A stretch of DNA of 64,000 nucleotides, taken from the NCBI GenBank assembly GCA_022843745.1, contig JALHNB010000008.1, positions 24,008 through 88,007 of the forward strand. The letters run 5' to 3'. The notes under the pieces were generated by a model. The model did no database searches, was not told where the DNA came from, and saw nothing but the letters and a program-made list of their open reading frames with translations. The number at the start of each line of letters is the position of its first letter. The first letter of the stretch is position 1. This DNA comes from Anaerolineae bacterium (lineage in GTDB: Bacteria; Chloroflexota; Anaerolineae; Aggregatilineales; Phototrophicaceae). Of this stretch, positions 1 to 64,000 are shown in pieces. Position numbers and translations under genes: made by a program.

Positions 1-1332
1 GGAATTCGCGAGGGATTGGCGCACACCGCCGACTGCACCGCCAAGTCGTCCGGTAAATTTTTCATAGGTACGCGGGGTAGCGATTTCATAAATCAGCGCC
101 TTTTCGCCAAGCTCTGGATAAACACGCCGTGCGAGGCGCACCAACTGATCGCCGATTGCTTGCTTCGCAGCCAGATAATCGGTCACTTTACGCCAGGGTT
201 CAAGCTCGCAGTGGGTCGAGATCATCACAGCGCGGTATCCGGCGGGAGCGCTGTCGGTATCGCCGGGGGCAGATACTGAAATAAACATATTATTGCCATT
301 GCCAAGGGGCTGAGAATAATCCTGAAAAAGCTGATGATGTGTAAATGCTTGTCCGGCGATTTCGTTTTCCGGCACACCCAGGAAAACGACGATGGCGCTG
401 CCCTGCGCGTCCTGATCGCATTCGAGATACGGTTTTAGAGCATGTTGCACGGCGGCAGGGGAAATTTGCGCGGTCAGGGCAGCGGGAATCGCGCTGACGA
501 CGTGCGCCGCCTGGAAATCGCCACGCTGGGTGTGTATCGTAAAATCACCTTTGCGGCCTTCGATGCGTTCGACACAGCAAGCAACTCGAATTTCGCCACC
601 TAACGCACGATAACGGGCATTAAATCGCTCCCAGAATCCGCGCATCCCGCCCTGGTGACGGCTGAGGCCAGCCCCGCGAATGGTGATACCTAACGCAGCA
701 TTAATTAAAGGCGCATCGTCAATGGTGCTGTGTACCGTGTCCTCAATCAGCATCGATAGCAGCGCGACGAGTGGCTTGTCATCGCGCAAGCCGAACCAGC
801 GCAGCGCATCGCCCATCGTCCAGTTGATATAGCGTACCAGCGGCAAATCTGCCGGTTTTATTGCATGGGCAGCGGCAAAAATATCGCTCGGATTCCGCAT
901 CGGCAGCTTGATTCCGCGCCGACTCGCCTGCCAGAAAACGTCCGCTAGCTTATCTAAAAATTTCCACAATGCCTGATGTGCGGGTGAGTCGCCAAGTGCT
1001 TTCAGCCTTTCAGCCGACCAACGAGCGTGGTCGCGATGGAGCGTGACTTTGCGATCTGGCAACCAGGCGACATATCCCGGCAGCGCCTCGCCCTGTATGG
1101 GTGGCATTCCGATGCTTTCGAGCAATTCACCGCCCACTCCACCAGGCTCAAAATCGACCAGGGTCGTCGCACCAACATCGAAGCTGAATCCCCGGCGACG
1201 GTAATACCCGGCACAACCGCCCGTATGACTGTGTGATTCAAAAATAATGATCGAAAGCCCCTGCGCTTGCAGACGGGCTGCTGTACTCATCCCCGCGATC
1301 CCCGCCCCTATGACTGCCACATCAAACATCAT
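1..1332 (-). CDS. Phytoene desaturase/carotenoid isomerase-like FAD oxidoreductase, 3' end cut by window edge
   Basis: Reading the minus strand from ATG at 1332 gives 444 codons with no stop before the left edge, so the C-terminus lies outside. The N-terminus MMFDVAVIGAGIAGMSTAAR is a Rossmann FAD-binding GxGxxG motif, followed by FESHSHTGGCAGYYRRRGFS, the second dinucleotide-binding block of CrtI/CrtD/CrtH proteins. The last residues in view include FTGRLGGAVGG, the usual C-terminal FAD-contact signature of this family, so little is missing. Such enzymes desaturate or isomerise carotenoids, or act on related polyprenoids; the substrate cannot be told here. The start has two adjacent ATG codons (1332 and 1329) with AGAGGGG just upstream. 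A good sigma70-type promoter on the same strand lies about 50 bases upstream. It is transcribed divergently from rpoC. Confidence 0.88.
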   Translation of the reverse strand, partial: MMFDVAVIGAGIAGMSTAARLQAQGLSIIIFESHSHTGGCAGYYRRRGFSFDVGATTLVDFEPGGVGGELLESIGMPPIQGEALPGYVAWLPDRKVTLHRDHARWSAERLKALGDSPAHQALWKFLDKLADVFWQASRRGIKLPMRNPSDIFAAAHAIKPADLPLVRYINWTMGDALRWFGLRDDKPLVALLSMLIEDTVHSTIDDAPLINAALGITIRGAGLSRHQGGMRGFWERFNARYRALGGEIRVACCVERIEGRKGDFTIHTQRGDFQAAHVVSAIPAALTAQISPAAVQHALKPYLECDQDAQGSAIVVFLGVPENEIAGQAFTHHQLFQDYSQPLGNGNNMFISVSAPGDTDSAPAGYRAVMISTHCELEPWRKVTDYLAAKQAIGDQLVRLARRVYPELGEKALIYEIATPRTYEKFTGRLGGAVGGVRQSLANS

Positions 1333-1380
1333 CCCCTCTTTCGATTGTGACTTTCAGAACTAATTGAAACATCTAAATAA

Positions 1381-1409
1381 ACTATATGATTTAAATGAGA
1401 AACTGACAA
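1381..1409 (-). promoter_or_regulatory. Sigma70-type promoter for the FAD oxidoreductase
   Basis: On the minus strand, TTGTCA (1409-1404) and TATAGT (1386-1381) are 17 bases apart, one mismatch from consensus in each box. The predicted start lies about 40 bases before the ATG at 1332. Confidence 0.7.
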
Positions 1410-1479
1410 GCCAAATGACGTGCCTACCCCTGGCTTTTGGGGGCTGAACCACTTGCTTGTTGGGGGTCAAACGTCCTGC

Positions 1480-1508
1480 TTGACAGAATTTTTAAGGAGC
1501 GTTATGAT
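1480..1508 (+). promoter_or_regulatory. rpoC promoter P1, near-consensus sigma70
   Basis: TTGACA (1480-1485), a 17-base spacer, then TATGAT (1503-1508): a perfect -35 and a one-mismatch -10, oriented toward rpoC. Confidence 0.8.
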
Positions 1509-1564
1509 TTGAGAAATGTGAGTGAAACCATTTCACGAACATACATTGAAAAGATCGCTACCCC

Positions 1565-1593
1565 TTGACAAAATATGTCCAATCGGATATATT
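1565..1593 (+). promoter_or_regulatory. rpoC promoter P2, near-consensus sigma70
   Basis: TTGACA (1565-1570), a 17-base spacer, then TATATT (1588-1593). It lies 85 bases downstream of P1 with the same orientation and spacing, so rpoC appears to have tandem promoters of its own. Confidence 0.78.
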
Positions 1594-1778
1594 TTATGGT
1601 CTATGGTCGCTCATACGCTCACTAAACGAATTTGCGGCATCAGAATTCATTCTGATAGCCTTTGTTTTGTTTAGGGGCTTTGCTGACTCCGCAACACACC
1701 AAGTAAACTGGTATCCTTTTAAAGAATTTGACCCGATAACATCGTGTATATTGTTTTAGCGCAGAGGAGAACACGCCC

Positions 1779-4700
1779 TTGGAAGCGAAAGATTTCAGCG
1801 CACTGCGCATCAGCCTGGCTTCACCTGAGCAGATTCTAACCTGGTCATACGGTGAAGTAACGAAGCCGGAGACGATCAACTACCGGCGTTTGCGGCCAGA
1901 AAAAGATGGCTTGTTTTGCGAAGCCATTTTTGGCCCCACGAAAGACTGGCAATGCTACTGCGGCAAGTATAAAAATGTCCGCTATCGGGGTATTGTCTGC
2001 GATAAATGCGGCGTCGAGGTCACACGCGCCTCTGTCCGGCGCGAACGCATGGGTCATATCGAACTAGCCGCGCCTGTCGCGCATGTCTGGTATACCCGCC
2101 GCGTCCCTAGCTATCTCGGTTTGCTGCTCGATGTGAGCCGCCGTAACCTGGATCGGGTGCTGTATTTCGCGCAGTACGTCATCACCCATGTCGATGAAGA
2201 AGCGCGTAACAAAGCTCTGGCACGTGTCGAAAAAGAAGTCAACCAGAAAGAAACCGTTTTGGGTGGCGACCTGGAAGAGCAAATGCAGTCGATTCGCCAG
2301 GAACGCGACACGGTTCTCGGTGGGTTTGATGAACGCGCCCGCGCCATTCACCAGCATTTTGACGATGAGCAGGCACGTCTCAGCGATCAATTGGTTCAGG
2401 AAGCGCAGATTGTCCAGCAGCGCGTCGAGGCATTGGTCGGCCAGACAACACCTTCCGACATCAATTTTGAGAGCGCCGATGCCGTTATCGCCGCTAAAGG
2501 TGAGCAAGTCACCAATGACCACATTTCACGCATTCAGGTGACGGTTAATTCGTACCTGAACGAAATTCAGCACGATCTTGATGTGCAGCGTGAACAGGAA
2601 ATCGCGAAGCTCGACCAGGAAGCCGAAAACGTAACCAGCGGTGCGGCACATACGCTGGAAGAACACAAATCGGAACTGGACACCCGCATGAGCCACGTCC
2701 GCCAGAACGCGGATAAGGCACGTTCGGAACTTCAGGATTTGAAAGTGCTGCAATTCCTGCCAGAGACGCGCTATCGCGAACTCAAGAGCCGTTATGGGCA
2801 GGTTTTCCAGGCGAACATGGGCGCTGAGGCTTTCTACGAAATCCTCAAAGGCATGGATCTGGAACGACTGGCAAAAGAGCTGTGGCATGAAGTCCGAAAC
2901 ACTCGCTCCAAGCAGCGCAAGAAAAAAGCCACCAAGCGTCTGCGTGTGGTCGAAAGCCTGCGTAAGAGCGCCAATCGTCCAGAATGGATGATTCTCACCG
3001 TCCTGCCGGTGATCCCGCCCGATCTGCGCCCGATGGTGCAGCTTGACGGTGGACGTTTCGCTACGAGCGATCTCAACGACCTGTATCGCCGCGTGATTAA
3101 CCGCAACAACCGCCTCAAGCGTCTACTTGAATTGGGTGCGCCGGATGTGATCGTCCGCAACGAAAAGCGTATGTTGCAGGAAGCTGTTGACAGCCTGATC
3201 GACAACAGCCAGCGCGGTAAGGCACTCAGCCGCCGGGGACGCCGCGAATTGAAATCTTTGAGCGATATGCTCAAGGGTAAGAAAGGCCGTTTCCGCCGCA
3301 ATCTGCTCGGCAAGCGTGTCGATTATTCTGGACGTTCGGTCATCGTTATCGGCCCGCGTCTGAAATTGCATCAGTGCGGCCTGCCTAAGACAATGGCGCT
3401 GGAACTCTATCGCCCATTTGTCATCAGCCGCCTCGTCAACCAGAATTACGCCAGCAACGTGAAGGGTGCCAAGCGCATCATCGAGCGTGAAAAGCCGGAA
3501 GTCTGGGAAGCGCTGGAAGAAGTTATCAAGGATCGTCCGGTACTGCTGAACCGCGCCCCTACCCTGCATCGTCTGGGTATCCAGGCCTTTGAGCCGCAGT
3601 TGGTCGAGGGCAAGGCGATTCAGATTCACCCGCTGGTCTGCTCGGCGTTCAACGCTGACTTTGACGGCGATCAAATGGCGGTTCACGTACCCCTGAGCGA
3701 TAAAGCCGTTCAGGAAGCGCGGGAGTTGATGCTCAGTACGAAGAACCTGCTCAAGCCTGCTGACGGTCAACCAGTGGTTGCACCGTCGAAAGACATGGTG
3801 TTGGGCATTTACTACCTGACGATGGATCCAACGGTAGAAATTATCGCGCGTCCTGATCGTGCCAATGATTTCCGTTCCATCGAAACCATTCACGACCCGG
3901 CGAATCGCGTCGGTATCGCTATGCGTACCAACGGCTACTACTATGCTCTCAACCGCGAACTTCCCAATATGGTCTTGTACACCGACCTGGTGGAAGAGAA
4001 CGAAGCCAGCGGCAAGAAAAAGATTCTCGAAAGCGCGATTGATCGCACCATCCGTGCAGTCATCGAAGGCGAAGTCGATTGCATGTTGGCTAACGCCTAC
4101 GAAATGAAGAAGTACCTGATAAAGAAGAAGCTTGTGGGTCAGCTTGAAATCGCTAACCTTCACGAGCGCCGCATGGTTGTGGATCTGGACGAGGTTGATT
4201 ATCTCTATGGACTCGGCCTGGTCAATCTGCACACACCGATTCTGTTGGGGAATTTCTACGATCATCGGACCGCACAGGATGAGCCGGAAATCACAACCGT
4301 AGGACGCGCGATTTTCAACCGTATTCTGCCGGACGAACTGCGCTTCCAGCAGCAGACTTTCGGCAAAAAGCAGTTGCAAACGCTGGTCGATCTCTGCTAT
4401 CGCAAAATCGGCCTGGACGAAACCACAGAAGTTGTGGATCAGATCAAGAATTACGGCTTCCGCTATGCAACCGTTTCCGGCACGACTGTCGCGGTCTCTG
4501 ACCTGACAATCCCGACGGAACGTGCGAATATCCTGGCGGCTGCGGAGAGTATTGTTGAACGCGCAGATCGTGACTTCCGTCGCGGTTTGCTGACCGAAGA
4601 AGAACGTTACCAGATCACGATTGACGAATGGAACAGCGCGAAGGACAAGCTGCAAGACCTGATCCGTGACACGCTCGATCCATACGGCCCAATTGCGATT

Positions 4701-6374
4701 ATGGCGATCTCTGGCTCGACCAAAGGTGGTTTCGGCCCGATCACCCAGCTTGCGGGTATGCGCGGTCTGATGGCCGATCCTTCGGGACGAATCATCGACC
4801 TGCCGATCCGCAGTCATTTCCGCGAGGGATTGACCGCGCTGGAATACTTCATCTCGACGCATGGTGCGCGTAAAGGTCTCGCTGACACGGCGCTGCGTAC
4901 TGCGGATGCCGGGTATCTCACCCGCCGTCTGGTCGATGTCGCTCAGGATGTGATCGTAAATCGTACCGACTGCGGCACCCATGTGGGTCTGCTCATTCGG
5001 CGCGATGAAGATGTCGCCGGACAAAATCTGTATGAGCGAATTGTTGGTCGCGCTGTGGCTACCGATATCTTTGACCCAGAAACGAACGAATTGATCGTCG
5101 CCCGCAACGGCATGATCGACGAAGAAGTAGGCGAGGCCATCCAGAACAGCAGCATTCCATCCGTGTATGTCCGCAGCCCGATGACATGCGCCCTGATGCA
5201 CGGCATTTGCGCACTCTGCTATGGTCGTGACCTGGGTCGTGGTGAAATGGTCGAAATCGGCGCAGCAGTCGGTATCGTCGCAGCCCAGTCCATCGGTGAG
5301 CCAGGGACGCAGCTAACACTCCGTACCTTCCACACAGGTGGTACGGCCCAGGCCAGCGGTGACATCACCAGCGGTTTGCCGCGTGTTGAGGAGCTTTTCG
5401 AAGCGCGGAAGAAGCCAAAGGGTGAAGCGGTCATTGTCGATATTGGCGGCATCCTGCGCCTGACCAAACGCGATGGAATCCGCATCGCGACGGTCATCGA
5501 CAGCGAAGTCGTTAACGAAGAACATGAAATCCCGATTGGCTGGGATGTCAAAGTCGAAGACGAGCAGCAGATCAAACAGGGTGATGTGATTATCCAATCG
5601 CCTGAAGGGGATCGCGGCATCGTCGCCAAGATGAACGGCATTGTCCACCTTGAAGGCCATATGCTGTACATTCGGTACGAACACCGCCAGGAGATGGAAT
5701 ATGATATTCCGTCGAGCGCACGGCTCATGCCGGAAGTATTCGATGGTGCAACGGTTTATGCGGGTCAACAACTGACCGAAGGCGCGAAAAACCCGCACCG
5801 AATCCTGCGTATTCTGGGTGCAGAGGCCACACAGGTCTATCTGCTCACCGAAGTGCAGAAAGTTTATCGTAACCAGGGCGTGAACATCGCGGATAAGCAT
5901 TTTGAAGTGATGATCCGTAAGATGCTCTCGAAGGTACAGATTACCAAGAGTGGTGACAGCCCACTGCTGCCGGGTGAGTTGATCGACAAGCTCAAGCTGC
6001 TCGACCTCAACGAAAAGTTGCTGGCTGAAGGCAAAGACCCGGCTGCGGGCGCACCAGTGCTGCTCGGCATCACGAAAGCCGCGTTGAATACCGACAGCTT
6101 CCTTTCGGCGGCAAGCTTCCAGCACACGATTAAGGTGTTGGCAGGCGCTGCGATTGAGGGCAAGGTCGATAATCTCTACGGCCTGAAAGAGAACGTCATC
6201 ATCGGTAAGCTGATCCCGGCAGGTCGTGGCTTCCACACCTATCAGGATCGCGAGTTGATTGCGCCGAACGCAACGCTTGAAATGCAGGGTGCGCTTGACC
6301 AGACGAACGAAGAAAACTTCGATGACTCGGATGATTTCGACAACATCGAGGACAGCCTGAACATCAACGCTTAA
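1779..6374 (+). CDS. rpoC: DNA-directed RNA polymerase subunit beta'
   Basis: Catalytic largest subunit of RNA polymerase, 1531 residues (E. coli about 1407). The start is TTG at 1779 with AGAGGAG nine bases upstream. The N-terminal zinc finger has Cys59, Cys61, Cys74 and Cys77. The Mg-binding NADFDGDQM block begins at residue 625, and the second zinc cluster (CGTHVG and [14 protein letters not shown]) is near residues 1065-1150. Between about residues 140 and 370 there is a highly charged, Gln/Glu-rich, probably coiled-coil insertion, the same general place where Thermus beta' carries a large insert. The gene normally follows rpoB; here the upstream neighbour is a divergent carotenoid-type gene, so rpoC is transcribed alone from two promoters. 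A strong hairpin terminator follows at 6401. Confidence 0.98.
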
Positions 6375-6400
6375 GGCCGTTCCCAAGCGATAGAAACGGT

Positions 6401-6436
6401 AAAGGGTGCCAGAATTTGGCACCCTTTATTATTTTG
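6401..6436. terminator. Bidirectional intrinsic terminator after rpoC
   Basis: AAAGGGTGCCA (6401-6411), a 5-base loop, then TGGCACCCTTT (6417-6427): an 11-bp perfect stem followed by a T-rich tract. The A-run on the left arm lets it also serve the convergent gene ending at 6468. Confidence 0.88.
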
Positions 6437-6467
6437 TGATGCAAGCAGCTATTTTAGCTACGCTGCC

Positions 6468-8111
6468 TCAGTCATACTTATCGAGCTGCACATCGGGACG
6501 AACCGCGTCATAGAGCATCCAGTAGAGGGGACGTTCAGATGGTTGCAGCGGCGTAATCAGGCTGTAGGCAGTGCGCTCGTCGCGGTTATCAACCATCCCC
6601 GGCAGAATACCCCAGTTGAGATTCCACAGGAACATCGGGCCGATATAATCTGAAGACAGGCCGATTTCAAAGGCACGTATCGTGTAATTCGCCTGCGCCC
6701 ATTTGTCATTGTAGGTCATCCATTCTTCAGGTGCGTCACCCGGTAAACCATCCCAGGTTGCCCATCCAAATTCCGTCACCCATAAATCACTCTCGCTGTG
6801 ATTATTATTGACCATAATCTGGCGATATTCATCCATTGTGTCGGCGAAGAAGAAATGCGGATCGTCATCCCATCCCTGCCCATCAACGGCATTGCAGCAT
6901 TTAACATCCGGGGGATTGCCCCAACCGTAAGGATGAATACCAACCATCACGTCAGAATAACGCCCCAGACCCGCATCATACATTTGCTGGAGATAGGTAC
7001 GATCATCAACGGAAAAATCGCTGGTGCTCGTTGGCGCAAGTCCACCTGTGACGATAATCATCGGCTCGGAGCGTGGTTTAAGCGCGTCTACCAGCATCGC
7101 ATCGGAATAAGCACGGATGGCATCGTGCGCCGGGGCAAAATAGCGCATATATGAAGCGCCATTCAGAGGCTGTCCCTGCCATTCCCGCTGTAAATTCGAC
7201 TCGTTCCAGACTTCCACAGCGTCAATCGCATCGCCATATTCGCCCAGCATCAACCCAAGAAACCGGACAAGTGCCTGCGGGTCATCCGGCGGGCCAGCTT
7301 CAGCCTGATTAGACCTCGCCCAGGCTGGCGCTTTGGCGATGCTCACCAAAACCTTGATTCCGAGTTGGTCGAGGCTTTCGATATAAAGTTCCTGACGGCG
7401 GAAATCCTGACTAATTTCATCGGCGCTGTTCGGCTGCAACAGACTCCAGTCAATCTGGATTTTCACCCAGCCGACATGCAGTTGATCGCTGCCAACACGC
7501 CGCAAAACCTCATTCCAATCGTTCTGGTCGAGCAGCGAATGTACCTGAATGCCAAATTTGGAAATATCCAGCCCTGGCAGCGCGGTTGGCTGCACTCCGC
7601 TTGCAGTCGGAGGCGGCTCAGTAGGCTGCGGTGGCTGCTGAGTAGCCTGCTCAGATGTGGGTTCGCCCGTTGGAGATGGCGGCCCATCGGTGGGTGTCTG
7701 CGTAGGTCGCGGGGTAAAAGTTGGCGGCGGCGTATAGCCAGGGCCAACGACTGCGCCCATAAATGTCACCGTCACCTCTGGATTTTCCGGCGTGATAATC
7801 ACTGTCGAACGATCCGTGACCGGGGTGTCCGTCGATTCCGAAGCTGCCGAATTATTCACTTCAGCAGTGGCAGAGTCGGTTGGGTTACTCGCCTCGACAG
7901 TGACAGAATCAGTCGGACTGCTCACCTCATCAGTGCTGGAATCGGCGAGATCGCTGACAGTCGGGATCACCGTGCTGGTTTCCGTAGGTGGCGCATCATG
8001 CGTCGGTGTCACGTAAACAGGAATCGGCGTTTGCGGGATACAAGCGCCCAACAAAACGATCAAAAATAATATTTGTCGAAGGTGCGTTTTCGTCGTTTTC
8101 ATGCACGGCAT
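6468..8111 (-). CDS. Lipoprotein with TIM-barrel glycoside hydrolase-like domain
   Basis: The precursor has a lipoprotein signal peptide ending in lipobox LLGAC (Cys near residue 24), so it should be anchored outside the membrane. Residues 25-180 are a Ser/Thr/Pro-rich linker typical of surface proteins. The rest (about 180-547) reads as a (beta/alpha)8 clan GH-A-like hydrolase: VEVWNESN holds the Asn-Glu acid/base pair and WVTEFGWATW holds the candidate nucleophile Glu. The pattern resembles GH39/GH5-type proteins, but family and substrate are not certain. A second possible start is the ATG nine bases in (8102), which gives a more usual MKTTKTH beginning; neither has a clear ribosome site. 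It is convergent with rpoC and shares its terminator. Confidence 0.8.
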   Translation of the reverse strand: MPCMKTTKTHLRQILFLIVLLGACIPQTPIPVYVTPTHDAPPTETSTVIPTVSDLADSSTDEVSSPTDSVTVEASNPTDSATAEVNNSAASESTDTPVTDRSTVIITPENPEVTVTFMGAVVGPGYTPPPTFTPRPTQTPTDGPPSPTGEPTSEQATQQPPQPTEPPPTASGVQPTALPGLDISKFGIQVHSLLDQNDWNEVLRRVGSDQLHVGWVKIQIDWSLLQPNSADEISQDFRRQELYIESLDQLGIKVLVSIAKAPAWARSNQAEAGPPDDPQALVRFLGLMLGEYGDAIDAVEVWNESNLQREWQGQPLNGASYMRYFAPAHDAIRAYSDAMLVDALKPRSEPMIIVTGGLAPTSTSDFSVDDRTYLQQMYDAGLGRYSDVMVGIHPYGWGNPPDVKCCNAVDGQGWDDDPHFFFADTMDEYRQIMVNNNHSESDLWVTEFGWATWDGLPGDAPEEWMTYNDKWAQANYTIRAFEIGLSSDYIGPMFLWNLNWGILPGMVDNRDERTAYSLITPLQPSERPLYWMLYDAVRPDVQLDKYD

Positions 8112-8145
8112 ACTACCACACTCAGGCGGAGCTTGCTATACAACG

Positions 8146-8174
8146 TTGGTGAAGCGTGGGGGTTGTGGTATAAT
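8146..8174 (+). promoter_or_regulatory. gyrA promoter P1 with extended -10
   Basis: TTGGTG (8146-8151), 17 bases, then a consensus TATAAT (8169-8174) preceded by TG one base upstream (extended -10). It points to gyrA, whose start is 106 bases downstream. Confidence 0.7.
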
Positions 8175-8181
8175 AAGAACA

Positions 8182-8216
8182 GGTGTTCAACTATTTGACA
8201 AATCAACTTGAACACC
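8182..8216. promoter_or_regulatory. Palindromic operator-like element in the gyrA promoter region
   Basis: GGTGTTCAA (8182-8190) is matched by its exact reverse complement TTGAACACC (8208-8216). The interior contains a smaller palindrome, ATTTG-A-CAAAT, near the centre. The element sits just downstream of P1 and covers the -35 and most of the spacer of P2, as expected for a repressor site. It could alternatively fold as an RNA hairpin in the P1 transcript. Confidence 0.6.
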
Positions 8217-8224
8217 CCTAGAAT
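8195..8224 (+). promoter_or_regulatory. gyrA promoter P2, inside the palindrome
   Basis: TTGACA (8195-8200), 18 bases, then TAGAAT (8219-8224). The -35 box lies in the middle of the palindrome at 8182-8216. Confidence 0.55.
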
Positions 8225-8279
8225 AGCCAAACGCACGATTTATTTACGAATAATCAGATAGACATCACAGGAAATTTGC

Positions 8280-10745
8280 ATGAATGGTGGTCACATACGC
8301 CAGGTAAATATCGACCAGGAAATGCGCGTCGCCTACCTGGATTACGCAATGAGTGTTATCGTCGCGCGGGCGCTGCCCGATGCCCGCGACGGCTTAAAAC
8401 CCGTGCATCGTCGTATCCTCTATGCGATGCACGATATGGGTATCCGGGCTGACACGCAATATAAAAAGAGCGCCCGTATCGTCGGCGAGGTGTTGGGTAA
8501 ATATCACCCACATGGCGATGCTGCGGTGTATGAGACGATGGTTCGCCTCGCACAAGAATTTTCGATGCGCTATATGCTGGTGGACGGGCAAGGCAACTTT
8601 GGCAGCGTGGACGGCGACAGCGCCGCAGCCATGCGTTATACCGAAGCCCGCATGGCGCAAATCGGCGAGGAACTGCTCGTCGATATTGACAAAAATACCG
8701 TCGATTTTACCGAGAATTTTGATGGCAGCCTGACCGAACCGGCGGTGCTGCCTTCCAGTATCCCCAATTTGCTGGTCAACGGCTCGTCGGGCATCGCTGT
8801 CGGCATGTCCACCAATATTCCGCCGCATAATCTGGGTGAAGTCTGCGATGCGCTGGTTTTTATGCTCAAAAATTGGCATAAGCTGGATGACATCACGGTT
8901 CAGGAATTGATGCAGTTCATCAAAGGGCCAGATTTTCCGACGGCGGGGCTGGTTTATCGTCACCAGGATGGCCTCCAGTCTGAAGAGGATACGCTCGTCA
9001 GCGCCTACGCCACCGGACGCGGCAAAATCACGATCCGCGCCAAAGTCCACATTGAAGACATGGGACGCGGCAAATCGCGCATCATTGTGAGCGAACTGCC
9101 CTACCAGACCAACAAATCGACCTTATCAGAACGTATCGCCTCGCTGGTGCGCGACGGCAAGCTCGAAGGTCTGGCTGATCTGCGCGATGAATCAGATCGC
9201 CAGGGAATCCGGCTGGTGATTGAATTGCAGCGCGGGGTTGATGCCAGCACGGTGCTGACGAATTTGTTCAAATTGACACCCCTGCAAGAGACCTTCAGCA
9301 TCATCATGCTGGCGCTGGTCAATAACGAGCCGCGCATTCTGAGTCTGAAGCAGTGCCTTCGCGTTTATCTCGAACATCGTCTCGAAGTGATCCGGCGGCG
9401 CAGCGAATATGAACTGGAACGCGCCAAAGAACGTGCGCATATCCTGGCAGGATTGCTGAAGGCGCTGGACAACCTTGATGAAGTGATCGCCATTATTCGT
9501 AAGTCGCGCAATGCGGAAACGGCACGTACAAACCTGGAAAAAGCGCTCGATATTACGGAAATACAGGCGCAGGCCATTCTCGATATGCAGCTACGGCGAC
9601 TCGCCGCGCTGGAACGCAAGAAAATCGAGGACGAGCACAAAGAGAAAATTGCGCTCATCAAGTATCTCGAAGGCCTGCTGAAAAGTCCCGAAAAAATGCG
9701 CGATGTAATTGCTGACGAATTGGGGACGATCAAGCAGGCTTACAGCGATCCCCGGCGCACGGTCATCGTGGATGGCATGGCTACCGCAGCCAACGCAAGC
9801 GATCTCACCGTTCCCGAAGAAATTACCTGGGTTACGCTGACCACGACGGGCAAAATCGGACGCAGCTATCGTGACGAAGCGCCCCGTGTCACCATCGATG
9901 ACAAAGAACCGCCGCGCTTCATCCTGCACAGCGGCACGACGCAGGTACTTTATATTTTCACTCGAACCGGACAATGCGCGACGATCCCGGTTCAGCAGCT
10001 ACCGCAGATCAATGAACCACCAGAAGGCGCAGCGTTTAATACGTTGTGTGCGCTCAAGCCGCAGGACGAGATCGCGGCTGTTCTGAGCCTGCCAGGTGGC
10101 TTAGAAACGGGCTTTTTATTCCTGACGAGCGAAGGTGCGCAGGTGAAGCGTATCCGTATGGAAGATTTGCCCGGAATTTCATCGAACGCCTTCACAGTAA
10201 TGAACGTCGGCGATGATGACCGCCTGGGCTGGGTATTCCCAACAACTGGACAAAACGAGGTGGTTCTTGCCACTGCGCAAGGACAAGCCATTCGCTTCAG
10301 CGAGGACGAAGTGCGCCCCACAGGATTACCCTCCGGCGGGATGCGCGGGATCAAACTCGCCGAGCAGCGAGATCGCGTGGTTGGCGCGGGTATCTACGTG
10401 GAAAATCAATATTTCTGGACGATCACCGACGACGGCATGGCAAAAGTCTCGCCACTCACCGAATATCCACTGCAAGGACGCGCCGGAAGCGGTGTCCTCA
10501 CCATGCGTCTGCCGAAAGAAAGCCAGGGTGTTGCAGCAGCGACCTTCGGACGGCAGGATGACAACATCGTTGTCCTCACCAACAAGAAGAAACCACGCTA
10601 TATGCGGATTGGCCGCGCACCCAAAGTCACACGCGGAAAAGCAGGCGGTGATTATGTCATCTCAATGGGTGATAAAGAATCAGTTATCGCGGTTGTCACG
10701 TATCAGGATCGGATTACTGCACCAGAGCCAGTCGAACAGGCGTAA
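8280..10745 (+). CDS. gyrA: DNA gyrase subunit A (type IIA topoisomerase A subunit; GyrA box not seen)
   Basis: The cleavage-reunion subunit of a type IIA topoisomerase, 821 residues; the ATG at 8280 follows AGGA at a normal distance. The catalytic tyrosine is Tyr120 in [10 protein letters not shown]. In the quinolone-binding helix the positions equal to E. coli Ser83 and Asp87 are Ala81 and Glu85. The C-terminal beta-pinwheel begins near residue 510, but the expected GyrA box (QRRGGKG type) of the first blade is replaced by residues such as [13 protein letters not shown]; the only similar strings, LQGRAGSG and TRGKAGG, lie far downstream in later blades. ParC lacks this box, so the protein may act as a topoisomerase IV-like enzyme. 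No gyrB is nearby to settle it. The promoter region contains a palindrome. Confidence 0.9.
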
Positions 10746-10836
10746 CAGCGCGTAACGTGGTGCAGCAGGAATCGTATCCTGAATGCGTTTGGCAGCCATT
10801 CGTGGAATTACAATAATGGCCGCCATCATGGACTTG

Positions 10837-10874
10837 GATCAACAGGAATGCCATTGCCAGACATCCTGTTGATC
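10837..10874. terminator. Hairpin between convergent genes
   Basis: GATCAACAGGA (10837-10847) and its exact reverse complement TCCTGTTGATC (10864-10874) flank a 16-base loop. There is no T-run, so it is not a textbook intrinsic terminator, but it lies between the gyrA stop and the stop codon of the convergent regulator and probably protects or ends both messages. Confidence 0.5.
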
Positions 10875-12073
10875 TAGATGACCCCAGAAAAATCCTGGCG
10901 AATAGCCTCCGCGAGTTCCTGAAGTGGTTTATCCGGGGCAACTCCCAGCGTCGCCATTAATTCTTCCTTGAGTTGCTCATAAACCTTGAGCGCATCCTCA
11001 AACATCCCCAGATCGCGATAAATCTGCATCGCGCTCAACACCACATCTTCACGTCGTCGGTTCGTGGTAGAAGCCTGTAAATAGAGACCCAAAGCTTCCT
11101 CTTTTTTACCCTGCTTCTCTAAAATCTTCGCCAGTGTAACCAACGACTCACCATAACTCTGGTGAAGCTCCTGCCGCCGTCGCGTCACCCAGTTCATGCC
11201 ATTCAGCGTTGTCAGGAAATGATCGTGGTACAAACCTGTCGCGCGGCGCAGCAACTCCGTCGCATCCTCCAACGATGCAACGCCGCTTTCCTGAATCATT
11301 TCGGAAAACTGCACCACATCATAGCTGAGTTGTATCTTTTCCGAGATATGATAAAAGCCTGACCAATAGCTGGTGAGATCAACCCCTAGAACCTCGCTGA
11401 TCTTACGCTTGGTGACATGGAAGACGTTGGTCGCTTCTCTGACCGAAAGATTCGGCCAGAAAGTCTCGAAAATTTCGTTGCGCGTGGTCATGCCTTTATC
11501 GACCAGATAGAAAAACAATGAACGAGGCAGTACGCCGTCCCATTCATTAACGGGGACACCATTCAGCAGAACCCGCCCGCCCCCAAGCGCACGAACTTCC
11601 AGCAATGTTGATTTTTGCGAATCGTGTTGAGCATAATCCCAGAACATCATGTTTTCATCGTATGGAATAAAGCGTGTTTTCTGTCGCCATTCGTTATCAC
11701 TGAGCGTGAACGTTGGCAAAACACGGCTGAAAACGAATATCCTTCTGTTTTTCGAACGTTCTACAAGGTCGATCAGGAATTTATCGAAAGCCTGTGACTG
11801 CGCCCGGTCACATTCATCCAGGATGATATTGGCATTTCCTTTCAGATCGGAGTGCGCGCCTTGTGATTGGAGAGCGCTCCCAAACTGTTCATTAAGTTGC
11901 GATATACTAAGACTGTTACCTTCAAAGCGTACATATACCGCATCAGGATCGTTAATAAGTTGATAAAAAAACAGTCGTTGATAACCATAATTGGGATTAA
12001 TAACGACTAAACGTACTTCAGGATCAAGCTGATCTAAATATTCAAGAGCTTCCTGATGTAGTGAACCATACAT
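10874..12073 (-). CDS. MalT/BTAD-like transcriptional regulator with degenerate P-loop
   Basis: A 399-residue protein built like the end of a large MalT/LuxR-type STAND regulator. Residues 20-40 (VRLVVINPNYGYQRLFF) align with the usual P-loop segment, but the Gly-Lys-Thr is gone. Residues 82-91 (NIILDECDRA) keep a Walker B-like strand. A winged-helix-like region near 160-240 is followed by a bacterial transcriptional activation domain (about 255-395) of TPR-like helices, ending with a typical BTAD segment (TLGVAPDKPLQELAEAI). It is therefore likely a DNA-binding regulator that cannot hydrolyse ATP. It has its own consensus promoter 100 bases upstream and stands alone, so its targets are unknown. 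The start ATG follows a GGGGGG run. Confidence 0.75.
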   Translation of the reverse strand: MYGSLHQEALEYLDQLDPEVRLVVINPNYGYQRLFFYQLINDPDAVYVRFEGNSLSISQLNEQFGSALQSQGAHSDLKGNANIILDECDRAQSQAFDKFLIDLVERSKNRRIFVFSRVLPTFTLSDNEWRQKTRFIPYDENMMFWDYAQHDSQKSTLLEVRALGGGRVLLNGVPVNEWDGVLPRSLFFYLVDKGMTTRNEIFETFWPNLSVREATNVFHVTKRKISEVLGVDLTSYWSGFYHISEKIQLSYDVVQFSEMIQESGVASLEDATELLRRATGLYHDHFLTTLNGMNWVTRRRQELHQSYGESLVTLAKILEKQGKKEEALGLYLQASTTNRRREDVVLSAMQIYRDLGMFEDALKVYEQLKEELMATLGVAPDKPLQELAEAIRQDFSGVI

Positions 12074-12176
12074 TTATGTTAGCCCCCCTTTATTCTGAGC
12101 CACCCGTCAATTCAAGAAGCTTAACTGAGATAAATTATGAGTCTCTGATTGAGAGTATGCTTACTTCGGTTTGGCT

Positions 12177-12205
12177 ATTATAATTCGAAAGTAATTGTCT
12201 GGCAA
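12177..12205 (-). promoter_or_regulatory. Promoter of the MalT/BTAD-like regulator
   Basis: Minus strand TTGCCA (12205-12200), 17 bases, then consensus TATAAT (12182-12177). The leader is about 95 nt. Confidence 0.7.
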
Positions 12206-12273
12206 AGGAAATGCGAAAGATTCAGTGATAGTTTAAGTTTATAACGAAAGTGTTAGATTACACCCGCATTATC

Positions 12274-14457
12274 CTATGACATATATCGCCGATGGGCTTC
12301 TGTAACACTTGCGATACATTCCAGACGGGTAAGAATGCGCGTTAGCTGATCGACACTCGTGATCTCGACAGTCAGTTGCAAAGTAGCGATATTCTGTCGG
12401 GTGGCGACATTAACCGAGGTCATGTTCACTTGCTCATCGGCAATAACGGTGCTGATGTCGCGCATTAGGCCTTCGCGATCATAGGCGATAATCTCGACAG
12501 GGACGGTATAGCGCTGCTCATCAGTGACATGATCCCAGGTCACGTCGATCAGGCGCTCTGGCTCAACATGCGAATTCATATTGGTACAATTCTGTCGGTG
12601 AACTGTCACCCCACGTCCGCGCGTGATATAACCGACAATCTTTTCGCCGGGCATGGGGTTACAACAGCGTGCCAGATTAACAAGCAGACCACCGGTTCCC
12701 ATGATGTTGATCGAGCCATTACCTAGCGTTTGTGAAGGTGTCAGGCGGGGTTTGAGCATCATATCGGCAATCTGAGCCTGCTGCTGATGCTTGCGCTCGG
12801 CCTCTAAAATATGATTGGCGATTTGCGAACTGTTAATATCGCCTGCGCCTACAGCCGCCAGGAAATCTTCCAGTTTTTCAAAATTGAACAGCGTACCTAC
12901 CGCGTCAAATGACATCGCATCCAGCAAACCCAGACGTTTAAGCTCGCGTTCCAGGACTTCGCGGCCACTGGAGATATGCTTTTCGCGATTCTGCTTACGG
13001 AACCACGCACGAATTTTGTCACGCGCACGGGCAGTTCGGACATATCCGAGGTTGGGATTGAGCCAGTCCAGGCTGGGGCCGCCGCGTTTTGCGGTCAGAA
13101 TTTCGATCTGATCGCCTGTTTTCAGGGCATAGCTAAGGTTGACCAGACGGCCATGAATTTTTGCGCCCCGGCAGCGATGCCCGATTTCCGTATGGATATG
13201 ATAGGCGAAATCAACCGGAGTCGAGCCAATCGGCAGGTCGATAATGTCGCCTTTAGGGGTAAAGGCGTAAACACGATCCTGAAAGACCTCGCTTTTCATC
13301 GTCTCGACAAAGGTCTGAGCGTCTTCGGCCTCCGGCCCAAATTCCATCAGGCGGCGTAGATAATTCAAGCGGCGCTCGAAATCTTCGTCGCGCGAACGGG
13401 TCATGCCCTCTTTATAGCGCCAGTGTGCGGCGATACCATATTCAGCATGTTCGTGCATTTCCCAGGTGCGGAGCTGCACTTCAATCGTCTTGCCCTTGTC
13501 GTCCAGAACAGCCGTGTGCAAACTCTGGTAAAAATTATCCTTCGGCGCGGCGATATAATCATCGAATTCGCCCGGAATAGGCCGCCACAGATTATGGGCG
13601 ATGCCCAATGCCATATAGCACTGTGGGATCGTCTGCACGATTACTCGCACAGCGCGCACATCATAAATCTGGTCGAATGGAAGCTCTTTGCGCTTCATCT
13701 TGTTATAGATGCTGTAAATGTGCTTCGGACGACCACTGATGGTCGGATTTTCGATGCCGTGCTTAATCAACTCTTCACGCAGGTTCTTAATAACACCAAG
13801 CATATATTCTTCGCGATCCACACGTCGTTCGTCGATACTGCCCGCGATTTCCTTATATTTCTCCGGGTTCAGATAACGAAAGCTGAGGTCTTCCAGTTCC
13901 CACTTGATCTGCCAGATACCCAGGCGGTTTGCCAATGGCGCGAAAATATCCATTGTTTCCTGAGCAATACGGCGCTGTTTCTCCGGCAGCATGAAACCTA
14001 ATGTTCGCATATTGTGCAAACGGTCAGCCAGCTTGACCAGCACCACCCGCACATCATCCCCCATCGCCAACAGCATCTTGCGAATATATTCCAGTTCGCG
14101 ATCCGTATGGCGGCTGCGCTTGTTATTTTCCACCACTTTGATCGGCAGATTCTTCAGCTTGCTCACGCCGTCTACCATCGCCGCCACACTGTGGCCGAAC
14201 TCACTGCGAAGCTCATCCAGTGTAATATCGGTATCTTCGAGCAGATCGTGCATGAGCGCTGCGGCTACAGCTTCGGCATCCAGCTTCATATCCGCGAGAA
14301 TCTGCGCGACAGCCACACAATGGGTAAAATAGGGTTCGCCGGATTTGCGAAACTGTCCCGCATGGCCCGTTTCAGCCTTAGCGTAGGCACGTTGGATAAC
14401 CGAGCGATCATTGGGGGAAAGATCAGGCAGCGCATTAAAGAGGGTTTGCAGGTTCAT
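12274..14457 (-). CDS. rel: Bifunctional (p)ppGpp synthetase/hydrolase Rel/SpoT
   Basis: Stringent-response enzyme that makes and degrades (p)ppGpp, 727 residues, the usual length. The hydrolase HD domain is intact: His46 (YFTHCVAV), His70-Asp71 and Glu-Asp in LMHDLLEDTD. The synthetase domain has GRPKHIYSIYNKMKRK followed by YDVRAVRVI. A TGS domain (VYAFTPKGDIIDLPIGSTP, near 395-455) and a C-terminal ACT domain (VEIIAYDREGLMRDISTVI, from about 655) complete the long RelA/SpoT form. The ATG at 14457 has no strong Shine-Dalgarno sequence. An 11-bp inverted repeat lies 20-47 bases upstream, in the divergent interval with moeA. Confidence 0.97.
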   Translation of the reverse strand: MNLQTLFNALPDLSPNDRSVIQRAYAKAETGHAGQFRKSGEPYFTHCVAVAQILADMKLDAEAVAAALMHDLLEDTDITLDELRSEFGHSVAAMVDGVSKLKNLPIKVVENNKRSRHTDRELEYIRKMLLAMGDDVRVVLVKLADRLHNMRTLGFMLPEKQRRIAQETMDIFAPLANRLGIWQIKWELEDLSFRYLNPEKYKEIAGSIDERRVDREEYMLGVIKNLREELIKHGIENPTISGRPKHIYSIYNKMKRKELPFDQIYDVRAVRVIVQTIPQCYMALGIAHNLWRPIPGEFDDYIAAPKDNFYQSLHTAVLDDKGKTIEVQLRTWEMHEHAEYGIAAHWRYKEGMTRSRDEDFERRLNYLRRLMEFGPEAEDAQTFVETMKSEVFQDRVYAFTPKGDIIDLPIGSTPVDFAYHIHTEIGHRCRGAKIHGRLVNLSYALKTGDQIEILTAKRGGPSLDWLNPNLGYVRTARARDKIRAWFRKQNREKHISSGREVLERELKRLGLLDAMSFDAVGTLFNFEKLEDFLAAVGAGDINSSQIANHILEAERKHQQQAQIADMMLKPRLTPSQTLGNGSINIMGTGGLLVNLARCCNPMPGEKIVGYITRGRGVTVHRQNCTNMNSHVEPERLIDVTWDHVTDEQRYTVPVEIIAYDREGLMRDISTVIADEQVNMTSVNVATRQNIATLQLTVEITSVDQLTRILTRLECIASVTEAHRRYMS

Positions 14458-14477
14458 AGGATGACCCGGTGATTATC

Positions 14478-14504
14478 AATGAGTTAAAATGAGTTTAACT
14501 CATT
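14478..14504. promoter_or_regulatory. Inverted repeat between rel and moeA
   Basis: AATGAGTTAAA (14478-14488), loop ATGAG, then TTTAACTCATT (14494-14504): a perfect 11-bp inverted repeat. It is placed to act either as an operator for the divergent pair or as a hairpin in the rel leader. AT-rich arms and the lack of a T-run argue against a terminator. Confidence 0.6.
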
Positions 14505-14533
14505 ATGGTAGCAAAGTCTCTATCAGAATCACG

Positions 14534-14562
14534 ACATTGTTACAGTAAAAAAACGTTATAAT
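14534..14562 (+). promoter_or_regulatory. Candidate moeA promoter
   Basis: A consensus -10 TATAAT (14557-14562) lies 39 bases before the moeA start. The -35 at standard spacing (ACATTG) is weak; TTGTTA at 14537 would leave only 14 bases. Confidence 0.4.
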
Positions 14563-14600
14563 CTGCTTTTTCCAGCACGTCAAAAAGAAGGCAAAATCCA

Positions 14601-15851
14601 TTGGCAGACCTATTAAGCGTAGACCACGCACTAGAACAAATTCTCGAATCCTTTCAACCACTTGCCGCCGAAACCATCGACATTACGCTCGCGTTAGGGC
14701 GTGTGCTGGCGCAGGATATTCAATCGAGCATTAACCTACCGCCCTTCGCGAATTCCAGCATGGACGGTTACGCCTTACGCGCGGAAGACATCGCTGGCGC
14801 AAGCCGTGAATCACCCGTGACTCTGCGGGTAACAATGGACATCCCAGCTGGAAAAACGCCCGAAGGTTATATCGAAGCTGCGCAGGCCGCACGGATCATG
14901 ACCGGAGCGCCCCTGCCCGATGGCGCGGACGCGATCATCCCCGTCGAACAGACCGACAGCCAATGGACAGCCGGGGGCGACGCTTCACTACCAGCAGAAG
15001 TCAAGATTTACAAAGCGGTAAAATCGGGCGATTATGTGCGGCCAATGGGTGAGGATATTCAAGCTGGGCAAATTGTCCTGCGTGCCGGAACAATTCTCCG
15101 CTCACAGGATTTGGGCGTATTGGCGGCACTGGGAGAGACGCGAGTTCCCGTTATCCGGCAGCCAAGAGTCGTCATCATCAGCACAGGCGACGAACTGGTT
15201 GATGTCAACGAGCCACTCACATCGGGCAAAATTCGCGATGTCAACGCTCACACCATTGCCGGACTGGTATCCACCTATGGCGGAATCCCGATCCGACTCC
15301 CAATCGCGCGTGACACAATGGATGAGGTACGGGCGCTGTTTCAAAAGGCGCTCGATGAAAAACCGGACATCATCATCAGTTCGGCAGGTGTATCTGTCGG
15401 CGCGTTCGATGTGGTGCGAACAATTTTGGACGAACTTGGAAAAGTGAATTTCTGGCGTGTGAACATCCGCCCTGGCAAGCCGCTGGCGTTTGGACAAGTG
15501 GGAAATGTGCCATTTTTTGGGCTTCCAGGCAATCCAGTCTCGGCAATGGTGACGTTCGATGTTTTCGCCCGCCCCGCGCTGCTCAAAATGTCACGCCGCC
15601 CGGACACGCTCAACACCACCAAAGCAATCACCACCGAGGCGATTCAATCCGATGGACGGCGCAGCTACCTGCGTGTTAAACTGGAACGCGAAAATGGGCA
15701 GCTTATCGCGCATCTGACGGGAACGCAAAGCTCCGGGGCGCTCATGTCGATGGTGTTGGCGGACGGCCTGATGATCGTCCCGGAAGACATCACGGCTGTG
15801 CCTGCGGGCACGGAATTATCGGTGCGCTTGCTGCGCGATCTTGAGACTTAA
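14601..15851 (+). CDS. moeA: Molybdopterin molybdenumtransferase MoeA
   Basis: Inserts molybdate into adenylylated molybdopterin in molybdenum cofactor biosynthesis, in the cytoplasm. The 416-residue length is normal. Recognisable blocks are the substrate loop NLPPFANSSMDGYALRAED, the PAGKTP and ARIMTGAPLPDGADAIIPVE segments, the MoaB-like domain with ISTGDELV and SSAGVSVGAFD, and the GLPGNPVSAMVTFD signature. The start is TTG at 14601 preceded by AGAAGG at nine bases. No other molybdenum cofactor gene is in the window, so its partners must be elsewhere. The next gene, a VKOR homologue, begins 100 bases later and may be co-transcribed. Confidence 0.96.
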   Translation: MADLLSVDHALEQILESFQPLAAETIDITLALGRVLAQDIQSSINLPPFANSSMDGYALRAEDIAGASRESPVTLRVTMDIPAGKTPEGYIEAAQAARIMTGAPLPDGADAIIPVEQTDSQWTAGGDASLPAEVKIYKAVKSGDYVRPMGEDIQAGQIVLRAGTILRSQDLGVLAALGETRVPVIRQPRVVIISTGDELVDVNEPLTSGKIRDVNAHTIAGLVSTYGGIPIRLPIARDTMDEVRALFQKALDEKPDIIISSAGVSVGAFDVVRTILDELGKVNFWRVNIRPGKPLAFGQVGNVPFFGLPGNPVSAMVTFDVFARPALLKMSRRPDTLNTTKAITTEAIQSDGRRSYLRVKLERENGQLIAHLTGTQSSGALMSMVLADGLMIVPEDITAVPAGTELSVRLLRDLET

Positions 15852-15950
15852 ATACAACGTTAAAAGTATCGAGTAACCAGTAATCCAGTGATGCTTCTCA
15901 CTTTTTACCTTTAACTTTCAACTGTACTATTTAATTATTGTGAGGAAATC

Positions 15951-16430
15951 ATGGCTACGACTAAAACTCTGGAAAAAACCGAACACAGCCAACCGCGAGA
16001 CATGCTGCGCATTACCAGCCTGATCCTCGTTGCAATTGGCTTTGCCATCAGCAGCTATCTGAGCTACACCAAACTCACCGACACGTCGGTGGTGTGCGCC
16101 GAAAGCGGCGCGATCAACTGTGAAGTTGTTCAAACCAGCAGCTATTCAAAATTCATGGGTATTGATGTCGCTTACCTGGGATTCGCCGCTTATCTGTTTC
16201 TAGGCGCGATTATTCTGTTGGAAAACCGTGTCGGCTTCCTACAGGAATATGGGGTCACGCTGATATTTGGCGTTACCCTCTTCGCGTTTCTGTTCTCGAT
16301 GTGGCTGGTTTACGTCCAGGTTGCCCTGCTACAAGCGTTATGCCTGTGGTGCCTGGGGCACGAAATCACGATGACGCTCTTATTTATTGTTTCCGGCCTG
16401 CGACTTCGCAAGCTGCTCAGTGCGCCCTAA
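15951..16430 (+). CDS. Vitamin K epoxide reductase (VKOR) family membrane protein
   Basis: Integral membrane quinone-linked thiol oxidoreductase that drives disulfide bond formation outside the cytoplasm. At 159 residues it is the bare VKOR catalytic domain without the fused thioredoxin domain seen in many bacteria. Four membrane segments are visible (about residues 21-40, 72-91, 103-123 and 125-150). The redox cysteines are present: Cys49 and Cys57 in the loop (CAESGAINC) and the Cys131-LW-Cys134 active motif. A separate thioredoxin-like partner must be encoded elsewhere. The ATG follows GAGGAAATC. The stop codon overlaps the stop of the convergent S1-domain gene by four bases. Confidence 0.9.
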   Translation: MATTKTLEKTEHSQPRDMLRITSLILVAIGFAISSYLSYTKLTDTSVVCAESGAINCEVVQTSSYSKFMGIDVAYLGFAAYLFLGAIILLENRVGFLQEYGVTLIFGVTLFAFLFSMWLVYVQVALLQALCLWCLGHEITMTLLFIVSGLRLRKLLSAP

Positions 16431-17143
16431 AGCCCACTTCGCAGCGTGCGTTCGATGATGTCATCCTGCTCACGTAAGCGCTTTTGTTTTTCATCAACCT
16501 GCCGTTTGCTGCGTTTTGCGTCGGCGGCAGCTTCGTTCTGCTCCATCGCGCGGCGCAGCGCCAATTCCATCGCAGTCGGCACAGCCTCAGCCGGTTCGTC
16601 GTCCTCTACCTCTTCGATAGTGGGCATGACGGTTTTCATGCTCATGTCGATCTGGCGTTTCTTCCGATTGATCTTGATGATACGCGCTTCGACAACCTGA
16701 TCAACCTTCACCACGTCCGAAGGCGACTTCACAAAACCGTCCGTCAGTTCGGAAACATGGATCATGCCAGGGCGTTCTGCGCCAATATCAATAAAAGCAC
16801 CGAAATTTTCGACACGGACGACCTTACCAGAGACAGTCATGCCTTCTTTGAGATCATCCCAATTAAATGCGGGCGGCTGCGCAAGCGATAGGGCGACGCG
16901 ACGTTCCTGCTTATCCACTTTGAGGACGTAAACGGTGATCTGTTCACCTTCTTTTATCACGTCACCCACGTTACGGACATTCGGTTTGCCAAGCTGCGAA
17001 ATGTGCAGCAAAGCGTCCTGACCTACGCCAATATCAACAAAAGCACCATAGAGCTCCAGGCGCTTCACTGTGCCGCGCAGTTCCATCCGAGGCTCCAGTT
17101 CATCGAATGAACTAGGGGCTGGGGTTATTTCATCTGCGCTCAT
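16427..17143 (-). CDS. Protein with two S1 RNA-binding domains
   Basis: A 238-residue protein with two S1 (OB-fold) domains, each with the typical GAFVDIG core: about residues 20-92 (LELYGAFVDIGVGQDALLHIS) and 100-172 (VRVENFGAFIDIGAERPGMIHVS). The C-terminal 65 residues are charged, with RSKRQVDEKQKRLREQD near the end. Two-domain S1 proteins of this kind bind RNA and are usually annotated as S1-like or general stress proteins; they are too short for full ribosomal protein S1. AAAGGAG lies eight bases before the ATG. The lipoprotein gene upstream on the same strand is only 53 bases away. Confidence 0.88.
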   Translation of the reverse strand: MSADEITPAPSSFDELEPRMELRGTVKRLELYGAFVDIGVGQDALLHISQLGKPNVRNVGDVIKEGEQITVYVLKVDKQERRVALSLAQPPAFNWDDLKEGMTVSGKVVRVENFGAFIDIGAERPGMIHVSELTDGFVKSPSDVVKVDQVVEARIIKINRKKRQIDMSMKTVMPTIEEVEDDEPAEAVPTAMELALRRAMEQNEAAADAKRSKRQVDEKQKRLREQDDIIERTLRSGL

Positions 17144-17196
17144 AATTGCTCCTTTGATTGATAAACTTTCTGTTCATGACTCTTTAACCGCAAAGC

Positions 17197-17877
17197 CTAT
17201 TCACTAGTGGGTGTGGGAGTCAAGGTAATGCTCGGTGTTACTTCAAATTCGCCTGAGTTATATTCCTGATAGGATTTATAACCATCCCAGGCGTGCAGAT
17301 CGGTGGTCTGAAGCAGTAATTCCATTTCAGCCGGGGTGAAATAAAGTGCGCCGATAATTTCGCTGGATGCACTCAACTCGCCCGTCTCAGCGCCTGCCAC
17401 AAAAACATAAATAACCATTGGCACATCCGGGTAAACCAGACTGATAATCCCCTGATCGGCGGTAAACTCGCTGCCCACCAGGTAAGTCGGTTCGCCATGC
17501 GCCTCAATCAACTCCCCCAGCGACATATTTGGAGCGGTGCGCAGGAATACCAAACTCACCGTTTCGCCATCTTCAGAAGCCATCTGGCAGCATACCTGGT
17601 TATCGCCTTCCTGCCAGGCAGCCTGGAGCGATGTCCCGTTTTCGGCGGTCTGGGTCTGAAGATTCTTAAAATCAGTGTCATCCTCAATGATCGTTACCGC
17701 ATTTTGCCAGGAGGTTTCACCCGGCGTAATGCCACGAAAACAAGGTGCAGCACAAGGTTCACCAGTGATTAAACTTCGGTCATTCAGCAATGTTTCATCA
17801 CGAAGATTGGGTGGGGGCGCACACGAGGCAAGAAATAGCAGAACAAATCCCATCAAAATAATTGAGCGAAATCTCAT
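17197..17877 (-). CDS. Predicted lipoprotein of unknown function
   Basis: I do not recognise the family. The 226-residue precursor begins with a clear type II signal peptide (hydrophobic GFVLLFLASC, lipid-attachment Cys near residue 19) followed by PPPN. The mature part has CAAPCFRGITPGETSW, a segment often seen in Chloroflexota lipoproteins, then a compact alternating-strand domain, and ends in a Thr/Pro-rich tail (ITLTPTPTSE). It likely sits on the outer face of the membrane. It lies between the S1-domain gene and the PPC-repeat gene on the same strand. Confidence 0.7.
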   Translation of the reverse strand: MRFRSIILMGFVLLFLASCAPPPNLRDETLLNDRSLITGEPCAAPCFRGITPGETSWQNAVTIIEDDTDFKNLQTQTAENGTSLQAAWQEGDNQVCCQMASEDGETVSLVFLRTAPNMSLGELIEAHGEPTYLVGSEFTADQGIISLVYPDVPMVIYVFVAGAETGELSASSEIIGALYFTPAEMELLLQTTDLHAWDGYKSYQEYNSGEFEVTPSITLTPTPTSE

Positions 17878-17964
17878 AAAATCAAGCGCATATCAACACC
17901 TGCCTGGTTATCGCGACAGATCAATGCGCCTTTCTCCTTTCGGCACTTCCCCAAAATTGGTAGG

Positions 17965-17990
17965 TGGGCGTTTTTATTCAGGAACGCCCA
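17965..17990 (-). terminator. Possible terminator hairpin after the PPC gene
   Basis: TGGGCGTT (17965-17972) pairs with AACGCCCA (17983-17990) across a 10-base loop, downstream of the PPC-repeat gene. No proper T-run follows on the minus strand, so the assignment is weak. Confidence 0.35.
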
Positions 17991-18064
17991 AACCTGCTGC
18001 TTGCTTTTTCACGATCAGTTGATGAAGGGGAAACTGATCCCTGTAATTCTAGCGGGTTTTGCGC

Positions 18065-20257
18065 TTAGTTCAACCGTGAAAATGTCAAATTGTAAGCGCC
18101 TGTTGTCCCCCCGTACAACATGCCAAAGTGAGTGGCAATGATAATATACCGTCCCGTTTCTGGCAAGGTAAATTCATTGATAAGCGAATTGGTACTCTCG
18201 CCGACGACAGCATCGTCATTTTCAGCGATCTGGAGGCCGTTCGGGTCGATCAGGAACAGCGTTGTATCCAATCGTCCGGCTGTGGTTTCCATACTGACCG
18301 TGACAATATCGCCTGCCTCACCGTCGAAATAATACAGGTCGTACTTTTTATCAGTGGTCAGGCTGCCACCCAGCGTTTCGCCAGATGCAATCGGCAGCGC
18401 GGACTCAAGCTGCGATTGGAAGTCAATCGCGCCTGCATCCAGCCGTTGACTCGTGCCAATCGACCCAAACTCACCTGCCGTGACCTGACGATTCACATCA
18501 ATCACGAAGCTGATGAGGAAACGTTCGTCGAGTGCTGGCTGCGCTGTACCGACAAAAACGGGTGTTCCGTCAACCAGAATGGTCAGTGTGAAACTGACAG
18601 GCTGGGTATCATTACACTGATTTTGATACCAGACCTCGACTTCATATAAGCCTGCGGCCAACGCGCCCTGCGGCCAATAGATATAAGAAACCGGGCTGGC
18701 CTGTGGCGCACGGCAGTTCACATTTCCAGCAACACCGAGCCGTCCACCGCTGGGAACCTGCGGCGTATCGTCAAAAACAGAGTCGCCGCGCGGGTCGCGC
18801 ACCAGCAGTTGGAGATCAGCCGCCGTGTTCCATTGCAGACTGATTTCAATATCACCGCGTTCCAGACCGAGGTCGATAATCTCCTGTGGTAGTTGTCCCG
18901 TTGGGCCAGTCAGCGTCAATTCGTATGGCCCTTCTGTTCCGCCGACATTTTTGCCATAGCGCGTGGCGACAATCGTGTAGCGACCATCGAGCGCAAGGCG
19001 GCGGTTCGAGATTGCCGAATTGGTGACACCAAACTGTATATCGTCATTCGAGTCGATCACGTTACCGTTTGAATCGAGCAGGAGCATGAGTGTATCCAGG
19101 CTGCCTGCGGTAGCGGTCATCGTAATCGTGAGGATTTCGTTCGCGACACCGTCAAACGAATAGGTCTGGAAATAGTTGCCGCTGGTGATCGTACCAATCA
19201 CTGGCACATCACGTGCGAGAGGCTGTGCGCTCGCCAACAATTCCGCTGCTGGAACAGGCGGCAAAATGGTTGTATCGGTATACAACCCGCTTAGGCCAGC
19301 AAGAATCGTACCATCAGCATTCACGACAAAACTGCTTAAAAATGTTTCATTGGGTGAAAGTACGCCTTCAATAGTATCGAGAGGCACATCATCCAGCGTA
19401 ACATCAATCGTAAAAGTGACCGCCTCGGTTGTCACACAGGCTTCAATCGGCTGATAGTAGACGATCAGTTCATAGCTGCCAGTGGGTACTGCGCCAGATT
19501 GCCATGTAGCCTGCTCAGTCGGTGATGTGGCAACCGCCGTATCACAAACGCTGTTCGTATTCGTTCCAAACACGCCGCCGCTGGGCACGGATGGCGTTGC
19601 AAAACGCAGACTGCCGCCTACCGGATCACGGACTTCCAGATCAAGGTTGGCTATCGAACCCCAGGTCAGCGTGATATTAATGCCTGTCGAGGTCAGGAGT
19701 TCGCCTGGAGCGAAATTCGTTGTGGGGGGAGTTGTTGAAGGCGTTGCCTCTACGGTTGCTTCTGCTGTCGCTTCGACAACTGGCGTTTGTTCCGCTGTGG
19801 CTTCCGCGGTTACTTCCGGCGGCGACAAGGTCGGTGTTACCGCCAGGTCTGAGCCAAAGGTCAGCGTGAATTGGCTGTTTGCAGGCACCGTAACGCCAAT
19901 CGCTGAGAAAACCGTTACATAATAGGTGCCTGTCGCGGGCAGCGAGAAACCCGGAAGGCTCGTCGTGCCAATCGTGTTATCAAAACTTTGCGCAATCGTT
20001 GCGCCTGCTGAATCTGTCACCAGAATCGCCAGACCCAATCCGTTCTGGCTGGTCGCGGTCAGGCTGATCGTCTCGCCTTCTGTACCGTCAAAACTATAAA
20101 CCTGGGCAACATTTTGGGAATCCAATACGCCAGTCGTAACAGCGTCCGGCGATAATACTCGGGTGGCATCCTGTGCCAGCACAGAAGTCAGCGAAAATAA
20201 CGCGATGATGATTAACGGCAGCAGCCGCATGAAGTTTCTGAGTGAGTGCTTAAACAT
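18065..20257 (-). CDS. Secreted protein with three PPC domains alternating with two copies of a second beta domain
   Basis: Begins at ATG 20257, preceded by GAGGGAG at proper spacing; a longer in-frame start at 20350 has no ribosome site and would bury the signal peptide. The signal peptide (FMRLLPLIIIALFSLTSVLAQ) suggests export. Three bacterial pre-peptidase C-terminal (PPC) domains, marked by YSFDG/YYFDG, are near residues 35-125, 345-450 and 630-730. Between them are two copies of a roughly 130-residue domain, recognisable by LTWGSIANLDLEVRDP and LQWNTAADLQLLVRDP, then VPSGG and later TFTIDV/TFTLTI strands. A Thr/Glu/Pro linker follows the first PPC domain. No catalytic domain is visible, so a binding, adhesive or structural surface role is likely. 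It follows the M23 gene by 95 bases. Confidence 0.8.
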   Translation of the reverse strand: MFKHSLRNFMRLLPLIIIALFSLTSVLAQDATRVLSPDAVTTGVLDSQNVAQVYSFDGTEGETISLTATSQNGLGLAILVTDSAGATIAQSFDNTIGTTSLPGFSLPATGTYYVTVFSAIGVTVPANSQFTLTFGSDLAVTPTLSPPEVTAEATAEQTPVVEATAEATVEATPSTTPPTTNFAPGELLTSTGINITLTWGSIANLDLEVRDPVGGSLRFATPSVPSGGVFGTNTNSVCDTAVATSPTEQATWQSGAVPTGSYELIVYYQPIEACVTTEAVTFTIDVTLDDVPLDTIEGVLSPNETFLSSFVVNADGTILAGLSGLYTDTTILPPVPAAELLASAQPLARDVPVIGTITSGNYFQTYSFDGVANEILTITMTATAGSLDTLMLLLDSNGNVIDSNDDIQFGVTNSAISNRRLALDGRYTIVATRYGKNVGGTEGPYELTLTGPTGQLPQEIIDLGLERGDIEISLQWNTAADLQLLVRDPRGDSVFDDTPQVPSGGRLGVAGNVNCRAPQASPVSYIYWPQGALAAGLYEVEVWYQNQCNDTQPVSFTLTILVDGTPVFVGTAQPALDERFLISFVIDVNRQVTAGEFGSIGTSQRLDAGAIDFQSQLESALPIASGETLGGSLTTDKKYDLYYFDGEAGDIVTVSMETTAGRLDTTLFLIDPNGLQIAENDDAVVGESTNSLINEFTLPETGRYIIIATHFGMLYGGTTGAYNLTFSRLN

Positions 20258-20352
20258 CGATTTTTCTCCCTCGAAAATTGGCATACAAGCCGTGTTAGTG
20301 TAACGGATAGTTGGCACAGTCGCTATGCCCGTTTCCCGACGATTAGGCAACG

Positions 20353-21630
20353 CTACGATCCTTCGGCTTCGGGTTGAGGTGTCTCAGGCTGCCTGGGTGT
20401 AAGCTCAACAAAGCTGGTTGTGCCTTCGAGTACATCAACCAATTTGGAGACACGCTCACCGTCAATCGTGACCACAACCTCATAGCGACCCACTGGCAAA
20501 TCGCCCACGACAAAATTTTCATCCCAGTTCGGATCGGTATTTACGTCCAGCCCATTATTTTCAAAAATATAGGTGCTGGAAGTATCCTGTACCAGCCCTG
20601 TCGCCCAACGATTGACCGTGACGGTCACATCCTGCACCATATCGCCTCTTAAATCAACGACACGTCCAGCGATCACGCCTGTTCCCACATAAGGAACCAT
20701 CCACAGCATAGGATTATAGGTGGCACGCAGATGATTCTCGCCCATACGAATCTCAAAATGAACATGCGGCCCGCTGACACGTCCGGTAGCCCCAACCAGC
20801 CCGATCACTTCGCCAGCATTGACATATTGACCGCGCCGCACCAATGCTGCTGAAAGATGCGCGTACAATGTCCAGATGGGCAGACCGCGAAAACCGAAAT
20901 CATGCTGGATGACGATCACATTGCCGTAGCTGGCGGAGTTCTGAAACGGCCCGCCCTCTTCAACACGCAAGCCATCCGCTGCCCAAATGACCTCACCCGA
21001 TGCCCCTGCACGTACCGTCTCGCCTACCGGGTTGGGCATATCAATACCTGTATGCACCCGCCAGCTATTTTCATCGCCGATACCATTTGAGCCATAGGGG
21101 TAATAAAAGAGGCCTTCGTTATTGGCATTGGAATCGACTGGACGCTGGAACCAGTAATGATCGCGTCCCATCGGGTCACGCGAAATCGGTGGAATCAACG
21201 GTGGTGGTCGCCATTCCGACGGTGAACGTGTAACGGCCTGTTCCGTGACCGGAAGCTGCGTCAAGACCAATCCCGGCGTTGGCGGTGGCAGTGTCGGGGT
21301 CGCTCCACCAAAGGGCGTGGCGGTTGCCAGTCCATTCACGGAAGCGGGGTTGATCGGAATAATATTGGTATCGCCGCTGAGAGCCAGCGTCGGAGCGATA
21401 AATTGCTCGGTAGGGATTTCAATGGTTGGCAGTGGTGTACTGTTATCGCCAAAGCCCTGCCGCAGCAGATTCTCCCAGGAGTTCGGGTCATCTGTTGGGA
21501 TAAACTCTGTCGGCACAATCGGCTCTAGTGGAGATGTGATTCCGGCGTTCGACCACAATAAAAACCCGAACCCGCCGAGCGCCACCACCATCAGAAACAA
21601 TGCAGACAGGCTGTTGGGCTGCCGTCTCAT
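20353..21630 (-). CDS. M23 family metallopeptidase (LytM-type), membrane-anchored
   Basis: Peptidoglycan endopeptidase-like protein of 425 residues. An N-terminal membrane segment (ALFLMVVALGGFGFLLW) is followed by a Pro/Thr-rich stretch to about residue 150. The LytM domain (about 165-290) has the zinc ligands in HTGIDM and HVHFEIR plus the YAHLS block, so it looks catalytically complete. A C-terminal carboxypeptidase regulatory-like beta domain follows (GRVVDLRGDMVQDVTVTVNR). The start overlaps the stop of the upstream PD40 gene in an ATGA arrangement with GGAG ahead, implying translational coupling. Together they form an envelope-maintenance unit. Confidence 0.9.
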   Translation of the reverse strand: MRRQPNSLSALFLMVVALGGFGFLLWSNAGITSPLEPIVPTEFIPTDDPNSWENLLRQGFGDNSTPLPTIEIPTEQFIAPTLALSGDTNIIPINPASVNGLATATPFGGATPTLPPPTPGLVLTQLPVTEQAVTRSPSEWRPPPLIPPISRDPMGRDHYWFQRPVDSNANNEGLFYYPYGSNGIGDENSWRVHTGIDMPNPVGETVRAGASGEVIWAADGLRVEEGGPFQNSASYGNVIVIQHDFGFRGLPIWTLYAHLSAALVRRGQYVNAGEVIGLVGATGRVSGPHVHFEIRMGENHLRATYNPMLWMVPYVGTGVIAGRVVDLRGDMVQDVTVTVNRWATGLVQDTSSTYIFENNGLDVNTDPNWDENFVVGDLPVGRYEVVVTIDGERVSKLVDVLEGTTSFVELTPRQPETPQPEAEGS

Positions 21631-23900
21631 GATTCGTCGTCTCCGGACTCAATGGTCGGTGGGGGTGGCAGCGGCTCTGTCGGCGCTCGCAGTGTCGGCG
21701 TTGGGCTGGCGACTTGCTCCTGCACCTGTTCCTGCGCCGGGGGTGACTGCGAATCCGATACAGGTGTGACGGTCACACGCTGCACGAAACCACCAAGCTG
21801 TCCTTCGGTATAAAGCTCACGCATGGCATCGTACCATTGCAGGCCGTCACGCTTCTGGAACAGCCAGTAATTGATGCTGTTGAAATTTGCACGCCAATCG
21901 TTGGCAGCCGGTACGCGCTCCCAACCATAATCGGCAGCAAGCTGGGTGAGATCAATATAATAGCCGCTTGGCATTTGAGCGCGCAGCCGTCCACCTTGAT
22001 TATAAGCGTCTATGTCGCCTGAACTACGGCTGAGGAAATCCCAGGGCATCCGGCGCAGCGGTTCGCCAAGCTGCCCGATTTGCGCTTCATCAACCACGCG
22101 CACATAGATACGCCACTGTGTATTGATGTCTATATCTTCCCGCACAATTTCAATCGGCGATGGAAAGCCGACAATCGCGTTGCGGTTAATGGCAAAACCG
22201 CGTCCGGTCATCAGCCAATTGCGCCGTTCCTCGCCGGGTTGGGGTAAACGGTCAATCTCCCAGAAAGCATCTTCGATCTGCCCCAGCACATCCCATCCAG
22301 CGGCCTGGTTTGCCCGTTCACGCAAAGCGTTAAATGAATCATTGACGCGATCACTCAATGCCGGAATGGGCGCATCGACATTGATGAGCGAATTAAGCTG
22401 ATAGGGTGGATCGCCAGCACTGCGCTGTTCCTGCTCGATAAAGAGCGCATCCGGCACACCAGAGGGCAAGCCACCAGCGCTTACCAACGGCTGTGGCAGC
22501 ACAGCAGAACTCCAATCCGGCGCTGATGCACCCTGCGCCACCGGAATCACCAGTGTCGCAAAACCTGTGCCTGCGAACGGGATAGCGATTAACTGTGTCG
22601 TATCGACAGAATCGACAGCGACAACCAGACTTGCGCCGTCCGGCGACCATGTGGGTGTACGTCCTCGTCCCAAAACCTGCGCCACCGCGTTTGGATCGTC
22701 GGTGGGTTTGACGAATACTTTTTCAACACCTTCGTCGAGTGCGCTGTAGGCTAAAAGTTTGCCATCGGGCGACCACACCGGATAATCCTCGTTACGGCTT
22801 GGAGTGTTGGTGATATTAATTGAAGCGGCATCGCGCGGGTCATCCAGCGAGAAGACATAAATGTCCTGATTGCCGTCACGCCAGGATATAAACGCGATCC
22901 GGCGACCATCCGGCGACCATGACGGCGAAAAATCCGCCGCAGCGTGATCGGTGAGGCGCTCGATCTGCGAACCATCCACGCGCATGATATAAACATCCAG
23001 ATTATTGCCCTGATAGCTCTCATAAACCAGCCATTCGCCATCTGGACTCCAGCGCGGCGCACCCTGGAACGACTGGTCATACGTCATCCGGCTGTTTGAG
23101 CCATCGAACAAATCATAACGATAAATTTCCCAGTTGCCGTCCTGCCGTGAAGCATAGGCTAATTGGCGACCATTCGGCGACCAGACTGGATCGCGGTCAT
23201 CTTCCGGGCTGTTTGTTAAACGCAGCGGGGTGCGATCCCCCACACCCACGACCCAAATATCATCCTGGCCTTTTTCGCGCACGGTATAGGCTAAACTGCC
23301 ACGCGCTTCGAGAATTTCCGGTATTGGGGTTGTCGTCGGCACAAGAGTAGGCAGCGTCGGGCCGGACGAGCCGGGTGTGGCTTCTTCTGTAGACCCTGCC
23401 AGCGCGAGGCTTGCGCCACCAGCAGGCAGATTCTGATTGGCTGTGCGGGCGGGATTGGTTGCCCATAATACGACACCGATCAGCACCGCCAGCAAGACCA
23501 CTGTCACACCACTCAAGAGGCGATTTTGCGCCCGCAGTGGGTCTTCAGCCAGTCCTGCTTCCATCTCGGCACGGGCCGTGCGCCGCGCCATCGCTGTACC
23601 CGCACTTGCCCCAGCATATTGGGCAGCACCGCCGGTAAGACGGTTGCCCAGATTCAGGAAGAAATAGATAATCGACAGGATTCCGCGCAGGATCGCCCCG
23701 ATAACACGGGCAATCACACGAAGAACTGCCAGCAATATTCCCAGGATGGCGAAAACGACGATCCCGATGCCAGAGAGTATCCGCCAGATCACCGTTCCAA
23801 GCGAGCCTGTTCCGGCAAGCGCCGAACTCCCCAGCGCGGTACTGCTTTTGAGAATGACGACGCCTAATTTATCGGTCAAACGATATGCACGTACCAGCAT
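21627..23900 (-). CDS. Membrane protein with TolB/PD40 beta-propeller repeats
   Basis: A 757-residue protein. The N-terminal 80 residues are very hydrophobic (at least two membrane segments) and another segment is near residues 130-150 (LLSGVTVVLLAVLIGVVLWA). The extracytoplasmic part has five or six PD40/TolB-type repeats with the motif WSPDG (for example SPSWSPDGRRIAFISW), near residues 205-440. The last 300 residues form a domain I cannot name, with several Trp-rich segments (NYWLFQKRDGLQWYDAMREL), followed by a Pro/Thr tail. It is co-transcribed with the downstream M23 peptidase (4-base overlap), so a wall-associated sensing or scaffold role is plausible but inferred. Confidence 0.8.
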   Translation of the reverse strand: MLVRAYRLTDKLGVVILKSSTALGSSALAGTGSLGTVIWRILSGIGIVVFAILGILLAVLRVIARVIGAILRGILSIIYFFLNLGNRLTGGAAQYAGASAGTAMARRTARAEMEAGLAEDPLRAQNRLLSGVTVVLLAVLIGVVLWATNPARTANQNLPAGGASLALAGSTEEATPGSSGPTLPTLVPTTTPIPEILEARGSLAYTVREKGQDDIWVVGVGDRTPLRLTNSPEDDRDPVWSPNGRQLAYASRQDGNWEIYRYDLFDGSNSRMTYDQSFQGAPRWSPDGEWLVYESYQGNNLDVYIMRVDGSQIERLTDHAAADFSPSWSPDGRRIAFISWRDGNQDIYVFSLDDPRDAASINITNTPSRNEDYPVWSPDGKLLAYSALDEGVEKVFVKPTDDPNAVAQVLGRGRTPTWSPDGASLVVAVDSVDTTQLIAIPFAGTGFATLVIPVAQGASAPDWSSAVLPQPLVSAGGLPSGVPDALFIEQEQRSAGDPPYQLNSLINVDAPIPALSDRVNDSFNALRERANQAAGWDVLGQIEDAFWEIDRLPQPGEERRNWLMTGRGFAINRNAIVGFPSPIEIVREDIDINTQWRIYVRVVDEAQIGQLGEPLRRMPWDFLSRSSGDIDAYNQGGRLRAQMPSGYYIDLTQLAADYGWERVPAANDWRANFNSINYWLFQKRDGLQWYDAMRELYTEGQLGGFVQRVTVTPVSDSQSPPAQEQVQEQVASPTPTLRAPTEPLPPPPTIESGDDES

Positions 23901-24126
23901 CCGTCTTAATTCCTATAAACGCTATAAACAACTTTGCTCAAACTCAACTGGTTTGAATTGTACTGGCAAACAGGCTGTCGGGCAAAGCCCCTAAAATTGA
24001 CCGGAAATGCAACATCGTGTAATCTTGAATGATGCTCTGCATCTTCTAACAAACGGGTGTTGAAGGTCGATTGATTCAGCGCTCAATAGTCATCGTCCAA
24101 AAACTTATCTTAAGGAGTTGAGTTGT

Positions 24127-25206
24127 ATGTCACGCCGTTTCCGGTCTAGTCTGGCAATTTTAGTCTTTTTTATCTTCGTGGCTGCCCTGCTCCCCTCGGC
24201 TGCACTGGCAGAAGATGTGGTTCATATCGTCCAGCCCGGCGAGACATTATATCGCATCGGCCTGCACTACGGCATCGGGATGGACGTGATCGCACAGGCA
24301 AATAACATTAGTAATCTTTCGCAGATTTTTTCAGGCCAGGAGCTAATCATCCCTGATCTGAGCGAAGCCGTTGAAAATCCGCTGATTGCTGCCGAGCCGA
24401 TCCACCATGTTATCCAACCCGGTGAGACACTTGCCAGTATCGCCAATAAATATGGACTGACTGTTCAACAACTCGCTCAACTCAACAATATCACCAACCC
24501 GGATCGCATTTTGCGCGGCGACACGCTGACAGTCTTCGCGCTGACTCCAGAAACAACAACACCTGTTACAGAGGCAGAAACCGTTACCGAGCCAGAAACG
24601 GCAGCGGAAGTACCCGTTGAACCTATCGTCAATGGCACGTCGTATGTGATCCAACCCGGCGAAACGTTGGCGATGATCGCACAGCGCAACGGCATTACCT
24701 GGCCCGCAATTGTGCAGGCGAATAATATCAGCGACCCGAATCAGGTTCAGGTCGGTCAAACGATCATCATCCCCACCGCCGATAGCATTACCGATCTTGG
24801 GATTATCAGTGTTCCGGTATCGCTGCTGCCTGCGCCTGCCGCCACGATCCTCGTCGGCAAGCAGATTATCGTCGATCTCAGCGATCAACGGACTTATGCT
24901 TACGAAGATGGCAAGCTGGTGCGCAACGTATTGTCCTCGACAGGTCTGCCCGCCACCCCAACGGTACGTGGTAATTACACTGTTCAGCGTAAATACGAAT
25001 CACAGTTGATGACCGGCCCCGGATACTATCTGCCCAATGTGCAGTGGATTATGTATTTTTACGCGGGCTATGCGCTGCATGGAACCTATTGGCATAACAA
25101 TTTCGGCCAGCCCATGAGTCATGGATGTGTCAATATGCCGAACGATGAGGCGCTGTGGTTTTATGAATGGGCACCAGTGGGGACACCTGTTTTAGTACAG
25201 GTGTAA
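24127..25206 (+). CDS. LysM and L,D-transpeptidase (YkuD) cell-wall enzyme
   Basis: The ATG at 24127, nine bases after AAGGAG, fits better than an in-frame TTG at 24118. A signal peptide (LAILVFFIFVAALLPSAALA) leads to three LysM peptidoglycan-binding repeats, each starting with QPGETL, near residues 30-75, 93-138 and 175-220; a Thr/Glu/Pro linker separates the second and third. The C-terminal YkuD domain (about 240-359) has the catalytic motif HGTYWHNNFGQPMSHGCVNM with the nucleophile Cys and both His residues. It should cross-link peptidoglycan through 3-3 bonds or attach wall partners. It is monocistronic and divergent from the PD40-M23 unit; palindromic repeats follow it. Confidence 0.93.
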   Translation: MSRRFRSSLAILVFFIFVAALLPSAALAEDVVHIVQPGETLYRIGLHYGIGMDVIAQANNISNLSQIFSGQELIIPDLSEAVENPLIAAEPIHHVIQPGETLASIANKYGLTVQQLAQLNNITNPDRILRGDTLTVFALTPETTTPVTEAETVTEPETAAEVPVEPIVNGTSYVIQPGETLAMIAQRNGITWPAIVQANNISDPNQVQVGQTIIIPTADSITDLGIISVPVSLLPAPAATILVGKQIIVDLSDQRTYAYEDGKLVRNVLSSTGLPATPTVRGNYTVQRKYESQLMTGPGYYLPNVQWIMYFYAGYALHGTYWHNNFGQPMSHGCVNMPNDEALWFYEWAPVGTPVLVQV

Positions 25207-25219
25207 GATTTCGAATTCT

Positions 25220-25239
25220 GTAGGGGCGCATAGATGCAG
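25220..25239. repeat. Truncated copy of the GTAGGGGCG palindromic repeat
   Basis: GTAGGGGCGCAT followed by AGATGCAG: the left arm of the CAT-core version of the repeat, with the right arm degraded. A complete copy lies 36 bases further on. Confidence 0.6.
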
Positions 25240-25274
25240 TTTAAGAATTAAATCAGGAGTTTAACGTATGGTCT

Positions 25275-25302
25275 GTAGGGGCGAGGCATGCCTCGCCCCT
25301 AC
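25275..25302. repeat. Perfect 28-bp palindrome, GTAGGGGCG family
   Basis: The left arm GTAGGGGCGAGGCA (25275-25288) is followed at once by its exact reverse complement (25289-25302). An identical copy is at 63013-63040, and versions with the same ends but a different core are at 34933 and elsewhere. Here it separates two convergent genes and may also end transcription. Confidence 0.9.
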
Positions 25303-25307
25303 GAGGT

Positions 25308-25871
25308 TTATACGCCGCTGAGTCCCAACTCCTGGGCGTGATCCTGCATCGCCTTCAGGACAAGCGGAACGTGGAATTCCCATAAATCTACATTCAGCGA
25401 TTCAGCGCCCCTCTCCGTATCTTCGCGGTTGACCCCTGCGGCAAACGTTTTGTCGCGCCATTTCTTGCGGATGGATTTCAGTTCAACATCCTGAATATTT
25501 TTTGACGGACGCACCAGCGTTACTGCTGTGATGAGGCCTGTCAGCTCATCAACGGCGTACAAGGCTTTATCGCGCAGAGTTGTGCGGTCATGCTCCGCCA
25601 ATGGCCCATGACTCAGGATCGTGCGAATCTCTTCCTCACCCAGGCCGCGCTCACGCAAAATCGGCGCACCATCCATAGGGTGTTGTTCAAGTGTCGGGTG
25701 AATTTCCCAATCAAAATCGTGCAGCAAACCCACTAAGCCCCAGCTATCCGGGTCTTCGCCATAGTGCTGTGCGTAGGCACGCATGGCAAACTCGACTGAG
25801 AGCATGTGTTTGCGCAAGCTGTCCGACTGCACAAATTCGCATACAATTTCCCATGCCTGATTGCGTTCCAT
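25308..25871 (-). CDS. HD-domain hydrolase
   Basis: A 187-residue metal-dependent phosphohydrolase-like protein. His22 (RKHMLSVE), the His51-Asp52 pair (GLLHDFDWE), His58 (IHPTLEQHP) and the later ILSHG and AVDELTGLI segments give the HD pattern. Small stand-alone HD proteins of this sort are common; the substrate is unknown, although nucleotides are the usual guess. AAGGAG lies seven bases ahead of the ATG. The gene follows the Ser/Thr kinase by 84 bases on the same strand and might share its transcript. Confidence 0.88.
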   Translation of the reverse strand: MERNQAWEIVCEFVQSDSLRKHMLSVEFAMRAYAQHYGEDPDSWGLVGLLHDFDWEIHPTLEQHPMDGAPILRERGLGEEEIRTILSHGPLAEHDRTTLRDKALYAVDELTGLITAVTLVRPSKNIQDVELKSIRKKWRDKTFAAGVNREDTERGAESLNVDLWEFHVPLVLKAMQDHAQELGLSGV

Positions 25872-25893
25872 TTATTTCTCCTTGAGGGTGTCG

Positions 25894-25931
25894 TTTCCAA
25901 GAATCACAGAGGATGCCATTTCCAAGAATCA
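25894..25931. repeat. Two direct repeats upstream of the HD gene
   Basis: TTTCCAAGAATCA occurs at 25894-25906 and 25919-25931, 25 bases apart, in the interval between the kinase stop and the HD start. It could be a small duplication or a protein-binding site. Confidence 0.5.
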
Positions 25932-25955
25932 TAAGCGAGGCTTATTCAGACGCGA

Positions 25956-27812
25956 TCATTCAGAGCAAACTTTTATGGCGCGAGGGGCATTAGATTCAAA
26001 TACATTCACGCTGATAATCAGAGGTTCGCCAATTCGAATCTGACCCGGTGTGCGTAGTTCCCATATGCCTCGGTGTATGCCACCCGTTCGCGGCGTTTTG
26101 CCCTGGAAGCACAGCACAATATCCTCGCTGGGATTCACACGCTCCCGCAGGAAAATTGGGCGGGCATCAAAATCCTCATCGCGAATGAAGACAAACGCCG
26201 TGTTACGCTCCCAGGCGCAGTTGCCCGTGTTCAGCAGCGTAATCGCCCGTTCGTAGTCCGTGTTGGCGGTATAGTAATCGCTGTCGGTTGGGTTTTGGTC
26301 AACGATCTGATATTTAAAATCGCATGCGGCAGTCGTCACCGTTTGCATTTCCCAGAACTGTGTGGCTGCAACCAACGTTTGTGTCAAATCCGGCGTTTGT
26401 GTCAGCGTGACCGTTGGTGTTGAGGTAATCGTGGGGGTCAGCGTGATCGTCGGTGTCGCTGTTGACGTTGCCGAGGGTGTCACGGTTGGTGTCCGCGTTG
26501 GCGTGAGCGTTGGTGTATAGGTCGGCGTATCCGTCGGTGAGGATGTCATGCTCGGCGTAATGGTCGGTGTCGTGGTTGAGGTTAACGTCGGCGTATCTGT
26601 ATCTGTCGATGTGGCGGTTGAGGTCGGCGTATCAGTTGGTGTGTCCGTTGTGGTCGGGCTTAACGTCAGAGTCGGTGTGAGTGTGCTGGTACTGGTTGGT
26701 GTCACAGTTGCCGTGAGCGTAATGGTCGGTGTCGCGCTGGGTGTCGGGCTTGCGAGAAAAGCCAGCGCCGGAAAAACACCATTCGCCATCCCAAACCAAT
26801 ATCCACCCACCAGGATAATTCCGGCTGTGATCCCGCCCGCCAGCCACATGGGAAAGCGGCGGCGCGGCGGTGGCATGTCAATGGTCATCTGGTCGAATGG
26901 GATGGTGAGCGAAGAAGCCGTGTCATATTCGCTCGGCATCGTCTCTATCTCAGCCAACGCTTTTGGCGCTTCGATACTTTCGCCACGCTCGACCCGTTCC
27001 AGATCGGCGATCAGGTCGTTCGCGTTTTGATAACGATCTTCAGCGTCTTTCGCCAACAAACGCCTGATGAGGAAATCAACCGCCTCTGGATAGGCCGGGT
27101 TGAAATCCCTGACCGAGGGTATAGGCGCGTTCAGATGTCGCAGGATAACTGCTAGCGGTGCATCCGCATCATAGGGTAACTTGCCGGTGAGCAATTGATA
27201 CAAAATCACGCCCAGCGAATAGAGATCAGATCGCTCATCACCTGCTTCACCCAAGCCCTGTTCAGGAGCCATGTACGCGGGTGTGCCGACCATCCCGCCG
27301 CTGGCCGTAAATTGTGAGCCGACGACGATTTTAGCGATTCCGAAATCCGTCAGCACAACACGGTTATCGCGGTCAATCATCAGGTTAGCAGGCTTCACGT
27401 CGCGGTGAATCATGCCGCTTTTATGGGCATAGGCCAGCGCACTGGCAGCCTCGCGAATAATACGCAGTGATTCAAGAAATGGAAGTTCTTTGCCGTTTTC
27501 CGACTCTTGTGTCAGGCGTTCTTTCAGAGTTGATCCTTCGATCAACTCCATCACCATATAGTAGCTTTCGCCCTCGGTGTCAAAGTCAAAGTCGTAGACC
27601 TGGACAATATTGGGGTGCTTCAGACGCGCGACATTTTGCGCCTCGCGCAGAAAACGACTCTTGAACTCCGGGTCGTCTGCCAGAAATGCGTGCAGAACTT
27701 TAATCGCGACGTAACGGTCAAGGTTAGCGTGATAACCACGATATACCTCGGCCATACCGCCGCGTCCCAGGCGTTCAAGTATGTCGTATTTTCCTAGCTT
27801 TCGGTTTGCCAC
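25956..27812 (-). CDS. Transmembrane Ser/Thr protein kinase with extracytoplasmic NBR1-like domain
   Basis: A Hanks-type kinase of 618 residues starting at GTG 27812. The kinase domain (about residues 8-270) is complete: [11 protein letters not shown] nucleotide loop, Lys38 in VAIKVL, catalytic [13 protein letters not shown] in LTDFGIAK, and the APE-equivalent MAPEQ. One membrane segment ([19 protein letters not shown], about 330-348) leads to a stalk of about 115 residues made almost wholly of Thr/Pro/Ser repeats. The C-terminal domain (about 490-618), with Cys and Trp in LLNTGNCAW and GIWELRTP, resembles the NBR1 immunoglobulin-like domain. PASTA domains, usual in Gram-positive kinases, are absent. 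The outer domain may sense an external ligand; substrates are unknown. Confidence 0.92.
26405..26755 (-). repeat. Low-complexity Thr/Pro-encoding repeat tract in the kinase gene
   Basis: About 350 bases built from short GGTGT/GTCGGCGTA-like units that encode the Thr-Pro-Thr stalk of the kinase. The tract is likely to vary in length between strains through slippage. It is coding, not a CRISPR or satellite. Confidence 0.75.
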
Positions 27813-27987
27813 GAGTAGTGAAAACGCCTTATGATGTACTGCTGAGTCAAATTAAGCAAACGTTGTGATTTTTGAGCCTCAGTATACTGCATACAGGAAC
27901 GACCCGCCAATTAATAGTCCTTATTGCAGTCTGAAAATCCACTATCTGGTCAGCACCAATAGTGCCAACCAGTAGTGGCAATGTCAT

Positions 27988-29403
27988 CTAGCCAGCAGCA
28001 GCGATCCCCTTGATCCCGCCTGTCGTCATCTCATACGCATTCAGCGCTTTGTCGGCTTCTTCCGCAGTCAGATAGCCGAGTTCAACGACGATCTCGCGAA
28101 TGCTGCGATTTTCCGCCAATGCTTTCTTAGCCACTTCCGCGCCCTTGTTGTAACCGATAATCGGGTTCAGCGCTGTAACTAAAATAGGATTCTTCGCCAG
28201 CCAGCTTTCGGCCTTCTCGCGGTTGATAATCAACCCAGCGACGCACTTCTCGGTAAAGGCATTCACCGCGCCGATCATAACGTGCATCGACTCAAAGAGA
28301 TTATGCGCGACAATTGGCATCATCACGTTCAATTCCAACTGCCCTGCCTGCGCACCCATCAAAATCGTGAAGTCGTTGCCCATGATATGGTACATCGCCA
28401 TATTGAGCATTTCGGCCATCACGGGGTTAACCTTACCGGGCATAATCGACGAACCGGGCTGCACGGTTGGGCAAGTGATTTCTGCCAAACCCGTTGTCGG
28501 CCCACTGGCGAGGAGGCGAATATCGTTAGCGATGCGTGTAAAATCCTGGGCAGCGGTGCGCAGTGCGCTTGAGAAAAAGGTCGCATCCTGGAGCGACTGC
28601 ATCGACTCAAACAGGTCGTCGGATTCGTAGACGGTGATTCCGGTCAGCGCCGTAATTTTCTGGATCATGCGCGGGTGATATTCTTCGTGCGCGTTCAAAC
28701 CTGTACCGTTGGCAGTACCGCCGATACCCAAACGCCGCAGCCCTTCCGCAGCCATCCTGATTTTTTCGATGTCGCGCTCGATGGCTTTGGCATACGCGCC
28801 GAATTCCTGCCCCAGGCGGATCGGAACGGCATCCTGCAAATGGGTGCGTCCACTTTTTACCACATCGTCAGCTTCAGCCGCTTTCGCGCGGAAAGCATTG
28901 ACGCAGCCCTGTAAGCTGGCAACCAGTTCTTCCAAGCGCCACAGCGCACCGAGTCGAATCGCTGTGGGGATCGAGTCATTGGTGCTTTGCGCCATATTGA
29001 CGTGATCGTTAGGGTTCACAGGCTTTTTGGTGTCATCGAGCTTATAGCCCAAAATTTCATTGGCGCGGTTGGAGATCACTTCGTTGACGTTCATATTATG
29101 GCTGGTGCCTGCGCCCGCCTGGAACGGATCAACTACGAAATGCTCGTTAAATTTGCCCGCGATCACTTCGTCCGCCGCCTGCATAATTGCAGTAGCGACT
29201 TTTTCGTCCAGCAGCCTCAGGTCAAGGTGAACTTCGGCGGCGGCCCGCTTGATGGTCGCCATGCTCCAGATGAACGCCGGATAGGGTTTCATCCCGCTGA
29301 TCGGGAAATTCTGAACGGCACGCTGCGTCTGTGCAGCGTAATAGGCGTTGGCGGGTACTTTCACTTCGCCAAGGGAATCTTTTTCAATACGATAGTCGGT
29401 CAT
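27988..29403 (-). CDS. Class II fumarase / aspartate ammonia-lyase family enzyme
   Basis: A homotetrameric fumarase/aspartase superfamily lyase of 471 residues. The start is ATG at 29403 with GGAG eight bases upstream; an in-frame ATG at 29418 lacks one. The superfamily signature GSSIMPGKVNPV holds the catalytic Ser, and GAGTSHNMNVNEVI and NPNDHVNMAQSTNDSIP are the other conserved blocks. The choice between the two enzymes is not clear. GAGTSHNMN looks closer to aspartase-annotated proteins, while much of the rest and the ending are equally like FumC. Fumarase would serve the TCA cycle, aspartase nitrogen metabolism; no neighbour decides it. A promoter lies within the sodA terminator region. 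Confidence 0.88.
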   Translation of the reverse strand: MTDYRIEKDSLGEVKVPANAYYAAQTQRAVQNFPISGMKPYPAFIWSMATIKRAAAEVHLDLRLLDEKVATAIMQAADEVIAGKFNEHFVVDPFQAGAGTSHNMNVNEVISNRANEILGYKLDDTKKPVNPNDHVNMAQSTNDSIPTAIRLGALWRLEELVASLQGCVNAFRAKAAEADDVVKSGRTHLQDAVPIRLGQEFGAYAKAIERDIEKIRMAAEGLRRLGIGGTANGTGLNAHEEYHPRMIQKITALTGITVYESDDLFESMQSLQDATFFSSALRTAAQDFTRIANDIRLLASGPTTGLAEITCPTVQPGSSIMPGKVNPVMAEMLNMAMYHIMGNDFTILMGAQAGQLELNVMMPIVAHNLFESMHVMIGAVNAFTEKCVAGLIINREKAESWLAKNPILVTALNPIIGYNKGAEVAKKALAENRSIREIVVELGYLTAEEADKALNAYEMTTGGIKGIAAAG

Positions 29404-29430
29404 AGCCAAACTCCGCAAATCTAATCAAAT

Positions 29431-29461
29431 AAAAAGACGCTACAGATTGTAACGCCTTTTT
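29431..29461 (-). terminator. Intrinsic terminator of sodA
   Basis: On the minus strand AAAAAGGCGTTACA (29461-29448), loop ATC, then TGTAGCGTCTTTTT (29444-29431) form a 14-bp stem with two G-U pairs, ending in a T-run followed by ATTTGA. It lies 70 bases after the sodA stop. Confidence 0.85.
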
Positions 29462-29474
29462 GCGAAATTTTGAA
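29446..29474 (-). promoter_or_regulatory. Candidate promoter of the fumarase/aspartase gene
   Basis: Minus strand TTCAAA (29474-29469), 17 bases, then TACAAT (29451-29446). It overlaps the sodA terminator hairpin, so sodA and the lyase would be separated by one compact end/start element. Confidence 0.45.
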
Positions 29475-29488
29475 CTTACAAAAACGGA

Positions 29489-29571
29489 TTATCGGGCGGC
29501 GAATCGATTGGAAACCTGTGCCCGATTAACTACTAACGGGCAGCGTATCGTTTGGAAACCTCTGCCCAATT
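29489..29571 (-). repeat. Tandem duplication of the sodA 3' end
   Basis: The last 13 codons of sod[13 protein letters not shown] plus stop (29571-29533), are repeated 44 bases further downstream as NRAQVSNRFAAR plus stop (29527-29489). The two 39-base units differ at seven positions. The second copy lies behind the sodA stop codons and is not translated with it. Confidence 0.8.
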
Positions 29572-30138
29572 GACCACATTCCACCACGCCTTGATGTAAT
29601 CCGGGCGGCGGTTCTGGTAATTGAGGTAGTAAGCATGTTCCCAGACATCCAGGCCGAGAATGGCTTTCTTGCCTTCCATCAGCGGGTTGTCCTGGTTCGG
29701 GGTCGAGGTGATGCTCAGGCTGCCGTCGCTGGCGACGACCAACCATGCCCAACCAGAGCCAAAGCGTGTGGTTCCGGCCTTCGCAAAAGCCTCTTTGAAA
29801 GCATCCAGACTGCCGAATGCCTTGTCAATGGCGGCGGAAAGTTCGCTGCTGGCGGCGCTGCCACCGGGGGACATAATTTCCCAGAACAGCGTGTGATTCC
29901 AGTGACCACCACCGTTATTGCGGACGGCGGGGCGAATCGCTTCCGGCAGGCTGTCGATGGACTTGAGCAGTTCTTCCAGCGACTTGCCTTGCAGGTCAGC
30001 ATGGGGTTCAAGCGCGGCGTTCAGGTTGTTGACATAGGTCTGGTGATGCTTGCCGTGATGAATTTCCATCGTGCGAGCGTCAATGTGCGGTTCAAGCGCA
30101 TCAAATGCGTAAGGTAGTGATGGCAGAGTAAAAGCCAT
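29533..30138 (-). CDS. sodA: Superoxide dismutase, Fe/Mn type
   Basis: Converts superoxide to hydrogen peroxide and oxygen. At 201 residues it has the normal length. Metal ligands are present: His27 in [12 protein letters not shown], His in [10 protein letters not shown], and Asp/His in [19 protein letters not shown]. The GSGWAWLVV segment and QDNPLM are of the kind seen in Mn and cambialistic enzymes, so manganese is slightly favoured, but this is not decisive. There is no signal peptide, so it is cytoplasmic. AAAGGAG precedes the ATG. A diverged copy of its last 13 codons lies just after the stop, and a strong terminator follows. It is monocistronic. Confidence 0.96.
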
Positions 30139-30282
30139 ATCTAAATTCTCCTTTAGATTTATTTCACGATAACAAACATCATTTATAGTATCACAAACAG
30201 TTTAAGGAATCGAAGGAATCTAGACCTTTGGACAGTTAGAATCCCGTAAAAAATTTCATGATGTTCGGACTCTATTGGTGCT

Positions 30283-30311
30283 TTGACCGCCGTGCGATCT
30301 GGTGATAGCAT
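30283..30311 (+). promoter_or_regulatory. Promoter of the EamA transporter cluster
   Basis: TTGACC (30283-30288), 17 bases, then TAGCAT (30306-30311) preceded by TGA (extended -10). It lies 30 bases before the first EamA start. Confidence 0.6.
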
Positions 30312-30340
30312 TATCCTGTTCACGCGCCAAAGTTCAATAA

Positions 30341-31252
30341 ATGACTGAAGTTCTGAAATCTCCCCCGATCCGTTGGCAAACTTATGCTGTGCTGGCTGTT
30401 GGTATTGCAGCCGTTGCGCTGGCAGCAATTTTTATTCGGCTTGCACAGGATGAAGGCATTTCTTCTCTGACCATTGCCGCGTCGCGCCTGGGAATTGCAG
30501 CGCTTATCCTGACACCGCTTACACTCCCGCGCTACGCAGCGCACATCCGCCAGCTTAACCGCAGAGATATTTTACTGGTGCTGGTTTCCGGCATTTTTCT
30601 GGCAATTCACTTTATTATGTGGATCAAATCGCTCGAATATACCAGCGTCCTCATCAGCGTCGTCCTGGTAACGACTACGCCTTTGTGGAGCGCGGTGATG
30701 GAAGCGATTTTCCTGCACATGAAGCTTAATCGCATGATTTTGTGGGGGTTGGTGATCGGGCTAGGCGGCAGCATTGTCATCAGCCTGCCAGGAGGCGCAA
30801 TTGACCTCGGCAGCAATCCCATACTCGGCAGCCTGCTTGCAATCGGTGGCGCAATTACCGTTGCGGTCTATTATGTAATCCGGCGCACACTGCACACCAA
30901 ACTTCCCCTGCTCCCCTACATCTGGATGGTTTACGGCATCGCGGCAATCGTTGCGCTCGCTGTTGTCATCATAACGGGAACACCCATCAGCGGATTCAGT
31001 TCACAGGGTTATCTTTGGTTAGTGGCATTGGCGCTCGTCCCCCAGTTGATCGGGCATACCTCGTTCAATTATGCGTTGGCACATCTTTCGGCTACTTACG
31101 TCGGCATCGCGTCGCAGCTTGAGCCAGTCGGCAGCGCCCTGATCGCTTTTTTCGTGTTTGCTGAGGTTCCACGTCCGTTGCAGATTGTGGGCAGCATCAT
31201 TATTTTGGTCGGCGTTACGTTAGCAAGTTTTGGTCAATCAAGTTCGGAATGA
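30341..31252 (+). CDS. EamA/DMT family transporter 1
   Basis: A drug/metabolite transporter superfamily permease of 303 residues with about ten membrane helices in two five-helix EamA halves (first about residues 12-140, second about 155-300). Typical blocks are AAIFIRLAQDEG, TSVLISVVLVTTTPLW and, near the end, VGIASQLEPVGSALIAFFVFAEVP. Substrates of this family range from amino acids to drugs and cannot be read from sequence. It is the first of three tandem paralogues that share the LLILLPR/LPRYAAHIRQLNRRD-type loop and the TGTPISGFSSQGYLWL-type segment; this one has a good upstream promoter. Confidence 0.92.
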   Translation: MTEVLKSPPIRWQTYAVLAVGIAAVALAAIFIRLAQDEGISSLTIAASRLGIAALILTPLTLPRYAAHIRQLNRRDILLVLVSGIFLAIHFIMWIKSLEYTSVLISVVLVTTTPLWSAVMEAIFLHMKLNRMILWGLVIGLGGSIVISLPGGAIDLGSNPILGSLLAIGGAITVAVYYVIRRTLHTKLPLLPYIWMVYGIAAIVALAVVIITGTPISGFSSQGYLWLVALALVPQLIGHTSFNYALAHLSATYVGIASQLEPVGSALIAFFVFAEVPRPLQIVGSIIILVGVTLASFGQSSSE

Positions 31253-31298
31253 CTATACGCAGTACCTAAAGACTAATAAAGGTTAATAGAGGTTAAGC

Positions 31299-32249
31299 AT
31301 GGCAGGAGCTGAGGCAGTTGAATTTGCGCAGCCACAGTGGCGACCCTACGCGATTTTAGGCGCTGGCATTATTGTCGGTTCTATCGGCGTGATTTTTATC
31401 CGCGAGGCGCAGCTTGAAGGCATTCCAACAATGGCACTGGTCGCCATTCGGATGCTCATCGTGACTGTGCTGCTCACCCCCAGAATTTTGACTCACCATC
31501 TGCCGGAAATTCGCGGCCTGAGGCCCAGGGATTGGCTTTTGATCGGGTTCGCGGGCGCAAATTTTTCAGTCCAGCTTATCTTTTCGTTTGAAGCATTGAA
31601 TCATACAAGCGTTCTGATCGCCAGTGTTATCGGAAGCTCTGTTCCGCTGTGGGTTGCACTGCTGGAGCGATTTATCCTCAAAACACATATTAACCGCTAT
31701 GTCGCGAACGGTTTGCTGCTGGCGATGGGCGGCGGCATCATCATTTCACTCTCGGCCTTAAGCGGCGGCGGTGCGGGCGGCGGTGATAATCCGCTGTTAG
31801 GGGGTTCGCTGGCGCTGTCGAGCGCGATGCTGGCAGGCGCCTATTTTATCGTCGGGCGCACGGTGCGCTCACGCACGTCATTTCTGACCTACACCTGGCT
31901 AGTATGCTGCTTCACCGCTGCGACAACGCTGGTAATTTGCCTTTTTACAGGCGTATCACTGACTGGACACAGCACCGAAGGCTATTTCTGGGTGCTTTTA
32001 GTCGCGCTCGGCCCGCAGCTCGTCGTCCAGTCTTCCTACAATTACACCCTGGCCTATTTACCTGCGACGTTTGTCAGCCTCACCGGACAAGTGATGACCG
32101 TCGGCAACGCAATCGCGGCCTACCTTGCCTTCTCGCAGGTTCCGCGTCCCTTGCAGATTTTCGGCGGTGCGATCATCCTCGCGGGGGTCACGATGGCGAC
32201 TATCGGCCAAAATCGTTCTCTCAAAAAACCCATCCATGACGAGCACTGA
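31299..32249 (+). CDS. EamA/DMT family transporter 2
   Basis: The second tandem paralogue, 316 residues and about ten helices. It keeps the family hallmarks IREAQLEGIPTMALVAIRM, HTSVLIASVIGSSVPLW and the C-terminal TFVSLTGQVMTVGNAIAAYL. A Gly-rich loop (SGGGAGGGDNPLLGGS) joins its halves and is shared with the third copy. GAGG lies six bases before the ATG, 46 bases after gene 1. Its 3' end overlaps the start of gene 3 by 14 bases, so the three are one transcript. Confidence 0.92.
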   Translation: MAGAEAVEFAQPQWRPYAILGAGIIVGSIGVIFIREAQLEGIPTMALVAIRMLIVTVLLTPRILTHHLPEIRGLRPRDWLLIGFAGANFSVQLIFSFEALNHTSVLIASVIGSSVPLWVALLERFILKTHINRYVANGLLLAMGGGIIISLSALSGGGAGGGDNPLLGGSLALSSAMLAGAYFIVGRTVRSRTSFLTYTWLVCCFTAATTLVICLFTGVSLTGHSTEGYFWVLLVALGPQLVVQSSYNYTLAYLPATFVSLTGQVMTVGNAIAAYLAFSQVPRPLQIFGGAIILAGVTMATIGQNRSLKKPIHDEH

Positions 32250-33153
32250 AGCCTTACTCTATAATAAAGAGGCGTTATGGCAGCGATCCATCCTAATGAT
32301 TGCTATCGGTGTCGCTGTTGGCTCAAGTTCTCCGATTCTCGCACGGCTGGCGCAGGAAGAAAATGTGCCATCTCTGGTCATTGCTGCCGCGCGGCTGTGC
32401 TTATCGGCGCTGTTTTTGACACCCTTTACACTCAATCGCTACTCCGCAGAGATACGCCAACTCAGCCGCCGTGATTTGATACTCGCGGCGATTGCGGGTG
32501 CGATGCTAGCACTCCATTTCATCCTGATTTTTCTCGCATTTGAGCGCACCAGCATTTTGATCGCAGGCGTGTTAGCCGGGTCAAGTCCGTTGTGGGTCGG
32601 CCTTCTGGAAGTTTTTGTCCTCAAAGCGAAACTTGGACGCATGGTGTGGTTGGGTCTGTTCGTGGCGATTATCGGCGGCACGATCATCGGCTTTTCCGGC
32701 AACAGTGGGGCTGGCGGGGCTGGCGGCAATTCACTCTTAGGCGATATGCTTGCGCTCGTCAGCGCGTTATGCGTGGCGGTTCACCTGATTGTGGGGCGTT
32801 CACTGCGGCAGCATACACCCGCATTTTTATACATCTGGCTGGTCGGCTGTTTCGCGGGGCTGACATCGCTGGTCGCGCTGGTGATAACTGGCACACCGAT
32901 TATAGGCCATAGCAACGAAGGGTATTTGTGGCTCATTTTGCTGACGCTTGGCCCACAGTTGATCTCCCAGACAGCCTTTAATTATGCACTGGCTCATGTC
33001 CCGGCGACATTTATCAGCATCGTCGGTCAGATTGTTACCGTTTTCAGCGCGGTTTTAGCCTTCCTGCTCTTTCAGGAAATGCCGCGATCCCTGCAAATTG
33101 TCGGCAGTGTTATCGTCATTATCGGTGTGGTTATGGCGCTCAGACATAAATAA
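32236..33153 (+). CDS. EamA/DMT family transporter 3
   Basis: The third tandem paralogue, 305 residues, started at the ATG at 32236 (MTSTEALLYNKEALWQRS) inside the end of gene 2. An upstream extension exists in the frame but would overlap gene 2 by over 120 bases and has an Arg/Ser-rich composition unlike a transporter. The membrane pattern matches the other copies: SSPILARLAQEENVPSLVI, RTSILIAGVLAGSSPLW, and FISIVGQIVTVFSAVLAFL. The product ends in MALRHK, seven bases before the convergent solute-binding gene stops. Confidence 0.9.
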   Translation: MTSTEALLYNKEALWQRSILMIAIGVAVGSSSPILARLAQEENVPSLVIAAARLCLSALFLTPFTLNRYSAEIRQLSRRDLILAAIAGAMLALHFILIFLAFERTSILIAGVLAGSSPLWVGLLEVFVLKAKLGRMVWLGLFVAIIGGTIIGFSGNSGAGGAGGNSLLGDMLALVSALCVAVHLIVGRSLRQHTPAFLYIWLVGCFAGLTSLVALVITGTPIIGHSNEGYLWLILLTLGPQLISQTAFNYALAHVPATFISIVGQIVTVFSAVLAFLLFQEMPRSLQIVGSVIVIIGVVMALRHK

Positions 33154-33160
33154 CCATCGT

Positions 33161-35038
33161 TCAACGTTTTTGCAGCGCTATACCGAGATAGCTTGCTGGC
33201 CCCGGCCAGATGTCAAATTTTGGCATATCCTCCGGCAGCATCACGGGTTGCAGGAGTGTCGTCAGCGTACCATCCTGCGCCATCTCTTGCAGCGTATACT
33301 CGACCAACAGCCGGAAATCAAGGTCATTACGCGGTACACCAAAGGCGACATATTCGCGCGTATACCAGGGGTCACAGTTGGGACAGCGAATCGTCAGCCG
33401 GAAATCATCGGGACGCGCCTGCACAACTGGAATGAGCTTCAGGCTGTCGCCAAAAGCGACATCGGCGTTTTCGTCATCAATCAAGTAGATTGGCACATCC
33501 TGTTCGCGGATCATCGTGTAAATATTGACGGCGGTGTTCACGCTGCTGGCAAGCGCATTTACCTGGTCAGCCGAACCCGGTTCGCTGGCGTAGATACCCA
33601 CCCATTTACCGCCGCGCAGCTCGTTAAAGCTCTCAACCGTGTCATTTTTTCTGACCATCAGCCGATCACCATGTAAAAAGTAGGCGCTTGTGAAATCGGC
33701 GCGGTCTGCCCACGCCCAATCCGGTTTGACACCGACGGCAATATCGGCCTGCCCCGCCGCCAGCAAATCCATCGCATTCGCGGCGCTGTCGGGCAGATAT
33801 TCAGCGGTTGCGCCCCAACGCGAGACGAGCGCTTCGATAACAGCACGATTAGCAGCATAGAGACGGCGTTCGCTCTCTGGCGCATCCTCGGCAACGGTTG
33901 AAAATCCGGCAACGCGAATCGTCTGCCCAGCCTGAATACGTGGAATAACATATTGAGTCGGATAGGGAATATTCGGCTGGAATTGGTCAGGCTTTGGAGC
34001 TTCTTCGCCCAGCCCTTCCCACGTGGAAATCAAACCCGGCGGATAAGTCGAGCCGGGGAAATTCGATTGATAAATTTCGTTCATGCGTCCATTTTGCGCG
34101 AGATGTTGCAGCGTGCGGTTGACGAGATTGCGCAGACTCACATCCTGACGGCGCATGGCGATGGCATAAGGTTCGGGCATCACTGCATCTTCCAGAATGC
34201 GCTGGCTCTCTGGCTTCAGGATTTTTTTGAGTTGTATCTCGCTGCCGATCAGCCCGTCGATTTCACCACTGACCAAACCGACCAAGCCCTGATCGAGCGT
34301 CAGATAGGTTTGCACGGTGACGGCGATCCCCGAACGCGACTGCCATAATGACACGGCTTCTTCGGACGCTGTGCCGATCACCACACCGACTTTTCGATTC
34401 GCCATGTCTGCAATTCGCGCTGCGCCATCGTCCAGACGCACCAGCATCTTCTGGCTGCCCTGGTAGTAGGTCTGGCTAAATTCGACATCCGAATCAAGCT
34501 GGCGCTCATGTACCTGCGCCGCGACCAGGAAATCAACTGTGCCGTTGAACAGCATATCCAGCGCGGTCTGGCGCGTGACTTGAATAAATTCGACCTCTAC
34601 GCCCCAGGCTTCAGCCATGCTGCGGGCGAGATCAGCATCGAAACCAGCCACTTCGCCGCGAATATTCAAAATGGCAAAAGGGAAAGCGTTGAACAGAATA
34701 CCGACGCGCACTTTACCGTCACGCTGGATACGCGCAACAGCCGATTCCGAAAGAAGCGCATCGCTGATCCCAGCATCTACTGTTGGGATCGGTGTTGGTG
34801 GGACGAGCGTAGGCACTGCTTCCTGCGAGGAAGCTGGGTAAACGCTAAAAATCAGGATAAATGCGAATAAAATTGAACTACAGACACACAGAGGCCACAG
34901 AGATTTATTTTTTAGCCCATTCGCAGGATTTCGTAGGGGCGCATCGCGATGCGCCCCTACAACAGGTTGTTTCCCACGCGATCTATGTCCGCGTGTTTGA
35001 TATTTATTTGTTTTGAGCAGCATCGGAATAAACCCCAT
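33161..35038 (-). CDS. Double-domain extracellular solute-binding protein (SBP family 3), abnormal N-terminus
   Basis: A 625-residue protein with two successive family 3 solute-binding domains: about residues 105-325 (RIQRDGKVRVGILFNAFPFAI, GFDADLARSMAEAWGVEVEF) and 365-600 (IPRIQAGQTIRVAGFSTVAED, PDSAANAMDLLAAGQADIAVG). Single-domain members bind amino acids and similar ligands for ABC transporters or sensors; no permease is nearby. A hydrophobic export segment (LFAFILIFSVYPASS) lies near residues 57-72, unusually far in. The 5' end has no ATG, GTG or TTG between that segment and the palindromic repeat at 34933-34960, which is translated as VVGAHRDAPLR. The start shown therefore reads through an inserted repeat; the original start may be lost. 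It overlaps the nadD 3' end. Confidence 0.72.
   Translation of the reverse strand: MGFIPMLLKTNKYQTRGHRSRGKQPVVGAHRDAPLRNPANGLKNKSLWPLCVCSSILFAFILIFSVYPASSQEAVPTLVPPTPIPTVDAGISDALLSESAVARIQRDGKVRVGILFNAFPFAILNIRGEVAGFDADLARSMAEAWGVEVEFIQVTRQTALDMLFNGTVDFLVAAQVHERQLDSDVEFSQTYYQGSQKMLVRLDDGAARIADMANRKVGVVIGTASEEAVSLWQSRSGIAVTVQTYLTLDQGLVGLVSGEIDGLIGSEIQLKKILKPESQRILEDAVMPEPYAIAMRRQDVSLRNLVNRTLQHLAQNGRMNEIYQSNFPGSTYPPGLISTWEGLGEEAPKPDQFQPNIPYPTQYVIPRIQAGQTIRVAGFSTVAEDAPESERRLYAANRAVIEALVSRWGATAEYLPDSAANAMDLLAAGQADIAVGVKPDWAWADRADFTSAYFLHGDRLMVRKNDTVESFNELRGGKWVGIYASEPGSADQVNALASSVNTAVNIYTMIREQDVPIYLIDDENADVAFGDSLKLIPVVQARPDDFRLTIRCPNCDPWYTREYVAFGVPRNDLDFRLLVEYTLQEMAQDGTLTTLLQPVMLPEDMPKFDIWPGPASYLGIALQKR
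34933..34960. repeat. Perfect 28-bp palindrome, GTAGGGGCG family, inside a coding frame
   Basis: The left arm GTAGGGGCGCATCG (34933-34946) is followed directly by its exact reverse complement. It has the same nine outer bases as the copies at 25275 and 63013 but a CATCGCGATG core. It lies in the 5' part of the solute-binding protein gene, next to another repetitive-looking string (CAGAGGCCACAGAG near 34890). Confidence 0.88.
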
Positions 35039-35621
35039 ATTCTGCGATATAGGTCAGCACGACATCTGGTACGAGATACCGAACGCTCTGACCATGCCGC
35101 AGACGATTGACGATTTCAGTGGAGGAGATTTCCAGAACGGGCGTGTCCATCATCACGACACGCCGTTCCAGACCCGGCAGAACCGCGCTGTGCATCCCCG
35201 GATCGAGGTTGTCACCGGGACGGCGCATGACAGCCAGTTTGCACAGCGCGATCAATTCCTCTGGACGATGCCACTTGGGAAGGTCACGCAGCGAGTCACC
35301 CCCCATGACAAAGTACAACTCCGCGCCAGGGAACTGCGCACCCACCATTTTTACCGTGTCGATAGAATAATGTGGCCCTGGGCGATCCAGGTCGATTCGC
35401 GAGAGATCGAAGCGCGTATTACCCGAAATCGCCAATTTCAACATTGCCAGACGGTGCGTGATCGGCGTTTTGGCGCGATTCTGCTTGTGGGGCGGGTCTG
35501 CCGCCGGAACAAACAGGAGATGAGTCAAATCCAGTGCATCAATCGAATACTCACCCAGGATGAGATGACCAACGTGAGGCGGGTCAAATGTGCCGCCGAG
35601 AATGCCGATTCGCTGCGTCAT
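35004..35621 (-). CDS. nadD: Nicotinate-nucleotide adenylyltransferase
   Basis: Joins ATP and nicotinate mononucleotide to form deamido-NAD in NAD biosynthesis. It has 205 residues, typical length. The nucleotidyltransferase motif GGTFDPPHVGH (residues 9-19) and the C-terminal ISSTEIVNRLRHGQSVRYLVPD are diagnostic. VPAADPPHKQ and YFVMGGDSLRDLPKWHRPEELI are further family blocks. It follows obg by nine bases, a common pairing with obg in bacteria, and runs in the same SDR-obg-nadD unit. Its 3' end overlaps the beginning of the next gene by 35 bases. Confidence 0.96.
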   Translation of the reverse strand: MTQRIGILGGTFDPPHVGHLILGEYSIDALDLTHLLFVPAADPPHKQNRAKTPITHRLAMLKLAISGNTRFDLSRIDLDRPGPHYSIDTVKMVGAQFPGAELYFVMGGDSLRDLPKWHRPEELIALCKLAVMRRPGDNLDPGMHSAVLPGLERRVVMMDTPVLEISSTEIVNRLRHGQSVRYLVPDVVLTYIAEYGVYSDAAQNK

Positions 35622-35630
35622 AACCAGCGC

Positions 35631-36890
35631 TTATTCTGCCCATTCCAATTCAAAATTGCCAATGTAAACGGTATCGCCGACTTCGACACCCGCTTTTTCG
35701 AGAGCATCCGAGATTCCCAACGTTTCGAGGGTGTTCTGGAAGCGCATAACGGCCTCGTCGTAATCCCAATAGGTCATCAACGCCGCACGTTCGATTCGTT
35801 TACCGGAGACGCGGAAGCCGCCATCGTCCTCGCGAGTAATCGTAAAGGCGATTTCTTCCTCCGGCAGTTCGTAAACGGGCATTTCAACTATTTCTGTTTC
35901 TTCTTCTGGCAGTTCATCCATCGTCTGGAAAACGCGCTGTATCAACTCGCGCACATTGAGCTGCGTGGCGGCTGAAATTTCCAGTACCTCGACTCCGCGC
36001 TGGCGTAGTTCAGCCTGGACTTTCGGCCAACTGCTCTGGGCATCCGGCAAATCCATCTTGTTAAAGACGACAATTTGCGGTTTCGTGCCTAATTTTTCGT
36101 CATAGAGCGAAAGTTCCACATTGATCTGGTTATAATCCGCCAGCGGGTCAGGATTCGCGCCGTTGAGCAGATGAATCAATACCCGTGTGCGCTGAACATG
36201 GCGCAAAAAAGCATGACCCAGGCCAACACCGAGATGCGCCCCTTCAATCAGGCCGGGAATATCCGCCAGAACCAGATCGCGATTATCATAGATCAACACG
36301 CCCAGATTCGGCTCAAGCGTCGTAAATGGATAATCGGCAATTTTCGGCTTGGCATTGCTCAAAACCGAAAGCAGCGTCGATTTGCCAGCATTTGGCACAC
36401 CGACAATTCCCACATCGGCAATCAATTTCAGTTCGAGTCTCAGCCAGCGTTCCACGCCCGGTTCGCCCTTTTCGGCGTAACGTGGCGCTTGATTGGATGC
36501 GGTGGCGTAATGCTGATTGCCCCACCCCCCACGTCCACCTTTGGCGACCACGACGCGATCTGTGGGGCGCACGAGATCGGCAATTAACGCGCCTGTCTCG
36601 GCATCGCGCACGGTTGTACCCGGAGGCACTTCAATTTCAATCGAATCCGCGCTCAGACCCGTTTTGTTGCTGGAGCCACCGATTTTGCCGGACTCCGCTT
36701 TGAAATGGCTTCGTCGTTGAAAGTAAGTCAAGGTATTGAACTTGGAACTCACCTTCAGAATCACGTCACCGCCGTGACCGCCATCGCCACCGGCTGGACC
36801 ACCACGCGGAACATATTTTTCGCGGCGAAAATTAATCAGGCCATCGCCGCCATCGCCACTTTTTACAAAGATTTTTGCTTCGTCAAACAT
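35631..36890 (-). CDS. obg: GTPase Obg/CgtA
   Basis: Essential ribosome-associated GTPase. I start it at ATG 36890 (MFDEAKIFVKSGDGGDG), which matches the family N-terminus; an ATG at 36899 would add three residues and overlap the stop of the upstream epimerase by seven bases. The Gly-rich Obg fold (GDGGDG, RREKYVPRGGPAGGDGGHGG) covers about residues 1-155. The G domain has GVPNAGKST (G1), DIPGL (G3) and NKMD (G4). The C-terminal OCT domain (about 335-419) is present. It is between the epimerase gene and nadD in one operon. Confidence 0.96.
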   Translation of the reverse strand: MFDEAKIFVKSGDGGDGLINFRREKYVPRGGPAGGDGGHGGDVILKVSSKFNTLTYFQRRSHFKAESGKIGGSSNKTGLSADSIEIEVPPGTTVRDAETGALIADLVRPTDRVVVAKGGRGGWGNQHYATASNQAPRYAEKGEPGVERWLRLELKLIADVGIVGVPNAGKSTLLSVLSNAKPKIADYPFTTLEPNLGVLIYDNRDLVLADIPGLIEGAHLGVGLGHAFLRHVQRTRVLIHLLNGANPDPLADYNQINVELSLYDEKLGTKPQIVVFNKMDLPDAQSSWPKVQAELRQRGVEVLEISAATQLNVRELIQRVFQTMDELPEEETEIVEMPVYELPEEEIAFTITREDDGGFRVSGKRIERAALMTYWDYDEAVMRFQNTLETLGISDALEKAGVEVGDTVYIGNFELEWAE

Positions 36891-36892
36891 AC

Positions 36893-37897
36893 CTAACATT
36901 CCAACTCTGGTAAATCATCTGGCGCACCTGCTTGATACCAGGCAATCGTCCGGCGCGCACCTTCTCGAAAATCTGTCGGCACGAAATTTAACTCTCTTCG
37001 CGCCTTCTCACTGGAAACACGCCAGTTATTATACACATAAGATCGTAAATTGATCGGCCAAAAAGGTTCTGTACCCGTCACCGTAGATAAAGCGGTCAAA
37101 ACACGCGCTGTTGAAATACCCAACCAGCCCGGAATGGGCAAGCGCGGCCAGTGAAGATGCGCTTCTTCACACACGATGTCAAAAGCCTCACGATGGGAAA
37201 TCCAATCGCCACAGATATTGTAGATTTCGCCAACCTTCCCATATTCCAGCGCTTTCATAATCCCCTGCACGACATCGGCAATATAAACCGGGAAAATGAT
37301 ATAACGTCCGCCGTTGACCTGCATGATAATGCCGCGCATCGGGTCTTTGAAAAACAGGCGGTTGAAGGCGTAGTACCCTAATGGGCCGTAATACGCACCG
37401 GGACGCAGGACAATCACTGGCACCTGATGATCGTGATAATAGCGAAACGCGATCTGTTCACCTTGTAGCTTGCTGTGTTGGTAAGCATCAACGGGCTGTG
37501 GCGGATAGGCTTCGTCGATAATTCGGCTGGGATCGGGTTGACCGACAACCGCAACTGTCGAGATATGAATAAAGCGCTCAATGCCGGACTTTGCCGCTGC
37601 TGCCAGCAAATGCTCTGTCCCACGCGCATTCGTATCTAAAAATTGACTCTCATCGCCCCAAAAGCGAAACATCCCGCCCGCGTGAATGATATATTGGCAG
37701 CCCTGGAGCGATGCCGCGAAGGATTGCGGTTCCAGCAGGTCGCCACGTATCACCTCAACGCCGGAATACCGATTGAGCCAGGTATTCGATTCAGGGTGGC
37801 GCGTGAGTACGCGAACCGAATGCCCTGCTCGGCAAAGCGCCGGGATTAAATGGCGACCCAAAAAACCTGTCCCACCTGTCACAAAAATCATAAACAT
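36893..37897 (-). CDS. NAD-dependent epimerase/dehydratase (extended SDR)
   Basis: A 334-residue extended short-chain dehydrogenase. The Rossmann glycine motif is VTGGTGFLGRHL; the catalytic YxxxK is YQHSKLQ and the preceding active-site strand is HISTVAVVG. The ending (WPINLRSYVYNNWRVSSEKARRELNFVPT) is like 3-beta-HSD or dihydroflavonol-reductase type members. The substrate is not readable from sequence; nucleotide-sugars, sterol- or hopanoid-like lipids are options. It heads the operon with obg and nadD. Two CCCATTATCA direct repeats lie about 40-75 bases upstream. Confidence 0.88.
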   Translation of the reverse strand: MFMIFVTGGTGFLGRHLIPALCRAGHSVRVLTRHPESNTWLNRYSGVEVIRGDLLEPQSFAASLQGCQYIIHAGGMFRFWGDESQFLDTNARGTEHLLAAAAKSGIERFIHISTVAVVGQPDPSRIIDEAYPPQPVDAYQHSKLQGEQIAFRYYHDHQVPVIVLRPGAYYGPLGYYAFNRLFFKDPMRGIIMQVNGGRYIIFPVYIADVVQGIMKALEYGKVGEIYNICGDWISHREAFDIVCEEAHLHWPRLPIPGWLGISTARVLTALSTVTGTEPFWPINLRSYVYNNWRVSSEKARRELNFVPTDFREGARRTIAWYQAGAPDDLPELEC

Positions 37898-37932
37898 TCC
37901 GCCGAGTTCATTGGGGCAAATAAATATATATG

Positions 37933-37973
37933 CCCATTATCAACATACTGATTGACACAAATACCCATTATCA
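37933..37973. repeat. Direct repeats upstream of the SDR-obg-nadD unit
   Basis: CCCATTATCA occurs at 37933-37942 and again at 37964-37973, 31 bases apart, roughly three helical turns. The position upstream of the operon fits a regulator site, but two copies only is weak evidence. Confidence 0.4.
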
Positions 37974-38048
37974 GCATGGCGCAGAATCTGGCAACGGTCA
38001 ATTATCAAATGGAGGTTTAATGAACGAGCTGAACGTTTTTACGAAGTT

Positions 38049-39074
38049 TTAATGAGTGGGCTGAACGCTTTTCAGGGTCATCCAGACATTCTGGCGAAGC
38101 TGGGCCATGCTCACGGGCTTCATCAAAAATACATCTACTTTGACTACGGTGAGCGCGAACGCCTGGTTATCTGCCGATGAACTGTGATCGGCAATGACGA
38201 TAATCGGCAAATTATGGAACGTGCCGACCTCTTTCATTTTTGCCAGCATCTGCCAACCGTGCATATCCGGCAGTTGCAAATCCATCACCAGCAGGGACGG
38301 CTCCCAATCTTCCAGAAGTTGCAGGCCTTCGGCAGCACGTGAGGCCTCTTTGATTTCCATTTTCATCTGGACGAACAGATCATGAATCGCCTGTCGCTGC
38401 TCCTCATGGCTCGTCACCAGCACCACACATTTTCCCTGCGTCACCGAAGTATCCGTCTGACTGGCAATCAACGTTGCTAAATCAGGCAGTTCTGCCGCGC
38501 GTTCCATCTGGCTTCGGTACTGGCTATCGCTATGAGTGGTTTCAATAAACGCAATCGCGGTGTGTCGAAAAACTTCTGGTGCTTTGGCGACAAGGTACTT
38601 TTGGGCGCGTTCAGCATCTTTGAGCTGCCAGAAGGGCGCGCCATTTTTCCCCAGAATCGCGATCACATCGCCCCGGTTACGCACCAGAAAATCATTATTG
38701 AGGTTCATCGCGACCAGCAGTTTTTCAACTTCGGCCTGACGTGCTTTGGGCAGGGTCGTATTGAGATAATAGGAACGGACTCGATTATGCGGCGCTTCAA
38801 GAGTCTTGCTTTCATGATCGAAACGACCAGTTTCGGGCAAGGCGTACAGCCAGACATATTGGCGATTATAATGCTCGACACGCCCGGCTGTTTTAAGCTG
38901 ATTCAATTCGTAATCGGTTATAGCATGACCAAAATCTTTGTCATCATACACACGATAACGCCCGGTCATCAACTCCTGAACTCGCGCTTCATCCCATTGT
39001 ACGACAAACGAACCATCAGCCAGGATAAATACCAGTTGCCGTTGAATCGGAGAACCACTTAAGGGCTTGCTCAT
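38049..39074 (-). CDS. Protein with novel N-terminal domain and C-terminal pseudo-receiver domain
   Basis: A 341-residue protein. Residues 216-335 form a CheY-like receiver: Asp265 in LLVMDLQLPDMHGW is the phosphoacceptor position and Lys319 in FLMKPVSM the conserved lysine. However, the acidic pair after strand 1 is missing (CVVLVTSHEEQR in place of the usual VVDD), and the switch Thr/Ser after strand 4 is Ala (IIVIADHSS). Phosphorylation is therefore doubtful. The first 200 residues resemble no family I know; they include QRQLVFILADGSFVVQWDEARVQ and a charged helical part. The gene starts 15 bases after the AAA+ ATPase ends, so the two products probably work together. Confidence 0.7.
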   Translation of the reverse strand: MSKPLSGSPIQRQLVFILADGSFVVQWDEARVQELMTGRYRVYDDKDFGHAITDYELNQLKTAGRVEHYNRQYVWLYALPETGRFDHESKTLEAPHNRVRSYYLNTTLPKARQAEVEKLLVAMNLNNDFLVRNRGDVIAILGKNGAPFWQLKDAERAQKYLVAKAPEVFRHTAIAFIETTHSDSQYRSQMERAAELPDLATLIASQTDTSVTQGKCVVLVTSHEEQRQAIHDLFVQMKMEIKEASRAAEGLQLLEDWEPSLLVMDLQLPDMHGWQMLAKMKEVGTFHNLPIIVIADHSSSADNQAFALTVVKVDVFLMKPVSMAQLRQNVWMTLKSVQPTH

Positions 39075-39089
39075 TGGATTGCAACACGA

Positions 39090-40448
39090 TCACAGTTCGA
39101 CAAAATATGACGCACAGGCTCGATCAATCAAATCCTTCGTCAGACTTGGCGGGCGATTCAGATAGGTTGCGATGTCAATCAACTGGGAGAGCAGATCGCG
39201 CGGGTGAACCATACGCAGATCACGATCATGTTTGATATACCACTCGTTGAGCAGGTACGCCAAACCCTGTTCGTCGTAAGGCACTTTCAAAATGCGACAC
39301 ATGATTTTGAAAATTTCGCGGAATTGATCGTAAGTCGGGTTGCCAACCTCAATTTTATAACGGATACGGCGCAGGAACGCTTCATCCACAAGGTCTTTGG
39401 GGTCGAGGTTCGTCGAAAACACAATCAGCACATAAAACGGCACTTCGATTTTACGGCCATTATTGAGTGTCAAAAAGTCAACACCCTTTTCGAGCGGCAC
39501 AATCCAACGATTGAGCAAATCTTTCGGACGTACCTGCTGGCGACCAAAGTCATCGATGAGGAACATGCCACCGTTGGCTTTGACCTGGAACGGCGCTTCA
39601 TAAAACTTGTTGACTTCGTTATATACGAGGTCCAGTCCCGCCATTGTCAGCTCGCCACCGACCATAATCATCGGACGTTTGATCCTCACCCAACGTGGGT
39701 CGATCACAACACCCGTACCTAATTTTTTCGCATCGGTTATTTCGGAGAGTTCGTGGTTTACACTGTCGTAAACCTGGACAATCTGCCCGTCCACATCAAT
39801 GGCGTAGGGAATCCAGATGTCATCGCCAAGAATCATACGTCCGATTTTTTCTGAAATCGTCGTTTTACCATTTCCGGGTGGGCCGTAGAGGAAAATCGAG
39901 CGACCCGAATTGACCGCAGGGCCAACTTTACTGAGCATTTCATCGGAGATCACGAGGTTGGTCATAACCTTGCGCAAATCTTCCTGATGAACAATAAGCT
40001 TTTTGCGATTCTGCTCTTTAGCAGATTCGATATACATCCGCAAGGGCACAGGCGCAGGCCCGGCGTATTGCGAACGTTCCATTGCCTCACGCGCTTTATC
40101 TGCCCCTTTTTCCGAGATCAGATATTGAAAAGCTGATTCGCCAAAGCCTGATTGTCCACGTACTTCGACAAATTTCTCGCGCTTCAAAAATTCCATAATG
40201 GAGTCTAACACGCCTGTATAAGGCAGTTTGACGATATCAGAGATCGCGTGACCAGGCATCACACCGCCAAAATACAACACTTTTAGAACCAGGTCAGCAA
40301 TGCCTAGTTGGTTAAGGCCTGTATCCTGGATAGAGCTAATGGTCGGCGGCATCCAGCCAGAACTTCCAAGCGAATCCAATTCACCCGTAGGGCGTGGTTG
40401 TCCACTTAAACTTTTAATCTGAGAAGGCCGCTGGGTATTTTCAGTCAT
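39090..40448 (-). CDS. AAA+ ATPase with N-terminal winged-helix-like domain
   Basis: A 452-residue ATPase. An N-terminal part with a winged-helix look (about residues 45-125, GIADLVLKVLYFGGVMPGHAI and VEVRGQSGFGESAFQYLISEKG) precedes the AAA+ module. Walker A is GPPGNGKT (189-196), Walker B MFLIDDFG (295-302), sensor 1 STN (345-347), and AFLRRIRYK (357-365) carries candidate Arg-finger residues. C-terminal helices with MVHPRDLLSQLIDIA complete it. The overall form is reminiscent of MoxR/NtrC-like remodelling ATPases, but I cannot place it in a named system. It precedes the pseudo-receiver gene by 15 bases, with GAGGGA before its ATG. Confidence 0.82.
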   Translation of the reverse strand: MTENTQRPSQIKSLSGQPRPTGELDSLGSSGWMPPTISSIQDTGLNQLGIADLVLKVLYFGGVMPGHAISDIVKLPYTGVLDSIMEFLKREKFVEVRGQSGFGESAFQYLISEKGADKAREAMERSQYAGPAPVPLRMYIESAKEQNRKKLIVHQEDLRKVMTNLVISDEMLSKVGPAVNSGRSIFLYGPPGNGKTTISEKIGRMILGDDIWIPYAIDVDGQIVQVYDSVNHELSEITDAKKLGTGVVIDPRWVRIKRPMIMVGGELTMAGLDLVYNEVNKFYEAPFQVKANGGMFLIDDFGRQQVRPKDLLNRWIVPLEKGVDFLTLNNGRKIEVPFYVLIVFSTNLDPKDLVDEAFLRRIRYKIEVGNPTYDQFREIFKIMCRILKVPYDEQGLAYLLNEWYIKHDRDLRMVHPRDLLSQLIDIATYLNRPPSLTKDLIDRACASYFVEL

Positions 40449-40499
40449 AAATAATTCCCTCGCACGTAAAATTTCGATTGGCGAATCGAATCAAGAGTT

Positions 40500-40508
40500 A
40501 TCATAACA
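40500..40508 (-). promoter_or_regulatory. Extended -10 promoter element for the AAA+ gene
   Basis: Minus strand TGTTATGAT (40508-40500) is an extended -10 (TGnTATGAT), 52 bases before the ATG. No good -35 is seen. Confidence 0.42.
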
Positions 40509-40668
40509 CGACACGCTTATGTCTGTGTTGAGATTCATCACTATTTGCAATGACAAAATCAATCTGTAATGATTTTCTAACTGAGATGAAACACCATTTT
40601 GGGTTTGCTAAGGATAATATAACAACAAATTGGCTGTTTGCCCTTGAGCAAATGCCAACTTCAAGATA

Positions 40669-40706
40669 GAGTTAGATGATTATGACAGCAAAAATCTATC
40701 TAACTC
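40669..40706. promoter_or_regulatory. Inverted repeat upstream of the UlaG-like gene
   Basis: GAGTTAGAT (40669-40677) and ATCTAACTC (40698-40706) are exact reverse complements 20 bases apart, ending 37 bases before the gene start. The rest of the 295-base gap between the divergent genes shows nothing clear apart from the extended -10 noted above. Confidence 0.45.
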
Positions 40707-40743
40707 AAGTATTTCATCTTATTCGTAGGATTGAATCATTTCT

Positions 40744-41367
40744 ATGATAGACCGAATTCAATGGTTAGGACATGGGAGTTTTGTCATACAAGGGCCCCCG
40801 CTGATCTATATCAACCCCTGGCGGGTAGCCCGTAGTACATTCCACGCAGACGTTATCCTCATCAGCCACGACCATTACGATCACTGCTCTCTCGCAGACA
40901 TCAACAAATTGCGTGGCCCGGATACCCAGGTCATTGGCAGTGAGCGCGTTGCCAGAGAGATTGACAACTGCATCGTATTACGTCCCTGGCAATGTCTGAT
41001 GATTGATCGCGCCAGTATCAAAGCCGTTCCCGCCTATTCCCCTGATGATTGGCGGCATCCAGCTCGTGATGGCGGTCTGGGATTCGTCATTTCGCTGAAT
41101 TACTACGACATCTACTACGCTGGCGACACCCAGATTATTCCAGAAATGGAACGTGTCAAGCCAGACATCGCGATCTTGCCGATTGATGGTAAAGGAACGC
41201 TCTCAGTCGATGACGCGGTGCAGGTCGTCAAACAGATGCGTCCACGTTGGACGATTCCCAGCAATTGGGGGCCAACCAGCGAAGGTGCGACACGCCTCGA
41301 TGCGCAGACCTTTAAGAACCAACTCGAAGGTCAGTCTGAAGTCCTTATTCTGCCGCAAATGTTATAA
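40744..41367 (+). CDS. UlaG-like metallo-beta-lactamase-fold hydrolase
   Basis: A 207-residue metallohydrolase. The metal-binding SHDHYDH motif gives His42, His44, Asp46 and His47; further ligands sit in YAGDTQ and the PSNWGPTSEG region. The start LGHGSFVIQ is typical of the UlaG/L-ascorbate-6-phosphate lactonase-like group, many of which are generic MBL-fold enzymes with unknown substrates. It is monocistronic, divergent from the AAA+ gene and convergent with clpX. There is no strong ribosome-binding site. Confidence 0.88.
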   Translation: MIDRIQWLGHGSFVIQGPPLIYINPWRVARSTFHADVILISHDHYDHCSLADINKLRGPDTQVIGSERVAREIDNCIVLRPWQCLMIDRASIKAVPAYSPDDWRHPARDGGLGFVISLNYYDIYYAGDTQIIPEMERVKPDIAILPIDGKGTLSVDDAVQVVKQMRPRWTIPSNWGPTSEGATRLDAQTFKNQLEGQSEVLILPQML

Positions 41368-41413
41368 AAAAATATCCTGCTGCAAATGCTCGTAAATACT
41401 GTAGGAGAAATAA

Positions 41414-41440
41414 TAAGGGCAGGTCTAAGACCTGCCCTTA
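41414..41440. repeat. Perfect palindrome between convergent genes
   Basis: TAAGGGCAGGTCT (41414-41426), a single A, then the exact complement AGACCTGCCCTTA (41428-41440). It lies between the UlaG-like gene and clpX and could end both transcripts. It belongs to the same general class of GC-rich interspersed palindromes as the GTAGGGGCG elements, but with another sequence. Confidence 0.75.
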
Positions 41441-41471
41441 CAGAGTGATTACGTTTTGTTTTTGCGTCTGA

Positions 41472-42764
41472 TTACGCAGCCGGATACAGTTTCCCGTTAT
41501 CCTGCCATTTCAGAGGTACGTTCTTGTCGTCATAAATCTGCGGACGCGCCAGACCTTTGATAACATCACCGTTAATGACAACTTTGCGAATTTGACCGCC
41601 GCTGCCCGGTGTTTCGAACATCACATCCAGCAGGGTCATTTCGATTACCGAGCGCAATCCACGCGCACCTGTGCCACGAAGCATCGCCATCTCTGCTGTT
41701 GCCACCAATGACGAATCTTCAAAAATCAATTCGACATTATCCAGCCCAAGCAGGTATTTGTACTGGCGGGTAAGCGCATTCTTCGGCTCAACCAGAATGC
41801 GCATCAACGCTGGCAGGTCAAGCGGGTCTGTGCTCACCAAAACAGGCATACGTCCCACAAATTCAGGGATCAGGCCGAAAGCCATCAGGTCTTCGGGAAT
41901 CACCTGCCGCAGCAGAGCAGCGGTATCGTGTTTTGTGCGCCCCAATGGTGATTGGAAGCCCAGCTTACCCTTCTCACCGACACGTTTCGCGACATGATCT
42001 TCAATGCCGTCGAACATCCCACCACAGATGAACAGGATACCGGAGGTATCGATCTGCAAGAATTCCTGATGGGGATGCTTACGTCCACCCTGCGGCGGAA
42101 CATTGGCGACTGTGCCTTCCACGATTTTCAACAGCGCTTGCTGCACACCTTCGCCCGATACATCGCGGGTGATCGACGGATTATCGTTGGATTTGCGCGC
42201 GATCTTGTCGATTTCATCAATATAGATGATGCCCTTTTCGGCCCGCGCAATGTCGCCGTCCGCAGCCTGAATGAGGCGCAGCAGGATATTTTCGACATCC
42301 TCGCCAACGTAACCCGCTTCGGTCAGAGCCGTCGCATCGGCGATGCAGAACGGCACATCCAGAATACGTGCCAGCGTTTGTGCCAGCAGCGTTTTGCCGC
42401 TGCCTGTCGGGCCGATCATCAGGATATTACTTTTGTCCAATTCCACATCGCCCGCATTCTTTGCCGCCTGGATACGTTTATAGTGATTGTAAACAGCGAC
42501 ACTGAGAACGCGCTTGGAATGATCCTGACCAACCACGTACTCGTCCAGGTGCGTCATGATTTCACGAGGCGACATCAGGCGTTCAATGTGAAACTCCGAG
42601 GTCGCTTCCTGGGTGACATTATCTTCGTGCAAAATGTGCTGACAGAGATCAACACAATAATTGCAAATGAAAACGTTATCGGGGCCAGCGATCAAGCGCT
42701 CAACTTCGTCATGCTCTCTGCGACAAAACGAACAGCGTTGCTCACCAGGAGATCCATGCTTCAC
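41472..42764 (-). CDS. clpX: ATP-dependent Clp protease ATP-binding subunit ClpX
   Basis: AAA+ unfoldase that feeds tagged substrates to ClpP, 430 residues. The N-terminal zinc-binding domain has Cys11, Cys14, Cys34 and Cys37. Walker A is GPTGSGKT (118-125), Walker B IIYIDEID, and the IGF-type ClpP-binding loop region and [11 protein letters not shown] sensor 2 are present. The gene follows clpP by three bases in the tig-clpP-clpX operon, the conserved order in many bacteria. The start is the ATG at 42764. Confidence 0.97.
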
Positions 42765-42767
42765 CGA

Positions 42768-43373
42768 TTATTTGCTCCCTAATTTCTGAGTTTCCAGAAC
42801 GGTGTCGATCAAACCATACTCGACAGCCTGAGCCGAACTCAGATAAATATCACGGTCTGTATCACGCTCGATCACGTCTTTTTCCTGGCCTGTGTGCTGG
42901 ACAAAGACATCAATCAGGCGGTCTTTCAGGCGCATAATTTCATTGGCCTGGATCACGATGTCCGAAGCCTGACCCTGTGCGCCACCAAGTGGTTGGTGCA
43001 TGTGGATGGTCGCGTTCGGGAGTGCATAGCGCATCCCATGAGCGCCTGCGGTCAAAAGCACGGTACCAAAGCTCGCTGTCAAACCAATCGCAACGGTACT
43101 GACAGGAGCAGAGACCTGCTGCATCGCGTCATAAATCGCGAGACCAGCGTACACCACCCCACCGGGCGAGTTGATATACATATTGATAGGACGCTCTGGG
43201 TCCTGACCGTTGAGATACAGTAGCTGCGCGACCATCAAGTTAGCGATCTGATCGTTAATCGGCGTACCCAGAAGAACGATGCGCTCTTTCAATAACAGAG
43301 AATAAATGTCGTAGGCACGTTCGCCCCGGCTTCCCTGCTCAATCACCATCGGAATTACATTACGAACATCCAT
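42768..43373 (-). CDS. clpP: ATP-dependent Clp protease proteolytic subunit ClpP
   Basis: Serine protease core of the ClpXP complex. The start is the ATG at 43373 ([13 protein letters not shown]), the normal ClpP beginning, with AAGGAG 12-14 bases ahead; a much longer frame upstream runs into the trigger factor gene and is not likely translated. The 201-residue protein has catalytic Ser101 ([10 protein letters not shown]), His126 (MHQPLGG) and Asp175 ([11 protein letters not shown]). A phenylalanine follows the nucleophile where Met is more common. It begins 16 bases after tig stops. Confidence 0.97.
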
Positions 43374-43389
43374 GTTAAGATGCTTCTCC

Positions 43390-44847
43390 TTATTCTGAAA
43401 CTTCACCCGATTCTGTTGATGCGGGCGCTGCACTCTCCGTTGGCGCAGGCTCGGCATCCGAAACTTCACCTTTGGCAATCGCTGCGATCCGATCATTGAT
43501 CGCGCGAGTGGTCAAATCATTACGCAGGTTTTCCCGCGCATCTTTACGACCATAAAACTTGCGGAAGGCATCGGCCTGTTCACCAAATTGGGCGACGACC
43601 TTTTCGATTTCTTCATCGATTCGCGCATCGTCAATTTCGACTTTTTCCGCTTTGGTCAATTCTTGCAGCACTAATGAGTGTTGTATGGTTTCAACTGCCT
43701 GTCCACGATATTCATTCCGCAGGTCTTCCAGCGTTTTCCCTGTGATTTTCATGTAATCGTCCAGTGTGATACCACGCTGGCGCAGATCGCTATCGACGTG
43801 TTGCAAAAGATGTTGAATCTGATCCTCGACCAGCGCTTCCGGGAAGGCAACCGTCGCCTGATGAATCATCTCATGCAAAACCTCATGAGCGTATTCAGAC
43901 TGAGCGCGTTCATCAGCCGTCTTTTGCAGATTTTCGCGCGTTCGAATGCGCAGTTCCAGCAGCGTCAGCGGCTTTTCTTCGCTCTCGGTCACACGTGCGG
44001 CAAAATCATCATTGAGCGCAGGCATCGTCATCGTCTCGATCTTTTTGACGGTGACATCAAATTTGACGTGACGACCCGACAGATTTTGAAATTCTTCTTC
44101 GTCTTCGGGATAGGTCAATTCAAATTCACGACGTTCATCGACTGTCGCACCGACGAGTGCGTCCGTGAAACCTGGCGCAGGCTCACGGTCTGGCGACAGC
44201 AAGAACATGATTTCGTCGCGCTGGATAAACACCTTGTTTTCCGACTCAGCTTCTTCAGCCTCGTCATTTTCTTCGGCTGCGTCGGCTGCTTCAGCTTCCG
44301 TTTCAGCCTCATCTGCCGCCGGATCTTCATCAAGGAATGTTCCGGTAATGCTGACCGTGACCCGATTTGCAGCGGCTACAGGTTGATGACTTTCCTCAAT
44401 GACCGCCAAACGCTCGCGCATCGTCTCGATTGCGTCATCGACAGCCTTATCATCCACGATGGCTGCTTCATAGGGTACACGCACCGAGCGATAATCGCCG
44501 AGCGTTACCGCAGGCTGAAGCGGCACAATGAACTGGAAGGTTGGCTGAGGCTCTGCCTTGAAATCTTCTAATGAGCCAGGGCCATACGGTTCGATCTCCG
44601 ATTGGTCGAGGGCATCTTTGTAAATTTCATTGCCCAGGACATCAACGGCATCTTCAAGAATAGCGCCCTCACCCAGGTAGCTCATCAGCACCTTATAAGG
44701 GGCTTTTCCTTTACGGAAGCCCGGAATATTGACCTTTTTGGCAAGGCGGCCAGCAGCGGTTCGCTTGGCCTTTTCGAGACGCTCATTATCCACTTCAACA
44801 GTGAAACGGGCGGTATGATTTTCGAGGCGTTCAGTTTGAATATTCAA
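43390..44847 (-). CDS. tig: Trigger factor
   Basis: Ribosome-associated chaperone and peptidyl-prolyl isomerase, 485 residues. The ribosome-binding signature GFRKGKAP is at residues 43-50. The FKBP-like PPIase domain (about 160-275) carries an inserted Asp/Glu/Ala-rich run at residues 173-204, which is not part of the usual fold. The C-terminal chaperone arms (about 280-460) are present, and the tail is rich in Ala, Pro and Glu. It is the first gene of the tig-clpP-clpX operon and is preceded by an extended -10 promoter. Confidence 0.95.
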
Positions 44848-44885
44848 GTGTAAATCCTTACAGGCGTGTATCGTGGAACAGAATG

Positions 44886-44914
44886 ATTATAGCATCAGAT
44901 AATGCCGAGATGCT
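44886..44914 (-). promoter_or_regulatory. tig operon promoter with extended -10
   Basis: Minus strand TGCTATAAT (44894-44886) is a consensus extended -10, 40 bases before the tig ATG. The -35 (AGCATC) is poor, as is usual for extended -10 promoters. Confidence 0.55.
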
Positions 44915-44958
44915 ATCAGCGTTTTATTAGAATAGACCGTAATGTAGTTCGTGAAACG

Positions 44959-44982
44959 AAAAGGCGCGATGATGCGCCTTTT
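44959..44982. terminator. Intrinsic terminator, probably of the efflux/two-component operon
   Basis: AAAAGGCGC (44959-44967), loop GATGAT, GCGCCTTTT (44974-44982): a 9-bp perfect stem ending in T on either strand. It lies about 230 bases after the histidine kinase gene, which ends at 45214, and would end that leftward operon. Confidence 0.78.
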
Positions 44983-45213
44983 GATAGCATCTTTGAGGAG
45001 GAAGGGATATTAACCCAGCGCAACGGATTTTATTGGCATCCCAGACCTCTTATCACCAGCAATTTGTTATCGCATCATTAAAACAAATCACCTGATAAGG
45101 CATTTTACGCGAAAGCGATACGGAAATCAACGTCCGGCTGGTTCGCAAATTGAAAGCTTTTCAACACCCGCACTTATATTTCGCAATACCATTTGTCATG
45201 CAGAGGTTCAGTT

Positions 45214-46608
45214 CTAAAGTCGGTCAACCGCCATCACTTTCTCCGGCGCTTTGGTCAGCGGCAGCTCAACAATAAAGGTACTGCCCTGCCCTAACTTACC
45301 ATCGCTGGTAGCATTGATATGCCCCCCATGCGCTTCGACAATCGCCTTGACAATCGCCAGCCCCAATCCTGTCCCACCCGTGTCGCGATTCCGTGAAGCA
45401 TCCACACGATAAAAACGCTCAAAAATATAGGGGAGATGTTCTGCGGAAATACCGTTGCCTGTGTCTTTAATCGACAACCGTAGCATATCACCGATGTGTT
45501 CTGTGCGTATCGTAATTTGTCCACCCTGCGGCGTATGCACCAGCGCATTATTCAGCAAATTATGCAGCACTTGGGACAAGCGTCCGCTGTCCGCCATGAG
45601 CAGGGGCAAGTCAGGCTGCATATCTACTTTGAGCGTCACACCTTCGGCCTCAGCCAACGATTCAAACTTAGCAGCCGTCGAATTCACCAATTCATCGACC
45701 TGCACCGGAAGCAGATTGAGGGGAAGCTGCTTCGCCTCAGCCTGACTGAGTTCATGCAGGTCATTAACCAACCGACTGAGCAACCGTGTCTGGTCATAGA
45801 GGCGAGCCACTTCAGGCTTATCCATCGGGTATACATCGTCCAGAATCGCCATCAGATTGCCTTGCAATACCGTAAGCGGTGTCCGCAGTTCGTGGGCAAC
45901 ATCCGCGACCAGATTACGTCGCAGCTTTTCGGTCTGTTCCAGCGCCGATGCCATCTCGTTAAAGGCACGCGCCATCTCCGCGACTTCTATCGTCCCTTCG
46001 ACTTTCACGCGACTGCTGAGATTCTGCGCCCCGATAGCACGTGCGGCCTCTGCCAATCGTCTCAGCGGCGCGGTCAGACTCCGGCTCATCATAACACCGA
46101 AGAAAACGCCGACCACGCCCCCCATCAAGCCTATCGTCAGCAGGATGGTGCTTAAGCCTTCCAGCACAAGCCGGGATTGTCGCGGCTGAATATCGAGCGA
46201 CGGCTCTTCCAGAATGACATAGCCTTTTGCCTCGCCCTGGACGACAATGGGGGCGATAAATTGCGCACTCACAACATCGCGCATTTGCCCTACCAGATTG
46301 TGCGATGTAGCATAAATAATCTGGCCCTGGTCATCAATTATCAAAAGAACCAGCCCAAGCCTCGGCCCTATGTATATTTCTTCGCTATTTTGCGATAACG
46401 AATCTTCCAGGCCATCCCAACTTTGATGTTCGGTGTAATATACTTCCAGGCGATCAATCAGACCATCCGGCGCTTGCAGCTCGTCCAAAATAATCGATTC
46501 ACGGATACCGCTGCGTGCGATGAAACCACTTGCCACAACAAGGATGGCAACGCCAAGCATAACGACAGCACTGAATGCCAGACTTAAACGGACCCACAAA
46601 CGATTCAT
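45214..46608 (-). CDS. Sensor histidine kinase with HAMP domain
   Basis: Membrane sensor of a two-component pair, 464 residues. Two membrane segments (about 10-32 and 152-174) enclose a roughly 120-residue outer sensor domain. A HAMP linker (175-227) is followed by the HisKA dimerisation helix with phosphoacceptor His239 in VAHELRTPL, then the HATPase domain with NALVHTP (N box), DTGNGI (G1) and GTGLGLAIV (G2). It begins two bases after the response regulator stops and closes the eight-gene efflux operon. The signal is unknown; with the exporter genes it may be an envelope stress or antimicrobial signal. Confidence 0.94.
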   Translation of the reverse strand: MNRLWVRLSLAFSAVVMLGVAILVVASGFIARSGIRESIILDELQAPDGLIDRLEVYYTEHQSWDGLEDSLSQNSEEIYIGPRLGLVLLIIDDQGQIIYATSHNLVGQMRDVVSAQFIAPIVVQGEAKGYVILEEPSLDIQPRQSRLVLEGLSTILLTIGLMGGVVGVFFGVMMSRSLTAPLRRLAEAARAIGAQNLSSRVKVEGTIEVAEMARAFNEMASALEQTEKLRRNLVADVAHELRTPLTVLQGNLMAILDDVYPMDKPEVARLYDQTRLLSRLVNDLHELSQAEAKQLPLNLLPVQVDELVNSTAAKFESLAEAEGVTLKVDMQPDLPLLMADSGRLSQVLHNLLNNALVHTPQGGQITIRTEHIGDMLRLSIKDTGNGISAEHLPYIFERFYRVDASRNRDTGGTGLGLAIVKAIVEAHGGHINATSDGKLGQGSTFIVELPLTKAPEKVMAVDRL

Positions 46609-46610
46609 GT

Positions 46611-47324
46611 CTATGGCCCTACGAGCCGATAGCCAACGCCGTAGATCGTCAGGATATAGGTGGGATGCTTGGGATCAGGTTCGATTTTCTTGCGCAGATT
46701 TTTGATGTGGCTGTCGAGTGTGCGCTCGACACTCTCATAATCGTAGCCCAAACTTTTTTCGATCAAATCGGTGCGTGTCAGGGCATAGCCGGGGTTTTCC
46801 ATCAGGACGCGCAGCAGCTCAAACTCAGTTACTGTCAGATCGACGGGTTCGGTATCCACGATGACCTCGCGCCGCCCCAAATCCATGAGCAGGCCGCTGC
46901 ATTGCAAAATCGTGTCCACATCCGGTTTACTATCTCCCTGCGTCCGGCGCAGCACCGAACGAACCCGTGCGACGACTTCACGCGGATTGAAGGGTTTTGT
47001 CACATAATCATCCGCGCCGAGTTCGAGGCCGATAATTTTTTCGCTGTCCTCGATTCGCGCCGTCAGCATGATAATCGGCATACTGCGGAGCGCGGCGTCA
47101 TTTCGAATCGTGCGCGTGATGTCCCAACCATCATGGTCAGGCAGCATCAAATCCAGAATCATCAGATGCGGGCGTTCATGCCGTGCAATGTGCAGAGCCG
47201 TCTCACCATCATAGGCGGTCAATACCTGGTAATGTTCTTTTTCCAGGTAAGCGCGTACCAACCTCACAATTTCTCGATCATCGTCCACAACCAGTATTCG
47301 TTGAATTGTGTTCGAAGTGGTCAT
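46611..47324 (-). CDS. OmpR/PhoB-family response regulator
   Basis: DNA-binding partner of the kinase. The start is ATG 47324 ([16 protein letters not shown]), with GAGGA at good spacing; an upstream extension in frame has no ribosome site. The receiver domain (about 8-122) has the acidic pair Asp14/Asp15, phosphoacceptor Asp58 ([14 protein letters not shown]) and Lys in VTKPFNPRE. The winged-helix domain (about 140-235) ends in [24 protein letters not shown]-like residues (written here in part: IYGVGYRL). Such regulators bind direct repeats about 11 bases apart, like those at 54864-54897 ahead of this operon. Confidence 0.95.
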   Translation of the reverse strand: [237 protein letters not shown]

Positions 47325-47361
47325 ACTATTCCTCGCAAATTTTATAGCGTTATTGACTTTG

Positions 47362-48555
47362 TTACTCCACTCTGACAGGAAGATCAGCGCAGCCTGGGCC
47401 AAGCGTCAGGTAATCACCGTTGACCCAGCCTGTTTGTGCCTCATATTGAACCAACCACCAGGTTGACGCTTCATTCCGGGCGCTCACGTTGAGCGTTGTG
47501 CTGCTGGGGATTGTCAACAAGAGTTGATTATCCATACTCGCGCCATCCCGCAGATTAAGATTATTCTCGACCAGCGCTGCACAGGTTGATAGCCGCACCG
47601 CCGTCGCTGGTTGCGATTCGTTCGTGATCGCGCCGGTTGTGGGCGAAACCAGCACATAAGGCGTATTGGTTGGGGTCGGCGTGGCGCTGGGAATGCGGGT
47701 AGGGGTTGGGCTTACTTCCAAAGCAATGCTACCCGGTGTATTGGTCGGCATGAGTGGTGCTGGTGCTGCTTCACTTGAAAGCAGGCGTGTGAAAAGCTGA
47801 TCATAAATCATCTGCGGCAGTTCACCATTTATGCCCTGTGTGATGATATTTTCCAGATTATCCATCATCATACCCGCCTGTGCCTGTGGAATGCTGCCTG
47901 CGGCTGTCGCGGTTTCCAATTGCTCCCGCGCACTATCCGTGATTCCAACGATAACCTGTTCCAGGTCGCCATCCGTATCGTTGACGATGCTGGCAATCGT
48001 CTCACCTGCGCTCAGGCGGGCGTTGATCTGGGCGCTTTCCAATCCGGTTTCTTCCACAAGAATTTGCATGGCAGACACAGGTTGGTTTTCGGTGCTGCCA
48101 CGTGCGCTATCAATGATATTGACCAGACCATCGGAATTGGTGGATGCGCTGCCAAATGCTTGTGTTCCCATCATTGGCGGGAAAGCAGTCAATCGCGAAG
48201 CCAGCGGCACAACAAATGTCGCCGCGACAAGCAGCGCACCAATGCCGATCCCAAACACGCCGCGCCGTTGATTAAATTTTCGTCCGGGTTTGCGCAGTTC
48301 GATCAGCAAAACAATGAAGCTGATGACAATGACTGCCACCGCGATCCCAAGTGGCGCGCGATTAAGCAGCGCAAGCGGCTGTTCGCTGGCGTTATTATTC
48401 ACCAGCGCCAGCAGCGGCAGCGTCACGGCGAGAAATGCCAGCAGCGTCTCGAAAAAGCCGACCTTCTCACGCCCCTGTACCGCGCGTATGACGATGATAA
48501 GAACGAAAAGCAGCGCGAACAATACGCCCGCCAACAGTAGTAAAATGCCTATCAT
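47362..48555 (-). CDS. Membrane protein with C-terminal SH3b domain
   Basis: A 397-residue protein of unknown function. Three hydrophobic segments are near residues 1-25, 35-55 and 70-125 (one of them IAVAVIVISFIVLLIEL). A helical region follows, then a Thr/Pro linker (TPTRIPSATPTPTNTP), and the last 75 residues look like a bacterial SH3 domain (ENNLNLRDGASMDNQLLLTI, TGWVNGDYL), which often binds cell wall. Its place between the permease genes and the two-component genes, with nine-base spacing to the permease, suggests it is part of the export or sensing complex, but the role is inferred. Confidence 0.75.
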   Translation of the reverse strand: MIGILLLLAGVLFALLFVLIIVIRAVQGREKVGFFETLLAFLAVTLPLLALVNNNASEQPLALLNRAPLGIAVAVIVISFIVLLIELRKPGRKFNQRRGVFGIGIGALLVAATFVVPLASRLTAFPPMMGTQAFGSASTNSDGLVNIIDSARGSTENQPVSAMQILVEETGLESAQINARLSAGETIASIVNDTDGDLEQVIVGITDSAREQLETATAAGSIPQAQAGMMMDNLENIITQGINGELPQMIYDQLFTRLLSSEAAPAPLMPTNTPGSIALEVSPTPTRIPSATPTPTNTPYVLVSPTTGAITNESQPATAVRLSTCAALVENNLNLRDGASMDNQLLLTIPSSTTLNVSARNEASTWWLVQYEAQTGWVNGDYLTLGPGCADLPVRVE

Positions 48556-48564
48556 GATGATCCT

Positions 48565-49791
48565 CTACTCATACCGGAGCGCTTCAATCGGGTTCAGCCT
48601 GGCTGCCCGCTGCGCCGGATAAATTCCAAAGAAAATGCCAACACTAGCCGAGATAATCGTCGCCAGAATCACGCTGGAAAGCTCGACGCGGATCGGTAAA
48701 TCCGCGACCAGTGCGGCGATCAACGCCACCAGCCCGGCAGCAATCAAAACGCCAATCGCGCCGCCCACCAATGACAACGCCATCGCTTCGATCAGAAATT
48801 GAATCACGATGTCGCGATTCTGCGCACCAACTGCTTTGCGCAAGCCGATTTCGCGCGTTCGTTCTGTGACCGTCACCAGCATGATGTTCATCACGCCAAT
48901 GCCGCCGACCAGCAGCGAAATCCCGGCGACAACGCCCAAAAATATGGTAAACAGGCCAATGATTCCGGTTAAAGTGTCGATAATCGTACCCTGGCTGATG
49001 ATCAGAAAATTATTCTCGTCGCCGATCCTCACTTCGCGCACACGGCGCAGGGAACGAGCGATTTGTTCGACGGCAGCGTCCACTGTTTCGCTGCTGCGTC
49101 CCTGCATCAGGATAAAGGAAACTACGTAATCTCCGTTGAGCATACGCTGACCACCCAAGCGCGTTTGAGCGGTAGTGATCGGCGTGAGAACCACTTCATC
49201 CGCATCCGCACCGCCTATGCCCGTTCCACCTTCGTCGAGTACGCCAATAACCTGAAAGCGCACCGCGCCGATACGAATATTGCGACCAATCGGCGATGCG
49301 CCATCAAAGAGTCGATTCACGATTTCCTGACCCACGACAGCCACACGCGCACGGGTATCCACTTCCTGTTCATTGAAGAAACGGCCATTCACGACCTGAC
49401 GACTCTGAATAACAGGATAATTGGAAGACACACCCTGAACTTGCAGTGACATGGTTTTGCCTTCGTAAACAATGACCTGGTTTACGTTAAACTGCGCCAT
49501 GACCTGAGACACATCCGGCACATTCAGCGAATCCGACAAAGCCTCGACCTCTTTAGTCGTAAAAAAGTCTATTCTGTCGTCTTCATTGGGTATGGGAAGC
49601 GCAAAAAGCAGATTCGAGCCGATACTGCTGAACTGGTTAGTGATATAGGCGGATACGCCCTGGCCCGCCGATATGAGCAAAATCACCGCCGCCACGCCAA
49701 TCGTAATGCCAAGCATCGTCAGCGCCGCGCGAAGTTTGTTCATTTGCAAGCCAACCAGAGCGACTCGAATATTTTCGATAATCGTTGACAT
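48565..49791 (-). CDS. MacB-like ABC transporter permease 2
   Basis: An ABC3/FtsX-type permease, 408 residues, with the usual MacB fold: one membrane helix near the start (LTMLGITIGVAAVILLISAG), a large periplasmic MacB_PCD domain (about residues 45-265) and three helices at the end. The signature GGIGVMNIMLVTVTERTREI precedes RKAVGA, and the C-terminal GIYPAQRAARLNPIEALRYE is diagnostic. The start is two bases after the sister permease stops. The second copy (49794) is clearly homologous, so the pair probably makes a heterodimer. Confidence 0.93.
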   Translation of the reverse strand: MSTIIENIRVALVGLQMNKLRAALTMLGITIGVAAVILLISAGQGVSAYITNQFSSIGSNLLFALPIPNEDDRIDFFTTKEVEALSDSLNVPDVSQVMAQFNVNQVIVYEGKTMSLQVQGVSSNYPVIQSRQVVNGRFFNEQEVDTRARVAVVGQEIVNRLFDGASPIGRNIRIGAVRFQVIGVLDEGGTGIGGADADEVVLTPITTAQTRLGGQRMLNGDYVVSFILMQGRSSETVDAAVEQIARSLRRVREVRIGDENNFLIISQGTIIDTLTGIIGLFTIFLGVVAGISLLVGGIGVMNIMLVTVTERTREIGLRKAVGAQNRDIVIQFLIEAMALSLVGGAIGVLIAAGLVALIAALVADLPIRVELSSVILATIISASVGIFFGIYPAQRAARLNPIEALRYE

Positions 49792-49793
49792 GC

Positions 49794-51026
49794 TTATTCA
49801 AACCTCAAAGCTTCAATTGGGCGCATACGCGCGGCACGGTTAGCCGGGTACAGGCCGAAGAAAACGCCGACGAAACTGCTGATGCCCGTCGCCAGAAGTA
49901 CCGAATCCAGTGTGAGCGAGAGGTCGAGATCGGGGACCAGCGCCCCACCGATCAGCGAAATCAGCCAACCAAGCACGATCCCTAACGCCCCACCGATCAG
50001 CGATAACAGGATACTTTCGATCAAAAATTGGCTGAGGATGTCCAGGCCACGCGCACCGACTGCCTTGCGCAGCCCGATTTCGCGGGTACGCTCGGTCACG
50101 GAAACCAGCATGATATTCATGATGCCGATGCCGCCCACGAGCAGCGAAATGCCGGATACACCCGCCAGAAAAAGCGTGAGGATGCCTGTGACCTGGGTGA
50201 TGCTGCTCAGCAGATCGCCCTGATTACTGACTCTGAAATCTTCGTCTCCGCTGTAAATGATGTCATGTGCGCCTGCGAGATAGACCTCAATCGCCGCCAT
50301 CGACATTTCAATCGCATCTTTTGACTCGACCTGCACCTGCATCTGCGAGACTTTATAAGCGCCACCACGCACACGAGCGTTATCCAAACGGCTCTGCGCG
50401 GTACTGATCGGCACAAAAGCTGCCGCGTTCTGGTCAGCACCCGCGCCGCCGGAACGATTTTCCATCACGCCGATAACCGTAAAAATGCGCCCATTGATTT
50501 GCAGCGACAAATTAATCGGGTTGAAATTTGGATCGCCGTAGAGGTCTTCAACGGTGCTTTCGCCCAGAACGACGACTCGCGCCGCATCGTTGATGTCCTG
50601 CTGGCTGATAAAACGTCCGCCGTCATTCCGGGGCCGCCATTCGTTAACCTCTACATAATTCGCCGTAACGCCATTCAGCGTGAGCGATACACTTTCTGTG
50701 CCTGCCAGCAGCGTCCCGGAGACGTTATACTGCGTCGCCACCCGCTGGATACCCGGTAGTCGCGCAATCGCGATGGCTTCCTTGTCAGTCAGGGGCTGAA
50801 TGACGGTGCGCGTACCGCTGCTTGGCCTCGTTGAAGAAACCGTGAGCGTATTTGCCCCCAGGCTTGTAAACTGCCCCGATACATAATTTTCCACGCCACG
50901 TCCCAGGCTGGTCAGGCCGACAACTGCCCCCACGCCAATGAGGATACCTAAAGTCGTGAGGATGGCACGCAGGCGGTTAATCATGAGGCTGTTAATAGCA
51001 ATACGAAAGCTCTCAATCAGGTTCAT
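49794..51026 (-). CDS. MacB-like ABC transporter permease 1
   Basis: The sister permease, 410 residues, same layout: N-terminal helix (LTTLGILIGVGAVVGLTSLG), MacB_PCD-type outer domain, three C-terminal helices with GGIGIMNIMLVSVTERTREI and the ending GLYPANRAARMRPIEALRFE. It is two bases from the ATPase gene. Typical MacB fuses ATPase and permease; here, as in LolCDE-like or many Gram-positive systems, they are separate chains. Confidence 0.93.
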   Translation of the reverse strand: MNLIESFRIAINSLMINRLRAILTTLGILIGVGAVVGLTSLGRGVENYVSGQFTSLGANTLTVSSTRPSSGTRTVIQPLTDKEAIAIARLPGIQRVATQYNVSGTLLAGTESVSLTLNGVTANYVEVNEWRPRNDGGRFISQQDINDAARVVVLGESTVEDLYGDPNFNPINLSLQINGRIFTVIGVMENRSGGAGADQNAAAFVPISTAQSRLDNARVRGGAYKVSQMQVQVESKDAIEMSMAAIEVYLAGAHDIIYSGDEDFRVSNQGDLLSSITQVTGILTLFLAGVSGISLLVGGIGIMNIMLVSVTERTREIGLRKAVGARGLDILSQFLIESILLSLIGGALGIVLGWLISLIGGALVPDLDLSLTLDSVLLATGISSFVGVFFGLYPANRAARMRPIEALRFE

Positions 51027-51028
51027 GA

Positions 51029-51868
51029 TTAGGTATATTCTGCTTTCGCGCCGCCATAGTAGGCTTCCTTGAACACGCCTTCCAGTTCTTCAGCCTCGGA
51101 TGGACGTTCAGTCTCGCCTGCTACCAGCGGTGCAGCCACATGACGATCCGCGACGATTTTGCCATCGCGCAGCATGACGACGCGCTTGGTATGACGTGCG
51201 ATCCAGGGATCATGGGTAACGAATACAATCGTAATGCCCTGGTCGCGGTTTAACTGCTGGAAAATCTGCATCACTTCTGTACCGCTGCGGCTATCCAGGT
51301 TGCCGGTTGGCTCATCAGCGAGAATCATGGCAGGTTCATTCACCAGCGCCCGCGCAATTGCCACACGCTGCTGCTGTCCGCCGGATAATTCGCTGGGGAG
51401 ATGATCGAGGCGCTGCCCCAGACCAACCGACTCCAATGCGGCCTTTGCTTTTTGCGATCTGCCACTTACGCCACCATAGACCAGCGGCAGTTCCACCTGA
51501 CGAAGCGCAGTCGTGCGCCGCAGCAGGTTAAAGCTCTGAAAAACGAAGCCTATTTTTTTGTTACGAACGCCTGCCAGAGTCGTTTCACCCAGTTTGCTCA
51601 CATCCACGCCATCCAGAAAATACTCACCGGAGGTCGGCTGATCGAGTGCACCAAGGATATTCATGAGAGTCGATTTACCGGAGCCGGACGGCCCCATGAT
51701 CGAGACAAATTCACCTTTAAAAATTTGCAGCGATATGCCCTTCAGCACTTGCAGTGAAAACTCACCCATCTCATAGGTTCGGGTAATATCGCGGATGTCG
51801 ATGACGGCCTTCGGCGCTTCGGGTTCTGCAACGGATTCTGTGGTTTTACGATTGAACCATTTGAACAT
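51029..51868 (-). CDS. ABC transporter ATP-binding protein (MacB/LolD type)
   Basis: ATPase of 279 residues. Walker A is GPSGSGKS (59-66), signature LSGGQQQRVAIARAL, Walker B MILADEPTGNLDS, and the switch His in VTHDPWIARH. The MacB/LolD family is also marked by MNILGALDQPTSGEYFLDG. The first 20 residues and the last 40 (ending YYGGAKAEYT) are extra to the core domain. It sits between the adaptor and permease genes with two-base gaps and should energise the pair of MacB-like permeases. Confidence 0.95.
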   Translation of the reverse strand: MFKWFNRKTTESVAEPEAPKAVIDIRDITRTYEMGEFSLQVLKGISLQIFKGEFVSIMGPSGSGKSTLMNILGALDQPTSGEYFLDGVDVSKLGETTLAGVRNKKIGFVFQSFNLLRRTTALRQVELPLVYGGVSGRSQKAKAALESVGLGQRLDHLPSELSGGQQQRVAIARALVNEPAMILADEPTGNLDSRSGTEVMQIFQQLNRDQGITIVFVTHDPWIARHTKRVVMLRDGKIVADRHVAAPLVAGETERPSEAEELEGVFKEAYYGGAKAEYT

Positions 51869-51870
51869 GA

Positions 51871-53415
51871 TTAGTTTCCTCCTGCGCCGCTACGAGGTGG
51901 CCCACCGAATCCCCCACCAGATGACTCCGTCTGAGTGGGCAGCAGGACGATAATCTGTCCAGCCTCCAGACCACTCAAAATCTGGCTTTCCTCTGAATTA
52001 CGTGCGCCAATCTGCACAGCCGCCTCGCGATACTGCCCATCTTCTTCAATCACGACGAATGTGCGCTGATTTTCACCATCGACCCGTATAAAACGGTTCG
52101 GAACCAAAATCACGTCATCCAGATCACTGATATTCAATCGGGCTGTCGCGCTCATGACAGGCCGTAGCGGAGCAGATGTAGAATCCAATGTAACGGTCAC
52201 GGTATAGGTGATAAGCTGCCCCTGAATGGTGGAGGCATCCGCAACTTTTGTCACAACACCCGTGATGTCGGCATCCGGCAGCGCATCAACGCTCAGGGAG
52301 GCAGTCTGACCCACTTGCACATTCACAATATCTGTCTCATCAATCGCCAGATCAATCGTATAACTGCCGTCGTCAATCAGCGTAATCACGCCACCAGAGG
52401 GCGGGACTTCACCAACCGTCAGGTCTTCGTCCGCGACCAGTCCAGAGATGGGCGCTATAAGCTGGGTTTTGTCCAACTGCTCCTGCGCTTTCTGCAAATC
52501 CAGACGGGCTGTTTCCAGGTCAATCTCCGAACGTCGCAATTCCGCCGCGCTTGCCGGATTTGTCAGATTTTCCAGACTGGCTTGCGCTTGAACAAGCGAG
52601 GCGTTCGCGCTGGAAAGTGAGCTGGCGTTCGGCCCTTCATTCAGGGTCGCGTTGTAGGATTCGCTTTGAATCTCAACGTTAAATTCCTGCGATGCGACCT
52701 GCGAATTCGCTTGAATTTCACCTGCCATCGCGCCGCCGTTACCATCGCGAAATTCGGGATTTGGCGCAAGCTGCATATCGCGGTTGAGCTGGGACTGCCA
52801 CAATTGATTGCGAGCAATTTCGGCATTCAGCCGTGCGATTTCTTCATCGTTTGAGTCCGGCCCGGTCAGCGAAGCGGAGTAGAGCGATGCTTCCGCGACA
52901 TTCACTTGTGCCTGCGCGACAGCGATATCTACATCGCGCGGTGGCTGGATCAGGTTGTTGTAATTGGCCTCCGCTTGTGCCAGGGCAATTTCAGCATCCC
53001 GCACGGTTGCCTCAGCACTGGTCGAGTCTAGCCGCGCCAATACATCGCCTGCTTCGACGCGCTGGCCTTCGGTCACAAAAACTTCGGCGACCAGTGCGGA
53101 AGAAGCAAATGTCAACTCCAACTGCTGCGCGGGTGAAAGAGCGCCCGCTGCGTTGAGTGTGATATTCAGGCTGCCAGTTTGTACTGTAGTTCGATCTGTT
53201 GGCTGCTGCCCTTGTAAATTAACCGTGTTCGCGCTTACTGGTAGCTGTGGCGGCGGCATCATGGTAAATGTAAGCGCCAGAATGCCCACAAGCACGACCA
53301 AACGGAGTGACCAGCGCAGCCAGGCACGCTTTTTGACAAGGCGGCCAATCACGAACCAGAGAATTCCCACGACAATTAAACTACCACAAATTGGTACGAG
53401 CATTTGAGTCATCAT
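51871..53415 (-). CDS. HlyD/RND-type periplasmic adaptor 2
   Basis: A 514-residue membrane-fusion adaptor. One or two membrane segments at the start (about 8-24 and 34-51), then a lipoyl-like half (VFVTEGQRVEAGDVLARLD), a long helical hairpin (about 135-320; AEASL...SLTGP and ASLVQAQASLENLTNPASAA), the second lipoyl half (ISGLVADEDLTVGEV) and beta-barrel and membrane-proximal domains. The tail is Gly-rich (GGGFGGPPRSGAGGN). It starts next to the stop of adaptor 1, and the two are only distant relatives of each other. It probably bridges the permease complex to the cell envelope. Confidence 0.9.
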   Translation of the reverse strand: MMTQMLVPICGSLIVVGILWFVIGRLVKKRAWLRWSLRLVVLVGILALTFTMMPPPQLPVSANTVNLQGQQPTDRTTVQTGSLNITLNAAGALSPAQQLELTFASSALVAEVFVTEGQRVEAGDVLARLDSTSAEATVRDAEIALAQAEANYNNLIQPPRDVDIAVAQAQVNVAEASLYSASLTGPDSNDEEIARLNAEIARNQLWQSQLNRDMQLAPNPEFRDGNGGAMAGEIQANSQVASQEFNVEIQSESYNATLNEGPNASSLSSANASLVQAQASLENLTNPASAAELRRSEIDLETARLDLQKAQEQLDKTQLIAPISGLVADEDLTVGEVPPSGGVITLIDDGSYTIDLAIDETDIVNVQVGQTASLSVDALPDADITGVVTKVADASTIQGQLITYTVTVTLDSTSAPLRPVMSATARLNISDLDDVILVPNRFIRVDGENQRTFVVIEEDGQYREAAVQIGARNSEESQILSGLEAGQIIVLLPTQTESSGGGFGGPPRSGAGGN

Positions 53416-54804
53416 CTATTGTCCTCCGGGGAAGCCTGTGTTGATACTCGCCTGCTCGACCACAACCACGTCACCTTCACGCAGCCCCGATACCACTTCG
53501 CTGTATTCATCACCCTGCAAACCTAACTGCACTTCGACTTCCTTTTCCTGGTCATCTGTACCTAATACATCGACAAACGCACTTCCATCCGCTTCAATGC
53601 GCAGAAAATTATTCGGCAGAATGAGCGTATCGTCTCGTTGTTCGAGGACAATAAAAGCCTCACCTGTCATCCCCAAGCGGACGCGCGGATCAACATCATC
53701 CAGCGCAAAGCGGGTGTAGTAACTCACGACACCATTGACCGCAACGCCCATGATTTCAATCTGCTTTACGGAGGCATTTAGTTGAACATCCGGCAGCGCG
53801 TCCAAACGCACAAAGGCCGCCATGCCAACATCAATTTGATTGAGGTCTACCTCGTCTACATCGGCTGTTAATCCCAGCGGCGCGACATCGCTGACTTGAA
53901 TTGCGGATACACCTGGGGCGACAGACTGACCAATCTCAATATTGACCGCCGTGACGATGCCCTCCATCTGCGCCACCAACATGGTTCGATTCAAGGCTGT
54001 TTCGGCATCCCGCAGCCGCGCTTCGGCTTTTTGCACCGTAATTTGGGCATTGGTAATCTCCGCCGTTGATGGCCCTGCCAGCAGTTGTTCGAGTTCACGC
54101 TCACGCAGCGCGATTCTTGCTCCCGCCTCTGCCAGACTGCCACTGTTTCCGCTGCCCAGGCTTTCCAGTTGTAAACGCGCGATTTCAACATTAAAGGACG
54201 CTTCGCCGATTTGGGCATCCAGCAGGGTGTATTGCTCTTCTTCGAGGCCGCCGGATACTTGACGCTGACGCTGCTTCTCTTCCAGGCTGTGCTGTGCCTG
54301 CTCGTAACGAAGCTGTGCCTGCTGAATATCCGCGTCACTGACCGTGTTGGCCGCGCTGTTATAGGCACTCTGCGCACTTGCCAGATTCGCTTCAGCCACA
54401 CGAATGTCATTTTCGTCCACTGGCCCCAGCAAATCGGTCAGCGCATTATTCGCTCGCTCCAATGCCAGCTGCGCCTGCTCATAATCTATACGCTGTGTCT
54501 CGTCGGCTAACCGCGCTACTACATCCCCCACCAGGACATAATCGCCTGTTTCGACCAATACTTCCGCGACCTGCCCCGAAGCTTGAAAACTCAAGTTGAC
54601 GACTTCATCTGCCTGGATTGACCCCAATGCCGACACTGTGCGCTGGATTTCACCGCGCTGTATGGTATATCGTTCCAGATTTTGCAGCCGGGTCTGCTCA
54701 TCCATCTGCGCACGCAGAGTCTGGCTTGCAGCCAGGAACGATGATGCCACCGGAACGATGATGACTAAAATTAACATGACGATCAGAGAACGAATTACCG
54801 ACAT
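53416..54804 (-). CDS. HlyD/RND-type periplasmic adaptor 1
   Basis: A 462-residue adaptor, first gene of the efflux operon. An uncleaved or signal-like helix (SLIVMLILVIIVPVASSFLA) is followed by the first lipoyl half (VLVETGDYVLVGDVVARLAD), a hairpin coiled coil (about 100-270), the second lipoyl half (MEGIVTAVNIEIGQSVAPGV) and a beta barrel with RVRLGMTGEAFIVLEQ. The ending is REGDVVVVEQASINTGFPGGQ-like (final residues TGFPGGQ). It is 60 bases downstream of three direct repeats that may be the site of the operon's own response regulator. Confidence 0.9.
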   Translation of the reverse strand: MSVIRSLIVMLILVIIVPVASSFLAASQTLRAQMDEQTRLQNLERYTIQRGEIQRTVSALGSIQADEVVNLSFQASGQVAEVLVETGDYVLVGDVVARLADETQRIDYEQAQLALERANNALTDLLGPVDENDIRVAEANLASAQSAYNSAANTVSDADIQQAQLRYEQAQHSLEEKQRQRQVSGGLEEEQYTLLDAQIGEASFNVEIARLQLESLGSGNSGSLAEAGARIALRERELEQLLAGPSTAEITNAQITVQKAEARLRDAETALNRTMLVAQMEGIVTAVNIEIGQSVAPGVSAIQVSDVAPLGLTADVDEVDLNQIDVGMAAFVRLDALPDVQLNASVKQIEIMGVAVNGVVSYYTRFALDDVDPRVRLGMTGEAFIVLEQRDDTLILPNNFLRIEADGSAFVDVLGTDDQEKEVEVQLGLQGDEYSEVVSGLREGDVVVVEQASINTGFPGGQ

Positions 54805-54863
54805 TCCATAGCCTCAATTGTGAATAGTCGCATCTATGCAGCGCTTATCTCTTCATACTTACC

Positions 54864-54897
54864 ATTATGCAGGCAAATTATGGAGGAATTATGGAGA
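54864..54897 (-). promoter_or_regulatory. Three direct repeats, putative OmpR-type regulator site of the efflux operon
   Basis: On the minus strand TCTCCATAAT (54897-54888), CCTCCATAAT (54886-54877) and CCTGCATAAT (54873-54864) lie in a row at steps of 11 and 13 bases, 60 bases before the first gene. OmpR/PhoB-family regulators bind such phased direct repeats, and the operon encodes one. A candidate weak -10 (TATGAA) follows the last copy. Confidence 0.65.
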
Positions 54898-54963
54898 AGT
54901 GTTGAATCGAAGATGAAAACTTAAGTAGAAAACCGGAGTTGCGCTAACCTGGAACAAGGGGTT

Positions 54964-54994
54964 TATGGGGGCGCACCGCTGTGCGCCCTTACAG
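54964..54994. repeat. Degenerate copy of the GGGGCGCAC palindromic repeat
   Basis: GGGCGCAC (54969-54976), CGCT, GTGCGCCC (54981-54988), flanked by TTATGG on the left and TTACAG on the right. It is related to the GTAGGGGCG palindromes with a GCACGGCTGTGC-type core and sits between the efflux operon and the glycosidase-SUMF1 gene. Confidence 0.65.
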
Positions 54995-55026
54995 ATATTA
55001 ACCGTTTACGCAGATACTTCAGGCGA

Positions 55027-56934
55027 CTATAGTCTGTGTAAAAGGTCTACGGCGCAGCGGAAACCAATTGTCCCACAGCGATCCAGCCCAGAATACATGA
55101 GCAAAAATTTAGCGCCAAATTGCGGCGACTGATGACCGCCATCGGCATACCAATACGAGCCTGTGACCTGGTAATCCATACCGCCTTTCAGAATGCAGAA
55201 GCGCGTCCGCCCATCGCTGCGTTCGCTTTCCGTCCAGTTCCAGACGCGGTTTGCGCCATAACCGGCTTGCCCTCGTTCCTGCGCCACCTGCCATTCTTCT
55301 TCAGTTGGCAGGCGTTTACCAGCCCACGCAGCGTAGGCCCGCGCATCGTCCAGATCAATATACACCACAGGAAAATCTTCTTTGCCTGCTGGTGGAGCGC
55401 CGTTGACCCAATGTTTGAGGAAATTTTCGGCGTGTTTCGGCTGATAGCCGCTGGCCTGCAAGAACGCCTGAAACTGTCGATTCGTGACTTCGCTGCGGTC
55501 AATCGCATAGGGCGAGAGCGTTACGGCGCGTTGAATGGTCGTATTTTGGTGCAGATTCGGTATCCACAAATCCACAGGCGGCACACTCTCATAAAAGCCG
55601 CACTCTCGAATCCTGTAAACCACGTCGAGAGTCAGTTCGCCACCGTCTACAGCGGCCATATCCGGAGGCACTTGTTGATAAGGTGCGGTGGCTGTCACAG
55701 GCTTGAGTTCGATGGTCAACTCTGGAAAAGTGGTATCCTGCACCTGTTCCACGATTGCACCACGCTGCTTGGTCAGAAAATTCTGAAATACTTCATCCGG
55801 CGCACTCACAACCGCAAACGCCGCCACGCCACGCGCTTCGATTCGCCCCCCAGCTTTTTGCGCCCGTTCACCTGTGAGCAGATTATAGATTTTGCCCTGT
55901 ACGGACAAACATTCGCCTTCGATAGGCTGCTCCGTTCGGTTAACCAGCGTCCAGAGCGTGATTCCAGCACCCTCCCACTGATTCGCGTAAACACCTTCGA
56001 TCAGCGTCGGCACGAGTGGAGTCCATTTTCCGGTGGCAAACAGCTTCGAAAATTGGCGCTGAACGGGCAGGATCGCCCGCAAAATCGCGCGGTCACGAGC
56101 ATTCCAACCCACCCATGACGCAAACACATTCTCCCATACCAGCATTCCCACGCCGTTCATCCACGAGGTTTGCAGTTCCGACGTGTGATCGCGATCCCAG
56201 CGCCGAATCATGTGCAGCATATGGCGTTGTTCGAACCATTTGTTGCGCAGAACCCCCGGCACATCGCTGTCCTTAAACGCCTGCGCCCACGACATATGGT
56301 GATCGTTGACATTCGCCAGTGGCAGATCAATCTCGCCTTCCAGCACCACGCCCTCGCGTATCGCATCGAGCCGTGCCCGCATTTCTGGCGCACCTCTGTC
56401 CATTGTGTCGAGAAAAATGCCGTCCGCCTCAATCGCGCCGACGAACTCCGCCAGCATCTCAATATCCGATCTGCCCTCGCGGTGGGTGTCGGTATCCCAG
56501 GGGTTATAGCACAGGAAAACCGTGATGCCCCGCTTGTGAGCAGCGCGACTCAATTCCCGCAAAGCGTCCAGACCACCCGGCATATCGCGGTAAAAATCAT
56601 ACTGGTTGCGGTCATCGAAACCGATGCGCGGGTAGGCCTGCCACAGCACAAAGGCATCATAGCCGCCGAAATCGCGCTCACCCTGATCCAGGAAAGCGTC
56701 CATTGTGTAGCGTCCATTGCGATAATCATAAAAAAGCTCATCGCACATCATGATAAAGCAGCAGGAGAAGCAGCTTTGCGCCCACTCAAAATCCGGGCGT
56801 TGGTACAGGCTGTCATCATAATTCAGTTCAGCGCGTTGGCTGTCTCGCCATTCGTGCAAAAACTTCACCCACGCTTCACGCTCGGAAGCGTCTACCGGGG
56901 CAGGAATAATCGGTGCAATCGGATAAGTTGTCAT
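55027..56934 (-). CDS. Glycoside hydrolase-like TIM barrel fused to a SUMF1/FGE-like domain
   Basis: A 635-residue protein begun at ATG 56934 (MTTYPIAPI), with AAGGA 13 bases ahead; an in-frame TTG at 56955 is a second choice. There is no signal peptide, so it is cytoplasmic. Residues 1-330 look like a TIM-barrel hydrolase: RGITVFLCYNPWD, EADGIFLDTMDRG (Asp as possible nucleophile) and GVVLEGEI. A beta domain follows. The last 180 residues form a SUMF1 domain (SPYAIDRSEVTNRQFQAFL, GKRLPTEEEWQ, CGTIGFRCAV). The two active cysteines of true formylglycine-generating enzymes are not in their usual place, so this domain more likely binds than oxidises. The pairing is unusual; it lies at the end of the sugar locus. 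Confidence 0.72.
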   Translation of the reverse strand: MTTYPIAPIIPAPVDASEREAWVKFLHEWRDSQRAELNYDDSLYQRPDFEWAQSCFSCCFIMMCDELFYDYRNGRYTMDAFLDQGERDFGGYDAFVLWQAYPRIGFDDRNQYDFYRDMPGGLDALRELSRAAHKRGITVFLCYNPWDTDTHREGRSDIEMLAEFVGAIEADGIFLDTMDRGAPEMRARLDAIREGVVLEGEIDLPLANVNDHHMSWAQAFKDSDVPGVLRNKWFEQRHMLHMIRRWDRDHTSELQTSWMNGVGMLVWENVFASWVGWNARDRAILRAILPVQRQFSKLFATGKWTPLVPTLIEGVYANQWEGAGITLWTLVNRTEQPIEGECLSVQGKIYNLLTGERAQKAGGRIEARGVAAFAVVSAPDEVFQNFLTKQRGAIVEQVQDTTFPELTIELKPVTATAPYQQVPPDMAAVDGGELTLDVVYRIRECGFYESVPPVDLWIPNLHQNTTIQRAVTLSPYAIDRSEVTNRQFQAFLQASGYQPKHAENFLKHWVNGAPPAGKEDFPVVYIDLDDARAYAAWAGKRLPTEEEWQVAQERGQAGYGANRVWNWTESERSDGRTRFCILKGGMDYQVTGSYWYADGGHQSPQFGAKFLLMYSGLDRCGTIGFRCAVDLLHRL

Positions 56935-57003
56935 TTTAAAAATGTATTCCTTCAACTTGAGATGTAAATTTTATGGGGGTCAAATTCATAGGCTTATCCG
57001 CCA

Positions 57004-57017
57004 GGGGTTCAAACCCC
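57004..57017. repeat. Short palindrome in the glycosidase/diiron-protein gap
   Basis: GGGGTT and AACCCC separated by two bases, in the string CCAGGGGTTCAAACCCCGAC. It resembles a tRNA T-arm but no tRNA can be folded round it (see the rejected list). The remainder of the 194-base gap shows nothing else. Confidence 0.4.
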
Positions 57018-57128
57018 GACTGCCAGAAATCAAACCTGTTAAAGAGGTTAATGTAAGTCGCGAGATACGTTTTTGAACGCCTTCAGTGAGTTTGGATTTT
57101 GGCAGCCGGATATTTTAATGCCTGGCTT

Positions 57129-58442
57129 TTACTTCAACGCTGCCAGTTTCTCCGCCTTCGCGATCATCGCGTCCGCAATCGCGCGGATTTCCTGGCGCTC
57201 AACGTCCGTTGCCTGATCGACCATCGCTTTGACCAATGCCTCACAACGGTCACGAATGGCGTTTGGATCGGGGTTCTCCGTCTTGCGTCGCTGGAGCAGC
57301 TCTGTCAGCCAGCGATTGCCGTAGGAAGCATGAATCGTTTCGTCTGCCCAATCAAAATCCATGTCGTGCTGGCTGACGTTATCGGCGTATTCTTTAAAAC
57401 TTTTGATACGCTCCGGCTTGCGCTTGATATTTTTCGTCTCAAAATAGAACAGCATTCCCAGGCGATAAATCGGGTCTTGCCCAAACGCCGCCTGATAAAT
57501 ATACGTCCCCAGCGGCAGTTCGCTCGGCTCAAAACCCCACTGCCGCAGCCGTTCATAGCCCATGATGCAGTGACGCGCTTCATCATATGTCCAACGCGCC
57601 GCATCCAGCACGAATTCCCAATCAAGTTCATCGGCGAAGGCATTGAGGAGCGCCCCGCCTGTTTCCACTGCCCACACCTCATTCAGATGGCTGACCGCGC
57701 TCCGCAGTTGCAGACGCAGGCCGTCTCCGTAAGGAAACGTCGGGTCAATCACATCCGGCCAGTAGTAGCACACTTCGCGGAAACGATGATCACGCGCAGG
57801 GATTTGCGCCAGCGCGAACGGCACTCTACCGGGAATTTCAATCGGTGCGTCGGGTTGATTTTCGACAGGGTCAAGGCCGATCCCGCCAATCGCATCCAGC
57901 AGCGTTTGAAGTTCTTCTACCCAGGCATCCGCCGCTGCTTTCGCTTCGGGCATATAAGTCTGCATCAGCGGCAGCATGTCACTCATCAGGCGAATCTGCT
58001 CGTCCTTTTCCTGGATCGCCAGCCGAATAAACCTGATGCTCGGCCCGTCGCCAATGCCATCCGCCAGCGCCAGATAATCCTGATAGGCTTTGCGCAGCGC
58101 GGGCTTAAACACTTCCAGCAGCGACCTGTACATCGCCAGCGCGTTGGGCGCGTTGCGGGCTTCGCTGACCAGATTCATCAGCGCACTTTCGCTGCCGATC
58201 TCCATCATGCGGTTGGGATAGCGCAGTTCAAACACGCGTGTCCGCATATCGTCCGCCGTTTTCGCGTCCTGCCAGATAAGCTGCGGCAGCTTCGTTTTCA
58301 CTTCGAGAGGGCCGATTGCCGCCAGCCATCCGGCCTGCGTGATAATCAGCGATTGCTCCACGAAAAAAAAGCGCTTCAGAATCACAGCCGTATCGTGGCG
58401 CATCAGTTTGGCACGACGATGTTGTCCCGGTAAATATGCCAA
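57129..58442 (-). CDS. DUF455-like ferritin-fold diiron protein
   Basis: A ferritin-like protein of about 437 residues. I start it at TTG 58442, directly after the DeoC-type gene stop, because GGAGGG lies eight bases upstream; the longer frame upstream overlaps that gene. Near the C-terminus a four-helix bundle carries two ExxH pairs and extra Glu: HLNEVWAVE (about 252), TYDEARH (286-290), LFYFETK (333-337) and WADETIH (366-370), the classic carboxylate-bridged diiron pattern. The N-terminal half is helical and may be a decayed second bundle. The family resemblance is to DUF455 proteins, whose function is unknown. It is transcribed with an aldolase and a sugar kinase. Confidence 0.72.
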   Translation of the reverse strand: MAYLPGQHRRAKLMRHDTAVILKRFFFVEQSLIITQAGWLAAIGPLEVKTKLPQLIWQDAKTADDMRTRVFELRYPNRMMEIGSESALMNLVSEARNAPNALAMYRSLLEVFKPALRKAYQDYLALADGIGDGPSIRFIRLAIQEKDEQIRLMSDMLPLMQTYMPEAKAAADAWVEELQTLLDAIGGIGLDPVENQPDAPIEIPGRVPFALAQIPARDHRFREVCYYWPDVIDPTFPYGDGLRLQLRSAVSHLNEVWAVETGGALLNAFADELDWEFVLDAARWTYDEARHCIMGYERLRQWGFEPSELPLGTYIYQAAFGQDPIYRLGMLFYFETKNIKRKPERIKSFKEYADNVSQHDMDFDWADETIHASYGNRWLTELLQRRKTENPDPNAIRDRCEALVKAMVDQATDVERQEIRAIADAMIAKAEKLAALK

Positions 58443-58443
58443 T

Positions 58444-59145
58444 CTAGTATCCCTCCGCGTCGCCTTCAATGCCCTCGATAATCTGAGGGGCGCTGCTGGT
58501 GCCAAGCAGTTCTGCACCTGCCTCTAACAATGCAATCGACTTCTCATAACTATTGATTTTCCCCGATGCCTTGACCTTGCCCTTCGCGCTGATTGCCGCG
58601 CGGATCAGGCGAATGTCTTCCGGCGTCGCGGCGATGGCAGCCGGGCCAAAACCGCTGGAATTTTTGATCCAGGGGATACCTGCCTGGTCAAGAAGCTGCG
58701 CGGCGTGGCGTTTTTCATCATCGCTTTTCAGAAATCCGAACTCCAGCATAGCCTTAATCGGCCTGCCTTCTGCGGCCTTAAAAATCTGGTGCGCTTCGTC
58801 TGCGAATTCGTCGTACATGCCGGAGAGAAAAAAGCCCATATTCGGCTCATAATCAATCTCGTCAGCTCCCAGCGCCAGACATTCGCGAATCAGATTGATT
58901 TTCGCGTATATGGTCTCATGTCCAACCCCCAGGCTGATACACGTCGCCACCTTAATATCCGTCCCACGCAGCCGTTCGCGTGCCAACCTCACCCAGCACA
59001 TGGGGATCATCGCCGCGTTAAAGCCATACTGAATGCAGCTTTCCAGGTGCGCCTCAATCATATCGCGGGTCGCGTTCGGGCTGACCTGCGTAAATTGGAT
59101 ACGCTTGGCAAGCGCTGATTTTGTCAATGTTCGTGCGTTAATCAA
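58444..59145 (-). CDS. DeoC-type deoxyribose-phosphate aldolase family protein
   Basis: Class I aldolase of the DeoC family, 233 residues from TTG 59145, which has GAGGGG six bases upstream; an ATG at 59178 would overlap the kinase gene by 23 bases with a weaker site. All three E. coli DeoC active residues have counterparts: the Asp in GADEIDYEPNMG, the Schiff-base Lys in PWIKNSSGFGP and the second Lys in GKVKASGKINSYE. The family splits 2-deoxyribose 5-phosphate into glyceraldehyde 3-phosphate and acetaldehyde. Similarity is moderate (IKNSSG for the usual VKTSTG), so another aldol substrate is possible. Confidence 0.83.
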   Translation of the reverse strand: MINARTLTKSALAKRIQFTQVSPNATRDMIEAHLESCIQYGFNAAMIPMCWVRLARERLRGTDIKVATCISLGVGHETIYAKINLIRECLALGADEIDYEPNMGFFLSGMYDEFADEAHQIFKAAEGRPIKAMLEFGFLKSDDEKRHAAQLLDQAGIPWIKNSSGFGPAAIAATPEDIRLIRAAISAKGKVKASGKINSYEKSIALLEAGAELLGTSSAPQIIEGIEGDAEGY

Positions 59146-59155
59146 ATTAAACCCC

Positions 59156-60082
59156 TCATCTGCTACTAAACAGCTCATCTACCTGCTCGCGCCGCGCCAG
59201 CGCCGGGATCACCCCCAGTTTGGAACAGGCCAGCGCCCCCGCGCAGTTTGCGAATCGAACTGCATCGAGCAAATTTTTGCCCTCTGCCAGCGCAACCGCT
59301 AAGGCGGCGTTAAAGGCGTCCCCTGCCCCGGTGGTATCGACAATCTCTCCCGGTGACACCCCAGGCACTTCCACTAGTCCAGCGTCCGCGATGACCAGCG
59401 CGCCTTTTCCGCCCTGCGTCACGATCAGATTTTTTACGCCCTGCCCCCGCAGTTGATTCGCCAGCTCAAGTGTCGGCGTGGGATCATCGGGCGACAAACC
59501 CATCAGAATGCGCAGTTCGGTTTCATTCGGCGTCAGATAGTCGACATTTTGCAGCACTGCGTTTTCGAGTTTGCTGGCTGGTGCAGGGTTCAAAATCGTG
59601 CGAACACCGTGCTTTTTGCCGAGTTCGACAGCTTTGGCAGCGGCGGCTGTCGGCAGTTCCAGCACGGTCATGACGACATCGCTGTGGGCAATCTGCGCTT
59701 CCAGCTTCTCGACAAATGCGCCGTCCATCAGCTTGTTCGCGCCCATGTCAAGGATGATGCCGTTTTCGCCCTTCTCGTTCAGGATGATGAAGCCAACACC
59801 CGTCGCCATCTGCTGCGTTTTTTGCAGATAGGTCGTATCCACACCTTCTGCCGCGTACAGATCAACGGCGATCTCGCCAAGCTTATCGTCGCCGATGATG
59901 CCCGCGAAATAGGACTGCGCACCGAGTCGCGCAGTGGCGACGGCCTGATTCGAGCCTTTGCCACCCGGCCCCATGTCAAAATCTGAGCCAAACAGCGTTT
60001 CGCCAAAAATCGGCATATGTGTGGTGCGGATGGTCATACCAACCGCGAAACTGCCAACAATCGTAATAATCGGTTTTGCCAT
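59156..60082 (-). CDS. rbsK: PfkB-family sugar kinase (ribokinase/deoxyribokinase type)
   Basis: Phosphorylates a pentose with ATP, 308 residues. Signatures are GGKGSNQAVATARLGA near the start and DTTGAGDAFNAALAVAL with the catalytic Asp near residue 255; NPAPASKLENAVLQNVDYL and PNETE are typical of ribokinase. Since the next gene is a DeoC-type aldolase, the true substrate may be deoxyribose (DeoK role), but sequence alone favours ribokinase as the closest family. It follows the GntR regulator gene by 18 bases in the same direction. Confidence 0.9.
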   Translation of the reverse strand: MAKPIITIVGSFAVGMTIRTTHMPIFGETLFGSDFDMGPGGKGSNQAVATARLGAQSYFAGIIGDDKLGEIAVDLYAAEGVDTTYLQKTQQMATGVGFIILNEKGENGIILDMGANKLMDGAFVEKLEAQIAHSDVVMTVLELPTAAAAKAVELGKKHGVRTILNPAPASKLENAVLQNVDYLTPNETELRILMGLSPDDPTPTLELANQLRGQGVKNLIVTQGGKGALVIADAGLVEVPGVSPGEIVDTTGAGDAFNAALAVALAEGKNLLDAVRFANCAGALACSKLGVIPALARREQVDELFSSR

Positions 60083-60100
60083 AAGCTTATTTTTTCGTTG

Positions 60101-60895
60101 TTACCCGCCAGGGGTATATTCCTCGCTAAATGTGCGCTGCGTATGATCGATCTTTTTGTCGCGCTTAAACGTCGCCGACAGCTTGAAACGCTCACCCTTG
60201 AACCACAGATTTGAAAGCTCAATCGGCGATTCGTCGCTCAGGTAGACGATTTGCTCGGCGAACATCACAGGCCGCGATTCAGAAATGTTGAGCAGACTCG
60301 CGATCTCTGAGTCTGCGACGCGGGCCTCAAACGAGCGCCGTCCCCAGTCCAGTTCCAGACCCAGATGCTCTTCCAGCACTTCGAAAAGTCGATAGCGTGT
60401 GAAATCATAGTGTTCAATCCCCTGACAGCGCGTATAAGGGATGTAGTTTTCCAGGATCACCAGCGGCTCGCCGCCGATACTGCGCAAACGCTTCAGAAAA
60501 AATACCTCGTCGCCAGGTCGCAAGCCGAGCAGCGAGGTCACATTTTCGACTGGCTGGATAATCGACTGCTCAATAACCTGTGTTTCAAAGCCGATTCCGC
60601 GCACAATTAAGTCTTCAGAGAAAGTCACAAATCGCTCGGCAAGAGGCTGTTCCAGTATAGAAGAAGCGACAAATGTGCCACGCCCATGAATACGCGTGAA
60701 CAAACCTTCCTCGATCAGTTCCATGATCGCTTTACGCATTGTCCCTCTGCTGACACCCAACTCAATCGCCAAATCGGTCTCGGCCTTCAGCTTATAGTGT
60801 TCCGGCCACGCGCCGTGCTTAACCTGCTGGCGCAACCAATCCTTGATCTGTTGATAGATCGGCGTTGGGACTTCGCGATCTAACTCATGCGTCAT
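60101..60895 (-). CDS. GntR-family transcriptional regulator with UTRA domain
   Basis: Sugar-responsive repressor or activator, 264 residues. It starts at ATG 60895 (MTHELDREVPTPIYQQIKDW) with GAAGGG at proper spacing; a longer frame upstream is not used. The winged helix (about 12-80) has the GntR pattern KAETDLAIELGVSRGTMRKA. The UTRA ligand-binding domain (about 95-260) follows, with GDEVFFLKRLRSIGGEPLVI. It is located between the transporter genes and the kinase-aldolase genes on the same strand and most likely controls them in answer to a sugar or phosphosugar. Confidence 0.92.
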   Translation of the reverse strand: MTHELDREVPTPIYQQIKDWLRQQVKHGAWPEHYKLKAETDLAIELGVSRGTMRKAIMELIEEGLFTRIHGRGTFVASSILEQPLAERFVTFSEDLIVRGIGFETQVIEQSIIQPVENVTSLLGLRPGDEVFFLKRLRSIGGEPLVILENYIPYTRCQGIEHYDFTRYRLFEVLEEHLGLELDWGRRSFEARVADSEIASLLNISESRPVMFAEQIVYLSDESPIELSNLWFKGERFKLSATFKRDKKIDHTQRTFSEEYTPGG

Positions 60896-61011
60896 GTACA
60901 GCCCTTCGTGACAATTCCAGCCATTCTTCATCGTGATTTTTGAAGATCGAACATCGCTCTTACGATGCCTAAACCTATAACAGGGTGCTGCGCCCAGCAA
61001 ACTTTTCTACT

Positions 61012-61037
61012 CCCCTCTCCAACGCATTGGAGAGGGG
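61012..61037. repeat. CCCCTCTCC hairpin repeat
   Basis: CCCCTCTCCAA (61012-61022), loop CGCA, TTGGAGAGGGG (61027-61037), followed by CTGGGGGTGAGG. It lies between the sugar permease and the GntR gene and could attenuate transcription. It resembles a known type of interspersed repeat in several phyla, though its identity is my recollection, not a search. Confidence 0.7.
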
Positions 61038-61059
61038 CTGGGGGTGAGGTTGCTTTTAG

Positions 61060-61932
61060 TTACCCCTTCATACCCGTCAACACGATCCCCTTGACGAAAT
61101 ATTTCTGGAACAGCGTGAAGATAATCAGGATTGGTACCGTTGCCAGTGTCGCGGCGGACATCAGCGCAGGCCAGTTCGAGCCGCCTCGCCCCTGGAACAT
61201 TGCCAGTCCCACCGAAATCGTCATGTTATCGACAGAACTCAAGTACAACAGCGGCCCTAGAAAGTCATTCCAATGTCCGACGAACGTAAACATGGCAACG
61301 GTTAGCAGGACAGGTTTCGAAAGCGGCAGGAAAATCTGCCATAGGATTCGGAATGACCCTGCGCCATCCACCCGTGCGGCATCTTCCAGATCACGCGGGA
61401 TACTGAGAAAAAATTGCCGTAACAGGAAGATGTAAAACGGATTGCCGAAAAAGGTCGGCACGATCAGCGGCAGCAGTGTATCCAGCCAGCCTAATGTCCG
61501 AAAAATGATATAAACCGGGATCATAACGACCTGGAACGGCAGCATCATGGTCGCCAAAAGAACGACAAACCACACATCACGCCCCCACCATTTAAGCCGC
61601 GCGAAGCTGTAGGCCACCAGCGTACACGACGTCAATGTGCCGATTTCCGACAAAATGACGATGATGATCGTGTTCATATAAAAGCGGTCAAAGGGAATCG
61701 GCCCACCCCACAGGTTGAGATAATTCTTGACCGTAAACGGCTGCGGGATAAACTCCGGCGGGAAACGGTATGCCTGCCCCGTCTCTTTAAACGAGGTCGA
61801 TACCATCCACAGGAACGGCAACACGAACATCGCGCCCAGCAAAATGAGAATGACCACTCGCAGAATCTCTAAGTAGGGAATACGACGCGGTGGCTTTACT
61901 GTCAGATTTGTTATGTTGGTAATGGCTGCCAT
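61060..61932 (-). CDS. CUT1 sugar ABC transporter permease (MalG type)
   Basis: A carbohydrate permease of 290 residues starting at ATG 61932, with GGAGGAAG ahead and one base shared with the stop of the previous permease (TAATG). About six membrane helices are seen. The inner-membrane EAA loop reads EDAARVDGAGSFRILWQIFLPLSKP, matching in part the EAAxxDGA consensus (here EDAARVDGAG). The N-terminal helix and the KETGQAYRFPPEFIPQPFTVKN-like segment (FPPEFIPQPFT) are typical of MalG relatives. No ATPase is in the window; CUT1 systems often share one. Confidence 0.93.
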   Translation of the reverse strand: MAAITNITNLTVKPPRRIPYLEILRVVILILLGAMFVLPFLWMVSTSFKETGQAYRFPPEFIPQPFTVKNYLNLWGGPIPFDRFYMNTIIIVILSEIGTLTSCTLVAYSFARLKWWGRDVWFVVLLATMMLPFQVVMIPVYIIFRTLGWLDTLLPLIVPTFFGNPFYIFLLRQFFLSIPRDLEDAARVDGAGSFRILWQIFLPLSKPVLLTVAMFTFVGHWNDFLGPLLYLSSVDNMTISVGLAMFQGRGGSNWPALMSAATLATVPILIIFTLFQKYFVKGIVLTGMKG

Positions 61933-62882
61933 TATGCTTCCTCCGCTTCGTAGTAAACCCAACGTCCGGCCAGCTTCAACTGAATCATCGTCAGCGCCAG
62001 GACGATCAGGAACAAAACCCAGGCCATCGCCGAAGCAAGACCCATCTCAAAACCGCGAAACGCCTTTTGATACAGATACAGCACATAGAACAAGGTCGCA
62101 TTTTCCGGCCCGCCGTTGGTGAGGATATAAATCTGCGTAAAAATCTGGAACGAGCCGATAATACCGATCACCAGCGTGAAGAAAATGGTTGAACTCATCA
62201 TCGGCAGCGTGACAAATCGAAACTTATCGAGGACATTTGCGCCGTCAATTTCCGCCGCTTCATACAGATAATCGGGAATCGCCTGCAAACTCGCCAGATA
62301 AATGAGCATCGTTGAGCCGACACCCCACAGACTCATCACGATGACCGCTGGCAGCGCCCAGTATGGACTGCTTAACCAGGGTGGCCCCGTAATGTTGATT
62401 TGATCGAGTAAAAAATTAATGAGGCCAAATTCAGGGTTAAACAGCCAGCGCCACAATACGGCGACTGCTACCCCTGCCGTAACTGAAGGCAGAAAAAAGA
62501 CCGCCCGAAAAAAAAGTTTGACCGCGCCCTGCCCATTGACCAACACCGCCAGAAGCAGCGCCATCGCAAGCTGCAACGGCACGGCGAACACTGTGTACAG
62601 TAGAGTCACACGCAGGCTGTGCCAGAAAAGATTGTCTTGCAGCATTCGCTCAAAATTACGCAGGCCGACATACTTCATCGGCGTGAGCATATCCCACTGT
62701 TGAAGGCTGAGAAAAAGTGAGGCAATAAATGGCCCCAGTGTGAACACAAAAAAGCCGATCAGCCAGGGCGCGGCGAACAGATACCCCGGAAGATTTTTAC
62801 GAATCGCCTGCTGCCAGCGTGGGACTTGCGCCACTGGCTGAAGCGTTGTCGTCGTGTTGTAAGTTTGAAGACCGCTGCTCAT
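61932..62882 (-). CDS. CUT1 sugar ABC transporter permease (MalF type)
   Basis: The partner permease, 316 residues and about six helices after a cytoplasmic N-terminus (MSSGLQTYNTTTTLQPVAQV). The start of the membrane part, PGYLFAAPWLIGFFVFTLGP, is characteristic of MalF/UgpA-type permeases. The coupling loop is YEAAEIDGANVLDKFRFVTLPM, a good EAAxxDGA motif (EAAEIDGA). It should pair with the MalG-type product and the binding protein encoded upstream to import a sugar or polyol. Its gene is separated from the binding protein by a 214-base gap that carries two palindromes. Confidence 0.94.
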   Translation of the reverse strand: MSSGLQTYNTTTTLQPVAQVPRWQQAIRKNLPGYLFAAPWLIGFFVFTLGPFIASLFLSLQQWDMLTPMKYVGLRNFERMLQDNLFWHSLRVTLLYTVFAVPLQLAMALLLAVLVNGQGAVKLFFRAVFFLPSVTAGVAVAVLWRWLFNPEFGLINFLLDQINITGPPWLSSPYWALPAVIVMSLWGVGSTMLIYLASLQAIPDYLYEAAEIDGANVLDKFRFVTLPMMSSTIFFTLVIGIIGSFQIFTQIYILTNGGPENATLFYVLYLYQKAFRGFEMGLASAMAWVLFLIVLALTMIQLKLAGRWVYYEAEEA

Positions 62883-62960
62883 AAAGGCTTATATCCTGTC
62901 TAGTTTGTTTTCATCCCTGCCCGTGAACGCTGTCGAAGAATCCACAAACGGCGATATTTT

Positions 62961-62985
62961 TAGGCGCACACGGCAGTGCGCCCGG
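62961..62985. repeat. Degenerate GGCGCAC palindromic repeat
   Basis: GGCGCAC (62963-62969), ACGGCA, GTGCGCC (62976-62982), a worn copy of the GCACGGCTGTGC-core version. It is 28 bases before a perfect 28-bp member of the same family. Confidence 0.6.
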
Positions 62986-63012
62986 TGCAGATTGCCATAA
63001 AATTGAGATTTT

Positions 63013-63040
63013 GTAGGGGCGAGGCATGCCTCGCCCCTAC
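63013..63040. repeat. Perfect 28-bp palindrome, GTAGGGGCG family
   Basis: Left arm GTAGGGGCGAGGCA (63013-63026) and its exact reverse complement (63027-63040), identical to the copy at 25275-25302. It lies between the binding-protein gene and the permease genes and may lower expression of the permeases relative to the binding protein. Confidence 0.9.
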
Positions 63041-63096
63041 GACAATTACACAAAATCAATCCGCTAGCAGTTCAATCAGGGCTGCGCGAACCGGCT

Positions 63097-64000
63097 CTAG
63101 GTTACGCCGTTGTCAGCGCGCCACTGATCCAGCGCGGCGTTGACATCTGCGGCGGCCTGGGCGAGTGTTCCAGGGATATCGTCAGTGGTATTGTTGAAAA
63201 TGGCATCCAGGTGCGGGTTGAGTACAGAGTCGAAGTTCCCATCCAGAATCGGTTCGGGATGCGCCCACTGTAACGCATCACTATAGACGATATTGTGTTC
63301 CGGCGGCATCGAGTCCAGGAACGCAGGCGAGGCGTTGACCGATTCGAGCGCGGCAACTGCCATACCTGTGGCAACATTCGCTTCCTGTGGGCTTTGGGTG
63401 AGCAGGAATTTCAGGAAGTCCCAGGCAACATCGGCATTCTGTGAGCCTGAGTAAATCGAGTAGTTAAGCATGTACAGCGTGCAGGCCGGGTCACGATCCT
63501 TAACATGCGGGAACGGCACGACATCCCATTCAAAATCGGTGATCGTGCGGAAGGTATTCAGCCAGCGTCCATAGGAGAACATGGCGACTTTACCGGACAT
63601 GAAACGATCAAACCCGCCAAGTTCCTGAACAGCCGACGACGACGGAGCAACTTTATATGTCTCGCGTAAGTCGCGCAGCAGTTGGAAGGCCTGTGCTGCT
63701 TCTGGCGAATCAATGACGCAGCGCGTATCGGCGGTAATTTTCTTGATGTTGCTGTACACCTGTGCGCCATGCTGGTAGAGAAGTGTCGGGTACATCCAGT
63801 TTTCGAAATGGACACCAAATTGGCGTTCTTCTTCGTTGGTGAGCTTGGTCGCGGTTTCGATCAGGTTATCCCACGTCCAATCTTCAGATTCCCAATCCGT
63901 CGGTGGGTACGGCACACCAGCCGCGTCAAACAGATTCTTGTTGAACACAAATCCCGCTGGGGAAACTTCGAATGGCATGGACAGCATTTGCTCGTTGTAG
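63097..64000 (-). CDS. CUT1 family sugar ABC transporter substrate-binding protein, 5' end outside window
   Basis: The C-terminal 301 codons of an extracellular solute-binding protein (family 1); the frame is open to the right edge (YNEQMLSMPFEV at the border), so the signal peptide is not in view. Blocks such as VFNKNLFDAAGVPYPP, DWTWDNLIETATKLT, FMSGKVAMFSYGRW and WDFLKFLLTQSP are typical of maltose/glycerol-3-phosphate type binding proteins. The ending, DVNAALDQWRADNGVT, is complete. It is the first known gene of the transporter, upstream of two permeases, and gives the locus its substrate specificity, which cannot be told from this sequence. Confidence 0.93.
   Translation of the reverse strand, partial: YNEQMLSMPFEVSPAGFVFNKNLFDAAGVPYPPTDWESEDWTWDNLIETATKLTNEEERQFGVHFENWMYPTLLYQHGAQVYSNIKKITADTRCVIDSPEAAQAFQLLRDLRETYKVAPSSSAVQELGGFDRFMSGKVAMFSYGRWLNTFRTITDFEWDVVPFPHVKDRDPACTLYMLNYSIYSGSQNADVAWDFLKFLLTQSPQEANVATGMAVAALESVNASPAFLDSMPPEHNIVYSDALQWAHPEPILDGNFDSVLNPHLDAIFNNTTDDIPGTLAQAAADVNAALDQWRADNGVT

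Follow-up and report, generated by a model that had tools for sequence, protein, structure and literature searches.

What does a protein of the DUF455 family do in a sugar operon? The question is raised by a window of 64,000 nucleotides from an Anaerolineae bacterium (contig JALHNB010000008.1), in which four genes follow one another on the minus strand: a GntR/UTRA regulator, a kinase, a DeoC-type aldolase and a DUF455 diiron protein. The regulator gene (60101–61000; Pfam UTRA 114 bits, GntR 49.8 bits) has an uncertain start, an inner ATG near 60895 being the better fit, and lies 18 bases from the gene of a variant ribokinase of the PfkB family (59156–60082, 308 aa; PfkB 214 bits). The divergent aldolase gene (58444–59145, 233 aa) starts 10 bases past the kinase stop, from a TTG preceded by GAGGGG, and the DUF455 gene (PF04305; 57129–58442, 437 aa) starts 1 base past the aldolase stop, from a TTG preceded by GGAGGG. 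Thus, the tight gene set described in a sequence-only reading of this DNA stands, and so do its TTG starts and strong ribosome sites for the aldolase and DUF455 genes, but not for the kinase, which starts with ATG behind a site that does not look strong. Sugar uptake genes adjoin the regulator, as that reading had also noted: the CUT1 genes occupy 61060–64000 on the same strand and consist of two permeases (61060–61962 and 61932–62882; BPD_transp_1 84 and 44 bits) and a sugar-binding protein (63097–64000; SBP_bac_1 64.5 bits) that is cut by the window edge and continues in L054. The next gene downstream of DUF455, 173 bases away on the minus strand (55027–56955), encodes a protein of 642 aa whose C-terminal part is an FGE-sulfatase domain (PF03781, 84.4 bits). 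Its membership in the operon is uncertain; an FGE-sulfatase gene also directly follows DUF455 in the closest relative, L055, and another five loci have one within 9 kb.

Is the DUF455 protein a diiron enzyme? DUF455 is its sole Pfam match, above the curated cut-off (48.5 bits vs 34.3). The order Glu, ExxH, Glu, ExxH is the signature of the carboxylate-bridged diiron class, and E255, E288xxH291, E335 and E368xxH371 are invariant in 65 aligned sequences with identity down to 23%, E260 being nearly so. The six presumed metal ligands are encoded at 57330–57680 on the minus strand, the E255 codon beginning at 57680 and the H371 codon occupying 57332–57330. An AlphaFold2 model (pLDDT 96.4, pTM 0.94; an earlier model built from 11 sequences was poor, pLDDT 69) places E288/H291, E335 and E368/H371 on three predicted helices and E255 just ahead of a fourth. 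The diiron centre first suggested by two ExxH motifs and extra glutamates therefore has no ligand missing, and the protein carries, at a predicted site, the ligand set of a carboxylate-bridged diiron enzyme. This set is shared with toluene monooxygenase and aldehyde-deformylating oxygenase; the N-terminal half of the model resembles the latter, as it does many other helical bundles (Z about 15), the VIA-align matches mainly spanning residues 8–195 and barely covering the diiron half. Unlike these four-helix diiron oxygenases, DUF455 presumably joins a metal-free half and a metal-bearing half in one chain, and a PDB sequence search with its alignment returned nothing significant (one chance match, E 0.16). 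A 2-oxoglutarate enzyme of the PhyH type is ruled out, as the window protein contains no PF05721 domain. DUF455 had no match among 72,556 plasmid records.

The kinase offers a clue to the substrate. Ribokinase contacts ribose through Asn14, Asp16, Gly42, Lys43, Asn46, Glu143 and Asp255 (PMC9604405), and in PsuK, a ribokinase relative, Asn14 and Asp16 bind the 2'-OH (PMC9247573). With E. coli numbers assigned by motif, the window kinase has A13 and G15 at the Asn14 and Asp16 positions and keeps the other five contacts. It scores just under the ribokinase cut-off of TIGR02152 (293.3 bits vs 299.65). Of six further linked kinases, five (L083, L092, L067, L044 and L089) exceed this cut-off and L062 does not. 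Asp16 is replaced by Gly or Ala in 40/40 DUF455-linked kinases and Asn14 is often gone too; every one of the 40 keeps Gly42, Lys43, Glu143 and Asp255, and all but L062, which has Asp, keep Asn46. By comparison, all 12 other PfkB kinases from seven DUF455 genomes, none of them encoded near DUF455, keep the Asp. To judge from these residues, the linked kinase appears no longer to hold the ribose 2-hydroxyl. Because the DUF455-linked kinases group together in a single clade (support 0.67), the 40 losses are close to a single event. Asp16 is also lost in kinases that have no DUF455 neighbour (Vibrio, Halomicrobium, Halomontanus, Halarchaeum, Mesorhizobium AR07 and a Chloroflexota plasmid).

How general is the arrangement? 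Within 9 kb of 53 DUF455 loci, the altered ribokinase is found in 40, DeoC in 12, RbsD in 11, a nucleoside hydrolase in 8 and a nucleoside transporter in 3. The same neighbours recur in other phyla, which rejects chance clustering; the neighbourhood survey proposed as a check thus came out in favour of the linkage, for the kinase in 40/53 loci and for DeoC in 12/53. Some loci share one genome (L062 and L066), the kinase count includes that of L082, which a longer spurious frame had masked and tblastn revealed, and L102 (no intact DUF455 frame) and L108 (a fragment) lie outside the 53. Of the 13 kinase-less loci, ten stop within 3 kb downstream of the DUF455 centre and two (L055 and L107) start within 1.6 kb upstream of it; L084 alone extends more than 6 kb both ways. 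The only kinase of L061 lies beyond 9 kb and is not of the linked type. Remoter DUF455 relatives (L050–L052, 42–44% identity) sit among sugar-acid and oxidoreductase genes, with no kinase or DeoC on the examined stretches.

Other neighbours hint at one-carbon chemistry. A dehydrogenase is encoded near 5 loci, the L062 copy being nearest to models of NDMA-dependent alcohol and S-hydroxymethyl-thiol (formaldehyde) dehydrogenases, and an MtaA/CmuA-like protein near 6, once fused to B12 domains; both sets of matches fall far below curated cut-offs. A PhyH gene is present in five loci, and no electron-transfer partner was noticed in the DUF455 clusters. The window operon contains no nucleoside hydrolase, and its genome only weak ones (best E 3e-13). 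The hydrolase family of L063 and L064 is not specific to this setting, as it also occurs on Lactiplantibacillus, Latilactobacillus, Vibrio, Mesobacillus and Hymenobacter plasmids. The acidobacterial hydrolases seem to carry Thr or Ser at Asp14, which we take to be the residue that binds the 2'-OH, an observation of little weight given an insertion in the alignment at that point.

What pathway could these genes form? 2-O-methylribose is the sugar of 2'-O-methylated RNA nucleosides. We tentatively propose, with somewhat less than even confidence, that the operon serves to break down a 2-substituted ribose, most probably 2-O-methylribose, at the expense of O2, DUF455 acting as the demethylase, and we infer its substrate, step order, reaction and product as follows. 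The CUT1 genes, with GntR/UTRA as their regulator, would import the 2-modified ribose either free or as a glycoside, and the variant ribokinase would phosphorylate O5 of 2-O-methylribose. With O2 as oxidant, DUF455 would hydroxylate 2-O-methylribose 5-phosphate on its methyl group, and the hydroxylated compound would fall apart into formaldehyde and ribose 5-phosphate. The variant DeoC may provide a second, O2-independent exit, splitting the same phosphate into glyceraldehyde 3-phosphate and a C2 aldehyde.

The kinase says only that the 2-OH is not gripped, which also suits another 2-substituted or C2-epimeric ribose (e.g., a 2-O-glycosyl ribose or arabinose) whose substituent or ring DUF455 would oxidise. 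Haloarchaeal kinase–DeoC clusters, with a GH88 glycoside hydrolase in place of the nucleoside hydrolase, point in this direction; the one-carbon and nucleoside neighbours of DUF455 instead favour a methylated nucleoside sugar, and we consider another modified ribose unlikely, though well worth keeping in mind.

Could the sugar be 2-deoxyribose from DNA, which is also without a 2-OH? The kinase would then be a deoxyribokinase, DeoC would cleave deoxyribose 5-phosphate, as in the DeoC step of the Salmonella deoxyribose pathway, and DUF455 would be an accessory oxygenase, for example a C2 hydroxylase giving ribose 5-phosphate. Consistent with such a module, relatives have ribose-type uptake and RbsD, and the window aldolase exceeds the cut-off of NCBIfam deoC (TIGR00126, 142.9 bits vs 117.3; Pfam gave no match at E 0.001). 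DeoC catalysis involves one Asp and two Lys, and the window aldolase keeps all three, in DEID, WIKNSSG and VKASGK. However, several features argue against deoxyribose: (i) the aldolase departs from the canonical motifs, with KNSSG for KTSTG and DYEPN for DMVxN, and such altered active-site motifs are common to the DUF455-linked aldolases; (ii) a canonical DeoC (285 bits, with KTSTG and DMVMN) is encoded elsewhere in the window's genome, which rejects housekeeping deoxyribose use for the operon; (iii) in g139, a group of one genus, 9/9 genomes with the kinase and a close DUF455 orthologue have no DeoC anywhere; and (iv) Salmonella RbsK expressed from a plasmid, a kinase that presumably has Asp16, allows growth on deoxyribose (PMC13432705), so that loss of Asp16 should be needless for this sugar. 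We therefore hold the deoxyribose module to be decidedly unlikely. Since the g139 genomes lack DeoC, the product of kinase and DUF455 should need no aldolase to reach central metabolism, which would be true of ribose 5-phosphate.

Is DUF455 an oxygenase at all? COX1 is present in 56/56 genomes of the class with DUF455 and in 229/340 without it (396 genomes), an association that may be partly due to relatedness and genome size. In Bradyrhizobium and Mesorhizobium, the genes beside a close kinase are those of a hydroxylase other than DUF455, a Rieske protein and a reductase. We propose that DUF455 catalysis is O2-dependent, the COX1 distribution being an indirect basis. Alternatively, DUF455 could be an iron store, a metal-sensing or a structural protein that rides with the sugar genes. 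Foldseek with the DUF455 model gave nothing at E 0.001 or better but had bacterioferritins among its matches (best E 0.15), and the lack of a noticed redox partner would fit; the close linkage to one kinase type across phyla, the O2-linked distribution and the rhizobial hydroxylase–Rieske–reductase set make such a role improbable. Oxidation or detoxification of the DeoC-released aldehyde in the style of aldehyde-deformylating oxygenase, suggested by the N-terminal fold and by the adjacent genes of the window, is very unlikely, because the nine one-genus genomes have kinase and DUF455 without DeoC, which is near just 12/53 loci. Thus, the earlier idea that diiron protein and kinase act together in a sugar pathway that needs O2 is supported, with the linkage, the full ligand set, the confinement to COX1 genomes within the class and the rhizobial replacement behind it, but its acetaldehyde option is rejected.

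Which known systems come closest to the proposed demethylation of 2-O-methylribose 5-phosphate? A search of titles and abstract openings found no DUF455 paper suggesting a pathway or a link to sugar use. To that extent the sequence-only reading was right that no such pathway is described, but a kinase, DeoC and GntR set beside a 2'-O-methyluridine hydrolase has been reported (PMC6278475). In the sections of that report used here, the cloned hydrolase gene lies 15 bp from that of a DeoC-type aldolase whose relationship to E. coli DERA is only distant, and ribokinase and GntR occur in clusters related to RK9; clusters of Intrasporangium and Microbacterium are named in the report. The RK9 cluster resembles the DUF455 loci in its distant aldolase, ribokinase and GntR, and 8/53 of the latter have nucleoside hydrolases nearby. 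It differs from the window in that the same sections name no diiron protein and do not follow the fate of 2-O-methylribose, and in that the window operon is without a hydrolase. The PHYHD1/FJS demethylases (PMC12709175) likewise use Fe and O2 to remove the 2'-O-methyl group as formaldehyde, but belong to the 2-oxoglutarate dioxygenases and act on free nucleosides, not nucleotides. A P450 removes the methyl group of 6-O-methyl-D-galactose oxidatively, which yields the sugar and formaldehyde (PMC10033563), but its substrate is an unphosphorylated hexose. Salmonella DeoK–DeoC pairs a PfkB-type kinase with a ribose that has no 2-OH, and the passages of PMC13432705 used here name no diiron protein.

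In favour of the 2-O-methylribose module we count the kinase residue loss, the DeoC-less genus, the nucleoside hydrolase and one-carbon neighbours, the reported 2'-O-methyluridine hydrolase cluster, the oxygenase swap and COX1. Against it, we count the lack of a hydrolase in the window operon and of a noticed redox partner, the single kinase clade, Asp16 loss without DUF455, L050–L052 without kinase or DeoC, the sub-cut-off one-carbon matches and the confounding of COX1. The kinase change fits 2-deoxyribose equally, and none of the data explains why a variant DeoC stands beside the oxygenase.

It is possible, though less likely than not, that the DUF455 family is a novel group of soluble diiron enzymes that O-demethylate sugar phosphates. 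The operon would then complete the salvage of 2'-O-methylribose from RNA, supplying its missing final stage in four or more bacterial phyla, and different oxygenases would be exchangeable around a single kinase: DUF455 here, and in rhizobia a membrane hydroxylase together with a Rieske protein and a reductase. If so, a Pfam family of unknown function would gain a chemistry, and the kinase residue change would be a sequence marker for genes now annotated 'ribokinase'. The loci of named strains in the genera Paenibacillus, Brevibacillus, Cohnella and Mesobacillus (L063, L067, L083 and L088) make this idea readily testable. Even with another 2-modified ribose as the substrate, the coupling of a diiron oxygenase with a sugar kinase would be unusual.

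The operon lies on the minus strand, in the order sugar-binding protein (its gene truncated at the window edge), two CUT1 permeases, GntR/UTRA regulator, PfkB kinase (59156-60082), DeoC-type aldolase (58444-59145) and a 437-residue DUF455 protein (PF04305; 57129-58442). Translation of the aldolase begins with a TTG, 10 bases past the kinase stop and with a purine-rich GAGGGG ahead; that of DUF455 likewise begins with a TTG, 1 base past the aldolase stop and with a purine-rich GGAGGG ahead. Gene calls, order, spacing, start codons and purine-rich sites thus confirm the operon as described in the sequence-only reading. The operon itself holds neither a nucleoside hydrolase nor a formaldehyde dehydrogenase gene. 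At 55027-56955, a 642-residue protein joins an N-terminal part without assignment to an FGE-sulfatase domain; in genomes of Caldilineaceae type, its relatives adjoin a 2-hydroxyacid dehydrogenase and also a dioxygenase of the PhyH family. Judged from translations only, the genes at 48565-54804 appear to form an operon for ABC efflux, coding for two MacB-like permeases, one ATPase and two proteins of membrane-fusion type.

The DUF455 protein scores above the Pfam DUF455 cut-off. E255, E288, H291, E335, E368 and H371 are invariant in an alignment of 65 sequences, some just 23-27% identical to the window protein, and together make up the predicted ligands of a carboxylate-bridged diiron centre. 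An AlphaFold2 model built from this alignment was very confident (pLDDT 96.4, pTM 0.94) and consists of two helical halves, with all ligands in residues 240-437. Residues 8-195, which contain no invariant ExxH in the alignment, resemble the toluene 4-monooxygenase hydroxylase B chain and aldehyde-deformylating oxygenase (Z about 15, an unspecific score among helical bundles). Comparison with solved structures gave no significant match by sequence, and Foldseek with the model none at E 0.001 or better.

DUF455 matches at E 0.001 occur in 56 of 396 genomes of the class, 17 of them close (over 340 bits). Scanning a single genome for each species yielded 54 loci, from Chloroflexota, Bacillota, Acidobacteriota, Rhodothermales, Verrucomicrobiota, BRC1, a Woeseia fragment and one unidentified bacterium. 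We scored neighbours within 9 kb at 53 loci (52 of these 54 plus that of the window) and found a kinase in 40, GntR in 21, a ribose-type permease in 17, DeoC in 12, RbsD in 11, nucleoside hydrolase in 8, a URO-D-like protein in 6 and a nucleoside transporter in 3. The linked kinases belong to Chloroflexota, Bacillota, Acidobacteriota and Rhodothermales. Gene order is not fixed: Paenibacillus eucommiae (L083) has DUF455-DeoC-kinase-RbsA-RbsC-RbsB-RbsD, and a Terriglobia MAG (L092) kinase-DeoC-RhaT-like permease-DUF455. At 20 control loci, whose DUF455 proteins are distant relatives (28-32% identity), a PfkB gene was present at two, both kinases retaining Asp at the place of Asp16 (E. coli ribokinase numbering), and DeoC, RbsD and nucleoside hydrolase at none. 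The kinase pairing reaches beyond orthologues, as two further loci show in which distant DUF455 genes are divergent from an adjoining PfkB kinase that has Ser in place of Asp16 (L164 7410-9882, L165 7693-10123). Three relatives of 42-44% identity (L050-L052) showed neither kinase nor DeoC on the retrieved stretches and have mandelate-racemase-type and Gfo/Idh-type enzymes among their neighbours; the partner set there has therefore drifted. The window's genome encodes a second, distant DUF455 (32% identity; L053 9430-10845, contig C1), with no kinase or DeoC of the linked type among its neighbours. A TIM-barrel family, matched weakly at best by Pfam, adjoins DUF455 at five of the six Bacillota loci (L063 11330-12220, L067, L083, L086, L088).

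What does the linked kinase phosphorylate? The excerpted text of PMC9604405 gives the ribose contacts of E. coli ribokinase as Asn14, Asp16, Gly42, Lys43, Asn46, Glu143 and Asp255; in pseudouridine kinase, according to an excerpt of PMC9247573, contacts to the 2'-OH come from Asn14 and Asp16, those to the 3'-OH from Asp16, Gly41 and Asn45. By motif assignment, the window kinase has Ala and Gly at the first two of these seven contacts and keeps the other five. Asp16 is missing from all 40 linked kinases, while Gly42, Lys43, Glu143 and Asp255 are present in all 40 and Asn46 in 39 (Asp in L062). One further kinase without Asp16 lies alongside a broken DUF455 frame (L102). Among 21 kinases compared from seven DUF455-bearing genomes, the 12 with Asp are all away from surveyed DUF455 places, whereas Gly, Ala or Ser takes this position in the eight that adjoin a DUF455 gene. 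The remaining kinase, which has Gly, comes from a short G279 contig with RbsA, RbsD and URO-D as its neighbours. Linked kinases form one clade with moderate support, which makes the loss of Asp16 close to a single event in evolution. Nor is it confined to the DUF455 setting: Vibrio and haloarchaeal kinases, one of Mesorhizobium AR07 and one on a Chloroflexota plasmid also lack Asp16, with no DUF455 nearby. On the simplest reading of these residues, the substrate would be a ribose without a free 2-OH. A Vibrio nigripulchritudo plasmid (L181 6983-11056) combines nucleoside hydrolase, an adenosylhomocysteinase-like protein, adenosine deaminase and an Asp16-less ribokinase.

DeoC is a facultative member of the set. 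The window genome also carries a second, canonical DeoC (285 bits versus 142.9 for the operon copy). In 12 of 13 linked aldolases KNSSG replaces KTSTG (KNASS in L092), and all 13 have an xPN motif past the catalytic Asp. Nine genomes of one genus in the class survey (g139; contigs matching Caldilineaceae MAGs, completeness 94-99%, one a single contig) have a close DUF455 orthologue. All nine possess DUF455 and the kinase, and protein and family searches found DeoC in none, the same family search being positive in 10 of 14 control genomes. Kinase and DUF455 must therefore be enough in these genomes, which makes an aldehyde from DeoC an unlikely substrate of DUF455. Of the O2-dependent oxidation proposed from sequence, the sugar as target is supported and acetaldehyde disfavoured. 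Two haloarchaeal plasmids encode DeoC (changed motifs read for Halomicrobium), Asp16-less kinase, RbsD and a ribose-type transporter, with no DUF455; DUF455 and the variant DeoC seem to offer two different ways out from the same phosphate. These plasmid clusters (L175 7805-14111, L182 5780-12277) also include a GH88 gene beside DeoC, kinase, RbsD and the ABC transporter. On a Lacticaseibacillus paracasei plasmid (L174 8971-13250), a KNSSG-type DeoC adjoins a GntR regulator and a PTS transporter.

Kinases 57-58% identical to the window kinase, likewise Asp16-less, occur on Bradyrhizobium and Mesorhizobium plasmids and nest among Chloroflexota DUF455-linked kinases in the tree. They are followed (L173 9001-14819, Bradyrhizobium; L172 9001-13865) by a ketopantoate-hydroxymethyltransferase-like (PanB-like) protein, a sterol-desaturase/fatty-acid-hydroxylase-family protein, a Rieske protein and an FAD reductase, as annotated, with Pfam run on the Bradyrhizobium set only. 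The sterol-desaturase family we take to be one of membrane diiron enzymes. The Bradyrhizobium set adds a homologue of the Bacillota TIM-barrel protein (29-32% identity to four copies over about 275 residues, E 2e-34 or better). DUF455 had no match in 72,556 plasmid records. The rhizobial set appears to be a different oxygenase system serving the same sugar. That a complete oxygenase system fills the place of DUF455 there is the strongest evidence for DUF455 being an oxygenase itself. In the class survey COX1 was present in 56/56 genomes with a DUF455 match and 229/340 without (Fisher 2e-9), and by genus in 30/30 with DUF455 against 153/223 overall (5e-6), relatedness and genome size being uncontrolled in both.

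Which sugar would be oxidized? If it is 2-O-methylribose, the sugar would be imported and phosphorylated at O5, and DUF455 would hydroxylate the methyl group with O2; the product would break down into formaldehyde and ribose 5-phosphate. Alternatively, the phosphorylated sugar would undergo aldol cleavage, catalysed by the variant DeoC. Phosphorylation would precede the DUF455 step, because free ribose released by DUF455 would leave the kinase no reason to lose its 2-OH contacts. Nucleoside hydrolase genes lie near DUF455 in Bacillota, Chloroflexota and Acidobacteriota. The portion of PMC6278475 consulted places a 2'-O-methyluridine hydrolase 15 bp from a DeoC homologue, itself distant from E. 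coli DERA, with ribokinase and GntR in related clusters. One-carbon genes recur at DUF455 loci: a dehydrogenase in five (L056, L062, L089, L107, L163), with best NCBIfam models in L062 all below cut-off (NDMA-dependent alcohol 287, S-(hydroxymethyl)mycothiol 279, S-(hydroxymethyl)glutathione 261 bits); a URO-D protein in six, which is MtaA/CmuA-like in L066, at 70 bits and so under the cut-off, and which in L060 (12578-14485) lies immediately past the kinase as a fusion with two B12-binding domains; and a homocysteine S-methyltransferase two genes past DUF455 in L057. PhyH-family members demethylate 2'-O-methyl nucleosides, according to an extract of PMC12709175; a PhyH gene occurs in five DUF455 loci (one copy confirmed by Pfam), upstream of transport genes in Caldilineaceae clusters. 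These neighbours support a 2-O-methyl substrate, but none of this is proof, and the kinase residues fit 2-deoxyribose or another 2-substituted ribose equally. The 2-O-methylribose scheme is a tentative choice, somewhat short of an even chance. When it is taken jointly with 2-deoxyribose and with other 2-substituted or C2-epimeric riboses, DUF455 is probably a diiron oxygenase of a pathway for 2-modified ribose.
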